A stretch of 64,000 nucleotides of DNA from Olivibacter jilunii (GTDB lineage: Bacteria; Bacteroidota; Bacteroidia; Sphingobacteriales; Sphingobacteriaceae), in contig NZ_LR027848.1 of assembly GCF_900607235.1 (NCBI RefSeq), positions 857,241-921,240 of the forward strand. The letters run 5' to 3'. The notes under the pieces are model-generated. The model saw only the letters and a list, made by a program, of their open reading frames with translations. It made no database searches and was not told where the DNA came from. The translations under genes were made by a program, and so were the position numbers. Positions within the stretch are counted from its first letter, which is position 1, and every line of letters begins with the position of its first letter. Positions 1 through 64,000 of the stretch are shown in pieces.

Positions 1-15
1 CGTGCCAGTATTCGG

Positions 16-71
16 TAGCCTGCATCTCAAGACCTGAGGTGCAGGCTATTGTGATTGTTGGCTTTTTTTTT
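16..71 (+). terminator. Probable terminator of an upstream gene outside the window
   Basis: An inverted repeat at 16-48 (arms of 14 nt, one G-T wobble, loop of about 5 nt) is followed 14 nt later by a run of nine T residues at 63-71. It probably ends transcription of a gene lying left of the window. The distance from hairpin to T-run is larger than usual, so confidence is moderate. Confidence 0.5.
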
Positions 72-211
72 CATTCGTAGACGGGAATATCGTTTATGTA
101 ATGTCTGTTTTTTTATTGAACAATCTTATGGTTTAACCGAAAGAATAAGGGTTTACCACCTGGATAGCTATCCATCACGCCCTTTGTATTCTTTCTAAAA
201 GAAAGTAGCTG

Positions 212-1765
212 TTGGTAAAGGAATTAATAGTAGATTCTTCCCCGGAAACGGGGACAACTATTGCTTTACTACAGGATAAACAGCTTGTTGAGTTAAATAA
301 AGAACAGGTAAATAATAATTATGCTGTTGGCGACATCTATTTGGGCAGAATAAAGAAAATAATGCCCGGGTTGAATGCTGCTTTTGTAGATGTAGGCTAC
401 TCGAAGGATGCTTTTTTGCATTATTTGGATCTAGGGCCACAGGTACAGTCACTCATTAAGCTTACCAAGCTAGTAAAGAATGGCAGCTATAAAGATAAGC
501 TGCTCAATAGTTTAAAACTAGAAAAGGATATCAATAAAGCAGGCAAAATTTCTGAGATCCTAAGTCGTAACATGTTGTTGCCGGTACAGATTGCAAAAGA
601 GCCAATCTCAACCAAAGGGCCGCGTTTAAGTTCCGATTTATCCATCGCAGGAAGGTTTGTCGTTTTGGTACCTTTTTCTGACGCGGTTTCGATTTCGAAA
701 AAAATTAAAAGTAACACCGAGCGAAACCGACTTAAAAAGATTGTTGAGGGAATCAAACCTCAGAATTTTGGCGTTATTATCCGTACCGTTTCGGAAGGAA
801 AAGGAGTTGCTGAATTGGAGAAAGACCTCCGGGATTTAATCACCAAGTGGGAATCCTTCACGAAACGTCTTGCTTCTACTGATCCTGCGAAAAAAATATT
901 GGGTGAAATGGATCGGACATCCACCATTTTGCGCGATATATTAACAGACGAGTTTTCTCATATCTATATCAATGATCCGATTATTTACGAGGAGACGAAG
1001 TCTTACATTCAGGAGATTTCTCCTGATTTGGAAAAGATAGTAAAGCTGTACAAACACAAGGATCCGATCTTTGAACACTTCGGTATAGAGAAACAGATTA
1101 AAGCCGCATTTGGTAAAATTGTTAATCTGCAGGGAGGGGCTTATTTGGTTATCGAACATACGGAAGCACTGCATGTTATTGACGTGAATAGCGGAAACCG
1201 AACGGCCAACAAAGAGAATCAGGAGGACAATGCCCTCTTGGTGAATAAGGAGGCCGCCAAAGAAATAGCCCGTCAGCTTCGTCTACGTGATATGGGAGGA
1301 ATCGTGGTTGTCGATTTTATCGATATGCACAAGCCAACCAACAGGAAGGAGTTGCACGACTATTTAAAGGAATGTATGGGCAACGATCGCGCTAAACATA
1401 CTATTCTCCCGCCAAGTAAATTTGGATTGGTGCAGATTACAAGGCAACGTGTTCGTCCTGAAATGACAGTGGTTACTAATGAGAAATGTCCGGCCTGTGG
1501 AGGTACCGGCGAAATTCGAGCCAGTATCGTATTAATGGATGATATTGAGAGTAATTTAAGTTATGTTTTAAACGAACAAAACGAGAAGAATATTACGCTC
1601 TGCGTTCACCCATATATTGAAGCCTTCATTAAGAAAGGCTTTATGTCCAGACGCTTGAAATGGTTTTTCCGGTACGGTAAATGGATCAAAGTAAAGGCTA
1701 TTTCGTCTTACTTTATGAATGAATTCCACTTCTTAAACGCCAAAGAAGAAGAAATAAAACTATAA
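212..1765 (+). CDS. rng: Ribonuclease G (RNase E/G family)
   Basis: Single-strand endoribonuclease of the RNase E/G family, acting in the cytoplasm on rRNA precursors and mRNA. The 517-residue length is that of RNase G; the long RNase E scaffold tail is absent. The N-terminal part carries an S1-type RNA-binding domain (about residues 37-140, with VGDIYLGRIKKIMPGLNAAF). The catalytic metal-binding aspartates lie in IDVNSGN (D324) and VVDFIDM (D368). The Zn-link motif CPAC is at residues 426-429 and normally joins the two subunits of a dimer. The start is TTG at 212, chosen because MVKELIVDS matches the usual start of Bacteroidota RNase G; a purine-rich stretch lies just upstream. A strong terminator follows the stop directly, so it seems to be a single-gene unit. 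Confidence 0.95.
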   Translation: MVKELIVDSSPETGTTIALLQDKQLVELNKEQVNNNYAVGDIYLGRIKKIMPGLNAAFVDVGYSKDAFLHYLDLGPQVQSLIKLTKLVKNGSYKDKLLNSLKLEKDINKAGKISEILSRNMLLPVQIAKEPISTKGPRLSSDLSIAGRFVVLVPFSDAVSISKKIKSNTERNRLKKIVEGIKPQNFGVIIRTVSEGKGVAELEKDLRDLITKWESFTKRLASTDPAKKILGEMDRTSTILRDILTDEFSHIYINDPIIYEETKSYIQEISPDLEKIVKLYKHKDPIFEHFGIEKQIKAAFGKIVNLQGGAYLVIEHTEALHVIDVNSGNRTANKENQEDNALLVNKEAAKEIARQLRLRDMGGIVVVDFIDMHKPTNRKELHDYLKECMGNDRAKHTILPPSKFGLVQITRQRVRPEMTVVTNEKCPACGGTGEIRASIVLMDDIESNLSYVLNEQNEKNITLCVHPYIEAFIKKGFMSRRLKWFFRYGKWIKVKAISSYFMNEFHFLNAKEEEIKL

Positions 1766-1802
1766 AGAAAAAGCCTTGCTGATTAGCAAGGCTTTTTCTT
1801 TA
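1764..1802 (+). terminator. Rho-independent terminator after rng
   Basis: A perfect hairpin with 16-bp arms (core AGCCTTGCT/AGCAAGGCT) and a 4-nt loop starts at the rng stop codon. The A-rich 5' arm and T-rich 3' arm would let it work in both directions. Confidence 0.88.
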
Positions 1803-1804
1803 TA

Positions 1805-1965
1805 GTTTTCAGCCGTCGGCTATCGGCTTCCAGCTAAATAATAAATATAAAGTTGACGGCTGAATGCTGATAGCCGAAAGCTAATAGCTATCTTTAATCC
1901 CTGCATTCGGTTTAATTGATTATTAACAAAAATAAAGCTGATAGCTAAAGCTGCCAGCTCACAGC
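1805..1965. repeat. Degenerate intergenic word repeat (agctgatagct type)
   Basis: The gap between rng and radA is made largely of variants of short words such as GGCTATCGGCTTCCAGCT, GCTGATAGCCGAAAGCTAAT and GCTGATAGCTAAAGCTGCC on both orientations, so the halves are imperfect inverted repeats. Similar words return at 9697-9750. No gene is seen. The role is unknown; it may be a genome-specific dispersed repeat that gathers at the ends of transcription units. Confidence 0.6.
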
Positions 1966-1970
1966 TAAAT

Positions 1971-3356
1971 ATGGCAAAAGCGAAAACAGTATATTTCTGT
2001 CAAAATTGTGGATACGAATCGGCTAAATGGCTTGGTAAATGTCCTTCCTGCAATCAATGGAATACTTTTGTAGAAGAACTGGTTGAAAAGGGTGGGAATA
2101 AAGTGCCTGACTGGAGAAGTGGCAGCGTTGTGTCGGGGGAAAGAAAACCCAATAAAGCCGCTGTTATTCATGAGATCAACTATGAGGAAGAGGCGAGACT
2201 GAAGACCCCTGACAATGAAATGAACCGGGTGCTAGGCGGTGGGGTTGTACCTGGATCATTGGTGCTAATAGGAGGGGAGCCAGGTATCGGTAAATCAACA
2301 TTAATGCTGCAACTTGCTTTAACCATACCAGGTATAAAGACATTATATGTTTCGGGAGAGGAAAGCGAACAACAGATCAAAATGCGAGCAGAGAGGCTAC
2401 TCCAATCCTCAAAGGCGGATTGCTATATTCTCACGGAAACCTCTACTCAAAATATATTTAAGCAGATTGCGTCTGTAGAACCACATTTAGTTATTATCGA
2501 TTCCATCCAAACCTTACATTCTTCACAGATCGAATCGACGCCTGGCAGCGTGTCACAGGTAAGGGAATGCACGGCTGAACTATTGCGCTTTGCCAAGGAA
2601 TCTTCCACGCCCGTATTTATTGTGGGCCATATTACTAAAGACGGTGCAATTGCGGGACCAAAAGTGCTCGAACATATGGTAGATACTGTTTTACAATTTG
2701 AAGGAGATCGGCATCATATGTATCGGATTCTGCGGGCCGTAAAGAACCGATTCGGTTCGTCTTCGGAGTTGGGGATATACGAAATGGTTCATAATGGATT
2801 AAGGGAGGTTTCCAACCCATCTGAGATTTTGCTTTCACAGCGTGAATTTCCTATAAGTGGCGTCACCATAGCCGCTATGCTCGAAGGGATACGGCCTATG
2901 CTAATCGAAGTACAGGCACTGGTGGGAAATTCTGCCTATGGTACACCTCAACGCTCGTCAACCGGATTTGATACGAGAAGAATGAACATGTTGCTGGCGG
3001 TTCTGGAAAAGCGATTTGGCTTCCGGTTGAGCACGCAGGACGTGTTCTTAAATATAGCTGGCGGATTGCGTGTGGAAGATCCGGCCATTGATCTTGCAGT
3101 AATTGTGGCCATTCTTTCTTCGCAGCAGGATATCGCCGTCCCTACGCATATTGCCTTTGCCGGCGAAGTAGGGCTTTCGGGTGAAATTCGAGCAGTAAAT
3201 CGAATCGAACAGCGAATCGCTGAAGCAGAAAAGCTTGGCTTTGAAGAGATTTATATATCAAAATACAACAACAAAGGCTTAGATACTTCAAAATATAACA
3301 TTAAAATTAACTGGATGGCTAAAGTAGAAGAGATTTTTCAGGCAATATTTGGCTAG
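1971..3356 (+). CDS. radA: DNA repair protein RadA (Sms)
   Basis: RecA-like ATPase that promotes branch migration during recombinational repair, in the cytoplasm. The 461-residue length is normal. Visible in order: a four-cysteine zinc finger (C10, C13, C24, C27); a RecA-type ATPase core with Walker A GGEPGIGKS at residues 101-109; the RadA hallmark KNRFG at 258-262; and a C-terminal Lon-protease-like domain (about 290-461), which in RadA has no proteolytic activity. The ATG at 1971 is the natural start (MAKAKTVYFCQNCG). It follows the repeat-filled gap after rng, and no clear promoter was found. Confidence 0.96.
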   Translation: MAKAKTVYFCQNCGYESAKWLGKCPSCNQWNTFVEELVEKGGNKVPDWRSGSVVSGERKPNKAAVIHEINYEEEARLKTPDNEMNRVLGGGVVPGSLVLIGGEPGIGKSTLMLQLALTIPGIKTLYVSGEESEQQIKMRAERLLQSSKADCYILTETSTQNIFKQIASVEPHLVIIDSIQTLHSSQIESTPGSVSQVRECTAELLRFAKESSTPVFIVGHITKDGAIAGPKVLEHMVDTVLQFEGDRHHMYRILRAVKNRFGSSSELGIYEMVHNGLREVSNPSEILLSQREFPISGVTIAAMLEGIRPMLIEVQALVGNSAYGTPQRSSTGFDTRRMNMLLAVLEKRFGFRLSTQDVFLNIAGGLRVEDPAIDLAVIVAILSSQQDIAVPTHIAFAGEVGLSGEIRAVNRIEQRIAEAEKLGFEEIYISKYNNKGLDTSKYNIKINWMAKVEEIFQAIFG

Positions 3357-3384
3357 CCTACAAGATTTTTACACAATATTTTGA

Positions 3385-3399
3385 GTGTAAATTTTACAC
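3385..3399. promoter_or_regulatory. Perfect 15-bp palindrome, possible operator
   Basis: GTGTAAA-T-TTTACAC forms perfect 7-bp arms around one base. The half site TTTTACAC occurs once more 25 bp upstream (3367-3374). The site sits between radA and the start of a small unknown gene, where a transcription factor site would be expected. No regulator can be named from it. Confidence 0.4.
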
Positions 3400-3410
3400 A
3401 TGAGTTAAAA

Positions 3411-3827
3411 ATGCTATTTTTGCTTGGGATGACTCTTTTTAAGATAATAAATATTATTGTTTTGTTGGGTTTCGTAAATACGATTACGTATTTTCCTACC
3501 TATGTGAACGATAATTTTTTTTATCAGAAGCAAGCTTTTCATGACAAGAAGCTACAGGATTTTGATGGCGACACCCTATTGGAATGTTTCTTTGACGATG
3601 TCCTCGATATACCTATGTCAGGAAAGGATGTAAGTCCGACCATTTTTTACAAAAACTACAATTTTTTAACCATTATAATATCCATATCGATTAAGATCTT
3701 GGATAGCTTTATTTTAGCGATCAAGCCGATTATAACTTCGCTGGTCAGTAGTGAAAATTACTTTGTATCAAAAGTTACCCCTTTATTAGGCTATTATATA
3801 TTCTTATTTAGGCTGAAACCCTTTTAG
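3411..3827 (+). CDS. Small hypothetical membrane protein
   Basis: A 138-residue protein that I do not recognise. An N-terminal hydrophobic segment (about residues 1-25) could be a membrane anchor or signal. The middle part is acidic and polar (KKLQDFDGDTLLECFFDDV). A second hydrophobic stretch begins with FLTIIISISIKIL and continues into the C-terminal half, which also ends hydrophobic. The reading frame is open back to TTG at 3381, but that would lie on the palindrome at 3385-3399; ATG at 3411 or ATG at 3429 are better starts. The gene lies 54 nt after radA on the same strand. Whether it is a real conserved gene needs homologues. Confidence 0.5.
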   Translation: MLFLLGMTLFKIINIIVLLGFVNTITYFPTYVNDNFFYQKQAFHDKKLQDFDGDTLLECFFDDVLDIPMSGKDVSPTIFYKNYNFLTIIISISIKILDSFILAIKPIITSLVSSENYFVSKVTPLLGYYIFLFRLKPF

Positions 3828-3948
3828 CCCTGTTGTACCCATATCTATAGAAAATTAAATCAGGAGCCAAAATATAGGTATCCTGCCATTGCCTTTTTAG
3901 GCACGAACAACAGTCAACTAAAACAAAATACATCCTTAGAATATATTA

Positions 3949-5091
3949 ATGAACAGATTTTATATAGGTTTATACGGTGTTGCTTTATCCGCTGCTATAG
4001 CATGCACATCAAGTAAAGGAAATAGTGATCAATCAGAAGAAAAGCGTTCGGTACCCTATACGCAACTAAAGGCCGTGGATACGATGTTATATACCGATTA
4101 CGTTGCTGATATACAAGCGGTGCGAAACGTAGAGGTACGTTCCAAAATACAAGGCTTTTTAGATAAGATATTTGTCGATGAAGGGGCCTTGGTGCAAGCG
4201 GGGCAGATTTTATTTAAGATTAACGACGATGAGCAACGTGCGGATGTGTCCAAAGCACAAGCTCTTTTAAACAATGCAACCGCAGATGCGAAGACAGTGG
4301 CACTCGAACTGGAACGTGTTAAGACGTTGGTGAAGAAAAATATTATCACGAAGACAGACCTTGATGTCGCTCAAGCGCAATTAAAGGCAGCTGAGGCGAG
4401 AGTTCAGGAAGCTCGATCTGATTTACAACGGGCGCAGACACAATTGGGCTATACCAGTATCCGAGCTCCGTTCACGGGAAGGATCGATCGCATTCCACTC
4501 AAAGTGGGAAGTTTATTGAGTGAAGGAGCCTTATTGACCAGCGTTTCTGATTTGGATGAGGTATATGCTTATTTTACGATATCGGAAACGGAGTATCTAC
4601 AGAATATAGCTAGGAAGTCACCGGAAAACAGTATATTATCTAAGGAAGTCAGACTTACATTAGCCGATGGACAGCACTATCCTCATATGGGAAAAATAGA
4701 GCTTGCCGAATCCGAGTTTGAAGAGCAAACGGGCACCATTTCACTTAGAGCTAGATTTCCCAACCCGGATAGGATATTAAAACATGGTGCCACCGGAAAA
4801 ATACAGTTGCCGACAAAAATCACCGAATCTATCATTGTTCCTCAAAAATCGGTCTTTGAGATCCAAGATCGCGCCTATGTCTATGTGCTGGATACAGCGA
4901 ATACAGTCAAAATGACAAATATTGAGCTAGGAACACGTTTTGGCCATTTTTATTTAATTCGCTCAGGACTTAAAGCCGGACAAAAAATTGTGTTCGAAGG
5001 TACGCAAAGCCTTACGGATGGTGTGGCTATCGAACCTCGTGAAGTTTCACTCGATAGCCTATTACACAGTCCGAGTCAAGGATTACAATAA
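3949..5091 (+). CDS. RND efflux pump periplasmic adaptor (AcrA/MexC-like lipoprotein)
   Basis: Membrane fusion protein of a tripartite RND efflux pump, linking the inner-membrane pump to the outer-membrane channel. The first 19 residues form a lipoprotein signal with lipobox AIAC (Cys19). Then come the first half of the lipoyl/barrel-sandwich domain (about 55-95, FVDEGALVQAGQILFKI), an alpha-helical hairpin rich in Ala/Gln/Lys (about 100-160), the second lipoyl half (YTSIRAPFTGRIDRI), a beta-barrel and the membrane-proximal domain. The 380-residue length is usual. The pump gene follows 28 nt downstream, so the two form an operon. No TetR/AraR-type repressor gene is adjacent. Confidence 0.93.
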   Translation: MNRFYIGLYGVALSAAIACTSSKGNSDQSEEKRSVPYTQLKAVDTMLYTDYVADIQAVRNVEVRSKIQGFLDKIFVDEGALVQAGQILFKINDDEQRADVSKAQALLNNATADAKTVALELERVKTLVKKNIITKTDLDVAQAQLKAAEARVQEARSDLQRAQTQLGYTSIRAPFTGRIDRIPLKVGSLLSEGALLTSVSDLDEVYAYFTISETEYLQNIARKSPENSILSKEVRLTLADGQHYPHMGKIELAESEFEEQTGTISLRARFPNPDRILKHGATGKIQLPTKITESIIVPQKSVFEIQDRAYVYVLDTANTVKMTNIELGTRFGHFYLIRSGLKAGQKIVFEGTQSLTDGVAIEPREVSLDSLLHSPSQGLQ

Positions 5092-5119
5092 ATTATTTTG
5101 TTGCTTTAAGATACGTATC

Positions 5120-8100
5120 ATGTTTGAAATTTTCATAAAACGACCGGTGCTATCACTGGTCATATCACTATTTATTACATTACTCGGGCTCCTATCGCTC
5201 TTTACGCTACCCGTTACGCAGTTCCCTGACATTGTGCCACCATCCGTCGTGGTAAATGCCAATTATACCGGAGCGAACGCGGAAGTAAGTACGAATGCCG
5301 TTGCTATCCCTTTAGAAAAAGCCATAAATGGCGTTCCTGGGATGACCTATATGTCTTCGGTTTCTACCAATAATGGTAATACTCTTATACAAGTGTATTT
5401 TGAGGTGGGAACAGATCCGGATATTGCTGCCGTAAACGTGCAAAATCGCGTAACCACCGTTTTAGACGAATTGCCGGAAGAAGTTATCAAAGCCGGGGTT
5501 ACCACCGAAAAGGAAGTAAACAGTATGTTGATGTATCTCAACATCTACAGCGATGACGAAACGGCGGATGAGCGATTTATATACAACTTTACGGATATCA
5601 ATATCTTAAAAGAATTGAAGCGTATCCAGGGAGTGGGGCGGGCCGAAATTATGGGCTTTAAAGATTATGCGATGCGGGTTTGGTTGAAGCCGGATCGACT
5701 CACTGCTTATCGCGTCTCAAGTGAAGATGTTATTAAAGCCATTCGGGCACAGAACGTGGAAGCAGCGCCCGGGCAAACCGGAATCGGGTCGGATAAGAGT
5801 GTTAACATGCAGCAGTATGTACTCCGCTACCCCGGTAAATTTGATCGCCCCGAACAGTACGAGAATATTCCACTACGCGCAAATCCGGACGGTTCGATTT
5901 TGCGTTTGAGAGATGTGGCAGATGTTGAATTTGGGTCTTTGGAATATGAGATGGCGTCCAAAGCTGATGGCCGTCCGTCAGCCTCTATCATGATTAAACA
6001 ATTGCCGGGTTCCAACGCCAGCGAAGTTATTGATGCCATTAAGGCTAAAATGGAGGAACTTAAGGGCACTACCTTTCCTCCGGGTATGAAGTACGCGATG
6101 GGTTACGATGTGTCGCGATTCTTAGACGCTTCTATCAATGAAGTACTGCATACGCTTGTGGAAGCCTTTATTTTGGTGTTTTTGGTCGTGTTTATTTTTC
6201 TACAGGATTTTCGATCCACTTTGGTGCCGGCACTGGCTGTTCCGGTCTGTTTGATCGGAGCCTTATTCTGTATGCAAATGCTCGGATTTTCGATCAACTT
6301 ATTAACCCTCTTTGCACTCGTGTTGGCGATTGGTATCGTGGTGGATAACGCCATTGTGGTGGTGGAGGCTGTGTATGTAAAAATGGAAGAAGAGCACATG
6401 CAACCCATGGAGGCGACGTTGGCGGCCATGAGGGAAATCAGCGGGGCAATTATTGCGATTACGTTGGTGATGTCTGCCGTATTTGTACCGGTGGCATTCC
6501 TCTCCGGCCCGGTAGGTGTTTTTTATCGACAGTTTTCTTTAACGCTGGCCGGATCTATTCTTATTTCAGGAATCAATGCGCTTACCTTAACACCGGCCCT
6601 TTGCGCTATCATTTTAAGATCGCCACACGATCGGCCTGAACCTAGAGGGGCCTTGGCAACCTTCTTTAGGAAATTTAATAGCGTCTATAACAGCATATCC
6701 GGAAGGTATGCCGGTCTTATCAGTCGTATCGCCGGTAGGCGCGTCATAACGCTGGTTATATTAGTAGTTTCATTCATAGCCACTTGGGGTATTTCCTCTG
6801 TTCTACCTTCCGGATTTATACCTACGGAAGATCAGGGAATGATTTACGTGAACGTTACGACGCCGCCAGGTGCAACCGTTCAGCGAACGGAGGCCGTATT
6901 GGATGAAGTAGATGCTATTGCTCGGCAAATGGAATCCGTCGAAAGTGTTTCGACGCTTGCCGGTTACAGTTTGGTAAATGAAGTTACCGGTGCTTCTTAT
7001 GGGATGGGGATGATTAACCTCAAACGTTGGGAAGAGCGGAAGGAATCGGTTAGTGATATGGTAGAGCGCATGAAGAAAGAAACTGCTAAGATAACCGATG
7101 CGGAGATCGAATTTTTCCCACCGCCAACCGTCCCCGGCTTCGGTAACTCAAGCGGTTTTGAGCTACGGGTGCTAGATCGAAGCGGCAGTGATGATCTGGG
7201 CAAGTTGTCTGATGTGTTGAACACTTTTATGGACAACCTGAAGAAAGCTCCCGAGGTGGGTAGTGCGTTTACCAGTTTTGATCCCAATTTCCCTCAATAT
7301 ATGATTAACGTCGATTATGATGTAGCGGCTAAAAAGGGGATAAGTGTGGAGAACGCGATGTCAACCTTACAAACACTGATGGGCAGCTTCTATACCTCCA
7401 ACTTTATCAAGTTTGGGCAAATGTATAAAGTAATGGTACAGGCAGGCCCGGGTTATCGGGAAAAGCCTGAAGATGTTTTGCGGTTGTTCCTTAAAAATGA
7501 AGCGGGAGAAATGGTGCCCTTTTCTAGTTTCATAAAAATGGAACGGATATACGGACCGGAGCAGCTAACCCGTTATAACATGTTTACCTCGGCCATGATC
7601 AATGGGGATGCAGCGCCCGGATATAGTAGCGGTGACGTAATTGCAGCGGTTGAACGCGTTGCTGCCGAAAGCTTACCGCGTGGATTTGAGATCGAATGGT
7701 CGGGTATGACACGCGAGCAGATCCTGTCCGGAAATCAAGCAATCTACGTGTTCGCTTTGTGTTTATTATTTGTTTATCTACTGTTATGTGCTCAATATGA
7801 AAGTTTCTTACTGCCCTTACCGGTTATTTTAAGTTTGCCGGCAGGGGTCTTCGGTGCTTTCCTATTTTTGAAGTTGCTTGGATTGGAGAACAATATCTAT
7901 GCACAAGTTGCCTTAATTATGTTGATCGGTTTGTTAGGTAAGAATGCGATACTTATTATTGAGTATGCGATTTTGAAGCATAAGCAGGGCGCATCAATCT
8001 TAAATGCGGCTATCGAGGGATCTGTTGCGCGCTTACGTCCTATTTTAATGACCTCATTTGCCTTCGTAGCAGGATTAATTCCGTTGGCGATGGCTTCCGG

Positions 8101-9694
8101 GGCAGGGGCTTTGGGAAATAGATCAATCGGTACAACGGCAATCGGAGGGATGATTATAGGTACATTGGCCGGTGTTATTGTCATTCCCGGGCTATATGTG
8201 CTATTTGCTTCCATGAAAAAACAGAAAAAGGCTAAGAAAGTAAGTGGTATTGCAGTAGCTGTACTGGGTATTTTATTGCTTTCATCCTGTGGAGTGCAGA
8301 AGGAAACGGAGTTAACCCATCGAAAAGTTCCGGCACACTACCTCGGAAAAAATCAGACCGATACGCTCGCTAATGATAGCACCTCCATGGCAACCATCTC
8401 TTGGAGAACTTTTTTTCAAGATGAGTATTTGCTAAGGCTCATCGATACGGCTTTAGCCAATAATCCGGACATGCAGCAAGCTCTCTATCGCGTTGAAATG
8501 GCACGTGCCAATATGCGTTTGCGTAAAAATGCCTTATTCCCTTCCATCGATGCGGTTGCGGAGGCGGGACTTCGCAAATATGGATTTTATACCATGGACG
8601 GAATCGGTAACTACGACACCAATTTCTCTAATAATTTGAAAGATGACGAACGAGTGCCAGACCCCGTGCCGGACTATTTTCTAGGTTTACGTGCCTCTTG
8701 GGAAATCGATATATGGGGCAAGCTGAAGAACCGAAAGAAAGCTGCTTTTGCTCGTTTCCTAGCATCTTATGAAGGGAGAAAATTAGTACAAACGCAGCTA
8801 ATAGCAGAAATCGCCGCTGCTTACTTCGAACTGTTGGCCTTGGATAATGAATTGGATATCCTCGAGAAGAATATTGCCTTACAACAAGAATCGTACGAGT
8901 TGGTGCAGGTGCAAAAAGAAGGTGGCCGGGCAACAGAATTAGGTGTGCAGCAGATGAGAGCCATTTTGATGAACTCAAAGAGTAGAAAAGAGACCGTTTT
9001 GCAACAGATAAATTCGAAGGAAAATTATTTGAATTTCTTATGCGGGCGCTTTTCTTCACCAATTGAGCGCAAGCGGGAGGAGTTAGATGCTTATCCTTTA
9101 GCAAGTGCTGTTCGGGTGGGACTTCCGGCAAAAATGTTAGCCTTGCGTCCGGACATACGGGCGGCAGAATTGAATTTACTAGCTGCGAAAGGAGATGTTA
9201 AAGCCGCCCGTGCAGCGTTTTTACCGTCGCTCAACTTTTCTCCTTATTTCGGATTTCAGGCATTTGATTTGTCTAAGCTATTTGTTACCTCGCCAAGTTC
9301 AATTGCGTATGGGTTGCTTGGAGGGTTAACGGCACCTATATTTAATCAACGCATGATTCGCTCTAATTATGAACAGGAATTAGCAAATAAAGGTATCGAA
9401 TATCAGGAGTATGAGAAAACAGTGCTAAAGGCTTGGCAAGAAGTTGAAACAGAACTCAATGCGCAGAGACATCTGATAGCAAGGCGATCCTTTAACCAAC
9501 ATGAAGTAGATGCTCTCCGTTTGGCCGTTGACGCTTCTTCTGAATTGTTTAAAGCAGGGAGAGCAAACTATTTGGATGTTATTACCTCACAACGAAATGT
9601 ACTGGATGCAGAAATCACTTTGAATAGTACCTATTTGGAATACCTCCAGTCAATTGTTAATTTATACAAAGCTTTAGGGGGTGGGTGGCAATAG
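5120..9694 (+). CDS. RND efflux pump fused in frame to its outer-membrane channel lipoprotein
   Basis: One uninterrupted frame of 1524 codons encodes two proteins normally made separately. Residues 1 to about 1030 are a complete HAE1-type RND proton/drug antiporter (MFEIFIKRPV start, two six-helix membrane halves, two large periplasmic loops). The TM4 proton-relay pair, Asp-Asp in AcrB, reads D409-N410; the TM10 lysine is present (K941). From M1032 (ATG at 8213) there is a typical lipoprotein signal: MKKQKKAKK, a hydrophobic core, and lipobox LSSC with Cys1057 (8288-8290). The next 468 residues are a TolC/OprM/NodT-type outer-membrane factor. In the pump topology this segment would cross the inner membrane from the cytoplasm, so signal peptidase II could release the channel from a polyprotein. 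Translation from the internal ATG is an alternative, but I see no strong ribosome site. The frame is open back to 4988, inside the adaptor gene, but ATG 5120 is the pump start. Confidence 0.93.
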   Translation: MFEIFIKRPVLSLVISLFITLLGLLSLFTLPVTQFPDIVPPSVVVNANYTGANAEVSTNAVAIPLEKAINGVPGMTYMSSVSTNNGNTLIQVYFEVGTDPDIAAVNVQNRVTTVLDELPEEVIKAGVTTEKEVNSMLMYLNIYSDDETADERFIYNFTDINILKELKRIQGVGRAEIMGFKDYAMRVWLKPDRLTAYRVSSEDVIKAIRAQNVEAAPGQTGIGSDKSVNMQQYVLRYPGKFDRPEQYENIPLRANPDGSILRLRDVADVEFGSLEYEMASKADGRPSASIMIKQLPGSNASEVIDAIKAKMEELKGTTFPPGMKYAMGYDVSRFLDASINEVLHTLVEAFILVFLVVFIFLQDFRSTLVPALAVPVCLIGALFCMQMLGFSINLLTLFALVLAIGIVVDNAIVVVEAVYVKMEEEHMQPMEATLAAMREISGAIIAITLVMSAVFVPVAFLSGPVGVFYRQFSLTLAGSILISGINALTLTPALCAIILRSPHDRPEPRGALATFFRKFNSVYNSISGRYAGLISRIAGRRVITLVILVVSFIATWGISSVLPSGFIPTEDQGMIYVNVTTPPGATVQRTEAVLDEVDAIARQMESVESVSTLAGYSLVNEVTGASYGMGMINLKRWEERKESVSDMVERMKKETAKITDAEIEFFPPPTVPGFGNSSGFELRVLDRSGSDDLGKLSDVLNTFMDNLKKAPEVGSAFTSFDPNFPQYMINVDYDVAAKKGISVENAMSTLQTLMGSFYTSNFIKFGQMYKVMVQAGPGYREKPEDVLRLFLKNEAGEMVPFSSFIKMERIYGPEQLTRYNMFTSAMINGDAAPGYSSGDVIAAVERVAAESLPRGFEIEWSGMTREQILSGNQAIYVFALCLLFVYLLLCAQYESFLLPLPVILSLPAGVFGAFLFLKLLGLENNIYAQVALIMLIGLLGKNAILIIEYAILKHKQGASILNAAIEGSVARLRPILMTSFAFVAGLIPLAMASGAGALGNRSIGTTAIGGMIIGTLAGVIVIPGLYVLFASMKKQKKAKKVSGIAVAVLGILLLSSCGVQKETELTHRKVPAHYLGKNQTDTLANDSTSMATISWRTFFQDEYLLRLIDTALANNPDMQQALYRVEMARANMRLRKNALFPSIDAVAEAGLRKYGFYTMDGIGNYDTNFSNNLKDDERVPDPVPDYFLGLRASWEIDIWGKLKNRKKAAFARFLASYEGRKLVQTQLIAEIAAAYFELLALDNELDILEKNIALQQESYELVQVQKEGGRATELGVQQMRAILMNSKSRKETVLQQINSKENYLNFLCGRFSSPIERKREELDAYPLASAVRVGLPAKMLALRPDIRAAELNLLAAKGDVKAARAAFLPSLNFSPYFGFQAFDLSKLFVTSPSSIAYGLLGGLTAPIFNQRMIRSNYEQELANKGIEYQEYEKTVLKAWQEVETELNAQRHLIARRSFNQHEVDALRLAVDASSELFKAGRANYLDVITSQRNVLDAEITLNSTYLEYLQSIVNLYKALGGGWQ

Positions 9695-9696
9695 CT

Positions 9697-9750
9697 GTCG
9701 GTAATCAGATATCAGCAGTCGGCTGTAAGCTGATTTCTGACGGCTGAAAG
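9697..9750. repeat. Degenerate intergenic word repeat
   Basis: A short stretch of words such as ATCAGCAGTCGGCTGTAAGC and TTTCTGACGGCTGAAAGC resembles the repeat between rng and radA (1805-1965). It lies between the efflux operon stop and the terminator. Confidence 0.5.
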
Positions 9751-9751
9751 C

Positions 9752-9809
9752 TTAAGCAAATAAAAAGAAAACCCCGGCAATCGCCGGGGTTTTCTTTTTA
9801 TTTGCTTAA
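9752..9809. terminator. Bidirectional terminator shared by the efflux operon and carB
   Basis: A perfect hairpin with 27-bp arms and a 4-nt loop (AATC at 9779-9782), GC-rich at the tip (ACCCCGGC/GCCGGGGT) and A/T-rich at the base. It can end transcription from both sides. The last four codons and the stop of carB (TAA at 9798-9800 on the - strand) lie inside the 3' arm. Confidence 0.92.
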
Positions 9810-12614
9810 ATACATCGATTTCTCGGCGTATAGATGTCTGAAATAAGGATCGTCCAGATCTTTGATAAAGCGAATCGCTTCACCGGTAGAGCGCATTTCG
9901 GGCCCCAGCTGTTTATCAACATCCGGAAATTTATCAAAGGAGAATACAGGCTCCTTAATCGCATAACCTTCCAGTTTTCGCTCAATTTTGAAATCGCTTA
10001 GCTTATTTTTTCCAAGCATTACTTTGGTAGCGATATTGATATAAGGAACGTCATAAGCTTTGGCTATAAAAGGAACAGTACGTGAAGCCCTTGGATTGGC
10101 TTCAATTACATACACCTTACCGTCTTTTATAGCAAACTGAATATTCAGCAAGCCCTTTACGTTTAACGCCTTTGCAATTTTTCTTGAATATTCATCCATT
10201 TTCTCCTGAACAGCTGTTGACAAGCTAAAGGGAGGCAATACAGCACTTGAATCGCCGGAGTGGATGCCTGCCGGTTCGATATGCTCCATCATACCGATGA
10301 TATGCACTTCTTCGCCGTCACAGATGGAATCGGATTCCGCTTCTTCTGCGCGATCAAGGAAATGGTCGATCAGTACCCTGTTTCCAGGCATATTTTTCAT
10401 GATTTTGATAACCGCTTTTTCCAGCTCCTCATCATTAATCACAATACTCATTCCCTGCCCGCCAAGCACATAACTTGGCCGTACTAACACAGGATAGCCT
10501 ACTTCGTTGGCAACTTTAAGTGCCTCCTCTGCGTTTTCAGCTACTCCATATTTAGGATACGGAATATCCAAATCCTTCAGTAAGTCAGAAAAACGTCCAC
10601 GGTCTTCCGCTAAGTCCATATCTTCAAAAGAAGTTCCGATAATGCGGATTCCTGTTTCCTTTAGCTTTTCGGCCATCTTCAGCGCTGTTTGGCCACCAAG
10701 CTGCACGATGATACCCTCTGGCTTTTCTAAATCGATAATTTCCCGAACATGCTCCCAGAAGACAGGTTCAAAATAAAGCTTGTCGGCTATATTGAAGTCT
10801 GTTGATACCGTTTCCGGGTTACAGTTCACCATGATAGCCTCGTATCCCGCCTCTTTGGAAGCCAATAAGCCATGTACACAAGAGTAATCGAATTCAATCC
10901 CTTGTCCGATTCGATTTGGCCCTGAACCCAGTACGATAATTTTCTTTTTATCGCTCGGGATAGACTCATTCTCTTCTTCAAAGGTAGAGTAATAGTAAGG
11001 TGTGGCAGCTTGAAACTCAGCAGCACAAGTATCCACCATTTTATAGACACGCTTAATACCTAGCTCTCTCCGGCGGTTGTAAACATCATCTTCACTTACA
11101 TTGCCCAATAACCAAGCGATTTGCCCGTCAGAGAATCCTTTTTGCTTCAATGTTAAAAAGAAATCTTTCGGTATATTAGATAACGAATAACGTTTTAGTT
11201 CCGTTTCCAGTTCAACAAGTTCCTGGATTTGAACCAAGAACCATTTGTCGATATGCGTAGCTTTTCTAATAGACTCCAAAGGAACGCCCATCTCAAAGGC
11301 ATCCTTAATATGGAAGAGACGGCCGCTGCTTGGATGCTCCAAGCTATGCATAATTTCTTCCAAGTTTCGTAACTGTCTACCATCAGCACCTAACCCTAAA
11401 CGGTTGGTTTCCAAACTTTGACATGCCTTTTGTAAGGCCTCAATAAAGGTGCGACCAATGGCCATTACTTCACCTACCGATTTCATTTGCAATCCTAGTT
11501 CCCGGTTGGCTCCTTTGAACTTCGCAAAGTTCCAACGCGGTGATTTTACGATTACGTAGTCTAAAGTAGGTTCAAAATAGGCAGATGTCGTTTTCGTGAT
11601 CTGGTTTTCCAGCTCATCCAAATTATATCCGATAGCTAATTTGGCTGCAATTTTCGCAATTGGATAACCGGTAGCTTTTGAAGCCAAAGCCGACGAACGC
11701 GAAACGCGTGGATTAATTTCAATCGCTATGATGTCCTCATTTTCGGGGTTAACAGAGAACTGTACATTACATCCACCGGCAAAATTACCGATCGCACGCA
11801 TCATCTTAATTGCTTGATTGCGCATCTCCTGATAGCAAGTATCACTCAATGTCATCGCGGGAGCTACCGTTATGGAGTCGCCCGTATGGATACCCATTGG
11901 ATCGAAATTCTCAATAGAACAAATAATGATGACATTATCTTTATTGTCGCGCAGGAGCTCCAACTCGTATTCCTTCCATCCTAAAACCGCTTGTTCTACC
12001 AGCACTTCATGTGTAGGGGAGGCTTGGAGCCCACGGCTAAGAGCCGCTTCAAAATCTTCTTTTTTATGCACAAACCCTCCGCCGGTTCCGCCCAAGGTAT
12101 AGCTGGGACGAATCACCAAAGGAAAGCCGATTTGTTGGGCAGCTTCTTTACCTTCGAGGAAGGAGTTGGCAATTTTTGATTTTGCTACGCCGACACCAAT
12201 TTCAATCATTAGCTGACGGAAGGCTTCTCGATTTTCTGTTTTTTCAATGGCTGCAACATCTACACCAATTACTTGTACACCGTACTTTTCCCAGATACCG
12301 CGGTTGGAAGCTTCGATACATAGATTAAGCGCTGTTTGCCCGCCCATGGTGGGTAGCACGGCATCGATCTGACGTTCCTGAAGGATTTTTTCAATACTGT
12401 CAACGGTAAGGGGTAATAGGTAAACGTGGTCTGCGATGACCTTATCGGTCATGATCGTTGCGGGGTTCGAATTAATAATGGAAACTTCAATACCTTCCTC
12501 TTTCAATGAAAGAGCTGCTTGAGAACCCGAATAGTCAAACTCACAGGCCTGTCCGATAATAATTGGGCCCGAACCGATAATCAGCACCGAGCGAATGGAG
12601 GTGTTTTTTGGCAT
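9798..12614 (-). CDS. carB: Carbamoyl-phosphate synthase large subunit, without the C-terminal allosteric domain
   Basis: Makes carbamoyl phosphate from bicarbonate, ammonia (supplied by the small subunit) and 2 ATP, for pyrimidines and arginine, in the cytoplasm. Both ATP-grasp halves are visible: the carboxyphosphate domain ([17 protein letters not shown] near the N-terminus; [16 protein letters not shown] near residue 300) and the carbamoyl-phosphate domain ([16 protein letters not shown] near 560; [11 protein letters not shown] near 845), with an oligomerisation region between. The 938 residues end just where the E. coli enzyme (1073 residues) starts its MGS-like allosteric domain. A shorter CarB is, as I recall, usual in related Bacteroidota, so this is probably not a truncation. 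carA is not in the window. ATG at 12614 gives the standard start [16 protein letters not shown]. Confidence 0.96.
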
Positions 12615-12715
12615 TTTATATGTTCAAAAGTATTAGTTATCAAAAAGAACGTTTGATAAAACAGTTTGGGAAGCTCTATGATTGTGAAGATTATTCCGAC
12701 TGCTTTGTCGGAGTG

Positions 12716-12723
12716 CAAAGATA
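12716..12723 (-). promoter_or_regulatory. Possible -7 element for carB
   Basis: On the - strand TATCTTTG matches the Bacteroidota -7 consensus TAnnTTTG; no clear -33 TTG lies 19-20 bp upstream. Transcription would start near 12710, leaving a leader of about 95 nt that contains a small hairpin (TCCGAC/GTCGGA, 12695-12712). Apart from this and the promoter at 12852-12882, the gap 12615-12900 shows nothing clear. Confidence 0.45.
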
Positions 12724-12851
12724 GGACTTTTTTGGTTTATAATTTGAAAAAAATGTAAAAAATATAAAGGCTTTTTCTTTATCCTATTTTTTTAGAATCT
12801 ATTCTTTTGCTTGATCATAAAAACCAAATCCAAGAGCGCATATGTGGCAAC

Positions 12852-12882
12852 TTGTATTGCAAAGCATTTTTCGTTAAATTTG
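12852..12882 (+). promoter_or_regulatory. Promoter of the toxin-antitoxin pair
   Basis: TTG (12852-12854), 20 bp, then TAAATTTG (12875-12882), an exact match to TAnnTTTG. Transcription would start close to 12888, leaving a short leader before ATG 12901. This supports ATG 12901 over an open frame that reaches back to 12811. Confidence 0.6.
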
Positions 12883-12900
12883 AATATTCAATTTTATATT

Positions 12901-13110
12901 ATGACGAATCTTAGTATTACTGATAAGCTACAGCAGCTTCCGCAAGATATGCGGCAGGAGGCAGAAGATTTTATCGATTTCTTACTGGAGAAAGTTAGCC
13001 GAATCCCTGACCATGTAAAAGAAGGTGTTCAAAAAGGACAGTTGGACGTGCAGGAAGGAAATTTAAAATCTCATGAAGAAGTAATGAATAAGTACAAAAG
13101 GTATTTATGA
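12901..13110 (+). CDS. Antitoxin-like protein (DUF2281/RelB-like)
   Basis: A 69-residue charged protein. The N-terminal half (KLQQLPQDMRQEAEDFIDFL) resembles the DUF2281-type antitoxin core, in which a short helix pair ends in FI-FLLEK. The C-terminal half (GVQKGQLDVQEGNLKSHEEV) has the look of toxin-wrapping antitoxin tails. It should bind its own promoter and neutralise the toxin encoded next. The stop overlaps the toxin start by 4 nt (ATGA at 13107-13110), typical of toxin-antitoxin operons. The upstream frame is open from 12811, but the promoter at 12852-12882 favours ATG 12901. The toxin gene is frameshifted, so the antitoxin may be a relic. Confidence 0.75.
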   Translation: MTNLSITDKLQQLPQDMRQEAEDFIDFLLEKVSRIPDHVKEGVQKGQLDVQEGNLKSHEEVMNKYKRYL

Positions 13111-13399
13111 AATACACTGTTTATTGGACAGAAACTGCCGATAGCACCTTAGATTGTATCCTTCAAATGTCGAGAATAAATTTGGGTTTACTTCTGCTAG
13201 AAAACTAATGAAGGAGGTTGAAAGACATGTAGAATTAATAAAAGAGAATCCCTTCCTATTTAGAATTTCTCATCTTGAAAATGTAAGGAAGTGTGTAATA
13301 TCGAAGCAAACGTCCTTATTTTATGAAATAAGACCTAATAATCATATATACCTCTTATATTATTGGGATAATAGACAAGAACCATTTATCGTTGATTAG
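13107..13399 (+). pseudogene. RelE/ParE-type toxin gene with a frameshift
   Basis: From ATG 13107 the frame reads MKYTVYWTETADSTLDCI, a good RelE/ParE-family start, but stops after 33 residues. The remainder of the toxin continues in the -1 frame from about 13154: VENKFGFTSARKLMKEVERH, then NPFLFRISHLENVRKC and a C-terminal IYLLYYWDNRQEP of the kind found in these toxins. Joined, the parts give about 97 residues, the normal toxin length. The shift lies between about 13150 and 13170 and fits loss of a single base. Unless this is a sequencing error or a programmed shift, the toxin is dead while its antitoxin stays intact. Confidence 0.75.
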
Positions 13400-13407
13400 T
13401 CTTTAAT

Positions 13408-13679
13408 ATTACGCAGCAATTGCTTTCCCAAATTGTACAAACCTCTTTATTAGAATGGTTTGCTGTTGTCACAGCTTTCCTTTGTTTTGTTCCCTAATTT
13501 TCGATGACTAGAAAGGTGCTGCAAAATTGGTCAATGTGGGTTGTAGTGGATATTTTATTCCGCTTTTTGTTTATAAAAATTATACCTTAACTGCGTTATT
13601 ATACGGAATTTTAGCATTTACAGCCTGGCAGGGCTATTTTGATTGGAAGCGTACATGGATGATAGTAAACAACTCATAA
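13408..13679 (+). pseudogene. pnuC: Remnant of a PnuC-type nicotinamide riboside transporter gene
   Basis: Two fragments of a PnuC-like membrane protein remain. The first (13414-13494) reads QQLLSQIVQTSLLEWFAVVT and stops at TAA 13495. The second starts near 13516 (LQNWSMWVVVDIL) and needs one more -1 shift near 13575 to continue as NYTLTALLYGILAFTAWQGY, ending with TAA 13677-13679, 25 nt inside the next gene. The intact family has about 190-200 residues; only about 80 are left, so most of the middle is deleted. The NW.MW.VVDI and YG.LAF..W.G...W patterns are those of PnuC C-termini. The next gene is the kinase that would act on the imported vitamin, and this pairing is common in Bacteroidota. 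Import by this route seems lost here. Confidence 0.75.
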
Positions 13680-14194
13680 AAATTGCGGTAGTAGGTCCGG
13701 AATCTACCGGGAAATCGCAGATTTCGACCTATTTAGCCAAGCTATACGGTACCATTTGCGTACCGGAATATTCGAGAGAGTATTGTCGAAACCTGAACCG
13801 GGAATACACGCTGCAAGATGAATTGAATATTTTTTATGGTCAGATCGCTTTAGAGCGAAGCTTGGAACCGTTGGCCTTTAATCATTTATTGATTTGCGAT
13901 ACAACATTTTTGACAGTAAAGGTATGGTGCGATTACCTTTTTGGCGATACACCGGAGGAGGTGAAATCTGCACTAAAAAATCATTCCTATGATTTTTATT
14001 TATTAATGGATATCGATTTACCTTGGGAGGACGATCCGTTGCGGGATTTTCCTGAACCTGAACAGCGGCAGTATTTCCTACAAGTATGGAAAAATGAGCT
14101 GACAGAACTAAAGGCCAAATACCAACTGATATCCGGCCTTGGTGAAGAACGTTTTTTGAATGCCAAGAAAGCTCTTGACAGCTTTCTACTTTAA
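13655..14194 (+). CDS. NadR-like AAA-family ATPase / ribosylnicotinamide kinase
   Basis: A 179-residue P-loop kinase resembling the C-terminal kinase domain of NadR, which phosphorylates nicotinamide riboside to NMN in NAD salvage. Walker A is GPESTGKS (about residues 14-21); the NadR-type segment VPEYSREYCRNLNREYT follows; later come LLICDTTFLT and the aspartate-rich LLMDIDLPWEDDPLRDFPE. ATG 13655 is preferred to the in-frame TTG at 13643. The start overlaps the end of the pnuC remnant, consistent with former translational coupling. Its stop overlaps the stop of the convergent terC gene by 4 nt. With the transporter broken, the substrate would have to come from another uptake system or from internal recycling. 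Confidence 0.85.
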   Translation: MDDSKQLIKIAVVGPESTGKSQISTYLAKLYGTICVPEYSREYCRNLNREYTLQDELNIFYGQIALERSLEPLAFNHLLICDTTFLTVKVWCDYLFGDTPEEVKSALKNHSYDFYLLMDIDLPWEDDPLRDFPEPEQRQYFLQVWKNELTELKAKYQLISGLGEERFLNAKKALDSFLL

Positions 14195-15240
14195 GCGTTA
14201 TGCTCCTTTCTAGGAAATAAGAGTGAAGCGATCACACTGATTGCTAAAATCCCAATGATTATGTACAACGAATGTGCTGTGGTGAATCCCCACGCCTCCA
14301 ACCAATGGTGTCCAAGCATTTTTCCACCGATAAATATCAGTAGGAACGCAAGACCTACTTTTAGATAATGGAACTTATGAATGATATTTACCAATAGGAA
14401 GAACATAGACCGTAATCCAAGAATGGCGAATATATTCGAAAAGAATACAATATAGGGATCTTTGGTAACAGCAAAGATAGCAGGGATGGAGTCGACCGCG
14501 AATATTAAATCGGTAAATTCAATAACTAATAAGACTAAAAAGAGCGGTGTAATAAATTTTTTCCCGTTTTCTCTGTGGAAAAAGTTGTGTCCGACAAATT
14601 CTGGGTAGACCGAAAAATAGCGGGATGCAAAACGGACAACTTTATGGTTTTTCGGGTCGATTTCCTCTTCTTCATTTCTATTTAGGTACATGGTAATTCC
14701 GGTATATACAAGGAAAACGCCAAATACATACAGGATCCACTCAAAGCGATTAATAAGGGAGGCGCCCAAAAATATAAACAAAAAGCGCAATAAGATTGCC
14801 CCTACAATTCCCCATACCAGCACGCGATGATAAAATTTGGGAGGAACGCCGAATGAGGTGAAAATTAATACCATTACAAAGATATTGTCAACGGAAAGTG
14901 CGTATTCAACGACATAACCGGTGAGATACTCAAGGGCTAGGTTCTTCTTATATATTTCAAGGCTCGCGGCAAAATTTTCCGGTAACAGTTTAATATTGTG
15001 GAGATGTCGGCGCGTGACTTCCTGAAGATGGTCAAAATCTTGTATGTCATGTAGCTTATCGCCCCAGAACCGGAGAATTATATAAAAGCCTAAAGCAAAC
15101 GCCACCCAAACACTACTCATAATCGCCGCTTCTTTAAAAGATACTTCATGATCTTTTTTATTGAAGAGCCCCAGATCAATAGCCAGCATCAGGATAATAA
15201 AAAGCAGAAAGCCAAAGAAAAACACTAATTCGTTCGCCAT
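14191..15240 (-). CDS. TerC/Alx-family integral membrane protein
   Basis: A 349-residue membrane protein of the TerC family, whose members are linked to tellurite resistance and, for Alx, to manganese export. About eight or nine hydrophobic segments are visible. Family signatures are VEYALSVDNIFVMVLIFTSF in the first half and FTDLIFAVDSIPAIFAVTKD with SNIFAILGLRSMFFLL in the second; the acidic residues in these are thought to bind metal. It starts 2 nt after the stop of the polyprenyl synthase gene, so both are probably co-transcribed. The substrate cannot be told from the sequence. Confidence 0.92.
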   Translation of the reverse strand: MANELVFFFGFLLFIILMLAIDLGLFNKKDHEVSFKEAAIMSSVWVAFALGFYIILRFWGDKLHDIQDFDHLQEVTRRHLHNIKLLPENFAASLEIYKKNLALEYLTGYVVEYALSVDNIFVMVLIFTSFGVPPKFYHRVLVWGIVGAILLRFLFIFLGASLINRFEWILYVFGVFLVYTGITMYLNRNEEEEIDPKNHKVVRFASRYFSVYPEFVGHNFFHRENGKKFITPLFLVLLVIEFTDLIFAVDSIPAIFAVTKDPYIVFFSNIFAILGLRSMFFLLVNIIHKFHYLKVGLAFLLIFIGGKMLGHHWLEAWGFTTAHSLYIIIGILAISVIASLLFPRKEHNA

Positions 15241-15242
15241 GG

Positions 15243-16214
15243 TTATTTATTTCTCTCAGTTGTAAATCGTACCAATTGTTCCAATCCCGTTTTATATTCG
15301 CTTTCGGGAAATGCTTCTAGTATGTTGAATGCCTCTGCTTGGTAGCTTAGCATTTTTTCCCGGGCATAGGCTAAGCCACCACTATTTCGTACAAATTCTA
15401 TAACTTCCATTACTTTTTTTTGATCTTCGTTGTGATTTTTAACAAGATTAATGATCGTTCTCTTCTTTTCTTTGCTGGTATTGTTCAGTGCATAAATTAA
15501 CGGTAGCGTAAGTTTTTTCTCCTTGATATCGATTCCGAGCGGTTTGCCCACATCATCAAAACCGAAGTCAAAAAGATCGTCTTTAATTTGGAAGGCAATA
15601 CCAACCTTTTCCCCAAAGTCATGCATTTTGGTGACAAGTTCGCTTGGGGCATTGGTAGATGCCGCTCCACATGCACAACAGGAAGCAATTAACGATGCGG
15701 TTTTTTGCCGAATAACTTCAAAATAAACGCCTTCGTCAATATCAAGTCGGCGAGCTTTTTCCATTTGCAGTAATTCGCCCTCACTCATTTCGGTTACGGC
15801 CTCGTTTAAAATTCGAAGAAACTCAAAATCCTGGTTTTTTACGGATAAGGAAAGCCCTTTGCTTAAAAGAAAATCACCTACTAAAACCGCTATTTTGTTT
15901 TTCCAAAGTGCATTAACCGAAAAAAATCCTCTTCGCTGATACGAATTATCGACCACATCATCATGTACCAGCGTGGCTGTATGAACGAGTTCGACTAACG
16001 CAGCCCCTCGATGTGTAGACTCATTGATTCCGCCGCATGCGCCTGCCGCGAAAAAAACAAACATGGGCCGCATTTGTTTGCCTTTTCTCTTCACGATGTA
16101 ATGCGTAATTCTATCAAGCAAGGGTACCGAGCTACGCATAGATTCTTTAAACTTTATTTCAAAATCATCGAGCTCGGTAGCTATCGGTTTCTTAATTTCC
16201 TCAAGTTTTAGCAT
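15243..16214 (-). CDS. Polyprenyl diphosphate synthase (octaprenyl/heptaprenyl type)
   Basis: Trans-prenyl chain-elongating enzyme that adds isopentenyl diphosphate units to make the side chain of menaquinone or ubiquinone; cytoplasmic. The 323-residue length is that of IspB/HepT. The first aspartate-rich motif is in LVHDDVVDNSYQRRG and the second in QIKDDLFDFGFDD, followed by G.PLGIDIKEKKLTLPLIYA, which positions the diphosphate. First gene of a two-gene unit with terC. A TATGTTTG -7-like element lies upstream. Bacteroidota normally use menaquinone, so a menaquinone side-chain role is likely, by inference. Confidence 0.93.
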   Translation of the reverse strand: MLKLEEIKKPIATELDDFEIKFKESMRSSVPLLDRITHYIVKRKGKQMRPMFVFFAAGACGGINESTHRGAALVELVHTATLVHDDVVDNSYQRRGFFSVNALWKNKIAVLVGDFLLSKGLSLSVKNQDFEFLRILNEAVTEMSEGELLQMEKARRLDIDEGVYFEVIRQKTASLIASCCACGAASTNAPSELVTKMHDFGEKVGIAFQIKDDLFDFGFDDVGKPLGIDIKEKKLTLPLIYALNNTSKEKKRTIINLVKNHNEDQKKVMEVIEFVRNSGGLAYAREKMLSYQAEAFNILEAFPESEYKTGLEQLVRFTTERNK

Positions 16215-16327
16215 GCATTTTTTTTTGTTAAGGTCGTCTAAAGGATTGTTTAGTCTGTCATATTGAGCTTTAATCGAACATCGCCACCCTTAGACACCTT
16301 TCATTATTGGCCTTTCCAGAAACGTGA

Positions 16328-16335
16328 CAAACATA
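16328..16335 (-). promoter_or_regulatory. Possible -7 element for the polyprenyl synthase-terC operon
   Basis: On the - strand TATGTTTG matches TAnnTTTG exactly. No TTG is seen at the expected -33 distance, so it is a weak call. It would give a leader of roughly 110 nt. Confidence 0.35.
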
Positions 16336-16361
16336 GTGAAAAATCGCTAGATTTATGTGAT

Positions 16362-16520
16362 GGGGTGTAAGGTATAGGGTGTAAGGTTTAAGGTGGAGGG
16401 TATAAGGTGTAAGGTATACGGTATAGGGCGGTGTAAGGCGTAAGCTATAAGCTATAAGTTATAAGCTTTAAGTGTTAGCTATGGGGGAGGTATGGGGATT
16501 AAGGTTAAACCTTATGCCTC
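16362..16520. repeat. Degenerate intergenic word repeat (taaggtatagggtg type)
   Basis: The gap between the polyprenyl synthase operon and the signalling operon is filled with variants of GTAAGGTATAGGGTGTAAGG and then AAGCTATAAGCTATAAG, ending with the opposite strand word ACCTTATGCCTC. No gene is seen. A similar word set occurs at 29740-29900. Confidence 0.6.
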
Positions 16521-16527
16521 AAGCCTC

Positions 16528-17364
16528 TTATCCTTCAAAGACTTGTTTGCGCCAAATTTTTGCTTCGGTGGCTACTTGTTTATATCGATTTGCAATGCTT
16601 GAAAATAGCAAGGTTTCTTTAGTGCCCAAGGCAAGGTAACCTAGCGGAGCTAGGCTATCATCAAATAAACTGAAAACCTGGTTCTGAAGATAACTGTTGA
16701 AATAAATTAATACGTTACGGCAGGAAATTAGCTGAAACTCGTTGAATGAGCCGTCAGAGACTAGATTATGTTGACTGAAAATAATTTTCTCCGACAATTC
16801 CTGATTTAGTATGGCATGATGGTAATTGGCTGTATAGTAAGTTGAGAAATCCTGAAACCCTCCGGAAAGTATATAATTTTCCGAGTATAGCTTCATGCTT
16901 TTCAAATTAAATATCCCTTCCTTCGCTTCTTCCAATACCGCCGGATTAAGATCGGTTGCATAAATTAAAGACTTATGCAATAGATTGGCTTCTTTTAACA
17001 AAATGGCTATGGAATAGGCCTCTTCACCGGTAGAGCAGCCCGCTACCCATACGCGTATAAAGGGATAAGTCCCCAGCGTAGGTATGATTTGAGCGCGTAG
17101 AAATTTATAAAATTCCGCATCGCGGAACATCTCAGTGACGTTAACAGTAATTCCCTCAACAAAGCGCTTTAAATAAGTCTTGTCTACTTTTAAGCGATAA
17201 CGCATTTCGGCGAAGCTAGGGAATCGGTCTCGTGTAAAAAGTCGGTTAACCTGACGCTTTAAGGAAGCTCTGCTATAATTGCGAAAGTCGTAGCCATGTA
17301 TCTCTAGCAGATCATTAATTAGGGTTTCTAAGTCGGTATCTTCGATCGCTGGAAATTGCCACAT
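16528..17364 (-). CDS. CheR-type protein-glutamate O-methyltransferase
   Basis: S-adenosylmethionine-dependent methyltransferase of the CheR family, 278 residues. The N-terminal helical domain (about 1-75) is followed by the SAM-binding fold: VTEMFRDAEFYKFLR, the motif VAGCSTGEEAYSIAILL (about residue 108) and the CheR segment FQLISCRNVLIYFN. Classical CheR methylates chemoreceptors, but no receptor, CheW or CheA gene is near. It is the last gene of an operon with a response regulator and two hybrid kinases, so it more likely modifies a kinase or acts in signalling. The usual partner methylesterase CheB is absent here. One nt separates it from the upstream response regulator gene. Confidence 0.9.
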   Translation of the reverse strand: MWQFPAIEDTDLETLINDLLEIHGYDFRNYSRASLKRQVNRLFTRDRFPSFAEMRYRLKVDKTYLKRFVEGITVNVTEMFRDAEFYKFLRAQIIPTLGTYPFIRVWVAGCSTGEEAYSIAILLKEANLLHKSLIYATDLNPAVLEEAKEGIFNLKSMKLYSENYILSGGFQDFSTYYTANYHHAILNQELSEKIIFSQHNLVSDGSFNEFQLISCRNVLIYFNSYLQNQVFSLFDDSLAPLGYLALGTKETLLFSSIANRYKQVATEAKIWRKQVFEG

Positions 17365-17365
17365 A

Positions 17366-17749
17366 TTATTGTAAATGTTTTCGAATCACCATAGTTAACT
17401 CATCAATGTCAATCGGCTTAGAAATATAGTCGTTCGCCCCTGCATCTAGGCACTTTTCCCTGTCGTGGCTCATTGCTTGGGCGGTGACAGCTATCACCGG
17501 AATATCTTTGATAGGTTCAGTTTTCCTGATCCGCGATGTAGCCTCGTATCCATCAAGATCGGGCATCATCATATCCATCAAAACCAGTTTTATATCCTTA
17601 TTCTCTTTAAGAAAAGTTAAGCCTTCTTCAGCGCTGCTCGCAGTAATGGCCGTATAACCTCTTGATTTTAAAACAGCACTTAAGGCCAGAATGTTTAACG
17701 GTTCGTCATCAATGATGAGTATTTTGCCTCGGTTTATTGGTAGAGCCAT
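17366..17749 (-). CDS. Single-domain response regulator
   Basis: A 127-residue stand-alone REC domain. The acidic pocket is in IIDDEP, the phospho-acceptor is D59 in LVLMDMMMPDLDGYE, the switch residues lie in VIAVTAQA, and the conserved lysine is in YISKPID. There is no output domain, so it probably acts as a phosphate shuttle or binds a partner. Its start overlaps the end of the large hybrid kinase gene by 16 nt, so translation is likely coupled. It closely resembles the third REC domain of that kinase, suggesting a duplication. Confidence 0.94.
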   Translation of the reverse strand: MALPINRGKILIIDDEPLNILALSAVLKSRGYTAITASSAEEGLTFLKENKDIKLVLMDMMMPDLDGYEATSRIRKTEPIKDIPVIAVTAQAMSHDREKCLDAGANDYISKPIDIDELTMVIRKHLQ

Positions 17750-20700
17750 ACGCGCAACAAGGAAATTAATTGATCAATATCTATAGGTTTTGAAATATAG
17801 TCAGACGCACCGGCAGCAATACATTTCTCCCGATCGCCCATCATGGCTTTCGCCGTTACGGCTAATATGGGTAGATTTTTGAATCGGGATTCCTGCCTAA
17901 TGCGCGTGGTAGTCTCGTAGCCATCCATTTCAGGCATCATCATATCCATCAAAACGATATCCACTTTATCAGCATGAGCATGCAAAGTCTGTAGCGCCTC
18001 TTTTCCATTTTCTGCGGCTAGTACATTTATTTTATATCGCTCCAGTGCCTTGGTCAAAGAAAATATATTTCGGATATCATCATCTGCGATAAGCACCGTC
18101 TTGTTATTTAGTACTTCGGTCAGTGTGCTGTTCAGTTTTAGTTTTTCCTTCTTTGGCGTGTCATTAGACTCCTCCACAAGATGCAGAAATAGCGCTACTT
18201 CATCCAGTATCCTTTCATAAGAATGCGCGGTTTTTACCACAATGGAATCTGCATATTGTTTGATCTTAATTTCTTCTGATGGCGAAAGTTGCTTGCCGGT
18301 AAAAATAATGACCGGTAAATTTTCCATCCCCGCGTCCGACTTGATGGTCTCAAGTGTTTTATAAGCTTGCGCATCGGGGATACCCATGTCTAAGATGACA
18401 CAATCGGCCTCGTGACTTTTCAAACGGTTAACGCCGGAATGAATATCCTTGCTGATATCCGTTTTGACGTCAAAGCTTTCCAAATAATGTGCAAGCGCCT
18501 GTGCATGTTTTAGGTTATCTTCAATAATTAAGACCTTTCGCGGGCCGGCCGATAACGCTTTTTCCACGCGATTAAAGATCTGGCCTATTTGTTCCAGCGC
18601 CATCGGTTTCCTGATGAAATCAATGGCCCCTTTTGTGATACTTTCTCGTTTCACTTCATGGGAAGACATAATATGAACGGGAATATGGCGCGTAGCAGGG
18701 TTACTTTTGATCTCCTCCATTACCTGCCAACCATTTTTTACCGGTAATTCGATATCCAAAAGGATGGCTCTCGGCATATATTTTTCAGCAAGCTCGATCC
18801 CTAAATCACCTCTTACCGTTGTAACAACCTTGTAATCGTTTTTATGGGAGAAGTCTACTAAAGCACGCGCAAAATTGGTGTCGTCTTCAATAATCAATAA
18901 GACGTTATCACCGTCGTTAATTTGGTCACGATCGTCGGTGAGCTCGTTCGGTATTATTGGACTTAGGAAGGGTACCGGTGGCGTGGAAATCTTTTCGTAA
19001 GTTATCTTTTTATCATTATTTTTCTCAGCTTCCCGGTGAACTAAAGGAACTTCTTCCACCACCGTTTTTTCTTCCACCGGTTTAGCGACTGGAATGCTGA
19101 CAATAAACTCACTGCCTTTAGTCACTTCGCTATTAATATACAGCGAGCCGCCCAGTAGTTTAGCCAGTTCTTTACTAATCGATAAGCCAAGGCCGGTGCC
19201 GCCAAATTTGCGCCGCGTAGAGCCGTCTGCTTGTTGAAAGGCCTCGAAAACCAGTTGATGTTTTTCTTTTGGTATACCGATTCCCGTATCGCGCACCGCA
19301 AAGTTTAAATACCCTTCCTTTTCTTTATTCGGATATACACTTAAGGTCACCGAACCTTTGGCCGTAAATTTAAGCGCGTTGGAAATCAGGTTTCTTAATA
19401 TTTGTTGTAACCGGAGATTGTCCGTTTGAATTTTGCTAAAGGTTGTTTTATCGCAGTCAAATTTGAGTTCGAGGCCTTTATCAACAGCCATAGGACCGAA
19501 TAAATTTTGCAGATCATTGATCATATCGGCAAGTGATACGTCTTCATAGGAAAGGGTCATCTTTCCGGCCTCGATTTTAGATAGATCTAGAATCTCGTCA
19601 ATTAGCGTTAAAAGGCCATTTCCGGAAGTTTGAATGACCTTAGCATATTCAATTTGATCTTCCAGTAAATTTCCTTCGTTGTTTTCGCTGAGTAAGCGGG
19701 AAAGCAATAAGATCGAATTAAGTGGGGTACGAAGTTCATGCGACATATTAGCTAAAAACTCCGATTTATACTTCGTGCTTAACGCTAGGTCTTCTGCCTT
19801 TTTTTGTATTTCCAAGTTCCGCTCCAGGATCATCTGATTTTTTTCTTCCAACGCCTGCGATTTGATTTCGAGTTCCTGGTTGCTTTCCAACAATTCTTCT
19901 TGCTGTACCCTTAATTCCTCTTCAGAAGCTTGTAATTTATTTGCCTGTGCTTCCAACTCAACATTTAGATTTTCGAGTTCGGTTTGTTGCGCCTGTAGTT
20001 CTTCCGCTTGTGCTTGCGTTTCTTCCAACAATTCTTTCAAGCGGATTCGACTCTTAATAGCATGGATAGCTGCACCTACGTTGGTAGCAATACGGTTGGC
20101 AAAAGCAACTGCCGCTTCCGGTATGGTGTTGATTGATGCAATTTCTATTATACCTTCTACTTCTTTTTCATGAATCAAAGGAATAATTAACACCCATTGG
20201 GGCTTAGCCGTACCTAAGCTGGTTCGGATTTGAAGATATTCATCGGGTAATTGCTCCAATAAAACGCTTCTCTTTTCTGCGATCACTTTTCCAAGAAGAG
20301 TTTCTCCAATGGTGATCTGCTGTGGTAGTTGCGATCGGTCAGCTACGCCAATGCTGCTGATCAGCTCGAAATTTTTTCCATATTCACCTATGTAGTAAGT
20401 GCCTAAGGCAGCATCCAAATAATCAACTAAAGCCTTTAAGACGTCTAAACCGAATTCCTTCAGTTCGGATCGGCCTATAAGCAAGCCATTTACGACGCTT
20501 TCACCTGTCTGTAGCCATAACTCAGTTTTGTCTTTTTTCGAATGTCGTTCCAGCGAGTTTCTCATGTTGACGAGGGCGTTACCCAAAACGTCATGAGGGC
20601 CCTTGGCTGCAATAGGAATATCGTAATTTTCTTTCCCTATTTCTTCGGCTGCTTTCGCTAGCTCCTGGTTGCTCAGGTCGATTTTCCTGATAGATCGAGC

Positions 20701-21783
20701 CACAACACCCAAATCGTCTTTGGCAAAGGTAGGCAAAGCGATGTTCGTATAACCCAGGGCAATCTTGCTGGCCGCCTCTTGTAGCTCGAATAAGTGATTT
20801 GCGATATTTTTTATAACCAAATAAATAAGCACGATGGCGACTAATACACAGAAAACCAGTATAATACGTGTAAAATTACGGTCGTATATCTCTGACTCAT
20901 AAACGCTGGACGCACCCGTGCCAATTGACTCAATGGTGGTGTTTAAACGTGCCTTTAATACATCCATCGCCGTAGCCGATATATTCCACCATTCGTTGGC
21001 TGTAAAGCGCTCCGGCAATGCTTTAGTATCATGTACTGTTTTAAAGAAAGCTAAAGTGGTATTGAAGGCTTGGCTGGCTTTCAGTTTATCCAAATTTTGC
21101 TCACTATAGCGTTTGTCAAGACTTTTAAGCTGGTCGATATAGGATCGAAAAAGCTCGTAGTTCATATTGAATTTTGAGAAATCCAATGTATTCAGCTTGT
21201 CGTCAGCATAAGTAAAATAAATATTTAAACGCAGAATTGCGGCATAATTAATCAGCTGAGATAGGATCTCCCGAAGTTCGATTTGCCCTCCCAAGCTTTC
21301 ATTAAGATTGGCATAATCGGTAGACACCCTACTGAAAACACTGAGTCTTTCGGTAATTTTCTGATAGTTATTGAACGTCTCTTCATAACCCATTTCTCCG
21401 CTATTGATGCTTGATCGCCAATGGGGTAATTCATTTATAAATGTATAATTTGCGTAGTCGGCATTTAATCCACTGTCGATGTAGGTATTAAAATGTTGGA
21501 TTGCTTCATCGGTTTTTAGCTGTTGTACATTAAGTGCGCCTTCATCTTTTGTTTTAAATATCTTATCTAAGCTCAATCGACGTTCTTGCTGTAACTGTTC
21601 GATGAGGTTGTCCGCGCTCAGCGCCAGATTGATGCGGGTTATGAAATTATTTGTCCCTTCTATTCGCTCTGTCTTTTCGTTTTCGACAATGAAAAAGAAA
21701 AATAACAGGCACATAAGCGGTACAAAACCTAGCAAGGTAAGTTTATAGTTTAGTGGAATCAGGTTAAAACGATTTTTTGTCAT
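17734..21783 (-). CDS. Large hybrid sensor histidine kinase with NIT-like sensor, HAMP, GAF and three REC domains
   Basis: A 1349-residue membrane kinase. TM1 is near residues 13-28. The periplasmic region (about 30-305) begins with LIEQLQQERRLSLDKIF, which resembles the nitrate/nitrite-sensing NIT domain. TM2 (about 308-327) leads to HAMP (about 328-385), a GAF-like domain (about 430-580), and a long Gln/Glu coiled coil (about 580-670). The kinase core has the phospho-acceptor H682 in MSHELRTPLNS and an ATPase domain ending in GGTGLGLSIS. Three receiver domains follow: near IIEDDTNFARA, near IIEDNLKHAQA, and a C-terminal one with D1280 in VLMDMMMPEMDGYE. A phosphorelay through this protein to the single-domain regulator is likely. 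The signal is unknown; NIT homology only hints at nitrogen oxides or other small anions. Confidence 0.92.
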   Translation of the reverse strand: MTKNRFNLIPLNYKLTLLGFVPLMCLLFFFFIVENEKTERIEGTNNFITRINLALSADNLIEQLQQERRLSLDKIFKTKDEGALNVQQLKTDEAIQHFNTYIDSGLNADYANYTFINELPHWRSSINSGEMGYEETFNNYQKITERLSVFSRVSTDYANLNESLGGQIELREILSQLINYAAILRLNIYFTYADDKLNTLDFSKFNMNYELFRSYIDQLKSLDKRYSEQNLDKLKASQAFNTTLAFFKTVHDTKALPERFTANEWWNISATAMDVLKARLNTTIESIGTGASSVYESEIYDRNFTRIILVFCVLVAIVLIYLVIKNIANHLFELQEAASKIALGYTNIALPTFAKDDLGVVARSIRKIDLSNQELAKAAEEIGKENYDIPIAAKGPHDVLGNALVNMRNSLERHSKKDKTELWLQTGESVVNGLLIGRSELKEFGLDVLKALVDYLDAALGTYYIGEYGKNFELISSIGVADRSQLPQQITIGETLLGKVIAEKRSVLLEQLPDEYLQIRTSLGTAKPQWVLIIPLIHEKEVEGIIEIASINTIPEAAVAFANRIATNVGAAIHAIKSRIRLKELLEETQAQAEELQAQQTELENLNVELEAQANKLQASEEELRVQQEELLESNQELEIKSQALEEKNQMILERNLEIQKKAEDLALSTKYKSEFLANMSHELRTPLNSILLLSRLLSENNEGNLLEDQIEYAKVIQTSGNGLLTLIDEILDLSKIEAGKMTLSYEDVSLADMINDLQNLFGPMAVDKGLELKFDCDKTTFSKIQTDNLRLQQILRNLISNALKFTAKGSVTLSVYPNKEKEGYLNFAVRDTGIGIPKEKHQLVFEAFQQADGSTRRKFGGTGLGLSISKELAKLLGGSLYINSEVTKGSEFIVSIPVAKPVEEKTVVEEVPLVHREAEKNNDKKITYEKISTPPVPFLSPIIPNELTDDRDQINDGDNVLLIIEDDTNFARALVDFSHKNDYKVVTTVRGDLGIELAEKYMPRAILLDIELPVKNGWQVMEEIKSNPATRHIPVHIMSSHEVKRESITKGAIDFIRKPMALEQIGQIFNRVEKALSAGPRKVLIIEDNLKHAQALAHYLESFDVKTDISKDIHSGVNRLKSHEADCVILDMGIPDAQAYKTLETIKSDAGMENLPVIIFTGKQLSPSEEIKIKQYADSIVVKTAHSYERILDEVALFLHLVEESNDTPKKEKLKLNSTLTEVLNNKTVLIADDDIRNIFSLTKALERYKINVLAAENGKEALQTLHAHADKVDIVLMDMMMPEMDGYETTTRIRQESRFKNLPILAVTAKAMMGDREKCIAAGASDYISKPIDIDQLISLLRVWLYQ

Positions 21784-21808
21784 CGGTTTTTATTTTTCAG
21801 CACAAATT

Positions 21809-22918
21809 CTAGTTTAATGGCAATCGGAAATAAAAAAATGAACCTTCGTTTAAGCGGCTTTCTACACCGTGCTCGCCATGATGGCGGGCAATAATTTCTT
21901 TACATATATAAAGTCCCATGCCCAGGCCTTGAAATTTGTAAGAAGATTCTTCTACTCTATAAAATTTGTCAAATAAATGATTTAGTTTGTCGGATGGTAT
22001 GCCTATTCCAAAATCGCGCACACCGATTTGGATTTTGTTGTCTTCCGTGAGCGCCGTTTCCAAATATATTTCTTTTGAATTAGGTGAGTATTTGATCGCA
22101 TTGGTGAGGTAATTGATCAATACTTGTTCTAATCGCATTTCATCAGCAAGTATAGTGCTATCCACTTGGCCAATCCTTTTAAAAGCGTGTTCCGGATACA
22201 TTTGACTCACATTTTCCAGTGTGTTACTGATTAACTTTTCTATAGAAACCGGCTGAAAATTAAATTTCATCTTTCCGCTCTCTATTTTGGAAATATCCAG
22301 TAAGTCGTCAATCAGTTCCCGTAATTTGTTCAGTTGAGCACTTGTTTTCCCGAGATAGGTTTTAAATTTTTCGTTGTTTTTGGCTTCCGGAAGACGCTCC
22401 AATAATTGCAAGTATCCCCTCACGCTGGTCAGGGGAGTTTTAAGTTCGTGACTGGCTATGCTAATAAATTCGTCCTTCTTATTCTCGAGCATTTTTCGAT
22501 GTTCGATTTCTTGTTTAAGTGCTTCTTGCATTTCATGCATCGCTTGCGCTTGTTCAAACAGGCGATAGAAAGTTTTTACTTTTAGAAGCAAAATATCCGG
22601 ATCAAATGGCTTTGTCAGGTAATCAATCCCGCCGGTTTCATATCCCTGTGTAATAAATTTCTTCTCCGTGTTTACCGCTGATAAGAAGAGTATGGGCGTG
22701 TCAACGGTCTTGCTATAGCCGGAAATCAATTCTGCTACCTCAAAACCGTCCATACCAGGCATTTGAACATCTAATATGATCAGCGCGTACGTAGTTTTAA
22801 GAACTTTTTTTAGTGCCTCTTCTCCGGATGAAGCAGTGTCAACTTTAAAGTTGTTGGTTTCTAGGAACTTCCGTAAAGAAATCAGATTCTCTTGTTTGTC
22901 GTCAACAATTAGTATCAT
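21809..22918 (-). CDS. Response regulator-histidine kinase hybrid (REC-HisKA-HATPase)
   Basis: A 369-residue soluble protein. An N-terminal receiver domain (about 1-120, acceptor D50 in LDVQMPGMDGFE) is joined by a helical linker to a HisKA domain (H157 in ASHELKTPLTSV) and an HATPase_c domain with the loop QGLGMGLYICK. Such kinases take phosphate or binding signals from another kinase and pass them on. It is the first gene of a four-gene operon (kinase, large hybrid kinase, response regulator, CheR); only 25 nt separate it from the next gene. A promoter is visible upstream. Confidence 0.93.
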   Translation of the reverse strand: MILIVDDKQENLISLRKFLETNNFKVDTASSGEEALKKVLKTTYALIILDVQMPGMDGFEVAELISGYSKTVDTPILFLSAVNTEKKFITQGYETGGIDYLTKPFDPDILLLKVKTFYRLFEQAQAMHEMQEALKQEIEHRKMLENKKDEFISIASHELKTPLTSVRGYLQLLERLPEAKNNEKFKTYLGKTSAQLNKLRELIDDLLDISKIESGKMKFNFQPVSIEKLISNTLENVSQMYPEHAFKRIGQVDSTILADEMRLEQVLINYLTNAIKYSPNSKEIYLETALTEDNKIQIGVRDFGIGIPSDKLNHLFDKFYRVEESSYKFQGLGMGLYICKEIIARHHGEHGVESRLNEGSFFYFRLPLN

Positions 22919-22974
22919 TTCGGTGTTGGCACGATGCTGTTAGCCGTTTGTTTTATTAATATATGTTATAACTA

Positions 22975-23003
22975 CAAGTTTAGTAAATTTTTAGGACAAG
23001 CAA
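22975..23003 (-). promoter_or_regulatory. Promoter of the hybrid kinase-CheR operon
   Basis: On the - strand TTG (23001-23003), 18 bp, TAAACTTG (22975-22982), seven of eight matches to TAnnTTTG with one C. Transcription would start near 22968, about 50 nt before ATG 22918. Confidence 0.45.
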
Positions 23004-23009
23004 AAGGAT

Positions 23010-23455
23010 GGTTGAGTAGTTAATGGTGTGCAGTTAGTAGGGAGTAGTTAGTAGGGAGTGGGGAATAGTAATAGGGGGTATGGGACGTAAGCCCTATTCC
23101 CCAACTAACGGGTTCCCTTGTTCACTAACGAGTAGCGAGTAGTTAGTAGTGAGTAGGGAATAGTTAATAGGGAATAGTTAATAGAGGGTATGAGACGTAA
23201 GCCGTGTTCCCAACTAACATGTTCCCTTGTTCACTAACGAGTAGTGAGTAGGGAATAGTTAATAGGAGGTATGAGACGCCATGTTCTCAACTAACAGGTT
23301 TCCTTGTTCACTAACGAGTTGTGAGTAGTTAATGGTGAGTAGTGAGTAGGGAATAGTTAATAGGAGGTATGAGACGTAAGTCATGTTCCCTACTAACGGG
23401 TTCCCTTCTCACTGGCTACCAGCATACGAGCTTACAGCCTATTGCCTACAGCTTC
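23010..23455. repeat. Tandem array of about four imperfect 75-100 bp units
   Basis: Four copies of a unit beginning GGGAATAGTTAATAGG(A/G)GG and passing through TATGAGACGTAAG, TGTTCCC, AACTAACGGGTTCCCTTG and TTCACTAACGAGTAG start near 23060, 23171, 23250 and 23349. Spacers are made of GTAGTTAGTAGTGAGTAGG words. The left part of each unit (GTTAGTAG, GGAATAG) is the reverse complement of words in the right part (CTATTCC, ACTAAC), so each unit could fold into a hairpin. No gene lies here. It fills the gap between the signalling operon and a small-protein gene. Confidence 0.8.
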
Positions 23456-23459
23456 CATC

Positions 23460-23786
23460 CTATAGAATCAATATCAATACTAAAATAATGATGATGATGG
23501 CTCCTACGGATAGATAAACCCCACCGCTGCCTAGGGCACGCGCTCTTTTGTTCATTTCCCGAAGCTCTTTACGGAGTGCTTTGCGCTCTGCCTTTGTCAT
23601 CGTTGATTTATCCATCGCTTTAATCTCTGCCACGCGCCTTTTCATAGCATTGATCTCTCTAGCCGCTTCTTCTTTAGACACTTCTATTGTTTTAGCATTC
23701 TTGTCGTTAGCAAGAGCTGCAATTGGGGTGCTAAATGTGAAAGCTAGCATGAAAACAGTTAATAGTGCATAGATTTTTGATTTCAT
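23460..23786 (-). CDS. Small exported protein with C-terminal membrane anchor
   Basis: A 108-residue protein of unknown function. A signal peptide is at the start (about residues 1-25, ending near ALAN). The middle (about 28-85) is highly charged, basic and helical, with KAERKALRKELREMNKRAR. The end is a pure hydrophobic segment (YLSVGAIIIIILVLILIL) that runs to the last residue, so it would be a tail anchor in the inner membrane or a retained C-terminus. ATG 23786 (MKSKIYALL) is preferred over the frame start 30 nt upstream because it gives a clean signal peptide. Proteins of this layout are, as I recall, common and often multi-copy in Sphingobacteriaceae. No promoter is evident. Confidence 0.75.
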   Translation of the reverse strand: MKSKIYALLTVFMLAFTFSTPIAALANDKNAKTIEVSKEEAAREINAMKRRVAEIKAMDKSTMTKAERKALRKELREMNKRARALGSGGVYLSVGAIIIIILVLILIL

Positions 23787-23931
23787 AAAATTGTTTTTTA
23801 GTGAAACTTTGTGCAATTGATTGGGATTATCATTACACTAGTGCATAATAATTAAAGTTAGCAATTTGTTTTACTTATTCGAAAAAAAATCGAGTAAGGA
23901 AGGAATGAAAAACAGCTTGAAATAAAATTCT

Positions 23932-24582
23932 TTAAATAGCGAGAACTGTTCGTCCGGTGGTAACAAACTGTTGTGCATTTCCTTTGGGAAGCGCGAAGGT
24001 TCCTGTTAAACTACCGAATGCAGGCAATAAAAGTAACGACTGCTCTAAATGAAAGCAGGGAAGCCGAAGTGTTTGCTTTCCCCTTGCTTTAAGATTGGCC
24101 GCGGGATGAACATGACCGGCAATGTTCAGTATTCCTGCCGGAACTTCGGGCAAGGGCGCATGTGAATAGAGGATAAAATCTTCCTGTAAGGTCTCCAAAT
24201 GGACCTTTAAATTACCCTGTTGGTAATAGGCAAGGGGAAGTATGTCATGATTGCCCTTGATGAGAATAAGCTCTGTATGCGGATATTGGGAGGAAAAATC
24301 GACAAAATGAAGCCATGCGGCATTCTCGGAACTGTGAAATAAATCACCCAAAAAAATAATCCGCTTTGTTTCATATTTTTTCAATACATCTTGCAGCAGT
24401 TTATAATCCCGGTCGGTTCCCGCTTGTTGCGGTATGATAATGCCGGCTTTCCTAAAATGAGCAGCCTTTCCAAGGTGTATATCAGCAATTACCAAGGTTT
24501 GATTTTCAGGAAAGAAAATGCATTTTTCCGCTAATAGATATACCGTTTTATTTTTTATTCGCAGCTCCAATCGGTCTCTCAT
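23932..24582 (-). CDS. pdeM: Ligase-associated DNA damage response endonuclease PdeM
   Basis: Metallophosphoesterase of the DNA-repair cluster that also encodes an Lhr-type helicase, an ATP-dependent ligase and a beta-CASP exonuclease. The 216 residues carry the metal-binding motifs in order: VIADIHLGKAAHFRKAGI, LGDLFHS, KGNHD, and GHVHP (two metal ions, phosphodiesterase/nuclease activity). Its start overlaps the helicase stop by 4 nt (24579-24582), so the two are co-translated. Last gene of the cluster. Confidence 0.93.
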   Translation of the reverse strand: MRDRLELRIKNKTVYLLAEKCIFFPENQTLVIADIHLGKAAHFRKAGIIIPQQAGTDRDYKLLQDVLKKYETKRIIFLGDLFHSSENAAWLHFVDFSSQYPHTELILIKGNHDILPLAYYQQGNLKVHLETLQEDFILYSHAPLPEVPAGILNIAGHVHPAANLKARGKQTLRLPCFHLEQSLLLLPAFGSLTGTFALPKGNAQQFVTTGRTVLAI

Positions 24583-26993
24583 TCCAGTTGCGCTATAATC
24601 TTGTTTAGTCTATCTTCCAACGCCTCATTACTGAAACGTTCCCGGAAGGATTCTGCAAATATAGGAAAAGCAAACGGTGTCAAGCGGTCGGTTTTATTGA
24701 TGATAATTTTTTGCGAGGTAATGCGATTCAGGGCATTCAATAAGCGATTGTAGTCTAACTGGAAATCAAAAACTTCGTCGTAAGCTTCTCGGAGCAGTAA
24801 ATTATCGCTTTCATACTCCTCAAACACCTTAAAAAATAAACCTGAATTTGCTTGCAAATGCTTGGTTTTTATCTTTTTTCCCGGAAAGCCTTGAAAAACC
24901 AAACCGGCGATACCGGCGATATCCCGAAAACGTTTCCTTGCCAATTCGGTCATGTTGACACTCTGTTGTATATCCTCGCTTAAATTTTCAACAGAAAAAA
25001 GACCGTTGGCAATAGCGGTTTTTATATCGATTTCTTGGTCGCTTAATAATTCGAAGCCATAATCGTTGAGGGCAACAGAAAAAGTATATGGTTTTGCCTT
25101 TCCTAATCGGTGCGCAATTAAGGCAGCCATGCCCTCGTGAATAAATTTTCCTTCAAAAGGGAAGAAGAACAAATGGTGACCTTCTTTTGTTTCTGTTTGC
25201 TCCACTACCAGATACTCATTGCTAGGCAAGGTACTGCGTCTTTGCTGTTCCAGAAAAAGAGGTTTGAGAAAAGAAATTTCCGGTTCTTGGGCTGCGGAGG
25301 TTTGCCACTGATCCAAAACGTGGCGAATAGCGAAGGAAAGGTGCGTAGAGAGGGGTAAACGCCCGCCCATCCAAGAAGGAACCAGTCCCTTTTTCTTATT
25401 GGACATCCTGACAATCGCTTGCAGGTCTTTTACACGGATCAACTCTAAATTTTTGCCGGCAAACCAAAAGGTATCCCCCGGATTGAGACGCGAAATAAAC
25501 CATTCCTCAATACTGCCAATATATTTGCCGCTAAGGTATTTAACGGTCATCATTGTGTCGCTTACGATGGCGCCTATACTCAGGCGATGGCGCATGGCCA
25601 CCTTTTTGCTGACAACCTTATAAACCCCCTCTTCAATCACTACTTTGTGAAACTCATCGTAAGCATCTAGCGTCTTGCCGCCCTGTGTAATCATCAAGAG
25701 ACATTGCGTAAACTCTTCCCAGCTAATCGATTCAAAACAGTGCGTGCTCTTTATTTCTGAGAAGACTTCCTGCGGCCTGAATCCGTCTGATACGGCTAAG
25801 GTTACCAAGTATTGAATCAATACGTCAAAAGAACGGATATAAGGAATGCGATCTTCCATCAATTGATGCTGCTCGGCATAACGGAGGGCTGCCCCCTCCA
25901 TAATTTCGAGCGAGTGAGTTGGTACGAACCAAATTTTGCTCGTCGCCCCGGGTCGGTGACCACTGCGCCCGGCACGTTGCAAAAAGCGAGCAATCCCTTT
26001 GGCGGATCCTACCTGAACCACGGTGTCCACCGGCCGAAAATCCACACCTAAGTCCAGGCTACTGGTACATACCACTGCCTTTAATGTGCCGGCATGCAAT
26101 GCTTGCTCTACCCATTGTCGGATTTCTTCACTTAGCGATCCGTGATGCAAGGCGAGAATACCGGCTAGATCGGGTTGGAGACGTAGCAATTGCTGATACC
26201 AGATCTCGGCTTGAGACCGCGTATTGGTAAAAATTAAGGTCGTATCGCTATTATTAACAATTTCGAGCACCTTGGTGGCCAAGTGGATGCCTAAATGACC
26301 GCCCCAAGGAAATTTTTCTAAAACATCCGGGAGTACGGTGGTTATTTGCGTTTTCTTTGGAAGGTTTGCTTTAATAATCACGCCGTCTTGCTTTCCGAGA
26401 AGAATTTGTTTGGCTTCCTCTAGGTTCCCAATGGTCGCAGAAATACCCCAAATCTGCAACTGTGGATTAAGGTCCTTCAACTTAGATAGGCCAAGCTCTG
26501 TCAGCACACCCCTTTTGCTGCCTAATAACTCGTGCCACTCATCAACTACTACAAATTGGATGCTCTTCAATCGCGACGCATAACCTTTTTGGGCTAGCAT
26601 CAAATGGATACTCTCGGGAGTAGTGATAAGGACATCGGGACTTTCTTTGATTTGTCGTTGTCTTTCTTTCAGTGTAGTGTCTCCGGTGCGTAGGGCTATA
26701 TCCAGTTTTAAATCGAGATCATTGTTCACTCGATTGAGCGCCAGTACCATCTCTTGCGATAACGATCGTAGGGGCGTTATCCACAGGCAATATGTTCCAC
26801 GTGACACTTTCGTTTGGCTTTGCCTAAAGGCCAATAATCGCTCCAAAATACCAAACCACATGGCGTAAGTTTTACCGTAACCGGTTGGGGCATTCAGTAA
26901 ACCGGAAGCGCCTTTAATTATGGCCTGCCAAGTTTCCTTTTGAAATCGGTGCGGCGACCATCGTTTAAGTTCAAACCATTTTTCAGCTAACAC
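24579..26993 (-). CDS. Ligase-associated DNA damage response DEXH helicase (Lhr-like)
   Basis: An 804-residue superfamily 2 helicase of the Lhr-C branch, which unwinds DNA 3' to 5' in repair. Walker A is APTGYGKT (about residues 36-43), the DExH box reads VVVDEWHELLGSKRG, SAT is in WGISATIGNLEE, and motif VI is in FLQRAGRSGHRPG. The C-terminal half holds the Lhr winged-helix and wrapper regions. It lies 94 nt after the ligase gene; that gap carries word repeats, so it may have its own transcript, but it is in the same direction and cluster. Confidence 0.94.
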   Translation of the reverse strand: MLAEKWFELKRWSPHRFQKETWQAIIKGASGLLNAPTGYGKTYAMWFGILERLLAFRQSQTKVSRGTYCLWITPLRSLSQEMVLALNRVNNDLDLKLDIALRTGDTTLKERQRQIKESPDVLITTPESIHLMLAQKGYASRLKSIQFVVVDEWHELLGSKRGVLTELGLSKLKDLNPQLQIWGISATIGNLEEAKQILLGKQDGVIIKANLPKKTQITTVLPDVLEKFPWGGHLGIHLATKVLEIVNNSDTTLIFTNTRSQAEIWYQQLLRLQPDLAGILALHHGSLSEEIRQWVEQALHAGTLKAVVCTSSLDLGVDFRPVDTVVQVGSAKGIARFLQRAGRSGHRPGATSKIWFVPTHSLEIMEGAALRYAEQHQLMEDRIPYIRSFDVLIQYLVTLAVSDGFRPQEVFSEIKSTHCFESISWEEFTQCLLMITQGGKTLDAYDEFHKVVIEEGVYKVVSKKVAMRHRLSIGAIVSDTMMTVKYLSGKYIGSIEEWFISRLNPGDTFWFAGKNLELIRVKDLQAIVRMSNKKKGLVPSWMGGRLPLSTHLSFAIRHVLDQWQTSAAQEPEISFLKPLFLEQQRRSTLPSNEYLVVEQTETKEGHHLFFFPFEGKFIHEGMAALIAHRLGKAKPYTFSVALNDYGFELLSDQEIDIKTAIANGLFSVENLSEDIQQSVNMTELARKRFRDIAGIAGLVFQGFPGKKIKTKHLQANSGLFFKVFEEYESDNLLLREAYDEVFDFQLDYNRLLNALNRITSQKIIINKTDRLTPFAFPIFAESFRERFSNEALEDRLNKIIAQLE

Positions 26994-26996
26994 GTT

Positions 26997-27060
26997 GTTG
27001 ATTATTGGTTACTCGTTAATTGTTATTGGTTATTCGTTAATAGTTGTTAATTGTAAAATA
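26997..27060. repeat. Short degenerate word repeat between ligase and helicase genes
   Basis: Variants of GTTATTGGTTATTCGTTAAT occur three or so times in 64 nt. It resembles the other intergenic word arrays in the first 30 kb but uses different words. Confidence 0.45.
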
Positions 27061-27087
27061 CTATTTCTTTAGACATTGCTTTCCGCT

Positions 27088-28686
27088 TTAAGCCTTCTGT
27101 TGCTTCAGCAAAGCTAATAAATCCGCTTTTGTGTTTGCTTCCTTTGCCGGTTTATCTTTTCGCCAACGGACGATACGCGGAAAACGCAAAGCTATACCCG
27201 ATTTGTGGCGGGGAGACGAACTGATTCCTTCAAAGGCGAGCTCAAAAACCAATGTTGGTGTTACACTCCTCACGGGGCCAAATTTATCAATGGTATGCCG
27301 TTTTATCCAAGCATCAACTTCCAATATCTCTTTGTCTGTCAGTCCTGAATAGGCCTTGGCAAAGGGGACCAGCTCTCCATTATCCCATACGGCAAATGTA
27401 TAATCGGTATATAAATTTGCCCGTCGTCCATGTCCTCGTTGTCCATATATTAAAACGCCGTCAATCGTATAAGGCTCAACTTTCCATTTCCACCAATTGC
27501 CTCTGCGGCGTCCTGTTTCATAAATGCTTTGCTTCCTTTTAAGCATAACTCCTTCACATTGATAAGCCCTCGCCTCTTCACGTGCGCGAGCGACGTCGTG
27601 CCACGTATCGCAAGGAATGATGCCGGAAATCAGAAGAGGGATGTCCCGGGGAAGCTTTTCCAAGAGCGTCACTAACAGATTGCGTCGCGTTTCTAATGGC
27701 CGGGCGCGAATATCTTCTCCATCGTATTCCAATAGATCATAACAGATCATGATTAAAGGCGCATCAGCGAGTATTTTTTTGCTTAATTGCTTTCGGCCGG
27801 TCCGCGTTTGCATCACCGAAAAAGGAAGTACTTTTTCGTCTTTAAAAGGAAGTATCTCACCATCTATCACGGTACCATTCGGTAGTAAATCAGCCAAGGG
27901 ATGAAATTCCGGAAATTTATCCGTCAATAAGTCTTCACCTCGACTCCATATATATAAACTGCCGTTGCGAACAATGATCTGTCCTCTTATGCCATCGTAT
28001 TTCCGCTCAATAAACCATTCGTCCGCATTTCCTAAACTTTCAGGGTCTTTATCTAATTGATAAGCTAAATAAAAGGGATACGGTTCAAAACTGCGCTCGT
28101 CCTTCGGCATTTCTGTCAAAAGAAGTTGCTGAACGTCCGCCGTAGTGGGGTGCCAATTACCCATCAGTCTATGTGCCATTTCGCTTTCCGGTTTATCAAA
28201 AGTTATCGACAAAGCTTTAATGACTAGTTGTTTGGATACACCCATCCGGAAGTTTCCGGTAATCAATTTGTTAAAGACAAAGCGGTGGTTGTTTGGTGTA
28301 TGCATCCATCTGGAAGAAAGGGCCGCTTCCATCTCTTCGTCGCTAAGATTCTTCAAATCGTGTAAAAAAGCCATCGTTTCGTTTAATGTGTAAGCCTTTG
28401 GCTCAAGCGGTGGTGGCAAACACAGTGCGATCGTCTCTGCCAAATCCCCCACTACATGATATGATTCCTCGAAAAGCCAGGCGGGAAGTTGCGATAATTG
28501 GATGGCCGCTTGGCGAAGTATGGCCGTTTTAACAAAGCGTCCGGTTGATTTACCCATTAGCAGGTATACACACCATAATAGATCTTGGTTGTGCGCCGAC
28601 CTGAAGTAACGAACGAGGGCCTCCACTTTTGCATTCGTTGAGGTTGTTCGATCTATTTCTTCGAATAGCTCATTGAATGCTCTCAT
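27088..28686 (-). CDS. ATP-dependent DNA ligase of the ligase-associated repair cluster
   Basis: A 532-residue ATP-dependent DNA ligase, additional to the NAD-dependent housekeeping LigA expected elsewhere. An N-terminal DNA-binding domain (about 1-190) is followed by the nucleotidyltransferase core with the adenylated lysine K229 in RKYDGIRGQ, then the motifs VIDGEILPF, EGVMLKRK and WWKWK, and an OB-fold domain. The start overlaps the exonuclease gene end by 17 nt, so they are coupled. Family knowledge places it in double-strand break or crosslink repair with its three neighbours. Confidence 0.95.
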   Translation of the reverse strand: MRAFNELFEEIDRTTSTNAKVEALVRYFRSAHNQDLLWCVYLLMGKSTGRFVKTAILRQAAIQLSQLPAWLFEESYHVVGDLAETIALCLPPPLEPKAYTLNETMAFLHDLKNLSDEEMEAALSSRWMHTPNNHRFVFNKLITGNFRMGVSKQLVIKALSITFDKPESEMAHRLMGNWHPTTADVQQLLLTEMPKDERSFEPYPFYLAYQLDKDPESLGNADEWFIERKYDGIRGQIIVRNGSLYIWSRGEDLLTDKFPEFHPLADLLPNGTVIDGEILPFKDEKVLPFSVMQTRTGRKQLSKKILADAPLIMICYDLLEYDGEDIRARPLETRRNLLVTLLEKLPRDIPLLISGIIPCDTWHDVARAREEARAYQCEGVMLKRKQSIYETGRRRGNWWKWKVEPYTIDGVLIYGQRGHGRRANLYTDYTFAVWDNGELVPFAKAYSGLTDKEILEVDAWIKRHTIDKFGPVRSVTPTLVFELAFEGISSSPRHKSGIALRFPRIVRWRKDKPAKEANTKADLLALLKQQKA

Positions 28687-29683
28687 CCCTGTCCTCCTGC
28701 ATTAAAAGGTCGTCTTCATACAACGTATCCACTTCTATGGCATTTACATGGTACTGCTCGCGGAGCCACTTGGCGTAAATGGATTTATAACCGTGTGTTA
28801 CATAGATGTTTTCGGCTTCCGTGGCTGTGATTGCTAAATTTAATTGTGACCAATCTGCATGATCTGATAAGACAAATCCGCGGTTGACATTCCTTCTTCT
28901 TCTGGCGCCTCTCAACTGCATCCAACCACTACAATAAGCTACTTCGTACGGTGCAAATTTCTTCATCCAAGAAGAGTGCAAGGCACTTGGAGGCATTACC
29001 ACGACATAAGGTGCTGGAATTTTTTTTATATCAGCTGATGCATAGGCGACGTTATGCAACCGGTGTCCGTCATCAATTAATCGTTGTTGAATATTTACAA
29101 TGGCACCATGTGCGTAAATAGGTAAACCGGTTTTTCCGGCAACTTCAATAATACGTTGCGCCTTCCCTAATGAGTAGCCGACCATCAGTGAATTTATGTT
29201 GGCTTTTCGATTATTATCGATCCAGTTGAGCATATCCCGTTCTACTTCATAAGCTTCGGGAAAGCGATAAACCGGCAGACCGAAGGTAGACTCCGATACG
29301 AAATGGTGGCACTTTACCGGATCAAAGGGGGTAGAGATTCCATCCCTTTCCAGCTTATAGTCGCCCGACACCACCCAAACTTCTCCTTTATAACTAAGAC
29401 GTATCTGTGCCGATCCAATAATGTGTCCGGCAGGGTGTAAAGAAACTTTGACACCATTTATGTCTATTTCTTCTCCGTAGCCTAAACACTGAATCGACGT
29501 CTGGGGTCCAAGTCTTAATTTTAGAAGTGTGGCGCTATCACGATGACAAAGATAATGCTTGCTACCAAAGCGCGCATGGTCTGCGTGGGCGTGTGTTATA
29601 ATTGCCTTATCAACAGGAAACCATGGGTCAATATAGATAGCTGCCTGCGCACAATAAATTCCTTTGTCGTTAAAAGTAAGCAT
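28670..29683 (-). CDS. Ligase-associated DNA damage response exonuclease (metallo-beta-lactamase/beta-CASP fold)
   Basis: A metallo-beta-lactamase-fold nuclease of the Artemis/SNM1-like group found in this ligase cluster. The zinc motif HAHADH lies at residues 31-36, followed by LHPAGHIIGSAQI, VVSGDYKLERDG and, near the end, LSDHADW and YVTHGY. With ATG 29683 (MLTFNDKGIYCAQ) it has 337 residues and the family's usual start; the frame continues to 29719 (12 more residues). First gene of the cluster exonuclease, ligase, helicase, PdeM. Confidence 0.93.
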   Translation of the reverse strand: MLTFNDKGIYCAQAAIYIDPWFPVDKAIITHAHADHARFGSKHYLCHRDSATLLKLRLGPQTSIQCLGYGEEIDINGVKVSLHPAGHIIGSAQIRLSYKGEVWVVSGDYKLERDGISTPFDPVKCHHFVSESTFGLPVYRFPEAYEVERDMLNWIDNNRKANINSLMVGYSLGKAQRIIEVAGKTGLPIYAHGAIVNIQQRLIDDGHRLHNVAYASADIKKIPAPYVVVMPPSALHSSWMKKFAPYEVAYCSGWMQLRGARRRRNVNRGFVLSDHADWSQLNLAITATEAENIYVTHGYKSIYAKWLREQYHVNAIEVDTLYEDDLLMQEDRDESIQ

Positions 29684-29739
29684 AATAGCATTTTGAGAAG
29701 GCTCTTCTCCTGACATCATTCAAGTACTTCTCCGTTCTA

Positions 29740-29900
29740 TAACAGGTAATAGGGATTAAGGTTTGTATAGAGGAGTATACACTGTTAAGGTATAGGGTGT
29801 GAGGTATTTGGGAAGGAAGGTTTAAGGTTCAGGACGTTTTGCGTTAACGAAGGACTTTTACTTTTAACAAAAGGGATTATACCTTAAACCCTAAATATAG
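29740..29900. repeat. Degenerate intergenic word repeat (aaggtttaagg type)
   Basis: The divergent gap between the repair cluster and dapF holds variants of GGTATAGGGTGTGAGGTA and AAGGTTTAAGGTTCAGG, then the opposite-strand form ATACCTTAAACCCTAAA. It is akin to 16362-16520. Apart from the dapF promoter nothing else is seen in 29720-30036. Confidence 0.5.
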
Positions 29901-29974
29901 CCCCGTGCGTGGTACGACGGCCTCATGACATTGGACGTTAAAAAGATTTAGGATAGCCCTGAGAAAAAATCATG

Positions 29975-30005
29975 TTGAAATATACCTGCTTTTTCCCTAA
30001 GTTTG
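29975..30005 (+). promoter_or_regulatory. dapF promoter
   Basis: TTG (29975-29977), 20 bp, TAAGTTTG (29998-30005), an exact match to TAnnTTTG. Transcription would start near 30011, leaving about 26 nt before the GTG start of dapF. Confidence 0.65.
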
Positions 30006-30036
30006 ATGCGTTAAAGAGATATAAAAATCATCGAAC

Positions 30037-30825
30037 GTGAAATTTTTTAAATATCAGGGAGCCGGGAACGATTTCGTTTTAATCGATAATAGGGATCAGC
30101 AATTTGATACAAAGGACACTGCCCTAGTGGCACAGCTTTGTGATCGGCGTTTTGGTATTGGTGCTGACGGACTTATGCTTCTCCAGCAGCGGGCCGGGTA
30201 TGATTTTGAGATGGTGTATTATAATGCTGACGGCAACCCTAGTAGCATGTGTGGCAATGGAGGGCGTTGCATTGTGTCTTTTGCAAAACATTTGGGCATT
30301 ATTGAAAAGTCAACCCGATTTTTGGCGGTAGACGGGGAGCATGAAGCCACTATAAATGATACGGCCGACTGGGTTAGTTTGAAAATTATAGACGTTGAGC
30401 ATATTGAAAAAGATGGCGATGACTTTGTCTTAAATACCGGATCACCACATTATGTAAAAGAAGTGGTGGATTTAAAAAATCTCGATGTGTTTGCTGCAGG
30501 CCGGACGATTCGATATAACGCCACCTATAAGCAGGCAGGTATTAACGTGAATTTTGTAGAGGCCGTAAATGATGGGTATCAAGTACGCACCTATGAGCGA
30601 GGCGTTGAAGATGAAACGCTGGCTTGCGGAACCGGTGTAACGGCTGTAGCGCTCGCTATGGCTTGGCATCATAACCGCTTAGGGACATATAGTACCCCAA
30701 TCAAAGCCATGGGAGGCGACCTCAATATTCGTTTCACTTATTTAGGAAATGGGGTTTTTAAGGACATTTATCTGGAAGGCCCTGCTAAACTGGTTTTTGA
30801 GGGTTTATATCCCGGTAATTCTTAG
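30037..30825 (+). CDS. dapF: Diaminopimelate epimerase
   Basis: Converts LL- to meso-diaminopimelate for lysine and peptidoglycan synthesis, in the cytoplasm, without cofactor. The 262-residue length is normal. The two catalytic cysteines are C72 in SSMCGNGGRC and C197 in ETLACGTGVTA; the N-terminal signature KYQGAGNDFVLID is intact. The start is GTG at 30037, supported by the promoter 26 nt upstream and by the family start. A single-gene unit, with a hairpin after the stop. Confidence 0.96.
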   Translation: MKFFKYQGAGNDFVLIDNRDQQFDTKDTALVAQLCDRRFGIGADGLMLLQQRAGYDFEMVYYNADGNPSSMCGNGGRCIVSFAKHLGIIEKSTRFLAVDGEHEATINDTADWVSLKIIDVEHIEKDGDDFVLNTGSPHYVKEVVDLKNLDVFAAGRTIRYNATYKQAGINVNFVEAVNDGYQVRTYERGVEDETLACGTGVTAVALAMAWHHNRLGTYSTPIKAMGGDLNIRFTYLGNGVFKDIYLEGPAKLVFEGLYPGNS

Positions 30826-30843
30826 TCAATTTTCAATTTCTTT

Positions 30844-30868
30844 GAACAAATAGCCCACCTATTTGTTC
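30844..30868 (+). terminator. Palindromic hairpin after dapF
   Basis: A perfect 10-bp inverted repeat, GAACAAATAG/CTATTTGTTC, around a 5-nt loop, 19 nt after the dapF stop. It has no T-run after it, so it could be a weak terminator, an mRNA-stabilising end or a protein site. Confidence 0.4.
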
Positions 30869-31595
30869 CATCGTTAAGAACCAATTATAACGCGTATAGA
30901 AATATTGGATAGGTAAGAAGGACATAGGTACGCTGCAACATTGCTAAGTTGCTAATTTAACGAGTCGTATAAGGGAGCAAAAAAGAATCTCACTCTTCCG
31001 GAGATTGCGCCGTTTTATATGATAATAACTTATTTTAAAGATTCTATTGTGTGTTTTAAGGTTCTTTAAGGCATAGATTGCTATTTTTTTTAATTTTTTA
31101 TAATACAAAAATTTTATCCGATGCTTTTTGTAAAAAAAACATAGCTTTTGTTTAAAAAATAGATGATAGATTTTTCATTTTTTTCTTTACTTTTTATTTT
31201 ATTGATATTTAAAATACAATAAATGTGTATAAAAATGCTTTTTATGTATATTTTATTTTGTGTTTTTGTAACAATTTTTCATTTTTCTTGGATACGAATG
31301 TTATTTGAATAATATTTGTTGGAAATTTTTATTCTTTATTGTGTTTTTTACTGAAATCTATCTTTTGTAATGAATAGTTTTTGTGTTTTTGGAATTTTTT
31401 ATGAAAGTTAGCGCCGTAATTGTGTATTTGAGAAAGGAATTTGTTTTCAGTAGAGCTGCTCAGCGTCGAAAATTTGTTTTAGTAATAAAGCCAGCCGAAT
31501 AAAGCTGTTGATATTGCTGAAATTGTCTTACATGTTGCTTACGAGGAAGGTAAGCACTATTATATCCAATAATCATTAACCATTCAAACAAACAC
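30869..31595 (+). promoter_or_regulatory. Long T-rich region with the probable promoter of susC pair 1
   Basis: No gene is seen in these 727 nt. From about 31081 to 31420 the + strand is strikingly T-rich. A promoter candidate is TTG (31288-31290), 20 bp, AATATTTG (31311-31318; seven of eight matches to TAnnTTTG), the same -7 box as the one proposed for susC pair 2. It would give a leader of about 270 nt before ATG 31596. In such T-rich DNA a chance match is possible. Confidence 0.4.
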
Positions 31596-34500
31596 ATGAA
31601 ACAGAAACTACTCAGTTTCTTTCTTGTTAGCTTGGCTTTATTAGGAAGCCTTTATGCGCAAGAAAGAACGATTCGAGGAAAGGTCACTGCAAAGGACAGT
31701 GGCGAACCGCTGCCGGGCGTGTCCGTGATGGCGGTCGGTACATCATCAGGCTCAACAACTAATGAAGAGGGAATTTACTCCATTTCGGTTCCCGCAAATG
31801 CGAAAGCATTAATCTTCTCCTACATTGGTTTTGAGAAAGAAACGGTATCTATTGGTAACCAAACAGTGATAGACGTTGAATTATCACAGGATGCCCAGGC
31901 ATTAAGTGAGGTCGTAGTGACAGCGCTAGGTATTGAACGTAAAAGAAACGAGCTGGGTTATGCCGCTCAGGAAGTGAGAAGCGAAGATATTACCCGCACA
32001 AGAGACAATAACTTCACAAATGCGCTTTCCGGAAAGGTGGCAGGTTTGGATATTAAGCAATCCGGTACAATGGGGGGCTCAACAAACGTAGTCATGCGGG
32101 GGTATAAGTCATTAACCGGGAATAATCAGGCTTTATTCGTTATTGATGGAGTTCCTGTCAGTAACGTCAACACCAATACTGATTTGCAAGAAGATGCCGA
32201 TGCCCAGAATCAAGGACGTGGAGGCTACGACTACGGTAACGCCGCTGCTGACATCAATCCCGATGATATTGAGTCCATCAACGTGTTGAAGGGAGCGGCT
32301 GCTTCCGCATTATATGGATCTCGCGCATCCAATGGGGTGATTATGATTACCACCAAAAAGGGAAAGAAAAATAGTACCAATATTACGATCAATAGTGGTC
32401 TAACTATTGGTAAAATAGATAAAAGCACCTTTGCCAAGTATCAGAAAGAGTACGGAGCGGGATATGTTAACCAGTATAGCGAAGAAGGCTATGCCTCTCC
32501 CGATGGAAATTTCTGGTATGAAACCGTATTCGGTAATTCCGGACCGGCTTTGGTAGTACCCTTTACAGAAGATGCCTCTTATGGTGCAGCTTTCGATCCA
32601 AATTTGTTGGTATATCAATGGGATGCCTTTGATGAAACCTCGCCAAACTATGGCAAGGCAACTCCTTGGGTAGGTGCGCAAAATGATCCATCTAAATTCT
32701 ATAAAACCGGTTTAAACTCCATGCAAAGCATCAGTATTGATGGAGGTGGTGATGTAACTACATATAAAGTAGGTTATACCCGAAACGATGAGACCGGTGT
32801 TTTGCCTAACAGTAAGATTACCAAGAACATGTTTAATCTTTCCGGATCCCATCAAATTAATGATAAATTAACGGTTAGTGCTACTGCCAATTTTTCTAGA
32901 GTAGATGCAATTGGCCGATATGGAACGGGTTATGATGGAAGAAATCCGAATCAGGGTTTCCGTCAGTGGTGGCAGACGAATGTCGATATTAGAGAATTGG
33001 AAAGAGCTTACGAGCGAGAGGGAAGAAATGTTACCTGGAATTGGTCGGATATCGACGCAACTGGACCTATTTACTCCAACAATCCTTACTGGGAGCGTTA
33101 CAAAAACTACCAGAACGACAGTCGTAACCGTTATTTCGGAAGTGCCGTCGTAAACTGGAAGCCTCTGGAATGGATGGATGTAATGGGCCGTGTTACTTTT
33201 GATGGATCGAATGAGTTCCAGGAAGAACGCCTGGCAATCGGTGGTGCAGAAGTGCCGGAATACCAACGTTACGATCGTACCTATAGTGAGGCCAATTACG
33301 ATTTGATGCTTAATTTCCATAAAGATCTGGCAGAAGATTTGACATTTACGGGTTTATTGGGAAGTAACTTGAGAAGAAATTATTTATCGGCTATTCGGGC
33401 ACAAACGAATGGGGGCTTAGCTTATGAGGGCATTTATTCCCTTTCCAACTCCATTTTCCCGATAGAACCGCCCAAAGAACGGTATGAAAGAATCGGAGTA
33501 GACGGTATTTTTGCCAATGCCAACTTCGGTTACAAAGAAACTTATTTTATAGAAGGGTCTATCCGTCGCGATCAGTCAACTACACTTCCAACGGATAACA
33601 ATGTGTATTGGTACCCCTCTGTTGCCGGTAGTTTCTTGTTTTCAAATTTATTAAAGGATTCCAACTGGCTAGATTACGGTAAATTACGGGTTAATTATGC
33701 GGAGGTTGGAAACGACGCATCGGCTTTAAGTTTGTATAATACCTACACCATTAATACACCTTTTAATGGAATTCCTATGGCTTCTATTGCTGAGGAGCTA
33801 CGTAATTCAAATCTGAAACCGGAACGTACCAAAAGTTTTGAGGTAGGTTTGGAGATGAATTTCTGGGATTCAAGAGTCGGCTTTGATGCCAGTTATTATC
33901 GCTCAACCTCCTTTGACCAGATTATGGCCGTAACCGTTTCCTCAGCCACCGGATATGATCGGCGTTGGGTGAATGCGGGTTCTTTACGAAACCAAGGTTT
34001 CGAACTGAGTGCTTTTGTAATCCCGGTGCGGACCAACGATTTTTCTTGGACTCTGAATCTGAATTTCGCACGTAACCGCAATAAGATGATCGAGTTGTAC
34101 GAAGGGAATAACAATTTACAGCTTGGTACCTTCCAAGGTGGTATAACCTTAAATGCCACTTTAGATCAACCCTTTGGTACTTTAAGAGGGGTTGATTATC
34201 TATATCTTGATGGACATCATGGTGACCCCGACTATCGCATAGTTGGCGAAGATGGTTACTATCTTACTTCCAGTCCGGATCAAGTGCTAGGCAATATTAA
34301 TCCCGACTGGTTGGGCGGTATTCAAAACAACTTTAAGTATAAGGATTTTTCATTGTCCTTCTTAATCGATATTAAAAAAGGCGGTAGTTTATTCTCATTG
34401 GATCAATATTACGGAATGTCGACCGGGATCTATCCCGAAACGGCTGGATTGAACGATTTAGGCAATCCAAAGCGTTTACCAATCAGTCAAGGAGGTGGCG

Positions 34501-34865
34501 TTGTGTTGCCAGGGGTTAATCCCGACGGCTCTCCCAACGCAACCCGCGTAGAAGCCTATGACAATTCTGTAACACCTTATGGTTATGCCAATAATCCGCA
34601 AGCGGGATTTATTTACGACGCGGGATATATTAAACTTAGAGAAGTTTCGCTTACCTATAGCTTACCTAATAGGTGGCTGGCCAATACCAATTTCTTCAAA
34701 GGGATTGACTTTTCTTTAGTGGGCAGAAACCTTTGGTTAATTCATAGTAATGTACCTTATGCAGATCCCGAAGGGGGCTTAAGCTCCGGTAACTTACAGG
34801 GTATTCAAAGTGGGGTGTACCCTGCTGTTCGGAATTTTGGATTTAATGTTCGAATGAGGTTCTAA
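31596..34865 (+). CDS. SusC/RagA-family TonB-dependent outer-membrane transporter (pair 1)
   Basis: A 1089-residue TonB-linked beta-barrel that imports a nutrient, usually an oligosaccharide or peptide, captured by its SusD partner. A signal peptide (1-21, ending LYA) is followed by a carboxypeptidase-regulatory-like domain (about 24-100), a TonB-box-like LSEVVVTALG, the plug (GYAAQEVRSEDI to GSRASNGVIMITTKKG) and a 22-strand barrel ending in a terminal phenylalanine (NVRMRF). It is most like the SusC of pair 2 (shared NPYWERYKNYQND segment). The first codons can fold as a hairpin (31603-31620). The SusD gene follows after 21 nt. The substrate is unknown, because no enzyme genes are nearby. 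Confidence 0.95.
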   Translation: MKQKLLSFFLVSLALLGSLYAQERTIRGKVTAKDSGEPLPGVSVMAVGTSSGSTTNEEGIYSISVPANAKALIFSYIGFEKETVSIGNQTVIDVELSQDAQALSEVVVTALGIERKRNELGYAAQEVRSEDITRTRDNNFTNALSGKVAGLDIKQSGTMGGSTNVVMRGYKSLTGNNQALFVIDGVPVSNVNTNTDLQEDADAQNQGRGGYDYGNAAADINPDDIESINVLKGAAASALYGSRASNGVIMITTKKGKKNSTNITINSGLTIGKIDKSTFAKYQKEYGAGYVNQYSEEGYASPDGNFWYETVFGNSGPALVVPFTEDASYGAAFDPNLLVYQWDAFDETSPNYGKATPWVGAQNDPSKFYKTGLNSMQSISIDGGGDVTTYKVGYTRNDETGVLPNSKITKNMFNLSGSHQINDKLTVSATANFSRVDAIGRYGTGYDGRNPNQGFRQWWQTNVDIRELERAYEREGRNVTWNWSDIDATGPIYSNNPYWERYKNYQNDSRNRYFGSAVVNWKPLEWMDVMGRVTFDGSNEFQEERLAIGGAEVPEYQRYDRTYSEANYDLMLNFHKDLAEDLTFTGLLGSNLRRNYLSAIRAQTNGGLAYEGIYSLSNSIFPIEPPKERYERIGVDGIFANANFGYKETYFIEGSIRRDQSTTLPTDNNVYWYPSVAGSFLFSNLLKDSNWLDYGKLRVNYAEVGNDASALSLYNTYTINTPFNGIPMASIAEELRNSNLKPERTKSFEVGLEMNFWDSRVGFDASYYRSTSFDQIMAVTVSSATGYDRRWVNAGSLRNQGFELSAFVIPVRTNDFSWTLNLNFARNRNKMIELYEGNNNLQLGTFQGGITLNATLDQPFGTLRGVDYLYLDGHHGDPDYRIVGEDGYYLTSSPDQVLGNINPDWLGGIQNNFKYKDFSLSFLIDIKKGGSLFSLDQYYGMSTGIYPETAGLNDLGNPKRLPISQGGGVVLPGVNPDGSPNATRVEAYDNSVTPYGYANNPQAGFIYDAGYIKLREVSLTYSLPNRWLANTNFFKGIDFSLVGRNLWLIHSNVPYADPEGGLSSGNLQGIQSGVYPAVRNFGFNVRMRF

Positions 34866-34886
34866 TAATATTAAGATCGTATACAG

Positions 34887-36314
34887 ATGAAAAGAATATT
34901 CTTATATATTGCGCCCCTAGTTTTGTTAGCTTCGTGCGCAAAAAACCTGGACGACTATAATGTCGATCAGAAAAATCCTGCAGAAGTTTCGCAGGCGCCA
35001 CTCTTCAGTAATGCACTGAAAGAACTTACGGATGATGTAACTTCTCCGAGCGTTAATATCAATGTGTTTCGGTTTTGGATTCAGCAATGGACTGCCACGA
35101 CATACCAAGACGAGCCTCGATATAACTTTGTTACCCGAAATATTCCTGAAAATTTTTGGGAGCCGCTTTATCAAGAAGTTTTACATGATCTAAAGCAAGC
35201 AAAGACTTATGCAACCGAGGATACGGAAATTGAAGACGTTCAACGGAATAATCAAATAGCTGCTATTGAAATTACTTCTGTTTATGCCTGGACGGTGCTC
35301 GTCAATACATGGGGAGATGTACCTTATACAGAGGCTCTTTCCGATATCGGCCAACCAAAATACGATGATGCAGCCACGATTTACGGCGATTTACTGAATA
35401 GATTGGATGCGGCGATAGCCATGATAGACCCGAGTGGAGAAGGTTTTGGCAGTGCAGATTTATTGTATGGTGGTGACATGGCCGCTTGGCTGAAGTTTGC
35501 GCATAGCTTAAAACTAAAAATGGCCATAACTCTTGCTGATGTAGACGAGCTCAGGGCACGTGAAATCATCACAGCTTCAGCAGCAGCTGCTTTTACGAGC
35601 AATGCAGACAATGCCGCCTTTGCCTATGTTTCGGCCTCGCCTAATAATAATCCGGTTTCCAATAATTTGAATTCTCAGTTTACTTCGCGGCAAGATTACG
35701 TAGCTGGAGGACCGTTTGTTAATGTATTGAATAGCTTGGAAGATCCAAGGCGCCCATTCTTCTTTACTACCGTTAATGGTGAATATGTTGGTGGAGGAAT
35801 TGGGTCCAGTAATCAATATTCAACGAACTCCAAGCCAAGTGATAAAGTAATTGCCCCTGATTTCGAAGCACTGCTACTCGATTATTCGGAAGTAGAGTTC
35901 ATTTTAGCGGAAGCTGCTGCCCGATGGGGCATCGGAGGCACACCAAGCGAGCATTATAACAAAGCGATTGAAGCATCTATCACCTATTGGGGTGGAGACG
36001 ACCGCGATGTAGCGAACTATTTAGCGCAGCCAGCGGTTGCTTATGCTAGCGCTTCGGGTGATTGGAAAGAAAAGATTGGCGTTCAAAAGTGGTTAGCTTT
36101 ATATAACCGAGGTTATGATGCCTGGGTAGAATGGAAAAGACTTGATCACCCTCAGCTGGAGCCTGCCTTCCGAGCGGTGGACCCGGGCATTATACCTAAC
36201 CGACTCACTTATCCGGTGAGCGAACGTACACTGAATGGTACCAACGTAGACGCTGCGGCCTCAAAATTAGGAGGAGATGATGTGGTTCATAAAGTTTTCT
36301 GGGATGTGAATTAA
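34887..36314 (+). CDS. SusD/RagB-family surface lipoprotein (pair 1)
   Basis: A 475-residue nutrient-binding outer-membrane lipoprotein that forms the lid of the SusC transporter. The lipoprotein signal ends in LLASC (Cys17). The sequence belongs to the SusD-like branch with the opening LDDYNVDQKNPAEVS and helical TPR-like repeats (VNTWGDVPYTEALS; LLYGGDMAAWLKFAHSLKLK), found also in pair 2. A terminator follows 27 nt after the stop. Confidence 0.93.
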   Translation: MKRIFLYIAPLVLLASCAKNLDDYNVDQKNPAEVSQAPLFSNALKELTDDVTSPSVNINVFRFWIQQWTATTYQDEPRYNFVTRNIPENFWEPLYQEVLHDLKQAKTYATEDTEIEDVQRNNQIAAIEITSVYAWTVLVNTWGDVPYTEALSDIGQPKYDDAATIYGDLLNRLDAAIAMIDPSGEGFGSADLLYGGDMAAWLKFAHSLKLKMAITLADVDELRAREIITASAAAAFTSNADNAAFAYVSASPNNNPVSNNLNSQFTSRQDYVAGGPFVNVLNSLEDPRRPFFFTTVNGEYVGGGIGSSNQYSTNSKPSDKVIAPDFEALLLDYSEVEFILAEAAARWGIGGTPSEHYNKAIEASITYWGGDDRDVANYLAQPAVAYASASGDWKEKIGVQKWLALYNRGYDAWVEWKRLDHPQLEPAFRAVDPGIIPNRLTYPVSERTLNGTNVDAAASKLGGDDVVHKVFWDVN

Positions 36315-36340
36315 GCGTCAATTAGCTATTATAAATTTGA

Positions 36341-36369
36341 AATGCCTTCCGCAAGGGAGGCATTTTTTG
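36341..36369 (+). terminator. Terminator after SusC/D pair 1
   Basis: Hairpin ATGCCTTCC-GCAA-GGGAGGCAT (one G-T wobble) followed directly by TTTTTTG. Confidence 0.82.
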
Positions 36370-36500
36370 TTATGACGTTTTCCGTCGAAGATTCAATAAA
36401 TCAAGCGATAAAGAGAAATTGCCAAAATGTTACAATTGAGACTTCTAATATTGTTCTAATGTATCTGAGCCACATTTTTTGTAACATTTTTTTATTTTTT

Positions 36501-36800
36501 TTGAAAATTTTAAAATAGAAGGAATATTTGCGGTTGAATTTAACATTTTTTAACATCTAGCTAATATTAAAGCTTGTTAGCTACAAGCGAATAGACGAAT
36601 CTTTTATGTACTTCCAAAGAACATAAGAAGGTTTACTGAGGATACAAAAAGAAGTACTTACGATAGAGGAAATGGATACCCAAGCGAGGGCATACGTACT
36701 TATTATTAAACCAGGTGAATAGATTCTATTCAGCCAATCTTTTCTCTTTTATTTAATTGCTTATAATACCCTATTTTATATTTTAACTAAAATCAAACAC
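36501..36800 (+). promoter_or_regulatory. Promoter and leader of SusC/D pair 2
   Basis: TTG (36501-36503, within a run of Ts as TTTG), 19 bp, AATATTTG (36523-36530; seven of eight matches to TAnnTTTG). The leader to ATG 36801 would be about 265 nt and holds no gene. Its last bases, TATTTTAACTAAAATCAAAC, closely resemble the ends of the leaders of pairs 3 and 4. Confidence 0.5.
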
Positions 36801-39800
36801 ATGAAACAAAAACTACTAAGTTTTTTTCTGGCGTCATTTCTGCTCTTGGGAGTGGCTTATGCGCAGGAGAGAACGATTAGAGGAAAGGTGACTTCTTCAG
36901 CAGGAGAAGCTTTACCTGCAGTGTCCGTGATTGTCACGGGTACAACTACCGGTACACAAACCAATGCAGAAGGTAATTTTAGCCTGAATGTACCCGACGG
37001 AGCAAGTTCCATCACCGTATCTTACATTGGATACACTAAACAAGTTATTAACCTAACGCAGTCGAATACTTATAATGTCGTCCTTTCGGAAGATGCTGCG
37101 CAGCTGAATGAGGTTGTTGTAACTGCATTAGGTATATCGCGCCAAAAAAAATCCCTTGGTTATTCCGTTCAAGAGATTAAAGGTGAAGATGTTTCCCAAA
37201 CAAAGCAAACAAACTTTGTGAACAACTTAAATGGTAAAGTAGCAGGGGTACAAGTTGTAGGAGGTAGTGGTAACATGGGTGGATCTGCTAAAATCAGCAT
37301 TCGTGGCATTAGTTCCATTACAGGAAATAACAATCCGCTTTTTGTGGTAGACGGTATTCCTATGGACAATTCGAACTTTGCTCCAATAAGCGCTACAACG
37401 GGTAAGCCAGGAACAAACCAAGCGCGCGGTGCCGGTGGTTATGATTATGGAAATACCATTCAAGACATCAATCCAGATGATATAGAAAGCTATTCCGTAT
37501 TAAAAGGAGCTGCAGCAACAGCACTATATGGTAGTAGGGCACTAAACGGGGTCATTTTAATTACCACAAAGAAAGGCTCTAAGAAGAAAGGCTTGGGTGT
37601 TTCTTACAATTTTAATGCACAGATGGATAAGGTCTATAAGTTGCCTGACTACCAAAATCAATATGGAGGAGGAGCTTGGGATGATGAACTTGGCGGACCA
37701 CAACCTTTTCAAAGACTATATACACCAAATGGAACTTATCAAGATGAAAATGGCGAACGTTACGATTTATTGGTAGATTATGCGAGAGACGAATCTTGGG
37801 GACCGAAATTCGATCCTAATCTGCTTGTAAGACACTATTGGTCGTTTGAAGGTGATGAGGCTGGTGTAAGTGCTCCTTGGGTGGCACACCCCAATAACGT
37901 ACGCGATTTTTTTGAAACAGGCATGACCTATACAAATAACGTCGCGTTGGACGGTGCTAATGATCAAGGAAGTTTTCGCGTTGCTTATACGAATTTGAGC
38001 CAGAACTTTATACTACCTAACTCTAAATTCGAAAAGAATAACATTTCCTTTAATGGTAATTACAATTTCTCTCCCCGCCTTCATGCGGATTTGAGTGCTA
38101 ATTACGCTGGAACAAAAGCAACCGGTCGTCCGGGAACCGGGTATGACGGCGCTAACGTTATGCAACAGTTCAACAACTTTGGACAGCGCAGCTGGGATAT
38201 TGAACATATGCGGAACTATGAAAATCCTGATGGTTCTCAACGTACATGGAACAGAAGAGCATACGACGATCCTGCAGCGAATTACACTGACAACCCGTAT
38301 TGGACACGTTATAAAAACTACCAGAATGATGGAAGGGATCGGTTCTATGGTGTTTTTGGCTTAACTTATGACATCACGGATGAATTGAAGGTAAGTGCCA
38401 AAGCGATGACTGATTTTTATACCGATATACGTCAAGAGCGGATCGCCTTTGGATCCAATGCCGTGCCATTTTACTCCCACTACGAACGTTTCAATAAAGA
38501 AGAGAACTTCGAAGCCAGAATTAGCTACAATAAGACATTTAACGATTTCAGTGTAAATGCGATGGCGGGTGTTAACAGAAGGGAAAATCAGTATCGTATC
38601 AATGGTGGACAAACAGTAGGCGGATTAAACGTAAAAGACTTTTTCAATTTGCGTAACTCTACATCTCCAGCCTTACTCATTGAACAATTGTTTCAAAACC
38701 GGATGAATTCGGTGTTCGCCAGTGCCTCATTCGGTTATAAAGATTTTATTTACTTAGATCTTACCGGAAGAAACGACTGGTCTTCAACTTTGCCTGCTAA
38801 TAATAATTCATTCTTTTATCCGGCAGCATCTGCCTCATTCGTTTTCTCAGAATTGGGATCAATGCGTGACTCCGGTTGGTTAAACTTTGGAAAGTTGCGT
38901 TTCGGAGCAGCTAAAGTAGGTAACGATACGGACCCTTATCGTCTGCTGAATATCTTTGAACCGGATCAAAGTATTGGCGACAATCCAAGCTATACGCGTC
39001 CATTGCAACTCAATAATCCAAACCTGAAGCCTGAAACGGCGGTTGAATACGAGGCCGGTTTAGAGATGCGCATGTTTGACAACCGTTTTGGATTTGACTT
39101 TTCAGCCTACCATAAAACGGCAAAAGACCAAATTATTCCGTTGGCGATTTCACCGACTTCCGGATATTCCAGCAGAATTATTAATGCCGGAAAAATGCAA
39201 AATAAAGGTCTAGAATTGGCTATTTACGGTACTCCAATTAAGACAAGCGGTGGTTTCACTTGGGATGCAACTTTCAACATTGCAAGAAACGTTAATAAAC
39301 TTATAGAGCTGTATACCGATCCGGTAACTGGTGAAAGAGTGACCAATCTAACAATAGGAACAGCACCTTTTATTGCTACCATTAATGCTGAAGAAGGCGA
39401 ATCCTACGGAAGTATCATGGGAACTAATTTCGTGTACGACGAAAACGGCGATAAGGTTGTATTACCAAATGGATTGTATAAAGTAAGTAATGGTGTAGAA
39501 AAAATTGGAAGCATTTTGCCAGATTTTACCGGAGGCTTTATGAATACATTTAGCTACAAAGCCTTTTCTTTAGGCGTAAACTTTGATTTTCAATCAGGTG
39601 GAGATGTTTTCTCAATTACGAACCTGTTCGGTAAATCATCGGGTCTTTTTGAAGAGACCGCTGCAAATGGTATCAGAGAAAATGGAATTATCGTACCTGG
39701 CGTTAAAGAAGACGGTACCCCTAATGATGTTTCAATTGATGCATATACGCACTTTAATGCAAATGGTGGACAAAGAATTGCTGCTGAGAATGTATATGAC

Positions 39801-40046
39801 GCGAGTTATATTTATCTAAGAGAGGTAAACCTTGGCTACAACTTGCCTAAATCTTTTGTAGAGAAATTGAGATTGCAAAGTGTTCGAGTTGCCTTGACAG
39901 GTCGGAATTTATGGCTTATGAAGTCGAATATTCCACATGTTGATCCATCGGCAATTGCTTTATCAACAGGCAATCTTCAAGGTATTGAAGGGGTATCGAT
40001 GCCTTCTACAAGAACCTTTGGCTTTAATCTAAACGTAACTTTTTAA
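36801..40046 (+). CDS. SusC/RagA-family TonB-dependent outer-membrane transporter (pair 2)
   Basis: A 1081-residue SusC-like transporter: signal peptide (1-21, ending AYA), carboxypeptidase-regulatory-like domain (about 24-98), TonB-box-like LNEVVVTALGI, plug with GKVAGVQVVGGSGNMGG and YGSRALNGVILITTKKG, then the barrel with C-terminal FNLNVTF. It is the nearest relative of the pair 1 SusC in this window, probably by duplication, though the barrel loops differ, so the ligands may differ. The hairpin at its start (36808-36825) is perfectly paired. The SusD gene begins 11 nt after the stop. Confidence 0.95.
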   Translation: MKQKLLSFFLASFLLLGVAYAQERTIRGKVTSSAGEALPAVSVIVTGTTTGTQTNAEGNFSLNVPDGASSITVSYIGYTKQVINLTQSNTYNVVLSEDAAQLNEVVVTALGISRQKKSLGYSVQEIKGEDVSQTKQTNFVNNLNGKVAGVQVVGGSGNMGGSAKISIRGISSITGNNNPLFVVDGIPMDNSNFAPISATTGKPGTNQARGAGGYDYGNTIQDINPDDIESYSVLKGAAATALYGSRALNGVILITTKKGSKKKGLGVSYNFNAQMDKVYKLPDYQNQYGGGAWDDELGGPQPFQRLYTPNGTYQDENGERYDLLVDYARDESWGPKFDPNLLVRHYWSFEGDEAGVSAPWVAHPNNVRDFFETGMTYTNNVALDGANDQGSFRVAYTNLSQNFILPNSKFEKNNISFNGNYNFSPRLHADLSANYAGTKATGRPGTGYDGANVMQQFNNFGQRSWDIEHMRNYENPDGSQRTWNRRAYDDPAANYTDNPYWTRYKNYQNDGRDRFYGVFGLTYDITDELKVSAKAMTDFYTDIRQERIAFGSNAVPFYSHYERFNKEENFEARISYNKTFNDFSVNAMAGVNRRENQYRINGGQTVGGLNVKDFFNLRNSTSPALLIEQLFQNRMNSVFASASFGYKDFIYLDLTGRNDWSSTLPANNNSFFYPAASASFVFSELGSMRDSGWLNFGKLRFGAAKVGNDTDPYRLLNIFEPDQSIGDNPSYTRPLQLNNPNLKPETAVEYEAGLEMRMFDNRFGFDFSAYHKTAKDQIIPLAISPTSGYSSRIINAGKMQNKGLELAIYGTPIKTSGGFTWDATFNIARNVNKLIELYTDPVTGERVTNLTIGTAPFIATINAEEGESYGSIMGTNFVYDENGDKVVLPNGLYKVSNGVEKIGSILPDFTGGFMNTFSYKAFSLGVNFDFQSGGDVFSITNLFGKSSGLFEETAANGIRENGIIVPGVKEDGTPNDVSIDAYTHFNANGGQRIAAENVYDASYIYLREVNLGYNLPKSFVEKLRLQSVRVALTGRNLWLMKSNIPHVDPSAIALSTGNLQGIEGVSMPSTRTFGFNLNVTF

Positions 40047-40056
40047 TTGACAGCAA

Positions 40057-41523
40057 ATGAAACGATATAATTATAAAATTGGCTTTCTAGCTATTTTAGG
40101 CCTAATAGGACTGGGGTCTTGTACGAAGAGCTTTGAGGAGCTTAATTATGACCCAAACAACGCACATGAGGTCAACCCTGAATATTTGTTATCCTATGCA
40201 CAGAAAAACGCGATGGATAATACTTGGGATGAATGGCAGAATGGACGTTTTGGTTTACTCTACTCGCAACAGTGGTCGCAACCGGATTATACAGAAGAAA
40301 GTAGATATCAAATTAGAACCAATGTTAACTATAATCTTTGGTTGGCATATTACCATGATGTACTTAATAATTTAGAGGAAAGTGTTAAGCAAAACGAGGC
40401 AGATTTAATTAGCGGGTCGCCGAATAAATCAGCTATCTCTAAGATATTAAAAAGCTGGGCGTTTCATGTTTTGACAGATATCTATGGAGATATTCCTTAT
40501 AGCGAAGCCCTTCAAGGAGAGGCTGCGCTTAACCCTAAATATGAATCATCGCAGGTCATATACGCTGATTTGTTAAAAACCTTGCAAGAGCAGGTGAGTA
40601 TATTGGACGAAAGTCAGCCAAGCTATGGCTCTGGCGATAATATCTACGGAGGTGATGTTCTAAAATGGAAAAAGTTCGCGAACTCGCTTATCGTAAGAAT
40701 CGCCTTGCGTATGGTAGACAAAGACACACAGGCTGCGAGAAGTGCGATTGAAGCCGCGGTGAGCTCGGGCGTTTTTCAAGGTAATGAAGATAATGCACTC
40801 TATCACTATTTAGCAAACGCTCCGAATAACAATCCAATCAACGAAAGTTACAAATCAAGAACGGGCGATTTTTCAGTTTCGAAGACGTTGGTTGACTACA
40901 TGAAGGAAGTTAATGATCCAAGATTGCCTGTTTATGCAAGTCCTGCAGCCGTAAGCGGTGAATATATTGGTTATGTATATGGATCTTCCACTGTCATTAA
41001 CGCTAATCAAGTTTCCTTGCCTGGTACACGTATTAGAGCAGCAGAAGAACCTGGAATTTTTATGAGCTATCCTGAAGTAGCTTTTGCTTTAGCTGAAGCA
41101 GCAGAAAGAGGTTTTAGTGTAGGGGGAACTGCCGAAGACTTTTATAAAAAAGGGATTACTGCCTCTATGAACTATTGGGGTGTTACGGATGCCAACGCTA
41201 TTAACCAATATATAGCAGGAAGCCCATATAACAGCAGCGACTGGAAGAATGTGATAGGAGTACAAAAGTGGTTAGCTATGTATATGCAGGGAATTCAAGC
41301 ATGGTTAGAAAGAATACGTCTTGATATCAAAAAACCTGGTGGGGCCCAATTATTTGTTGCTCCAGTTAGCGGAAGCCTTGATCAAAACGTTGATTTTGTG
41401 CCGTACAGAATGACTTATCCGGTTGAAGAGCAAACAAGAAATGCGGTCAATTATAGAGAAGCCGTTTCAAAGATCCCTGGAGGCGTTGATTCTAAAGGCG
41501 CTAAACAGTGGTGGATGCCGTAG
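40057..41523 (+). CDS. SusD/RagB-family surface lipoprotein (pair 2)
   Basis: A 488-residue SusD-like lipoprotein with lipobox GLGSC (Cys22). It matches the pair 1 SusD in plan and in segments such as LTDIYGDIPYSEALQ, NIYGGDVLKWKKFANSLIVR and IGVQKWLAMY. It should bind the ligand for the SusC of this pair at the cell surface. A long terminator hairpin follows. Confidence 0.93.
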   Translation: MKRYNYKIGFLAILGLIGLGSCTKSFEELNYDPNNAHEVNPEYLLSYAQKNAMDNTWDEWQNGRFGLLYSQQWSQPDYTEESRYQIRTNVNYNLWLAYYHDVLNNLEESVKQNEADLISGSPNKSAISKILKSWAFHVLTDIYGDIPYSEALQGEAALNPKYESSQVIYADLLKTLQEQVSILDESQPSYGSGDNIYGGDVLKWKKFANSLIVRIALRMVDKDTQAARSAIEAAVSSGVFQGNEDNALYHYLANAPNNNPINESYKSRTGDFSVSKTLVDYMKEVNDPRLPVYASPAAVSGEYIGYVYGSSTVINANQVSLPGTRIRAAEEPGIFMSYPEVAFALAEAAERGFSVGGTAEDFYKKGITASMNYWGVTDANAINQYIAGSPYNSSDWKNVIGVQKWLAMYMQGIQAWLERIRLDIKKPGGAQLFVAPVSGSLDQNVDFVPYRMTYPVEEQTRNAVNYREAVSKIPGGVDSKGAKQWWMP

Positions 41524-41543
41524 TCCCCATATTTGTCATGTAT

Positions 41544-41586
41544 AAACAGTGGGGCTTTCTTTAAAACTAAGAAAGCCTCGCTGTTT
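41544..41586 (+). terminator. Terminator after SusC/D pair 2
   Basis: Long hairpin with arms of about 18 nt (AAACAG..GGCTTTCTT / AAGAAAGCC..CTGTTT, two mismatched positions) and a 7-nt loop. The rest of the gap 41587-41797 shows nothing clear. Confidence 0.75.
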
Positions 41587-41797
41587 AAAAATCTTGCATG
41601 TTTCATCTAAATCTCTTTTGTCAATTGTACTAATCTCTTAAATTCAGGAGTTTTACAATTGATAAATTAGCTCCGTATAGATGGAGGTTCAATGACCGTT
41701 AGTTTTGTTTAAAGACAAGGGAGTTTGATATTTAGTTTGAGATGGGGATAGAGTTTTATATTGCACAAAGTATTCTACTCGTTTTTATTGATAGTAT

Positions 41798-42916
41798 CTA
41801 GAACATTCCCTTAGCGGTAATAACAACAATTGGGATGCTATTATTTACAATATTGTTGATTCTAACGCGAACAGATGTTGCCGTTTTACTCAATACGGTT
41901 GCACCACTTACCTCGAATGATGTATTCGATAAACCGATTTCTTCAGGCAAATAGTAAATAACGGTTTGCTCTAATGGTCGTACAACAGGTTTGCCAAGTA
42001 TTTGAAAATCCGCAGGGGCCCTCACTTCAAATTCAAAACCATCTATGGTATCCGTGCAGGAAAAGAATCCCATCTTTCCGCCGTTATTTCCTAGAGATTT
42101 TATTGTCACACTTGAGCCAATATTACTTCCAACGATTTGTGAGCCTCCCTTTACATACCATTTTACTGGTATGTTTATAATAAACCCACTTGCACTATAT
42201 CCGATGGTTTGAGTAGTACCAACGCACATCTCTTCTTCTCCTTCAAACTGAAGAACAGACGTTTTTGTAATTTTCATATTTTTTAGGTAAAGATATGTTG
42301 GTTTTGAAACTTGACTTGATGCTCTAAATACGATATAGTTAGAGCATTCGTTCGCTGTAAAGCTCAGATTGACTGTTTTGCTTTGGTTTTTTGGAGTATT
42401 CTTTTGCCCTTGTGGAATTTTCCATGATACTACGTTATCATTAGATGTTCTTAATAAAAGTGGCTTCAATGAACAGAGATCTGTTGCGCTGCTCAAATTT
42501 AAACTCTTTAACGTGAATATCTCGAGTTCTGGGAAATAGGTTTTGCAATCTACACCCAAAAGACCACAGTCATCGTTGTACCCCTCCATATTGACTGGCA
42601 CACTAATGGCATAGTTATTACCTTTGACGAAGTTATGCTTAAAGATTATATATGCATTATCTGAGAAGCCTAGCTCAAATTTTATCAGACTGTCACTTTT
42701 GCCTCGCGTCACATTCCCAGATATCTTATACAGTGTGTCGATTTTCATCGATCCGGCTGGGGTATAGTTTGGGTTAAACCGATTAATCGTTTTGATGAGT
42801 GAAGGAGTTGGTGGAATAACTGCTGCTATTTTTTGAATGGGTTGAAGCTTCGCATCGATTTGCTTATCTTCTTCTTTTGAGCACGACCAAACAAGGACTG
42901 AGCCACATGCGTCCAA
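41798..42916 (-). CDS. Surface lipoprotein with Ig/PKD-like domain; signal peptide probably damaged
   Basis: A protein of unknown function related to the lipoprotein encoded at 47552-48862. Both share a domain with QIVGSN(I/V)GSSVTIKS and GGKMGFFSC-like text, which looks like an Ig/PKD-type beta-sandwich. A stretch with lipobox VWSC lies at the start, but this frame closes only a few codons further upstream (TAA at 42932-42934 region), and the only start is TTG 42916. A one-base shift near 42921 would join it to an upstream frame from ATG about 43001 (MFDLSTQNTRLFSRTPSFSL) and give a full lipoprotein signal. So the gene is either frameshifted at its 5' end or starts at an unusual place. The IS element inserted about 100 nt upstream may have cut off its promoter. 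Confidence 0.6.
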   Translation of the reverse strand: MDACGSVLVWSCSKEEDKQIDAKLQPIQKIAAVIPPTPSLIKTINRFNPNYTPAGSMKIDTLYKISGNVTRGKSDSLIKFELGFSDNAYIIFKHNFVKGNNYAISVPVNMEGYNDDCGLLGVDCKTYFPELEIFTLKSLNLSSATDLCSLKPLLLRTSNDNVVSWKIPQGQKNTPKNQSKTVNLSFTANECSNYIVFRASSQVSKPTYLYLKNMKITKTSVLQFEGEEEMCVGTTQTIGYSASGFIINIPVKWYVKGGSQIVGSNIGSSVTIKSLGNNGGKMGFFSCTDTIDGFEFEVRAPADFQILGKPVVRPLEQTVIYYLPEEIGLSNTSFEVSGATVLSKTATSVRVRINNIVNNSIPIVVITAKGMF

Positions 42917-43020
42917 AACGCTGAAAAATAATTAAGGAAAAAGAAGGAGTACGGCTAAAAAGCCGTGTGTTTTGAGTGCTTAAATCAAACATTAACCTCC
43001 GATGGTACCATCCGCTGTGC

Positions 43021-44254
43021 GGATAGCATGAATGCCATAAAGATAACATACCTGATGAATAAATATAAGTTTATTCAGTCAGTTATTGTCTTATTTTCCG
43101 AGGGAAAAATTCGACAGGCTGGTAAAAAAGCATGGTAGCGATAAGCACAGGAAAGGGATCAACAGCTGGGCCCACTTTGTGTCGATGCTGTTCTGCCATA
43201 TAGGTGGAGCCAGTTCCGTCCATGATATCAGCAAGGGCCTTAGGATCACCACGGGCAATATCAACCACCTGGGTATAGGTCGCGTTCCTTGCAAATCAAG
43301 TCTTTCCTATATCAACAGACATCGTAGTTACGAACTCTTCAGGGACTTTTATTATAAAATGCTGGAAGAGTTGTGGCATCGGCACAGTTTCGCCCTTACG
43401 GGTCTTAAAAGACTGAAACGGATTGTATATCTGCTGGACGCCACGGTGATTCCCCTGTGCCTGAAGGTGTTCGACTGGGCTACCTACCGTAGCACCAAGG
43501 GGCAGTGAAGATGCATACGGTGCTGGATTATGATGGCTGCCTGCCGGTATTCACTGCCATCACCGAAGGAAGTGTCCATGAGATCAATGTGGCAAAAAAG
43601 CTTTCTTTTCCCCTCGGGAGCGTCATCGTAATGGACCGGGGATACGTTGATTATAAATGGCTATGTGTTTTGGACAGCAACCGGTGTTTTTTTGTTACCA
43701 GGGCAAAAACGAACATGGCCTACCGGATTGTTGAAGATAATACCGAAAAAAGTGCGGGCAATACCTTTATCCTTGCAGACCGGCTTATTACCCTTACTGC
43801 CTGGAAGGCTTCAGCGGAATACAGCGGGGAAATGCGCATGGTTGTTTATTTGGACAACACAACGGGGCAGGAATACACCTTTATTAAAAACAATCTCCAC
43901 TGGAAGGCACAGACCGTGGCTGATATCTATAAAGAAAGATGGCATATCGAAGTGTTCTACAAACACGTAAAACAGCACCTGAAAATAAAATCATTCGTGG
44001 GCACAAGCGAAAATGCAGTAAAAATACAACTCTGGACTGCTCTGATTGCTGTGCTGCTCCTAAAATTCTTACAGCAGAAAGCCGGATACAGATGGTATTT
44101 GTCCAATCTGGTAACATTTATCAGACTGAATCTCTTTGTTAAAATCGGACTTATAAACTGGCTCAACAATCCTTTCTACGACCAAAAGCAGATTATAGAA
44201 ATAGGGCAGCTGAAATTATTTGATGGTTAAATTTATGCCAACACCCGGGGATAG
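43021..44254 (+). mobile_element. IS4-family insertion sequence, decayed
   Basis: About 1.2 kb with one transposase gene. Subterminal sequences are inverted relatives: ATGCCATAAAGATAAC near 43032 and the reverse complement TTGGCATAAATTTAAC near 44228-44243 (12 of 16 identical). GGATAG occurs at both ends (43021-43026 and 44249-44254) and may be a target duplication, but this is shorter than usual for IS4, so the exact ends are uncertain. It sits between two divergent lipoprotein genes. Its base use (richer in G+C) differs from the AT-rich neighbours. Confidence 0.65.
43055..44230 (+). pseudogene. IS4-family transposase with two frameshifts
   Basis: DDE transposase of about 390 residues, read in three frames. 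ATG 43055 gives MNKYKFIQSVI; a shift near 43085 leads to LSYFPREKFDRLVKKHGSD and on to the first catalytic Asp (YLLDATVIPL). A second shift at the G-run near 43499 (one G missing in AAGGGGCAGTG) leads to KMHTVLDYDGCLPVFTAIT, the second Asp (IVMDRGYVDY) and the IS4 signature Y-x2-R-x3-E-x6-K in YKERWHIEVFYKHVK. All catalytic residues remain, but the frame is broken twice, so the element should not be active on its own. Confidence 0.85.
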
Positions 44255-44356
44255 TATTCTCTGCTCAACAAAAATATCACCCTCAATAGTAGCGAACCAA
44301 CAATCTTTTACCTCCAAAATTTATTTTGGACAGGTGTGGAGTAAAGCTTTATGTAG

Positions 44357-44387
44357 TTTGATTAATTGAAAAAAAATGTTAAATTAG
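44357..44387 (+). promoter_or_regulatory. Promoter of the lipoprotein gene at 44426
   Basis: TTTG (44357-44360), 19 bp, TAAATTAG (44380-44387; seven of eight matches to TAnnTTTG). Start of transcription would be near 44393. This speaks against a translation start at 44366. It lies just outside the IS right end. Confidence 0.5.
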
Positions 44388-44425
44388 CATCGACAGTGTT
44401 CTGTTTAATAATGCCTGTTCCTATT

Positions 44426-45853
44426 ATGATTCGATTAAATACGATATTCTTCAAAATATTTTTTCTTCTTGTTGCGCTTTCTTTTATGATCTCTTGCAAC
44501 AAAGATAACATCAAAACGACTGATCAAGAAGAAGGTCTAATCGTTGTGTCGTCACCTGGGAAAGTTGGTCAGTATAGTATCATTGACCAAGGCTCTGCGG
44601 TTTTGCAACCCACTAAAGTGGGTAGGCAATCTTTATTGGACTGGGAGCATATTAAATACATGCCTACTCCTGCTGGTAAGGAGCCTATTCTCGCTCCTTG
44701 GTTTAGCTTGTCACAAGATTATGATAGTAACTACATGCTCGACTTTAAAAAAAGAGACGGATGGGAATTGCTATATAATACTTTTTCAACGGAATACGAA
44801 AATCCTTTAGACTTTTTTATACTATATAATAAATATCGTGGTATAATAAGAATGTATAAATATATCGACAATACTGATATTAGTCAAATTAAAGATCTCA
44901 ATGTCTTGTATAATACAATTAAGATGCATTCAGGAGGGGGGCATACCCTTATTTTTTCCGATCAACTTATTGTTGATCTCAATAAACAATCTAACAGTGT
45001 TAGTATTATTGAACCGAAAGAGGTTAAGAACAATAGTTGGTATATTTCTGAGTTTGAAGTAGCTTATGATCCTAATGTAAGCGATTCTCAGATGTTAAAT
45101 TTTGTAATGGGATTTGGAAAAACAACGCAAAGTACTATTGGGAGACACGATTTTTCAGGAAGTCTGCCTTTAAGATTTAACATACAAAATCAAAGTTTTC
45201 CATATGTGGGCGGAGCAGGCGAATTATACCAAATTAACTTGAGGTCAGCTAAGGAGTTGCAGGATGCAAAAAATATTATACCAGAATTTTCTATAGATAG
45301 CAACATTCTTGACACTAATGATTCCAAAGAAATCGATCTTTTTAATGCTGTCACTGCGGACAAAAAAATGTCTCAAATGATTAAGGTAGCCACGACTGCT
45401 TCTGTTAATAATTTAGTGAATAACGCATTGATCACGACTCCAGTAGTCGGATGTCCTGGGTTTGATTGGAGTAATGGTGTTGGGGAGTTCCCAATTTTTA
45501 ATGAGTCATTAGGTGTTTTTTACTTGAATAAGATGCCCGAGGTATTTTTTACAAAAACTAGCGGAGAGCTTGCTTATAAGTACCAATTAAACGAAGGCTC
45601 ATTAGAATATCTTTTTAATCCGTTTGTGAGCAAGTATGCAACGATAGAAAATATAGAACAGGAAATGCTTGCTGTAGAGGATGGAGTTGAGAACGCTTTG
45701 ATAAGTTCAAAAGTCTATAAAGGGAGACAACTAAGCTCCAATAAAGCCTTGGACGTAGTCGGCGTTAGAGTATCTTTCGATTTGGTACCGAGTAATGGAA
45801 GCAGCAAAGTTCATATAATAAAAACTTTTAAGGCTAATATAGTGGACAAATAG
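44426..45853 (+). CDS. Hypothetical surface lipoprotein
   Basis: A 475-residue lipoprotein that I cannot assign. The signal peptide ends in FMISC (Cys24). The mature part has a segment DGWELLYNTFSTEYENPLDF with FFILYNKYRGIIRMYKYI, then regions rich in beta-strand-like text (SEFEVAYDPNV, LPLRFNIQNQSF), and ends with VRVSFDLVPSNGSSKVHIIKTF. No enzyme motif is visible. ATG 44426 is chosen because it gives a clean signal and follows the promoter; ATG 44411 and TTG 44366 are in frame upstream. Its two lipoprotein neighbours (41798 and 47552) suggest a surface-exposed set, perhaps an adhesin or SusCD accessory group, but this is only inference. Confidence 0.75.
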   Translation: MIRLNTIFFKIFFLLVALSFMISCNKDNIKTTDQEEGLIVVSSPGKVGQYSIIDQGSAVLQPTKVGRQSLLDWEHIKYMPTPAGKEPILAPWFSLSQDYDSNYMLDFKKRDGWELLYNTFSTEYENPLDFFILYNKYRGIIRMYKYIDNTDISQIKDLNVLYNTIKMHSGGGHTLIFSDQLIVDLNKQSNSVSIIEPKEVKNNSWYISEFEVAYDPNVSDSQMLNFVMGFGKTTQSTIGRHDFSGSLPLRFNIQNQSFPYVGGAGELYQINLRSAKELQDAKNIIPEFSIDSNILDTNDSKEIDLFNAVTADKKMSQMIKVATTASVNNLVNNALITTPVVGCPGFDWSNGVGEFPIFNESLGVFYLNKMPEVFFTKTSGELAYKYQLNEGSLEYLFNPFVSKYATIENIEQEMLAVEDGVENALISSKVYKGRQLSSNKALDVVGVRVSFDLVPSNGSSKVHIIKTFKANIVDK

Positions 45854-47506
45854 GCTTTTTTTTGAGATTTATAGAAATCATGAAAAGGTTGCCGTCAGCG
45901 TTTTTGTGTTTTCAGGCAACTCTTGTCAAAGGGGAAATTAATCATGGATAAGTTTAAACAAATGTAGAGATCTTAAAGGAACAACCATTGTGTTTTTGCC
46001 GCACTGACTTTAATCTGGCTATCCGTAAAATTGAACAACATAATCGTAATAGAGCTTGCTCTTTCGAAACTTAAATAGTAATACTGGTAGAGTAGATCGG
46101 ATAGTTGCAGTCGCTCTGAGATTGTTTCTCTTGTTTTATTTAGGATTGCGGAGATGAAAATAAACGGAGCTATCAAGGTATAGGTTTCCAGTGCCTATCA
46201 CTCAATAGGACCCTACGGAACAGGATAGTGATGATACAAATGGGTTTAGCACTCATCGTGGTTTTTCAGAACACTGCAAACAATGGAGAGATTAAATTCT
46301 ATCGTTTCGCTCATGATATCCTGTAAACTACCATTATTAAAATTCATTTAGCTATCGAATCGGCTCATTTTTCCGATAGAAGGCTGCGTTTTATTAGTAA
46401 AATAGGTTATTTCGATTGCACTATGCCGTATTGAGGTGCTGGAATACGACACAGTGCCATCAAGGTTCGGCATCGTGCTCTTTGATTGATACGTTTTACT
46501 ATCAAAGATTTGTGTTTCGCTAGTCAAATAAGCCGTCTCGCTTTCAGTTTAATTCGCTTCGCTTATAAAGGACTCTATTTTGCTAATAAAATGTGAAGTT
46601 TTAGTGGCGGTTTTCTTTGTGTTCAGGGAGGCGAAGCAAAGAAAAGTAGGAGCTCATTGAAAACATAATAAATCGAATAGCTTCTGACGCTGTTAAAATA
46701 GCGTAATTAGCAGTTATTGAATTAACCTTCATCCAATATTTGTGGTAAATAGGAAAGCGATAAAGGAAGTAAGGCGTGAGAAGCGAAGCCTTATTTTATA
46801 CTGGATCCATCTTGTGAGATCGCAGAAGTGAAGACAAATCGGGAAAAGAAAAAGGAGTTGGAAGATTGGCTGGAAGGAAAAGATTAATCTTCTATACGAA
46901 ATAATATAGTTAACTCTTGTTACAATTCTTATCTAATTTTAATTTTAGATGATGACTAAACATTGATGATTTGTAATTCTATGTGCTTTTTTAAATAAGT
47001 CTATATGATTGAATTTTTTTTCGGATTTTCTTTTTAAAAGTCTATCTTGCAAAGAAGCTAGACTATCCCATAGGCTGGCTTGCGGCCTTATTCTGGGGGT
47101 ACTCTAAGATAATTGCTTTATCCTTGTGTTGATTCTTTTAGAAAAGATAAGTTTAGGATTTATTAAATAAACAAAATATGAAAAACCTATTTCCAGCTAA
47201 CATTCTTATTTCTAGCTTGCGTTGCTTTTGTTTTGTTTCAAGGTCTGCAAGTATCAATGCCGAAGTGGCTTAGTTTTAGTTATGGTTAAATACAGTTGAT
47301 GTCCAGCTCTTTAATCAATCGCTGCTATCGAGAGCATAATAGTCGGAGCTTATACTATTAGATGAACTACTTTGCTGTCGTATTTAAATTATGTGTCTTA
47401 TGACTATGAAAATGACAGGTGTAAAACAAAGACACTCAAGAGATAGGTAAAGTGTGATTTTAGTGCCTTTTTGAATAACTTTATTTTGCTGATACTAATT
47501 TGTAAC
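45854..47506. other. Gene-poor decayed region of about 1.65 kb
   Basis: No intact gene is seen in either direction. Visible relics are the heptad repeat at 46246-46605, next to it a GGCGAAGCAAAGAAAAGTAG stretch (46629-46648) like a dispersed motif I recall from other Bacteroidota genomes, a short + strand frame at 46801-46887 ending EKKKELEDWLEGKD that may be a gene end, and a possible ruined lipoprotein start near 47178 (MKNLFPANILISS). The region lies between two surface lipoprotein genes. Confidence 0.6.
46246..46605 (-). repeat. Degenerate 21-bp tandem repeat reading as heptads on the - strand
   Basis: Read on the - strand from 46605, about 17 consecutive 7-codon units keep phase: TKTSHFI, SKIESFI, SEAN*TE, SETAYLT, SETQIFD, SKTYQSK, then weaker units, NKTQPSI, GKMSRFD, and, after a stop, SETIEFN. 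The consensus is about S-(K/E)-T-x-x-F-x. Two in-frame stops interrupt it, and no start or intact frame exists, so it is a relic coding repeat or a minisatellite. Confidence 0.6.
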
Positions 47507-47537
47507 TTTGGATATTTAATATTTTATGTTATGTTTG
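47507..47537 (+). promoter_or_regulatory. Promoter of the lipoprotein gene at 47552
   Basis: TTTG (47507-47510), 19 bp, TATGTTTG (47530-47537): a complete match to the Bacteroidota consensus. Transcription would begin near 47543, only about 9 nt before ATG 47552, so the mRNA has almost no leader. It rules out the upstream in-frame start at 47471. Confidence 0.65.
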
Positions 47538-47551
47538 ATAAAATTAAAATT

Positions 47552-48862
47552 ATGAAAAGATGTTTACCAATAATTCTAGTCTTTACGTTTGTGTTTTCAT
47601 GTTCTAAGAAAGACTCGTTTGAGAAAGATAGAGACTCGAAACAAGACAGGTCTATTACCTTTGATCAGGCGATGAGCATGATAAAAAGCGGAACAAATGC
47701 TGCAACTTCGAACGTCGCGCTTTCAACTACACCAAACACGAAATCAACAACTATAAATTTTCAATCCTTTCAAGGATATGACGCTTGTACTACATCAGAA
47801 AAGACCGTTAATGGTATTACTTTCAAATCTACTCAAGGATTCTCTAAGCTTAACGTAAATAATCTTAATCCTCAGACTTATTACTATTTAAGCCTATCTA
47901 CTTTACACGCCTACTCTGAATCCTTACCTGGGAGTTATGGCAGCGGTATGGCAATTAAGTATCCCTTTAAGCAAGGGTCGATATATAAAATAAAGACTAC
48001 TCTTGGTGGAACAGATTATGAATGGGGGCAAACTAAAGATATTAGAAGATTTCCGACTTTACAGGCAAGGTTAACCAATAACCCAACAATTATGTCGATT
48101 TGTGCAAATTCGGGTCCAATTAATTTGACAGGTTCGTCCGAGCCGACACAGATTTTTCCCGCTATAGCTAAGGGATCTACAAAGGCAGTTGAATTATTAT
48201 TTACTGCTGATAAATGTTACGATTATCTTTGGCTAAGCGCTCTTCCAAATACTTCTGGAAAATCAAACTCTACAGCAGAACTATGGAACAATATTGTTAT
48301 CGAAGAACAAAATCAATTTGCAGTTGTAGGACCGGAATCTTTGACCGTTAATCAGGTTGCCACATATTCTGTTGAAGCCTTTTCTTTGCCAATTAACTCA
48401 AATTTTACATGGTCTGTTTCCGGCGATTTTCAAATAGTTGGTAGCAACGTGGGACCTTCTGTAGCGATAAAAACAACAGGCTTAGGGGGCGGGGAAATTT
48501 CTATAAGTCTTAACGGATGTAATAAAATCGTTTCGAAAGTTTATACCTCACCAATTGTTAATGAAGTTCGGTTGGAGGGGCCTTCATTTCTGTATGAACT
48601 TGGAAATTTTTCAACGTTTCAAATTGTAAAAACTGGCTCGTCAGTTAATAGAGTTATTTCGCAGGTCACCTGGACGCCACCTCCTGGCTGCTTTATTCAG
48701 GTTACATCAAATACAACAGCTGACATTAGGGCTGGTCAACCGTCACAATCTGATTACTTGATCGTTTCATTTCTAATGGATGGAGTTCCAATCACGTTAA
48801 AGAAACCTATAACAATCCAAATATTAAGCCCTAACCCTGGAGATCCAGGTACAACGACTTAG
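47552..48862 (+). CDS. Surface lipoprotein with Ig/PKD-like domain
   Basis: A 436-residue lipoprotein of unknown function, paralogous to the product of 41798-42916. The signal ends in VFSC (Cys17). After a Ser/Thr-rich linker (SGTNAATSNVALSTTPNTKS) comes a domain beginning NFQSFQGYDACTTSEKTVNG, and then an Ig/PKD-like region (VVGPESLTVNQVATYSVEAF, FTWSVSGDFQIVGSNVG, GLGGGEISISLNGC). A second beta-sandwich follows, and the end is Pro/Gly/Thr-rich (PNPGDPGTTT). Such proteins often act in adhesion or as binding modules at the surface. ATG 47552 is fixed by the lipoprotein signal and the promoter just upstream. Confidence 0.78.
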   Translation: MKRCLPIILVFTFVFSCSKKDSFEKDRDSKQDRSITFDQAMSMIKSGTNAATSNVALSTTPNTKSTTINFQSFQGYDACTTSEKTVNGITFKSTQGFSKLNVNNLNPQTYYYLSLSTLHAYSESLPGSYGSGMAIKYPFKQGSIYKIKTTLGGTDYEWGQTKDIRRFPTLQARLTNNPTIMSICANSGPINLTGSSEPTQIFPAIAKGSTKAVELLFTADKCYDYLWLSALPNTSGKSNSTAELWNNIVIEEQNQFAVVGPESLTVNQVATYSVEAFSLPINSNFTWSVSGDFQIVGSNVGPSVAIKTTGLGGGEISISLNGCNKIVSKVYTSPIVNEVRLEGPSFLYELGNFSTFQIVKTGSSVNRVISQVTWTPPPGCFIQVTSNTTADIRAGQPSQSDYLIVSFLMDGVPITLKKPITIQILSPNPGDPGTTT

Positions 48863-48923
48863 TAAGAATAATTTGTTTAGATCTAGGCGAAATATAAACA
48901 AAAGAAGAACTGGTTACATATAC

Positions 48924-48970
48924 AATTTATCTCCTTTTTAGGAAGGGGCCGACTAAAAAGGAGATAAATT
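48924..48970 (+). terminator. Long perfect hairpin after the lipoprotein gene
   Basis: Perfect 18-bp arms (48924-48941 and 48953-48970, AATTTATCTCCTTTTTAG and its complement) around an 11-nt loop. It is probably a terminator, although no long T-run follows. Between 48971 and 49380 nothing else is recognisable. Confidence 0.65.
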
Positions 48971-49380
48971 TGTCTCCTCATTCCTCGAAGAATTGTGAAG
49001 ACAGGATTGTCGGTCCTCATGCGGACAACCATCTTAACTATATTTTATCGGCGTTAATTTTCTTATCGACGGCAACAACTGTCTGAAATAGCAAGTAAAT
49101 GTAACTACTTTCTAAAACTACTTTGCTTTAATTTGTTATTCGCAAAAGAAGTTCTAGCATTTCAATTTGCAACTTATTTGACTATTTTGAGGTACATAGC
49201 GTTACAATTCTCATGAAATTTTAATAAGCAATCATTGGATTATTTGTATTCGTGAGTATGAGGATTTTCAATACTTTAATTACCTTGTTTGTTACAATCG
49301 CGTTTTTAAGGAAGCTAGTAAAAACGGCGCTACAAGCTTTTTTGCTGAAATTTTATCCTACATTTATGAATAGATAAAAA

Positions 49381-49754
49381 AAAACCTTGCAAAATATTTT
49401 CAATATCTTAATTTTGGTAACTAATTGTCAAATTTTTCTTATAATAACTTAAGTGTAACGTATTGAGATAGATTTACTTAGCCTAATTAGGATGACAAAT
49501 GTAAGTGAAGAAGAATTGAGTGGATTGATCAACCTATTCTAAAGCCATTTTTCCTGTCTTTTGCGTACACTGAACTCGAATTATTATGATAAGTAGCAAT
49601 TTGTATATTGTTCAACGGATCAATATCCGGGACCAAGTGAAAGGATATGCCTTGACATCATACTTGATGCGTAAACCTTATCGGGTTCAGCCTAAATATA
49701 GTCCAGTTGCTTTATATTTAATCAATTTAATATTTTAACCAAAACACAAAACAC
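49381..49754 (+). promoter_or_regulatory. Promoter and conserved leader of SusC/D pair 3
   Basis: TTG (49387-49389), 19 bp, TAATTTTG (49409-49416), an exact consensus promoter. The leader of about 330 nt shares several blocks with the leader of pair 4: the promoter region AAAATATTTTCAA, GTATTGAGATAGATTTAC, a CCTAT/AGCCAT block, and the final TAATCAATTTAAT..TTTTAACCAAAA. This points to duplication of the whole unit or to a kept regulatory function. Confidence 0.65.
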
Positions 49755-52751
49755 ATGAAACAAAAACTACTAAGTTTTTTCTTACTGTTTACTCTCTTAA
49801 TAGGAGCAGTATACGCGCAGGAAAGGAGGGTCAGCGGAAAAGTGTCTGACGAAAACGGACAGCCCCTACCAGGAGTATCAGTGGTAGTGAGCGGTTCAAC
49901 TATTGGAACCCAGACCAGCAATGATGGAATGTTTTCTTTATCCGTTCCAGCAGGAGCTGTAAGCTTAACTTTCAGTTATATTGGTTACAAAACCTTAGTA
50001 CAAAGTTTAAGCGCTGGAAACAATTTAGATGTAACGCTAGGTATTAACGCTTCTGAGTTATCGGAAGTTGTGGTTGTTGGTTATGGACAGCAGAGTCGAG
50101 CTTTAAGTACTCAAACAGTAGCGTCTGTAAGTTCGGAGTCTTTTAAAAATGTACCTATTCAGACTCCCCAGCAAATTCTACAAGGGCAAGCTGCTGGCGT
50201 TAATATGGTGAACTCATCGGGTGTTTTAGGTGCTGAAGCGCAAATTACCATTCGAGGTGGTTCCTCTCTAAGTGCGGGTGGACGTCCGTTGTATGTAATT
50301 GACGGTGTACCTCTAAATTCTGCTGGAGCGCAGTATACTCAAGCGCAAGGAGGTGCCTCAGCCCTTAACCCATTGATTAACATCAATCCCAATGATATTG
50401 AAAGTATGACGGTATTAAAGGACGCCTCTGCAGTTGCAATCTATGGATCAAGGGGTTCTAACGGGGTCATACTTATTACTACCAAAAAGGGAACTGGGCA
50501 AGGTAAAACAAAGATAAATGCGGATTACTTTACAGGGTTCTCCAAGCCAACTTCCTTAGAACCAATGATGAACGCTGATCAGTGGCGTCAATTTCGAACC
50601 GATTATTTGACAGCGAATAATGCCTCTGTTCCGCAATTCCCAACGACAAGTTACGATTGGATAGATAATGTTGTTAGAACGGGTCATGTGAATACCGCGA
50701 ACCTCAGCGCTACTGGAGGAAGTGAAAAGACAACGTTTTTTGTTGGAGGAACGTATTCTACTGAAAGTGGTTATACGATAGGAAACCAAATGGATCGTTT
50801 ATCTGGACGCATTAATTTAAATCATAAGGTCTCTGATAAAGTGAATTTTGGTGTAAATTATAATCTTTCTCACGTTGATATGGATAGAATTGGGGCAGAG
50901 AACAATACTTATGCACCACTTACATCGGCTTATTTGCAATTGCCTTATATTACACCATATGGTCCTGACGGAAAGTTTCAAAACACGGGCTTTATTGCTA
51001 ATGTAATTGCTATTGAACAGACTGGTATAAATAAAAATTGGTCGGATAGAAGTACTGGTAACGCTTACGCAGAATTGGAAGTTATTGAAGGTTTGAAACT
51101 GAAGACCGATTGGGGAATTGATAACTATAAAATTGACGAAAAATATAGAGAGTCAGATTTGCTAACACCTGGTGGTTATGGATATCGTACTAATTATACC
51201 GATAATAAATGGTTGACTACCAATACGCTGAATTATAACAAAACTTTTGATGGCAGACACAACATCGGCGCATTGCTAGGTTACAGTTTTGAAAAGGCTA
51301 CATTGACGCAAATATTTGTGGAAGGAACAGGTTATGCTAGCGATGGGTTGCCTAATGTTGGATCAGCATCAAATCCAGTTTCCGCATCTGAAGAGATTTT
51401 TGACTGGGCGCTTGAATCTCAGTTTGCGCGTGTAAACTATAGTTTCGATGATAAGTACTTGTTTGAAGGATCTTTTCGTCGTGATGGTTCCTCGCGGTTT
51501 GGACCGAATAAAAAATATGGAAACTTCTATGCTCTATCAGGCGGTTGGGTCATTTCCAATGAAGGTTTTTTCAATAAGGATAATAATATTGCTCAATTCC
51601 TGAAATTGACCACTAGTTATGGAACAGCTGGGAATGATAATATAGGTTATTATGATTATCTAGGCACTTTCTTAGCGGGAACCGATGCCAATAGTCAGAT
51701 TGTTAATTATAATGGTGAGTCTGGGTTAGTTCCAAGCAGGGTTGCAAATCCCAATTTAAGCTGGGAAGAAACGGCTCAGTTCGATGTGGGACTAAGCGGT
51801 CGATTCTTCAACGCGATCGATATTCAAATGAATTTTTATAATAAGACATCGCGGGATCTATTGCTTAATGTACCATTACCTTTTACAACAGGATTCGCTA
51901 GTGCGTCGCAGAATGTAGGTAAACTAAGAAATAGAGGTTTTGAATTTACAATCAACTCTGAAAATATCAATCGCGATCATTTTACTTGGAGAACCTCTTT
52001 TAATATAGCGTTCAACAAGAACACGGTTTTGGAGCTACCTGAAAATAGAGACGAAGACGGAAGAAACTTTTTGGGAACAGGCGAGCAAAGAGCAATTGTA
52101 GGACATTCTAAAAATACGTTTTATTTGATACGATATAACGGAATCAACCCGGAAACCGGGGATGCGGAGTGGTTAACAAAAGATGGTACACCTACTACAT
52201 CACCAACGGCTGCTGATCGGGTGATAGTTGGCAAAGCAGACCCAACGTTTCAAGGTGGTATCACTAATACCTTTACATTCAAAGGTTTTGATTTAACTGC
52301 ATTTTTTAACTTTACTCAAGGCAATGATGTTTATATCGATGGCTTAGAATTTACTGATAATTTCGGATCAGGTTCCTACAATAAAAGCGTGAAGCTTTTA
52401 GACTACTGGAGACAACCTGGCGATCAAGCCTTTGCACCTGCATTGAATAGTGATACAAGAACAACCTATCATCAGCCGTCCACGAAGCAAATGATGGATG
52501 GTTCTTATTTGAGACTAAAGACGTTAACCCTAGGATATAACTTGCCAAGCAGTTTTTTGGCAAAAACAAAAATATTCTCGAGTGCGAGAATATATTTCCT
52601 CGGTCAGAATTTGTGGACTGTTAAAAGTAAGGATTTTAGAGGTGATCCTGAAATTTCAGCTAATGGAGCTAGTAATTTAACAATAGGTCAAAGTTTCTTT
52701 GCACTACCACAGGCAAAATCATACACATTCGGAGTTAATCTTACACTTTAA
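49755..52751 (+). CDS. SusC/RagA-family TonB-dependent outer-membrane transporter (pair 3)
   Basis: A 998-residue SusC-like transporter, the shortest of the four. Signal peptide (1-21, ending VYA), carboxypeptidase-regulatory-like domain (about 24-98), LSEVVVVGYGQQ, plug (GQAAGVNMVNSSG; YGSRGSNGVILITTKKG) and barrel with the FEGSFRRDGSSRFG strand and C-terminal TFGVNLTL. It belongs to the common VVVGYG branch, unlike pairs 1 and 2. The start hairpin (49762-49779) is perfectly paired. The SusD gene follows after 11 nt. Confidence 0.95.
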   Translation: MKQKLLSFFLLFTLLIGAVYAQERRVSGKVSDENGQPLPGVSVVVSGSTIGTQTSNDGMFSLSVPAGAVSLTFSYIGYKTLVQSLSAGNNLDVTLGINASELSEVVVVGYGQQSRALSTQTVASVSSESFKNVPIQTPQQILQGQAAGVNMVNSSGVLGAEAQITIRGGSSLSAGGRPLYVIDGVPLNSAGAQYTQAQGGASALNPLININPNDIESMTVLKDASAVAIYGSRGSNGVILITTKKGTGQGKTKINADYFTGFSKPTSLEPMMNADQWRQFRTDYLTANNASVPQFPTTSYDWIDNVVRTGHVNTANLSATGGSEKTTFFVGGTYSTESGYTIGNQMDRLSGRINLNHKVSDKVNFGVNYNLSHVDMDRIGAENNTYAPLTSAYLQLPYITPYGPDGKFQNTGFIANVIAIEQTGINKNWSDRSTGNAYAELEVIEGLKLKTDWGIDNYKIDEKYRESDLLTPGGYGYRTNYTDNKWLTTNTLNYNKTFDGRHNIGALLGYSFEKATLTQIFVEGTGYASDGLPNVGSASNPVSASEEIFDWALESQFARVNYSFDDKYLFEGSFRRDGSSRFGPNKKYGNFYALSGGWVISNEGFFNKDNNIAQFLKLTTSYGTAGNDNIGYYDYLGTFLAGTDANSQIVNYNGESGLVPSRVANPNLSWEETAQFDVGLSGRFFNAIDIQMNFYNKTSRDLLLNVPLPFTTGFASASQNVGKLRNRGFEFTINSENINRDHFTWRTSFNIAFNKNTVLELPENRDEDGRNFLGTGEQRAIVGHSKNTFYLIRYNGINPETGDAEWLTKDGTPTTSPTAADRVIVGKADPTFQGGITNTFTFKGFDLTAFFNFTQGNDVYIDGLEFTDNFGSGSYNKSVKLLDYWRQPGDQAFAPALNSDTRTTYHQPSTKQMMDGSYLRLKTLTLGYNLPSSFLAKTKIFSSARIYFLGQNLWTVKSKDFRGDPEISANGASNLTIGQSFFALPQAKSYTFGVNLTL

Positions 52752-52762
52752 AATATAAGAAC

Positions 52763-54172
52763 ATGAAAATCAGATATATATATTTAACTTTTGCGATGTT
52801 GGTTTTCCTTTCAGCATGCGAAAAGAAATTAGACTTGCTTCCGCAACAGGACTTAACAGAAGAACTTGTCTTTAGTAGTCCAGAAACCACTCTAAGCGCC
52901 CTTCGGGGAGTATATAGCACAACCCAAACGTTGGAATTTTATGGTTCGATGCCTCAGGTTATTGCTGATTACATGGCGGATAATGTTGATTTTATTGGGA
53001 CATTTCCAACCCTTCAACAATTAAACGATTTTGCATCTGTATCGACAAATAGTAGTGTTTATGATGTTTGGGAAATACATTATCAGGTAATCACAAGAGC
53101 TAATAAGGTAATTGCTAATGTACCAAATGTTGAGGGACTTTCGGACGAATTGAAAGCCCAGTACATCGCTGAAGCGAAGTTCTTAAGAGCACTAGCATAT
53201 TTTCAGTTAGTGAATTTCTTCGCGCAACCATTTCAAGTCAGTAACGGCAACAACTTAGGTGTTCCGCTCGTTCTGGAAGACTTTACTGGAGAAGTTACCT
53301 ATCCTTCGCGGAGTTCATTAAATGAAGTCCATGCTCAAATATTAAAGGACTTAGAAGAAGCTGTACCTGCGCTTCCGTCATCCTATGAAAGCGCTTCGGA
53401 TACGAGGGGAAGAGCTACAAAAGGAGCTGCCTACGCCCTGCTGTCTCGTTTATATCTTTATAGAGAAGAATGGGCTCAGGTGGTTGAAGCTGCCAATAAT
53501 ACACTTGAGCAAGGAATATATGATTTAGCTGCAGATTTTAGCTTCTATAATGGAAATACTAGTGAAGATGTATTCACCATTCAGAATAGTGCAACAGACA
53601 ATGGTAGAACAGGTGCCGGTGGCTGGGCCTCTTATTATATGCCCGCTTCTGCTGGTGGGCGAGGCGATGCTCCATTCTCTCAAAGTTTAATTCAGGCATT
53701 TGAAGCGGAGCCTGGAGATAAGCGTTTCAATTTAAAAATAGAAGGACAAACTGCTGGAATAGACTACTTTTTCAATAACAAATTTCCAGATGCAGTAAAC
53801 AACAGCGACAACTCTCCTGTTATTAGGACAACGGAAGTTTACCTAAATTTAGCTGAAGCATTGGCGCATTTGAGTACAACCCCAGATGTTCAAGCGATTG
53901 ATATTTTGAACAATCGTATACGGAGGAGGGCTGGACTTGGTCCTAAATCTGTACTTACGCAGAACGAACTTATTAACGCTCTACTTCTTGAGAGAAGAAA
54001 AGAGCTGGCATTTGAAGGACATCGGAGGATGGATATGCTAAGAAACCGACAGAATCTAAGAGGCGGGCAGGCCTCGGCAGCGTTTGGAGCACCAAAAACT
54101 ATTCTGCCAATCCCTCAAAGAGAGATAGATAATAATCCGAGTTTACAAGGACAACAGAACGAAGGATACTAA
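52763..54172 (+). CDS. SusD/RagB-family surface lipoprotein (pair 3)
   Basis: A 469-residue SusD/RagB lipoprotein with lipobox LSAC (Cys19). Typical segments are LDLLPQQDLTEELVFSSPET at the N-terminus, AEAKFLRALAYFQLVNFF (TPR-like helix pair), RATKGAAYALLSRLYLY, and the C-terminal RRKELAFEGHRRMDMLR with ILPIPQREIDNNPSLQ. This is the classic RagB/SusD plan, different from the SusDs of pairs 1 and 2. Confidence 0.94.
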   Translation: MKIRYIYLTFAMLVFLSACEKKLDLLPQQDLTEELVFSSPETTLSALRGVYSTTQTLEFYGSMPQVIADYMADNVDFIGTFPTLQQLNDFASVSTNSSVYDVWEIHYQVITRANKVIANVPNVEGLSDELKAQYIAEAKFLRALAYFQLVNFFAQPFQVSNGNNLGVPLVLEDFTGEVTYPSRSSLNEVHAQILKDLEEAVPALPSSYESASDTRGRATKGAAYALLSRLYLYREEWAQVVEAANNTLEQGIYDLAADFSFYNGNTSEDVFTIQNSATDNGRTGAGGWASYYMPASAGGRGDAPFSQSLIQAFEAEPGDKRFNLKIEGQTAGIDYFFNNKFPDAVNNSDNSPVIRTTEVYLNLAEALAHLSTTPDVQAIDILNNRIRRRAGLGPKSVLTQNELINALLLERRKELAFEGHRRMDMLRNRQNLRGGQASAAFGAPKTILPIPQREIDNNPSLQGQQNEGY

Positions 54173-54181
54173 ATTTAGGAA

Positions 54182-54215
54182 GCGACTGCAGGGGCATCTC
54201 TGTCATTGCAGTCGC
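54182..54215 (+). terminator. Hairpin after SusC/D pair 3
   Basis: GCGACTGCA (54182-54190) pairs perfectly with TGCAGTCGC (54207-54215) around a 16-nt loop, 9 nt after the stop. T-run weak, so a moderate call. Confidence 0.6.
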
Positions 54216-54340
54216 CCTATATTTAAATTATTACTTACCTACCTTTGGAATACATGACATATGTATTACCTCTAGCTTAACGCTTCTGCGATTAGGCATG
54301 TATCAGAAATAATCGATACTCTGAAAGAAGTAAATTCTAA

Positions 54341-54716
54341 AAAAACTTGTAAAATATTTTCAAAAGCTTAGTTTTGCTAATAAATTGTTAAATTAGTTTA
54401 ATAACAGCCCTAATGTTTAGCGTATTGAGATAGATTTACATTAACCTTTTTAGGATTTTAGTATGAAGAACGGAATGTTCATCATGATTGACCTAATCCT
54501 ATAGCCATATTTCTCTCTCATTTTGCCGGTAAAGGGTTCTATTATACTAAATAGTGCCTAATCTGTTCTTCCGCAGTCTTGTATATGTTGGCGAGTGAAT
54601 GGATTTGCTTTAATCATCAAATCTGATGAATAAAATATTTACTGATTTCTATATGGATTTAAGTACTATCATTTTATATTTTTAATCAATTTAATTTTTA
54701 ACCAAAAAGCAAACAC
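54341..54716 (+). promoter_or_regulatory. Promoter and conserved leader of SusC/D pair 4
   Basis: TTG (54347-54349), 19 bp, TAGTTTTG (54369-54376), an exact consensus promoter at almost the same distance from the susC start (about 340 nt) as in pair 3. Blocks shared with the pair 3 leader are listed there. No gene is seen in 54216-54716. Confidence 0.65.
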
Positions 54717-57700
54717 ATGAAACAAAAACTACTAAGTTTCTTTCTGTTATGTATACTGCTAATAGGCGCAGCGTATGCACAGGATAGGAGAATTAGAGGT
54801 AAAGTAACTAATGAAGTTGGAGAACCGCTTCCTGGTGTATCCGTTATTGTGGCGGGGACTACAACTGGTACGCAAACAGATTCGGACGGAAACTATGCTA
54901 TAACGGTGCCTCCGACAGACGCTAAGCTTATTTTTAGCTACATTGGTTATGCTAGCCAAAATCTGGAAGTTGGGCAACGCTCTATCATCAATGTTACCTT
55001 GTCCGGTCAGGATAACTCGTTAGATGAGGTCGTCGTCGTAGCTTACGGTACAGCAAAGAAAGAAGCCATTACCGGTTCAGTTGCCACCATGAATTCGGCT
55101 GATATAAGTAAGCGTACCGTTACTAACATAACGAATGCTATTGCAGGTATGGCACCAGGTGTCAATGTCAACTCAGGCAATGGGCAACCAGGTACTGGAT
55201 CAAATATTCGAATTAGAGGTTTTGGTTCAATATCTGCTTCTAACGCTCCGTTATACGTGGTAGACGGTGCGGTTTTCGATGGCGATATTGGTGATATTAA
55301 CCCTAATGATATCGAGAATATATCCTTGCTGAAAGATGCATCTGCAACGGCTCTTTACGGTTCGAGAGGAGGTAATGGAGTCATTATTATCACAACGAAA
55401 AAAGGGACAGTTCAGGGAACTCAGCTTAATGTGAACCTAAACCAAGGTTTCTCTTCCCGAGGAACACCCGAATATGATAGGGTTGATGCCTACGAATACT
55501 ATCCGTTAATGTGGCAAGCTTTAAGAAACAGCCTGGTGTATCCAACTTCCGGTACCGGGAAGACTCCGGAAGAAGCAGCTCTCCAAGCGAGTAATACTAT
55601 TCAATCGCAACTCATTTACAATCCGTTTAACGTGCCTAATGATCAAATAGTTGGGACGGATGGAAAGCTTAATCCAAATGCTTCTCTACTTTATAACGAT
55701 TTCGATTGGTATAAACCGCTTGAAAGAACAGGGAAAAGAACAGACGCCAATATGAGCGTAACGGGTAAATCGGAGAAATCTGATTACTATGTTTCTCTTG
55801 GATACCTAAATGATAAAGGGTATATCCTTCAATCAGACTACAGAAGATTTAATGTGCGTCTTAGTGCCAATTCGACTATTAAGTCGTGGTTGAAGACCGG
55901 TTTTAATTTAGCTGGGTCCACCTCAGACGGTAACTTAGCGAGTGATGCGTCAACCGACAATGCAAACAGTTATATAAACGCCTTCATGTTTTCTAGATTT
56001 ATAGGCCCAATTTATCCTGTACGAGCATTCGATGGGGAAGGGAACCCAATCATGAACGAGTTAACAGGGGAGCAGTGGTATGACTACGGTTTCCATCCGG
56101 GATCAATTAATAGGCCTCAAGGAGCATATCCTGGACGCCACGTGATTTATGAAACCCAGTTGAACGAAAAACTAAATAGAAGGAATTTGATAAGTGGTAG
56201 AGGTTATGTAGAAATTAAATTTTTAAAAGACTTTACGTTTAGACCTTCAATTAGTGTCGATATCAGAGAGAATCATAATACGACCTTCTGGAATAATTTG
56301 GTTGGGGACGGCGCTTCTTACAATGGATACTCCTATAAGTTATCATCTACAACCAGATCCTACACGTTTAACCAAATTGTTTCTTATGATAAGGTGGTTG
56401 GCAAACATAGTATAAATGCTTTGGCAGGTCACGAAAATTATGATTATGATTATCGTTCCTTAACCGCAACCAAAACCGGGATTACTATTGAAGGGAACTC
56501 CGAATTTCCAAATTTTGTGACACCCTATGGCGCAGGTGGATATAGGGACACCTATAGAATTGAATCCTACTTGTCGAAGGTGGCCTATAACTATGACTCA
56601 AGATACTTTTTTGATGCTTCCTTAAGAAGGGATGGATCTTCGCGATTCGCGAAAGATTCTCGGTGGGGTACGTTTTTCTCATTGGGAGGTTCGTGGTCTA
56701 TATCCAAAGAGGCATTTATGAGTAATGAGTCTTGGATCGATGATTTAAGGCTGAAAGTGTCCTATGGTCAAGTCGGAAACGACGCAACCTTAAATGCTGA
56801 CGGTGATCCTACTTATTATAATTACCAATCGTTATATGAGTTAGGATGGAACAATGGTGGACAGCCAGGAGTTATACTTGCAACCCAAGGTAATCCGGCG
56901 TTAAAATGGGAATCCTCTAACACCTTGAATACCGGTGTTTCTTTTTCGTTCTTTAATAGTCGGATTTTTGGTGAATTGGAATTTTATAGAAGAGGTTCAA
57001 GCAATCTAATCTTTTCTGTACCCTTGGCGTTATCCAATCCAATAAGGAGCGTGTATAGAAATATAGGATCTATGTATAATACTGGTATCGATTTGCAATT
57101 GGGAGGTGATATTATACGCTCGAAGAATTTTACTTGGAATATGGTTACCAACTGGTCGACTATCAAGAATAAAATTACCAAAATGCCGGCAGAAACTCCC
57201 GTGGTTACCAGCGGTAATAAAAGAAGAGAGGTCGGAAGAGATTTGAACAATTTCTGGTTAAGACAGTATGCGGGCGTAGATCCTGCAGATGGAGCGGCGT
57301 TGTATGTGCCTGCTGAAGGGACAACTACGAATTTAAGAACGGTTAATGGTGTTGAATATACAACAAATTATAACAATGCTAAGTTTGACTATTCGGGTAG
57401 TGCTATTCCGGATCTAATTGGTTCCATCAACAATACCTTTAGGTATAAAAGCTTTGCTTTATCGTTCCTGATTAACTATCAGATAGGTGGTAAGTTCTAC
57501 GATAGCAACTATGCTGGCCTAATGGGAATAACTTATGGCGCGGCTTTACATGAAGATATCAAGAATTCATGGACAACACCCGGTCAGATAACAGATATTC
57601 CCCGTATAGACATCAACAGTACGACGCAGTTTAATGCCGCTTCAAATCGTTGGTTAATTGATGCATCTTACATTAGTTTTAGAAACGTGAACTTATCCTA

Positions 57701-57887
57701 CACGTTGCCATCTGAATTGACAAAGAAGTTCGACGTCTCGGCACTACGAGTTTTTGTTACTGGAGAAAACTTAGGTCTTATTTCGAAAAGAAAAGGGATG
57801 AATCCTACCGAATCGTTTGATGGTTCAAATAACACGACATATTTGCCTAGTAGAATATTTAGTGTTGGAGTAAACGTTTCGTTATAA
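54717..57887 (+). CDS. SusC/RagA-family TonB-dependent outer-membrane transporter (pair 4)
   Basis: A 1056-residue SusC-like transporter. Signal peptide (1-21, ending AYA), carboxypeptidase-regulatory-like domain (about 24-100), LDEVVVVAYGTAKKE, plug (AIAGMAPGVNVNSGNGQPG; YGSRGGNGVIIITTKKG), barrel with FDASLRRDGSSRFA and C-terminal FSVGVNVSL. Its leader is shared with pair 3, but the barrel differs strongly. The start hairpin (54724-54741) has one A-C mismatch. The SusD gene starts 17 nt after the stop. Confidence 0.95.
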   Translation: MKQKLLSFFLLCILLIGAAYAQDRRIRGKVTNEVGEPLPGVSVIVAGTTTGTQTDSDGNYAITVPPTDAKLIFSYIGYASQNLEVGQRSIINVTLSGQDNSLDEVVVVAYGTAKKEAITGSVATMNSADISKRTVTNITNAIAGMAPGVNVNSGNGQPGTGSNIRIRGFGSISASNAPLYVVDGAVFDGDIGDINPNDIENISLLKDASATALYGSRGGNGVIIITTKKGTVQGTQLNVNLNQGFSSRGTPEYDRVDAYEYYPLMWQALRNSLVYPTSGTGKTPEEAALQASNTIQSQLIYNPFNVPNDQIVGTDGKLNPNASLLYNDFDWYKPLERTGKRTDANMSVTGKSEKSDYYVSLGYLNDKGYILQSDYRRFNVRLSANSTIKSWLKTGFNLAGSTSDGNLASDASTDNANSYINAFMFSRFIGPIYPVRAFDGEGNPIMNELTGEQWYDYGFHPGSINRPQGAYPGRHVIYETQLNEKLNRRNLISGRGYVEIKFLKDFTFRPSISVDIRENHNTTFWNNLVGDGASYNGYSYKLSSTTRSYTFNQIVSYDKVVGKHSINALAGHENYDYDYRSLTATKTGITIEGNSEFPNFVTPYGAGGYRDTYRIESYLSKVAYNYDSRYFFDASLRRDGSSRFAKDSRWGTFFSLGGSWSISKEAFMSNESWIDDLRLKVSYGQVGNDATLNADGDPTYYNYQSLYELGWNNGGQPGVILATQGNPALKWESSNTLNTGVSFSFFNSRIFGELEFYRRGSSNLIFSVPLALSNPIRSVYRNIGSMYNTGIDLQLGGDIIRSKNFTWNMVTNWSTIKNKITKMPAETPVVTSGNKRREVGRDLNNFWLRQYAGVDPADGAALYVPAEGTTTNLRTVNGVEYTTNYNNAKFDYSGSAIPDLIGSINNTFRYKSFALSFLINYQIGGKFYDSNYAGLMGITYGAALHEDIKNSWTTPGQITDIPRIDINSTTQFNAASNRWLIDASYISFRNVNLSYTLPSELTKKFDVSALRVFVTGENLGLISKRKGMNPTESFDGSNNTTYLPSRIFSVGVNVSL

Positions 57888-57904
57888 TTATTAAAAAGAA
57901 AGAC

Positions 57905-59401
57905 ATGAAAAAATACTTAATATTGTCATTATTGTTCGTATTCATCATTAGTAGTTGTAGTAAAGATTACCTTGATACTAAACCGACCGATAAGGTTGAT
58001 GGCGAGTCTGTCTTCAATACGGTCGAAAACGCAAGCAAATTGCTAAACGGCATTTATCGGTTGATGTTTGAGAGAACAGAGGAAGTAACCTCAAACCAGC
58101 AAAATAAACCCGGAGTAGGCGGCATTCTATTGAATATCGACTTTATGGGCGAGGATTTAGGGATTTCTAATAACAATTGGTTCTCTTCGGAAGCATCTTG
58201 GAATGCACATCGGGTTGATAATAATATCGTGCCTCAGTATGTATATAGAACATTCTATCGAATCATAGGTAACGCAAATTATATTATTGACAATGTAGAT
58301 GCGGCTGTCGGAACAGAAAGTGAAAAGGCGAGAGTTAAATCAGAAGCTATTACATTAAGAGCATATGCCTACTCATATTTAGTGCAGTTTTTTGGAAAAC
58401 GATATGATGCGAATGCGAAGCCAAATTCGCAAGCTGGTGTACCACTACCCCTATCAACTAAAGACAACGATATGCCTCGTGCTACTGTTGAGGAGGTTTA
58501 CGCAGCCATTGTAAAAGACTTGGAAGATGTTATTGCCCTGAACGTGACAACGCGCACAAATAAATCACATGCCAATGCGCTAGTTGCTAAAGCGTTAAGA
58601 GCCAGAGTGGCACTTACGATGCAAGACTATCCTAACGCTATAAAGTATGCAAAAGAAGTGATTGATGCTGGTGAATTTCCATTAATGTCAGAGGCGGCTT
58701 ATCTTTCGGGATTCAATAATGCACCCAATTTGAGCGAAGTAATGTGGGCATCCATGCCTACTGAAGATCAAGGAGACACCTTCGGGTCGTTCTTTGGCCA
58801 AATTGCCTACAATGCCAATACTTCTTTTATGCGCGCAAATCCTAAACGAATAAATTCAGCTCTTTATAGTCAAATAGCAGCGACGGATGTTCGTAAAAAG
58901 CTGTGGGAGCCAACACCTACTGCCGATAATTTTCCTTTGCCATCAACTGCCTTTGCCAGGCAGCCTTACATGAGTCGGAAATTTGCAGTTAAAGTTGTCG
59001 GTGGCCCTTCACTAGGCGATGTGCCTTTATTGAGAAGTGCCGAAATGTACCTAATTCTCGCTGAAGCTTATGCGAGAAATGGTCAAGAAGGCGAAGCTCA
59101 AAATACCTTATTTCAGTTGACTTCAGTTCGTGACGCTAATGCTATAAAATCAACAAATTCCGGAGCTGCTCTGATTGAAGAGGTTTTGTTTAACCGACGA
59201 ATAGAGTTATGGGGCGAAGGTTTTAGATGGCTTGATCTAAAACGGTTGAATTTGCCTTTAAATAGAACCGTTGTGCCAAACTTTGTCTCGGCATCAGTTG
59301 CCGGTGTTATGGAGATTCCAGCTGGAGATGTAAGATGGCAGTTTTTAATCCCTAGATCTGAGATGGAAGCAAATCCGAATATCGGAGAACAGAATCCGTA
59401 A
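57905..59401 (+). CDS. SusD/RagB-family surface lipoprotein (pair 4)
   Basis: A 498-residue SusD/RagB lipoprotein with lipobox ISSC (Cys18). The N-terminus LDTKPTDKVDGESVFNTVEN, the helix ITLRAYAYSYLVQFFGKR, LLRSAEMYLILAEAYARNG and the C-terminal NRRIELWGEGFRWLDLKRLN are typical of the family. A terminator follows. Confidence 0.94.
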   Translation: MKKYLILSLLFVFIISSCSKDYLDTKPTDKVDGESVFNTVENASKLLNGIYRLMFERTEEVTSNQQNKPGVGGILLNIDFMGEDLGISNNNWFSSEASWNAHRVDNNIVPQYVYRTFYRIIGNANYIIDNVDAAVGTESEKARVKSEAITLRAYAYSYLVQFFGKRYDANAKPNSQAGVPLPLSTKDNDMPRATVEEVYAAIVKDLEDVIALNVTTRTNKSHANALVAKALRARVALTMQDYPNAIKYAKEVIDAGEFPLMSEAAYLSGFNNAPNLSEVMWASMPTEDQGDTFGSFFGQIAYNANTSFMRANPKRINSALYSQIAATDVRKKLWEPTPTADNFPLPSTAFARQPYMSRKFAVKVVGGPSLGDVPLLRSAEMYLILAEAYARNGQEGEAQNTLFQLTSVRDANAIKSTNSGAALIEEVLFNRRIELWGEGFRWLDLKRLNLPLNRTVVPNFVSASVAGVMEIPAGDVRWQFLIPRSEMEANPNIGEQNP

Positions 59402-59419
59402 AACAAAACAGGATTTATT

Positions 59420-59460
59420 AGTCCCATCAATTGGCTTAGGTTGGTTGATGGGACTTTTTT
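59420..59460 (+). terminator. Terminator after SusC/D pair 4
   Basis: AGTCCCATCAA (59420-59430) pairs with TTGATGGGACT (59445-59455), followed by a T-run to 59460. Confidence 0.87.
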
Positions 59461-59482
59461 ATGCGCTAATAATTCTCTACAG

Positions 59483-59513
59483 TTGTATTTAAAGAAGCTT
59501 TTCCATAAGTTTG
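59483..59513 (+). promoter_or_regulatory. Promoter of the LytTR response regulator
   Basis: TTG (59483-59485), 20 bp, TAAGTTTG (59506-59513), an exact match to TAnnTTTG. Transcription would begin near 59519, 13 nt before ATG 59532. Confidence 0.6.
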
Positions 59514-59531
59514 GAGAAACCATAGCAAAAT

Positions 59532-60266
59532 ATGCTTTATAAATGTATTGTCATTGACGATGAACCTGATTCGGTAGAAATTATTAATGATTATATTCAG
59601 CAAATTCCTGAATTAGTTGTCTTGCAAAGCTATATAGACCCGGTAAAGGCAATGGCTGATATGGCCCAAGGAGATCCCGTGGATTTCGTTTTTATGGATA
59701 TTGATATGCCTCGCATTTCAGGACTCGAGTTATCAAGAGCGATCCGAAGTAAGACAAATAAGCTTATTTTCACTACAGCGCATACTAAATACGCATTTGA
59801 AGCCTTCGAAGTGGAAGCAGATGCTTATTTGTTGAAACCATTTACCTTTGCAAAATTTGCCTTAGCTATCAATAAATTACTCAACGATAACCCTCGAGTT
59901 CGAACAGAGGACAATTCAAAGGAGTTTTATGTTAAAACTACGGAAGAACGTAATCGCTTTGTTCGCATAAAATTTGATGAGGTTATTGCGATTGAAAGTG
60001 TTAAGAACTATATTAAAATCTATACGACCACAGAGGAGATAATGACTTATCTCACCTTAAAGGAGATAAAGGAGCGTTTTGATGAAACCGATGATTTTAT
60101 TCAAATACATCGCTCATTTATTATTTCAAAAAATTACATAGAAAAAGTAGAAGGAAGCTTGGTGAAGCTGCCAAAGAACATGCTTATCCCAATTGGCACT
60201 TTTTATAAGGATGCCTTTTATGACTACTTGTTGAAAAATACAATAAAGACTGGCCGTAATAACTAA
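59532..60266 (+). CDS. LytTR-family response regulator
   Basis: A 244-residue DNA-binding response regulator. The receiver domain (about 1-120) has the acidic pair in VIDDEP, the acceptor D56 in FVFMDIDMPRISG and the lysine in LLKPF. The LytTR DNA-binding domain (about 135-240) shows VRIKFDEVIAIESVKNYIKI, IQIHRSFIISKNYIEKVEG and LPKNMLIPIG. Its kinase partner is probably the LytS-type gene 246 nt downstream. It has its own promoter. Location next to a lanthipeptide dehydratase gene suggests, but does not show, a role in controlling that cluster. Confidence 0.94.
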   Translation: MLYKCIVIDDEPDSVEIINDYIQQIPELVVLQSYIDPVKAMADMAQGDPVDFVFMDIDMPRISGLELSRAIRSKTNKLIFTTAHTKYAFEAFEVEADAYLLKPFTFAKFALAINKLLNDNPRVRTEDNSKEFYVKTTEERNRFVRIKFDEVIAIESVKNYIKIYTTTEEIMTYLTLKEIKERFDETDDFIQIHRSFIISKNYIEKVEGSLVKLPKNMLIPIGTFYKDAFYDYLLKNTIKTGRNN

Positions 60267-60512
60267 GCCAGCCTTTAAACCAACCAACTAAAACTATTAA
60301 ATAGATTTTGACTATACCGTCCAAGTAAAAAACTCATCTGTAAAAGTTTCTTTTTTTGCTTGGGTACTTCTCTGTGTCTTTTTAAATAAAAAGATTGTTT
60401 TTTTTGTAACTTCGATCTTTTTCATGGCTTTTCTTTTAAAATTGAGAGTTATAGTTGTGATGTCCAAAATTTTTACACGAAAGCCCGTTTAGCTTACACC
60501 AAATGAAAAATT

Positions 60513-61640
60513 ATGGATAAACGTATCCCGAATTTTTTTACCAAGTACAAGGTTCATATTATAACTTGGTCAATTTTTATCCTTTACGAAACCATCATTC
60601 TTGGATTGGTGTCTGGTAGATTTGCTAAAATTGGATCCTATACGATCCATTATGTGCAGCATATTTTATTATTCTATTTTCATGCTCATTTTGTGCTTCC
60701 CCGAGTTTTAAGAACAAAATTTGCTGTATTGGCTTTGCCTGTTGGAATTGCAATTGAAATTGTTGTTTATTTCTTCGTTTTTTTTATCATTGAAAACGCT
60801 GCAGCTACACTTCCTGGAATATTTGGCGTTCGGAAAGTAACAATGGCCTGGGCATTGTTTATAAAGGTTTCGTGGCGGTCGCTTTATTTTATAGGCTTTT
60901 CTACCGGGTATTATTTTTTGATTAACTTATTAAGAGAGAGAGAACGGACAACCTCTCTCGAACGACAGCGATTAAATCAAATTATAGAGCAGCAGAAAAT
61001 GGAGAAGGAACTGGCTAATGCACAAAATGCGTATTTAAGGGCTCAGATTAACCCTCACTTTCTTTTCAATACCCTCAATTTTATCTACAATAAAACACGT
61101 AAATCGGCTCCGGTGGCTGCAGATGCTATTTTAACTTTATCAGCCATGATGCGTTATGCAGTAGAAAGTAGTGAGGACAAGGGATATATTGCCATTGAAG
61201 AAGAAATTGAGCAGGTACATAATCTCATCCACCTACATCGACTTCGCCAAAATCACCAAATATATTTTAACATAGAAGTCGATGAACGAGTTCGCAACAT
61301 ATGGATGATCCCTTTAGTTCTAATTACGCTAACAGAAAACATTTTCAAGCATGGGAATCTATCCTTAGCCAATCATCCTGCAATTTTGAAGATATATACT
61401 GACCAAGAAAGTCTGTTAATTGAAACCAAGAATTTAATTAACGCCATACATAATACAAGTGGCTTAAGTAAAGGTCTGGAGAATATAGCCAAAAGACTCG
61501 AACATACCTATGGGGACCAGGCCACCTTTACTTATCGCAGTGATGGCAAAAATCATTTTGAAACAAAAGTTCAAATCAAGCTTGCTGTTTTAAACGGTTT
61601 TGTTGCGCCAGCAGCTCTTTCAGATAAAATTGGTAAATAA
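60513..61640 (+). CDS. LytS/YehU-type sensor histidine kinase
   Basis: A 375-residue membrane kinase. About four hydrophobic segments lie in the first 150 residues (GLVSGRFAKIGSYTIHYVQH, LALPVGIAIEIVVYFFVFFI, LYFIGFSTGYYFLINLL). A short coiled coil leads to the His_kinase domain with the phospho-acceptor H182 in AQINPHFLFNTLNFIYN and a small ATPase domain (LTENIFKHG). It has no large sensor domain, so it may sense a membrane-bound or peptide signal. Its 3' end overlaps the convergent dehydratase gene by 65 nt. The 246-nt gap before it holds no clear promoter. Confidence 0.92.
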   Translation: MDKRIPNFFTKYKVHIITWSIFILYETIILGLVSGRFAKIGSYTIHYVQHILLFYFHAHFVLPRVLRTKFAVLALPVGIAIEIVVYFFVFFIIENAAATLPGIFGVRKVTMAWALFIKVSWRSLYFIGFSTGYYFLINLLRERERTTSLERQRLNQIIEQQKMEKELANAQNAYLRAQINPHFLFNTLNFIYNKTRKSAPVAADAILTLSAMMRYAVESSEDKGYIAIEEEIEQVHNLIHLHRLRQNHQIYFNIEVDERVRNIWMIPLVLITLTENIFKHGNLSLANHPAILKIYTDQESLLIETKNLINAIHNTSGLSKGLENIAKRLEHTYGDQATFTYRSDGKNHFETKVQIKLAVLNGFVAPAALSDKIGK

Positions 61641-64000
61641 TCAGTTCGTGGACGCGTTGATCGGTGGTAAATAGTCGGTTAACGTGCATATGGACTAAAT
61701 CCCGTATTAGCTGTAAGGATTCGTTTACATTTGTTTGTTTCAGTAGAAGGGAAACTTGTTTTAATAAGGCTTGATAAGCCCTTTCAATTTTTTTTGGCAG
61801 GGATATACTCACTTTTTCTCTTTTGAGATGGCTAAATAATTCATTGATGGCTTTAAATCCTTTCATCTCTACCTTAAATTCTTCGGCAAAAGCATCACCG
61901 CCATTTTTAATAAAAGCGCTTATTTTCTTAGGATCAACATCTAATTGGTTAAGAAGATCACCCAATAGACGCAATACTAGTCTATAAGAAGTATGCTGAT
62001 CAATATTGTTTTTGATTAACATGAACGTGTATTCACTATCCTTCCAAAAGCAATGTTCAGCTTGATCGATTGTGGAAACACCGTACCGTTCAATTTCTCT
62101 ATGATAATTTTTTATTTGTAAATCAGAGATGATGCCACTTTCGATTTCTCGAGATAGGTGTTTGGTCAATTGAAAGATTGCTTCATGAAAGGATGTGGGG
62201 TCTGTTAGCTTGAGACGTAATCGTATATGAGGGGAAGGAGCCGAATAACGAATAAAAAACCATTTCGATATGTTAGGTTTAACTTTTTCTAAGTAAGGAG
62301 AAATGTTTTCGGTTAACAGCACATTTGAATGCAACGGATGTATATAGATTTCAACGTATAACCAGTCTTGTCCGATCATTGAAATTCGTTGATCAGCATT
62401 GATCTTCGTAAGGCCTGTCGAAAAAGTTTTATATCGGTTTGCTGTATTGTGCAAGTGAATGTTCAACTCAGATAAAAAAGGTCGTTTTTGCTTACTTTTG
62501 ATTGCCGATTTTTTTGGTAACGCGGTTTCCGTGATATACAGTTCCTTTCCGCTTTTTATATATTGTAGTAAGAATTCGAGATCTTCATCTGAATCTGTAT
62601 TGAATAGCAGGTATTGATCGCTATTTAAACATTTGAAGGTTGAAGGTATTCCCGCTTTTTTTAGGTATTTCTTTAGCGCCCTGATCGGTATAGACTCATT
62701 TAAAAAAGTCTCTCCGTCTATTTTCCACATCCGAGGAGAAAACACAAGGTTTTTGTAGTTAACCCGAGGATAATAGTTAAGTTGAGGAAAAATCTTATTT
62801 AAATTAATTGTTAGACTGGTAAGCAGGTGCTGATGTTGTATGTCGCATAGAAGACGAAATATCGATAAATCAGATCGTGTATAATTATAGGCGCTAGCTA
62901 AACGTGGAACGATACGTTTAGCTAGGCTTTTCGCGCGCAGGACAATTTCATTGCCTTTTACACTAATATAAACATCGTCTAGTCGTAATTGGTGTTCGTT
63001 CTCGGTCCACGTGAGCAGAGGTAGCTCATAATGATACAGGTTATCCCGTCTATTAACGCTATCGACCTTCCGCTCGGATTGATAAGCAATGTCAAAAAAT
63101 ATGATTTCGGGATTAGCCTCTTCCTCTATGCGCACGAGCTCTTTACTGTACCGAGTCAAACTGGGATTTTCCAAGGTAAATCGGCCTATAAGTGAATTTG
63201 CGGTAGCTCCGCCAGCCTGTTGGATTAAAATTTGGCCGTCTATCTCCTGTATAATTAGGCTAAATGTATTGGGTAATTTAGTGGCATATTTCGGAAGATT
63301 GTGCTTCGCTAGTTCTTCCAGCTGAATATCTTCCCCTTTCAAGATCCCATTTAATAAAAACTGATGGAAAGGGGTGTAAGGTATTTGTTCGTTTTCTTGT
63401 ATCCGACTGCCTTTTAAAAGCTCTATTAATTCGTCTGTGTGAGGCGATGATTCCAATTCATTGTATCCCACACCTAGTTCCGGGTCCAAGGCTTCCAAGA
63501 GCGGAACTTCCCGATATTCGAATTTAAGTTGGAAAGCGCGCTTAAAATCTTCCAATGGCTTATGGACGGGTTGGGGTAAATAGTCTTTTATAAAATTGAT
63601 TGCCTCCGGTATTACTTTAAACTGTTGTGTGCTAAGACTACCTTTAAGTAATGATCGGGTAGCAATTATATAGGGATTTTCTTTAAATTCTTGCCCGTCC
63701 AGTCCAACTCGCTTAAAGTAATCCGTACCGATGATATTGGGATGTAGATCAGTCAATAGCAGCTGCAATTCGATGAGCTGAATCAGAAAATCGTCTACAA
63801 CTGCTAATTCTAGTTCATACTTACTGATGAGATGCTTTACAATTTTTTCTTTGGCAATAGTGGTTTTACATCGCTGCAGTACATCTTCGATAATTGCTTG
63901 TTTATCAATCGATGCAATTTCAAAGGTGCCGTCTTCCAAGGTGCTGATGTAACGTAATTGATCGCCGCAGGGGTAAACGGACGTGTTGGCCTGAAAAAAT
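61576..64000 (-). CDS. LanB-type lanthipeptide dehydratase, C-terminal part (runs off the right edge)
   Basis: The visible 807 residues are the C-terminal part of a class I lantibiotic dehydratase, which uses glutamyl-tRNA to dehydrate Ser/Thr in a precursor peptide. The frame stays open to base 64000: before the nominal TTG at 63939 it reads ANTSVYPCGDQLRYIST, a conserved LanB segment, so the start is outside. The glutamylation domain covers most of the visible length. From about residue 515 the elimination (SpaB_C, thiopeptide-type) domain follows, with DWLYVEIYIHPLHSNVLLTE, WFFIRYSAPSPHIRLRLKL and FHEAIFQLTKHL. Full proteins have about 1000 residues, so roughly 200 are missing. The precursor peptide, LanC cyclase and exporter would be expected beyond the edge. 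Confidence 0.9.
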   Translation of the reverse strand, partial: FFQANTSVYPCGDQLRYISTLEDGTFEIASIDKQAIIEDVLQRCKTTIAKEKIVKHLISKYELELAVVDDFLIQLIELQLLLTDLHPNIIGTDYFKRVGLDGQEFKENPYIIATRSLLKGSLSTQQFKVIPEAINFIKDYLPQPVHKPLEDFKRAFQLKFEYREVPLLEALDPELGVGYNELESSPHTDELIELLKGSRIQENEQIPYTPFHQFLLNGILKGEDIQLEELAKHNLPKYATKLPNTFSLIIQEIDGQILIQQAGGATANSLIGRFTLENPSLTRYSKELVRIEEEANPEIIFFDIAYQSERKVDSVNRRDNLYHYELPLLTWTENEHQLRLDDVYISVKGNEIVLRAKSLAKRIVPRLASAYNYTRSDLSIFRLLCDIQHQHLLTSLTINLNKIFPQLNYYPRVNYKNLVFSPRMWKIDGETFLNESIPIRALKKYLKKAGIPSTFKCLNSDQYLLFNTDSDEDLEFLLQYIKSGKELYITETALPKKSAIKSKQKRPFLSELNIHLHNTANRYKTFSTGLTKINADQRISMIGQDWLYVEIYIHPLHSNVLLTENISPYLEKVKPNISKWFFIRYSAPSPHIRLRLKLTDPTSFHEAIFQLTKHLSREIESGIISDLQIKNYHREIERYGVSTIDQAEHCFWKDSEYTFMLIKNNIDQHTSYRLVLRLLGDLLNQLDVDPKKISAFIKNGGDAFAEEFKVEMKGFKAINELFSHLKREKVSISLPKKIERAYQALLKQVSLLLKQTNVNESLQLIRDLVHMHVNRLFTTDQRVHELIIYQFYLKELLAQQNRLKQQA

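Follow-up and report, generated by a model that had tools for sequence, protein, structure and literature searches.

A conserved lipoprotein signal inside a fused RND pump-channel protein of Olivibacter and other Bacteroidota, and its predicted processing as a polyprotein

How does an outer-membrane channel reach its destination when it is encoded in the same open frame as an RND pump? This question is raised by a gene of the soil bacterium Olivibacter (Sphingobacteriaceae; nearest named record O. domesticus, 90% identical), which we analyzed within a stretch of 64,000 nucleotides, hereafter the window. The sequence-only reading of this DNA had described an unbroken frame running from a pump into a complete TolC/OprM-like channel. 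This was borne out, as no stop codon was found across the 1524 residues encoded at 5120-9694 (+), and both halves are complete because PF00873 covers residues 1-1029 and TIGR01845 covers residues 1050-1522. The genes and parts of the locus are as follows.

3949..5091, + strand: periplasmic adaptor (membrane fusion protein, RND_mfp; TIGR01730, E 5.5e-80)
5120..9694, + strand: fused gene for an HAE1 RND pump and an OprM/NodT outer-membrane channel (one open frame, 1524 aa)
5120..8206, + strand: pump part, residues 1-1029, AcrB/MexB/CmeB-like and full length (PF00873 positions 1-1020 of 1021)
8288..9691, + strand: predicted mature channel, residues 1057-1524, OprM-like (by OprM match and structure model)

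The pump part matched PF00873 with an E of 0 and scored 1071 bits against TIGR00915 (subfamily 2A0602; cut-off 940), and its matches include MexB, AcrB, and CmeB chains, typical ones at E 1e-217 or lower. Against the HME profile of CusA/CzcA-type pumps (TIGR00914), it reached 384 bits, below the cut-off of 701. The fused gene's pump is accordingly a predicted HAE1 (AcrB/MexB-like) drug pump; RND permeases of this class use protons to drive hydrophobic or amphiphilic drugs out of the cell. The channel part matched the NodT/OprM family TIGR01845 with an E of 1.9e-80 over profile positions 3-460 of 460 (271 bits; cut-off 210). The adaptor gene, whose product has a lipoprotein-like N-terminus (MNRFYIGLYGVALSAAIAC), ends 28 bases before the fused gene on the same strand, and the order of the unit is therefore adaptor, then pump plus channel. 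Elsewhere in the window, the stretches 31596-41523 and 49755-59401 hold several genes for SusC-like TonB-dependent receptors with partner genes after them, and a SusD-like protein was confirmed at 34887-36314. A gene for a lantibiotic dehydratase (LanB-like, with N and C domains) lies at 61576-63939 (-), which suggests that a cluster for a peptide natural product reaches into the window at this edge. No matches were obtained when the whole window was scanned for Rfam families and tRNAs.

The segment that joins the two halves was examined for export signals, and its features are listed below.

8213..8287, + strand: internal type II signal peptide, residues 1032-1056, with a K-rich n-region, a hydrophobic core, and a c-region (from the sequence and its homologues)
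8213..8215, + strand: Met1032 (ATG), which could serve as an internal start but is not conserved
8279..8290, + strand: lipobox LSSC, residues 1054-1057, with the Cys1057 codon TGT at 8288-8290

Residues 1032-1057 read MKKQKKAKKVSGIAVAVLGILLLSSC (MKKQKKAKK...LLLSSC), exactly as in the earlier description of a full type II signal peptide at this place, with the Cys encoded at 8288-8290. The junction matches the pattern of such a signal: an n-region with K/R, a core, and a lipobox ending in Gly, Ala, or Ser followed by Cys. It departs from it in location, being internal and preceded by 1031 pump residues rather than N-terminal. The segment thus appears to work like a type II signal in a non-standard place.

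We sought to establish how widely this arrangement is shared. The fusion was present in all five Olivibacter genomes and was also encountered in Sphingobacterium, Parapedobacter, Chitinophaga, and other Bacteroidota. A full-length match to the main fusion without a stop was found in 44 of the 201 sampled genomes of the family, and a 45th genome (G439) was confirmed on DNA; a second, unrelated fusion group (~44% identity) was found in five genomes. Because the open-frame lengths from the genome search read through one stop codon, the fusions were re-read from DNA, upon which many apparent fusions proved to be two genes. These included HAE1 candidates of 1530-1560 aa elsewhere and the paralogues L003, L004, and L131. 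Across all fetched loci, 68 distinct HAE1 fusions were read in this way. The set of 80 loci ranked by full-length match is biased to fused or same-frame loci, and no frequencies were drawn from it.

The number of origins was estimated by parsimony on a rooted tree of 175 pumps labeled for the fused state. Six gains were counted, namely a Sphingobacteriaceae clade that contains the window's gene (50 members), a Chitinophaga clade, L094/L052/L109, L075/L089, L219-L223, and L129, although some of them could be losses and L129 sits on a long branch. The locus L095, which carries a frameshift inside an otherwise fused frame, accounts for one further change on the tree. A smaller IQ-TREE analysis again gave six changes, and a single clade of fusions, and with it a single origin, was rejected (p-AU 0.00015). 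The lipobox was kept in every origin, and by this reconstruction the fusion arose repeatedly, about six times and always with the lipobox. It was also noted that two methane-oxidising Pseudomonadota, Methylomonas (L086) and Methylobacter (L090), carry ~55% identical pump-channel pairs as two genes; L086 nests among Bacteroidota in the tree, which suggests horizontal transfer.

The sequence-only reading had asked whether the Cys and the hydrophobic core are kept in homologues, and both are. All 68 distinct HAE1 fusions possess the K/R patch and the core at the junction, and with a loose lipobox pattern the Cys was counted in 68/68, as was Gly, Ala, or Ser at position -1; position -3 is mostly Leu, Ile, Phe, or Val. 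Within the 50-member clade, whose members are non-independent observations, tree parsimony assigned no change to the Cys1057 column, against 6-29 changes per column for the 39 positions around it (-24 to +15). The codon of this Cys took three silent TGT/TGC steps, and the nine changes at position -1 were confined to Ser, Ala, and Gly. Since only two columns of the whole protein, residues 495 and 1057, are Cys in 68/68, the conservation of Cys1057 is far from chance; nor does the invariance stem from an alignment anchored on the Cys, because no sequence lacked it. This pattern indicates that selection maintains the junction as a lipoprotein signal. In one locus, L224 (G439:C1:341000-346900), ~30 additional residues, acidic and rich in glycine, separate the pump from the signal, and both the signal and the lipobox are kept.

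The channel itself was compared with solved structures, among which OprM was the closest (E 6e-49). A structure model of residues 1032-1524 (mean pLDDT 85.9) superposed on OprM with a Z of 37.3 and an rmsd of 2.9 over 434 residues, and by profile and model the channel has a predicted OprM fold. With phmmer, mature residue 32 pairs with OprM residue 33. The alignment of the model with 3d5k begins at model residue 30, which corresponds to OprM residue 5; as Cys1057 is model residue 26, it therefore takes the place of residue 1 in mature OprM, a palmitoylated Cys whose palmitate acts as an anchor (PMC4486845). Cys1057 thus lies as far from the first helix as the N-terminal Cys of mature, cut OprM does. 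Both features of an N-terminal lipoprotein, the signal and the Cys, are present and invariant in the channel, and its lipidation is predicted from them.

Pump-channel fusions are known as domain architectures, including among the HME pumps. The sequence-only reading had mentioned heavy-metal RND-TolC fusions as known in Bacteroidota; to this we add that they, too, keep an internal signal, which is of type I. The same genome possesses five CusA/CzcA-type pumps fused to TolC-like channels (L111-L115), and together with L177-L205 we read 33 HME RND-TolC fusions from across Bacteroidota. In all 33, the junction consists of basic residues, a core, and then a small residue (A/S/G/T) before Gln. This signal peptidase I-like site satisfied a strict pattern in 29 cases, and the other four read FKA|Q, MQA|Q, MYS|Q, and ALT|Q. 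Apparently, HME fusions throughout the phylum carry such a type I-like signal internally. With a lipobox in the HAE1 fusions and a type I-like site in the HME fusions, each fusion thus keeps the native signal of its channel, and the class of channel decides which class of signal stays at the junction. In the same genome, two further CusA-like RND pumps, L231 (G000:C7:224000-228300) and L232 (G000:C12:70800-75000, minus strand), are each encoded as two ORFs that adjoin or overlap (426+644 and 432+668 aa), and in both the split follows the motif VDNGIIMSENAYKH. As the split occurs twice in the genome, it looks like a real split transporter and not an error.

The principal alternative to cutting is that the junction forms an uncut thirteenth transmembrane helix, so that pump and channel would never separate and the inner membrane would hold the channel as a tether. 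Any tether would likewise need the K-rich loop and a hydrophobic helix, and the core alone is no proof of cutting because every model with a periplasmic channel needs a hydrophobic segment at the junction. The fused cores are also slightly longer and more hydrophobic than those of channels encoded by separate genes (uncharged run 16 vs 14; KD 2.57 vs 2.14), which could hint at an anchor function and may equally reflect the demand for insertion from an internal position. However, an uncut helix gives no reason for an invariant Cys preceded by nothing other than Ser, Gly, or Ala in 68/68 fusions of six origins, nor for the small residue that precedes Gln at the HME junctions. That each fusion keeps the kind of signal usual for its channel family is the best general argument for use of the sites, because an uncut tether could do without either motif. 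The position of Cys1057 speaks in the same direction, since OprM residue 1 is palmitate-anchored on the outer-membrane side (PMC4486845) and an inner-membrane tether starting from that position would presumably have to span the periplasm. We consider the uncut helix unlikely.

A second possibility is that translation starts anew near Met1032 and yields the channel as an ordinary lipoprotein, with read-on chains being minor or degraded. Met1032 does open a textbook signal peptide (MKKQKKAKK...) in the window, and gene starts in Bacteroidota often do without a Shine-Dalgarno sequence. This explanation is weakened because Met1032 is absent from L011 and L012 of the same genus, and because 52/68 fusions have no in-frame ATG between the pump end and the core; 36/68 have no ATG, GTG, or TTG there. 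Moreover, a stop codon was never regained in the 50-member clade. Judged from these comparisons, internal initiation is not the conserved route, and we regard it as highly improbable for the gene in the window. That an assembly or sequencing error hides a stop codon, the outcome that a stop near 8210 on resequencing would have revealed, is a common kind of artefact (and L095 does show a frameshift within an otherwise fused frame), but it is already refuted by the homologues, with the same open junction in five Olivibacter genomes and in 68 distinct sequences read on DNA from many assemblies, and its probability is negligible.

We return to the processed polyprotein, which is very probably the correct reading: the protein would enter the membrane during translation, receive its lipid at Cys1057, and be cleaved by LspA, which would set free an OprM-like lipoprotein. 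That an internal signal and signal peptidase II processing free the channel had been proposed earlier, and the conservation of the Cys, the core, and the K/R patch over six origins supports it; the cut itself we infer from this conservation. Pumps of this family have twelve helices and a cytoplasmic C-terminus. The pump part would insert during translation with this topology, after which the K-rich loop (~1030-1040) and the hydrophobic core (1041-1056) would act as an internal N-in signal, and the channel part would cross the inner membrane via Sec. Cys1057 would then be lipidated by Lgt, and LspA would cut between Ser1056 and Cys1057. Two loci for each enzyme were found over the Pfam cut-off in the same genome, at G000:C6:269650-270408 and G000:C2:1252861-1253952 for Lgt and at G000:C12:118574-119125 and G000:C5:62192-62617 for LspA. 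The pump would retain a tail of ~27 residues that is a former signal peptide, and the freed channel, by then an OprM-like lipoprotein of the usual kind, would travel to the outer membrane and pair with the adaptor encoded just upstream. The arrangement suggests joint synthesis of pump and channel, in equal amounts, before they are separated.

We compared this system with those already known. MexAB-OprM, AdeIJK, and CmeABC are HAE1 systems with a lipidated channel that share the adaptor, pump, and channel families and the gene order of the Olivibacter unit, and their channels are likewise of the OprM/NodT type with an N-terminal Cys. In these systems, however, pump and channel have separate genes with their own starts, whereas in Olivibacter one frame carries the lipoprotein signal inside. 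The HME RND-TolC fusions of Bacteroidota share the pump followed by an in-frame channel with a signal peptide at the junction, but they belong to other subfamilies and possess a type I signal (a small residue before Gln) in place of the lipobox. The nearest precedent to our knowledge is FbcH, the cytochrome b/c1 polyprotein of Bradyrhizobium, in which an internal signal joins a polytopic protein to an exported one and is cleaved once the chain has been made. FbcH concerns a respiratory complex and signal peptidase I, whereas the Olivibacter gene concerns drug efflux and a site predicted for signal peptidase II. In OpuA-type ABC permeases, a substrate-binding domain, normally a lipidated exported partner, is fused C-terminally and forms a lasting tether; in the Olivibacter fusion, by contrast, a cut site is conserved.

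The lipobox retained at an HAE1 junction had been called undescribed. A search of the open-access literature agreed, finding no natural RND-channel fusions, internal lipobox in polytopic proteins, or RND polyprotein processing (and nothing relevant on FbcH), and such absence is weak as evidence. Polyproteins are seldom considered as a way of making bacterial proteins, and we know of searches for lipoprotein signals at N-termini only. A conserved internal lipobox would mean that lipoproteome predictions miss such channels. The synthesis of pump and channel would be locked at one to one, and globomycin or other inhibitors of LspA could block a drug pump as well. The gene may further offer a simple system for asking whether a site within a polytopic protein can be a substrate for Lgt and LspA. 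On a broader scale, it is likely that Bacteroidota as a whole build RND systems through polyproteins processed by signal peptidases, in which signal peptidase II would act on the HAE1-OprM fusions and signal peptidase I on the HME-TolC fusions, leaving the former signal peptide as a tail on the pump and fixing synthesis at 1:1.

Follow-up and report, generated by a model that had tools for sequence, protein, structure and literature searches.

A LanB-precursor-LytS-LytTR gene unit that looks like a peptide signalling module in Olivibacter and related Bacteroidota

A LanB-type dehydratase gene at the right edge of a 64,000-nt window of the Olivibacter jilunii genome (RefSeq assembly GCF_900607235.1, contig NZ_LR027848.1, forward-strand positions 857,241 to 921,240) belongs, together with a precursor peptide gene and a LytS-LytTR pair, to a compact four-gene unit, conserved in many relatives, that seems to form a peptide signalling system so far unrecognised in this group of Gram-negative bacteria. 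The explanation we favor, with a probability of roughly 0.6, is a signalling module made up of LanB, LytS, LytTR, and a Thr-rich precursor that LanB matures, without a LanC. Our analysis is based on sequence and draws on gene content, conservation, coding selection, catalytic residues, fold, operator spacing, and co-occurrence. The genes and elements of the locus are as follows, in window coordinates.

59420-59455, plus strand: terminator-like hairpin of 16 pairs followed by a T run, between an upstream SusD-like gene and the regulator
59532-60266, plus strand: LytTR response regulator of 244 aa, the module's cognate regulator (Response_reg, PF00072, E 3.1e-18, and LytTR, PF04397, E 3.3e-17, both over the cut-off)
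60312-60425, minus strand: precursor peptide gene, 37 aa, with a Thr-rich tail and no Cys (conserved position and sequence, purifying selection, profile match)
60473-60503, no strand: predicted LytTR-type operator of two 10-bp direct repeats (perfect match, 21-bp spacing peak)
60513-61640, plus strand: LytS-type sensor histidine kinase of 375 aa, the probable receptor (PF06580, E 6e-20; groups with 54 other module kinases)
61576-61640, no strand: 3' overlap of the kinase and LanB genes, exactly 65 nt by gene coordinates (an overlap of -65 also in L044, L045, and L046)
61576-64000, minus strand: LanB-type dehydratase, the C-terminal 807 of its 934 aa inside the window (PF04738 and PF14028, catalytic residues, fold)

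As the initial annotation had proposed, a LanB-type gene with an elimination domain enters from the right edge and shares its 3' end with the kinase gene over 65 nt. The gene is complete, with its start codon 380 nt past the window edge and its whole length at contig positions 918816-921620, and its product matches PF04738 (E 2.7e-70) and PF14028 (E 1.3e-51), both over the cut-off. The regulator gene ahead of the kinase was also confirmed. A TAnnTTTG element at 59506-59513 would fit the separate promoter ascribed to it, although elements of this kind often turn up by chance (six found versus 4.4 expected). The earlier reading had overlooked the small minus-strand gene between regulator and kinase. 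The gap between these two genes measures 246 nt, and the precursor ORF lies there on the strand of LanB, antisense to both and divergent from the kinase.

A class I lanthipeptide cluster had been expected beyond position 64000, and this expectation failed. The 14 kb past LanB encode two proteins with no Pfam match, an ECF sigma factor, two methyltransferases, an M28 peptidase, a hexosaminidase, an SNF2 helicase, and an M19 dipeptidase. A Pfam domain search of this stretch found no LanC and no exporter, so the idea of a LanC just beyond the window edge was rejected. No precursor was seen on that side either; it lies instead inside the window, on the other side of LanB. The genome holds no class I LanC, its only LANC domain being part of an unrelated 899-aa RamC_N-Pkinase-LANC class III synthetase. 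A blastp search with one LanC reference at 80 named LanB loci was equally negative (0/80).

We assessed the conservation of the arrangement in 41 loci from whole genomes, consisting of the window genome's two LanB loci and 39 picked from the match list (the strongest matches plus a range of weaker ones; L082, which is no LanB locus, was excluded). LytS and LytTR adjoin LanB in 40 of these, in convergent or codirectional gene orders, and no exporter, protease, or immunity gene is conserved in the module across the 41. The 80 named loci were found with a LanB alignment as query (a single-protein query gave none) and share some genomes with the first set. They contain LytS and LytTR in 76 cases, a precursor match in 76, and a precursor divergent from LytS in 74; two additional precursors were recognised by eye. 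At 63 of the 76 precursor-positive loci, every match differs from all the rows from which the profiles were built. Given these frequencies of LytS and LytTR beside LanB in both sets, the regulator-kinase-LanB arrangement is not due to chance. The module is present across Pedobacter, Mucilaginibacter, Olivibacter, and Taibaiella, the last of which, a genus of another family, contributes two of the named loci with a precursor match. The sole locus of the 41 without LytS and LytTR, L081, is a canonical lanthipeptide cluster, where LanC adjoins LanB and a Cys-bearing peptide with a GG leader is also encoded.

In the window precursor and its counterparts in three relatives of the same genus, the leader carries K-x-T-x-F-x-F flanked by basic residues. 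Precursor leaders are in general basic and aromatic (KK-T-x-F-x-F/Y-K), and the tails are rich in Thr and Ser, with at least five such residues among the last 20 in 48 of 48 precursors, some of which had been recognised with Thr content in mind. The leader-motif regular expression caught only part of the precursors, and the remaining gaps were read by eye. At loci with a short LanB, the precursor gene sits in the gap separating regulator from kinase; at those with a longer, 1000-aa LanB, regulator and kinase adjoin each other directly, and the peptide gene is found outside the pair, again divergent from the start of the kinase. This divergence was seen in all 36 loci examined, with 0 to 153 nt between peptide and LytS genes; the precursor alignment comprises 37 rows from 36 loci. 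An intact precursor is missing at 4 of the 41 LanB loci (L006, L061, L063, and L081), which include the window genome's own second LanB locus.

Several relatives carry three to six tandem precursor copies in a gap of ∼0.8-1.1 kb. In eight of nine precursor pairs, dN was well below dS (dN/dS ∼0.05-0.25), and the ninth gave a dN of 0.33 versus a dS of 0.68 (ratio 0.49); purifying selection acts on the precursor among relatives and also between the window copy and that of L044. The tandem copies and the low dN indicate that the precursors are real genes. A chance ORF was ruled out by this selection, by recurrence at the named loci, and by the unlinked modules described below.

Cysteine is absent from 36 of the 48 precursors and occurs once or twice in the other 12; among 133 ORFs from the named loci, 15 have a Cys within the last 25 residues. 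Some Cys-bearing precursors could form rings. A GG cleavage signal is absent as a rule (present in 5/48). The available part of PMC7268733 describes LxLxKx5L as the leader motif of Bacteroidota lanthipeptides. We found its strict form in none of the 48 precursors and a relaxed form in 14 (shuffled mean 4.4, maximum 13). The leader profile NF038153 gave nothing over the cut-off in the window's genome, NCBIfam and Pfam returned no meaningful family for 10 precursors tested, and Pfam returned nothing for the precursors of L088, L092, and L281, the L174 peptide, and one L006 candidate.

The dehydratase itself appears to be intact. In our alignment of 41 LanBs, the equivalents of NisB Arg-83, Arg-87, Arg-464, Arg-784, Arg-786, and His-961 are kept in every sequence, that of Thr-89 in 38, and that of Arg-826 in 40; the Asp-121 equivalent is not conserved. 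In NisB, D121A is tolerated, and Y80F and H961A abolish activity, according to the available text of PMC4341554. Residues Tyr-66, Arg-69, Arg-73, Thr-75, and Arg-12 of the window LanB are invariant among 12 aligned sequences, and the LanB of Olivibacter sp. XZL3 is 65% identical to it. An AlphaFold2 model (pLDDT 84.4) matched MadB, NisB, and MibB (PDB entries 9G05, 4WD9, and 5EHK) over residues 1-932, covering both domains (Foldseek E 5e-47 to 5e-39), with VIA Z of 26-29 and an rmsd of 8.7-10.0 over 834-882 residues. The two-domain fold and the catalytic residues are thus common to all four proteins, whereas the window LanB is shorter, its PF04738 match omits profile positions 211-296, and it belongs to a set in which Asp-121 has no conserved counterpart. 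Judging from these residues and the modeled fold, LanB should be able to carry out both glutamylation and elimination. Its C-terminal domain resembles the fold of thiopeptide pyridine synthases; we rejected that assignment, as the elimination residues and the fusion to a glutamylation domain favor elimination.

The predicted operator consists of repeats TTACAC(G/C)AAA spaced 21 bp apart, lying 9 nt ahead of the start of the kinase gene and 47 nt from that of the precursor gene. Its match in the window is perfect, and 0.04 matches with three or fewer mismatches would be expected there. Filtering for length and near-duplicates left 30 regions, over which the mean of the best repeat matches was highest at 21-bp spacing (z 6.3). 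In a second set of 50 further regions (of 76, with precursors absent from the profiles) it peaked again at 21 (z 11.5, compared with 3.0 for the runner-up spacing of 28), although both z-scores overstate significance because the regions are related and not independent. Genome-wide, the pattern occurred in 12 places versus 8 for a reversed control. Apart from the perfect copy in the window, there are three places with two mismatches, one of them upstream of the kinase operon of the second LanB. LytTR proteins are known to use half-sites two helical turns apart, a spacing like that of these repeats. AgrA and LytTR are presented as alike in the accessible part of one source (PMC3673130). The initial annotation had also suggested that the pair might sense the LanB product. 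The conserved association, the precursor between the regulator genes at short-LanB loci, and the repeats in the kinase-precursor promoter all support such a link, and on this sequence evidence the LytS/LytTR pair probably senses that product.

At least 16 precursor matches lie away from LanB. All 16 listed sit in a LytTR-LytS module of their own, antisense and divergent from the kinase, with no LanB nearby. The window genome contains 26 LytS-type genes in 6.7 Mb, and only one of these, the window's, has a precursor match beside it; at such a density, a LytS-LytTR pair beside 16 of 16 listed unlinked precursors is not chance. These modules indicate that the receptor pair, rather than LanB, is the constant partner of the precursor. 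In a kinase tree that left out 9 of the window genome's 24 other kinases (not recognised by the filter), one side of a split held 55 of 56 module kinases and 1 of 15 other kinases; L123, a kinase of the window genome, falls among the module kinases although no peptide of this kind accompanies it. We also compared linked and unlinked precursors of the same genome (seven genomes tried, one of which had no linked match). Over the six pairs, leaders were 41% identical and tails 19%. Alike leaders with divergent tails would be expected if a single LanB acted on several signals that each had a dedicated receptor, and we infer from these sequences that it may do so.

At the genome level, LanB was present in 95 of 99 precursor-positive genomes among 301 of the family (Fisher p 4e-34), and the four precursor-positive genomes without LanB had weak matches (E 5e-4 to 0.0085). 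The regulator pair is therefore kept without a dehydratase locally, at the unlinked modules, but not genome-wide. No precursor match was found in 53 of 148 LanB genomes. The genome's second LanB was considered as an explanation of the first and set aside, since it has its own regulator pair. In a phylum sample, the precursor profile matched 3 of 395 genomes, all within the family and none outside it. Similar peptides nonetheless occur in Taibaiella and in the L174 genome.

The mechanism we propose runs from dehydration and export to sensing, autoactivation, and target genes, all of these steps being inferred. LanB would recognise the basic, aromatic leader of the precursor, glutamylate Ser and Thr of the tail with glutamyl-tRNA, and then eliminate glutamate. 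The product would be a linear dehydrobutyrine-rich peptide, with no lanthionine rings expected because LanC is absent and Cys mostly so. Unlinked functions would remove the leader and export the peptide. The mature peptide would then activate the membrane kinase LytS, for which membrane segments are predicted, and LytS would phosphorylate the LytTR regulator. Bound to the 21-bp-spaced repeats, the regulator would drive kinase and precursor divergently, in positive feedback, as well as further targets. In many genomes, the extra precursor-LytS-LytTR modules, with their similar leaders and divergent tails, would let one LanB supply several signals. Export and leader removal are the weakest points of the signalling reading, for which the evidence is at the gene level.

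Known LanB products are mostly antimicrobials. The peptide might accordingly be a linear dehydrated bacteriocin, with the pair merely autoinducing it or sensing the stress that it causes, as NisRK does for nisin, and the presence of LytS/LytTR beside LanB and a LanC-like gene in L175 and L186 would suit this; we regard it as unlikely, as the module has no conserved gene for immunity or export and the listed unlinked precursors keep a kinase-regulator pair but no LanB of their own. A peptide that acts inside its own cell, reporting LanB activity or charged glutamyl-tRNA rather than passing between cells, would explain a module with no exporter, and LanB does consume glutamyl-tRNA according to the available part of PMC9993889. 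The predicted membrane segments of LytS speak against this reading, and the receptor-ligand diversification across modules would fit an external signal better, making it improbable in our view. We find it harder still to believe that the small ORF is real but no LanB substrate, namely a small membrane or regulatory peptide of the kinase, with LanB modifying something unlinked. The unlinked modules do lack LanB and the leaders are unlike known class I types, but nearly all peptide-bearing genomes have LanB, all 48 tails examined are Thr/Ser-rich, and precursors of one genome resemble each other more in the leader than in the tail. Finally, a true class I lanthipeptide pathway with LanC and exporter elsewhere in the genome is very improbable: LanB is complete, a few precursors have Cys near the end, and LanB and LANC co-occur above chance (60/148 LanB genomes, a count that includes genomes with separate canonical clusters), but the window genome's sole LANC domain belongs to a class III synthetase, its precursor lacks Cys, 62 of 95 genomes with precursor and LanB have no LANC match, and the only locus of 41 to lack LytS/LytTR is the one where LanB adjoins a LanC.

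In Gram-positive bacteria, peptide signals sensed by two-component pairs are textbook knowledge. The LanB-matured signalling module we favor shares with the agr/com-type LytTR quorum-sensing systems of Bacillota a short precursor, a membrane kinase, a LytTR regulator, and a divergent direct-repeat promoter suiting autoactivation. It differs in its Gram-negative Bacteroidota hosts, its LytS (PF06580) kinase, likely maturation by LanB instead of AgrB, an antisense precursor between the regulator genes, and the lack of a linked exporter. As in nisin autoinduction (NisB, NisRK), a LanB-modified peptide is expected to feed back via a two-component pair; here, however, LanC, exporter, immunity, and protease genes are missing, Cys is mostly absent, and a LytTR protein takes the place of NisR, which is an OmpR-type regulator. 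With the class I clusters of Bacteroidota, such as the pinensins, the module has in common the two-domain LanB, the Ser/Thr-rich core, and the phylum, and some clusters of other families also include LytS/LytTR, but it lacks LanC and a C39 exporter, mostly lacks GG, and does not fit LxLxKx5L.

Outside the family, some full-length LanBs occur with LytS/LytTR and a LanC-like gene (L174, L175, and L186), and in L174 a Thr-rich peptide without Cys is encoded divergently from LytS. Most other extra-family matches examined were LanBC clusters or split LanBs, without LytTR. The loci combining LanB, LytS/LytTR, and LanC, together with the L174 peptide, point to a possible origin, in which regulated lanthipeptide clusters may have given rise to the module through loss of cyclisation.

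We found no description of the module in the literature outside subscription papers. The available part of PMC7268733 describes lanthipeptide mining that starts from LANC_like hits, an approach that would leave out a LanB without LanC. No LanB was found in Bacteroidales according to the accessible text of PMC10352776, and the accessible portions of two Pedobacter surveys do not mention LanB (PMC12181424 and PMC10609062). Peptide autoinducers are assigned to Gram-positive bacteria, and other or small molecules to Gram-negative ones, in the part of PMC8895600 available.

If confirmed, the module would represent a peptide language for abundant soil and plant-associated Bacteroidota. It would explain LanB genes that stand without LanC and have been overlooked by LanC-based mining, and it would offer a genetically simple system in which to ask whether dehydroamino acids signal without rings. 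More tentatively, and short of a position we would yet defend as probable, we propose a peptide quorum-sensing family native to Gram-negative Bacteroidota, whose pheromone is a LanC-independent linear dehydrobutyrine-rich RiPP and in which one LanB makes several signals, each with its own LytS-LytTR pair around an antisense precursor. If true, this would constitute a separate RiPP class and would show how lantibiotic clusters can be pared down to a signalling system.

The genome of the window (G000) encodes a second LanB, which, like the window's own, is convergent with a LytTR-LytS pair; a lone receiver-domain gene precedes this arrangement. No precursor was recognised at this second LanB locus (L006), and its kinase falls outside the side of the kinase tree that holds the kinases of precursor modules. 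A 51-aa ORF whose tail is rich in Ser/Thr is a candidate precursor at this locus.

G000:C13:74112-77168 (L006:8113-11169), second LanB, 1018 aa
L006:7532-7687, candidate precursor ORF

The genome's only LANC domain lies on contig C2, in a class III synthetase (RamC_N-Pkinase-LANC, 899 aa) that adjoins a 1060-aa flavin oxidoreductase-like protein.

L082:6784-12710, class III synthetase and flavin oxidoreductase-like neighbour

The precursors of Taibaiella and Sphingobacterium listed here may form a small ring, because each carries a single Cys near its C-terminus.

L281:8649-8973, precursor
L274:8723-8872, precursor
L279:8670-8816, precursor
L286:8630-8785, precursor

The tail of another precursor ORF (L061:7119-7244, minus strand) seems out of frame compared with its relative in L060, apparently reflecting a broken gene or a sequencing error.

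Two ORFs of one LanB locus (L004:5763-6083 and L004:12629-12889), one of them directly upstream of LanB, share a repeated sequence that is probably a dispersed repeat. In six loci (L047, L050, L052, L059, L064, and L068), the module's regulator is accompanied by a second LytTR gene that diverges from it.

SusC/SusD genes lie near precursor-LytS-LytTR modules unlinked to any LanB (L088, L091, L093, L095, L098, and L099), most of which also have a redoxin-like gene, and the window's own module is likewise preceded by SusCD-like genes. The SusC/SusD and redoxin-like genes near the unlinked modules are possible targets.
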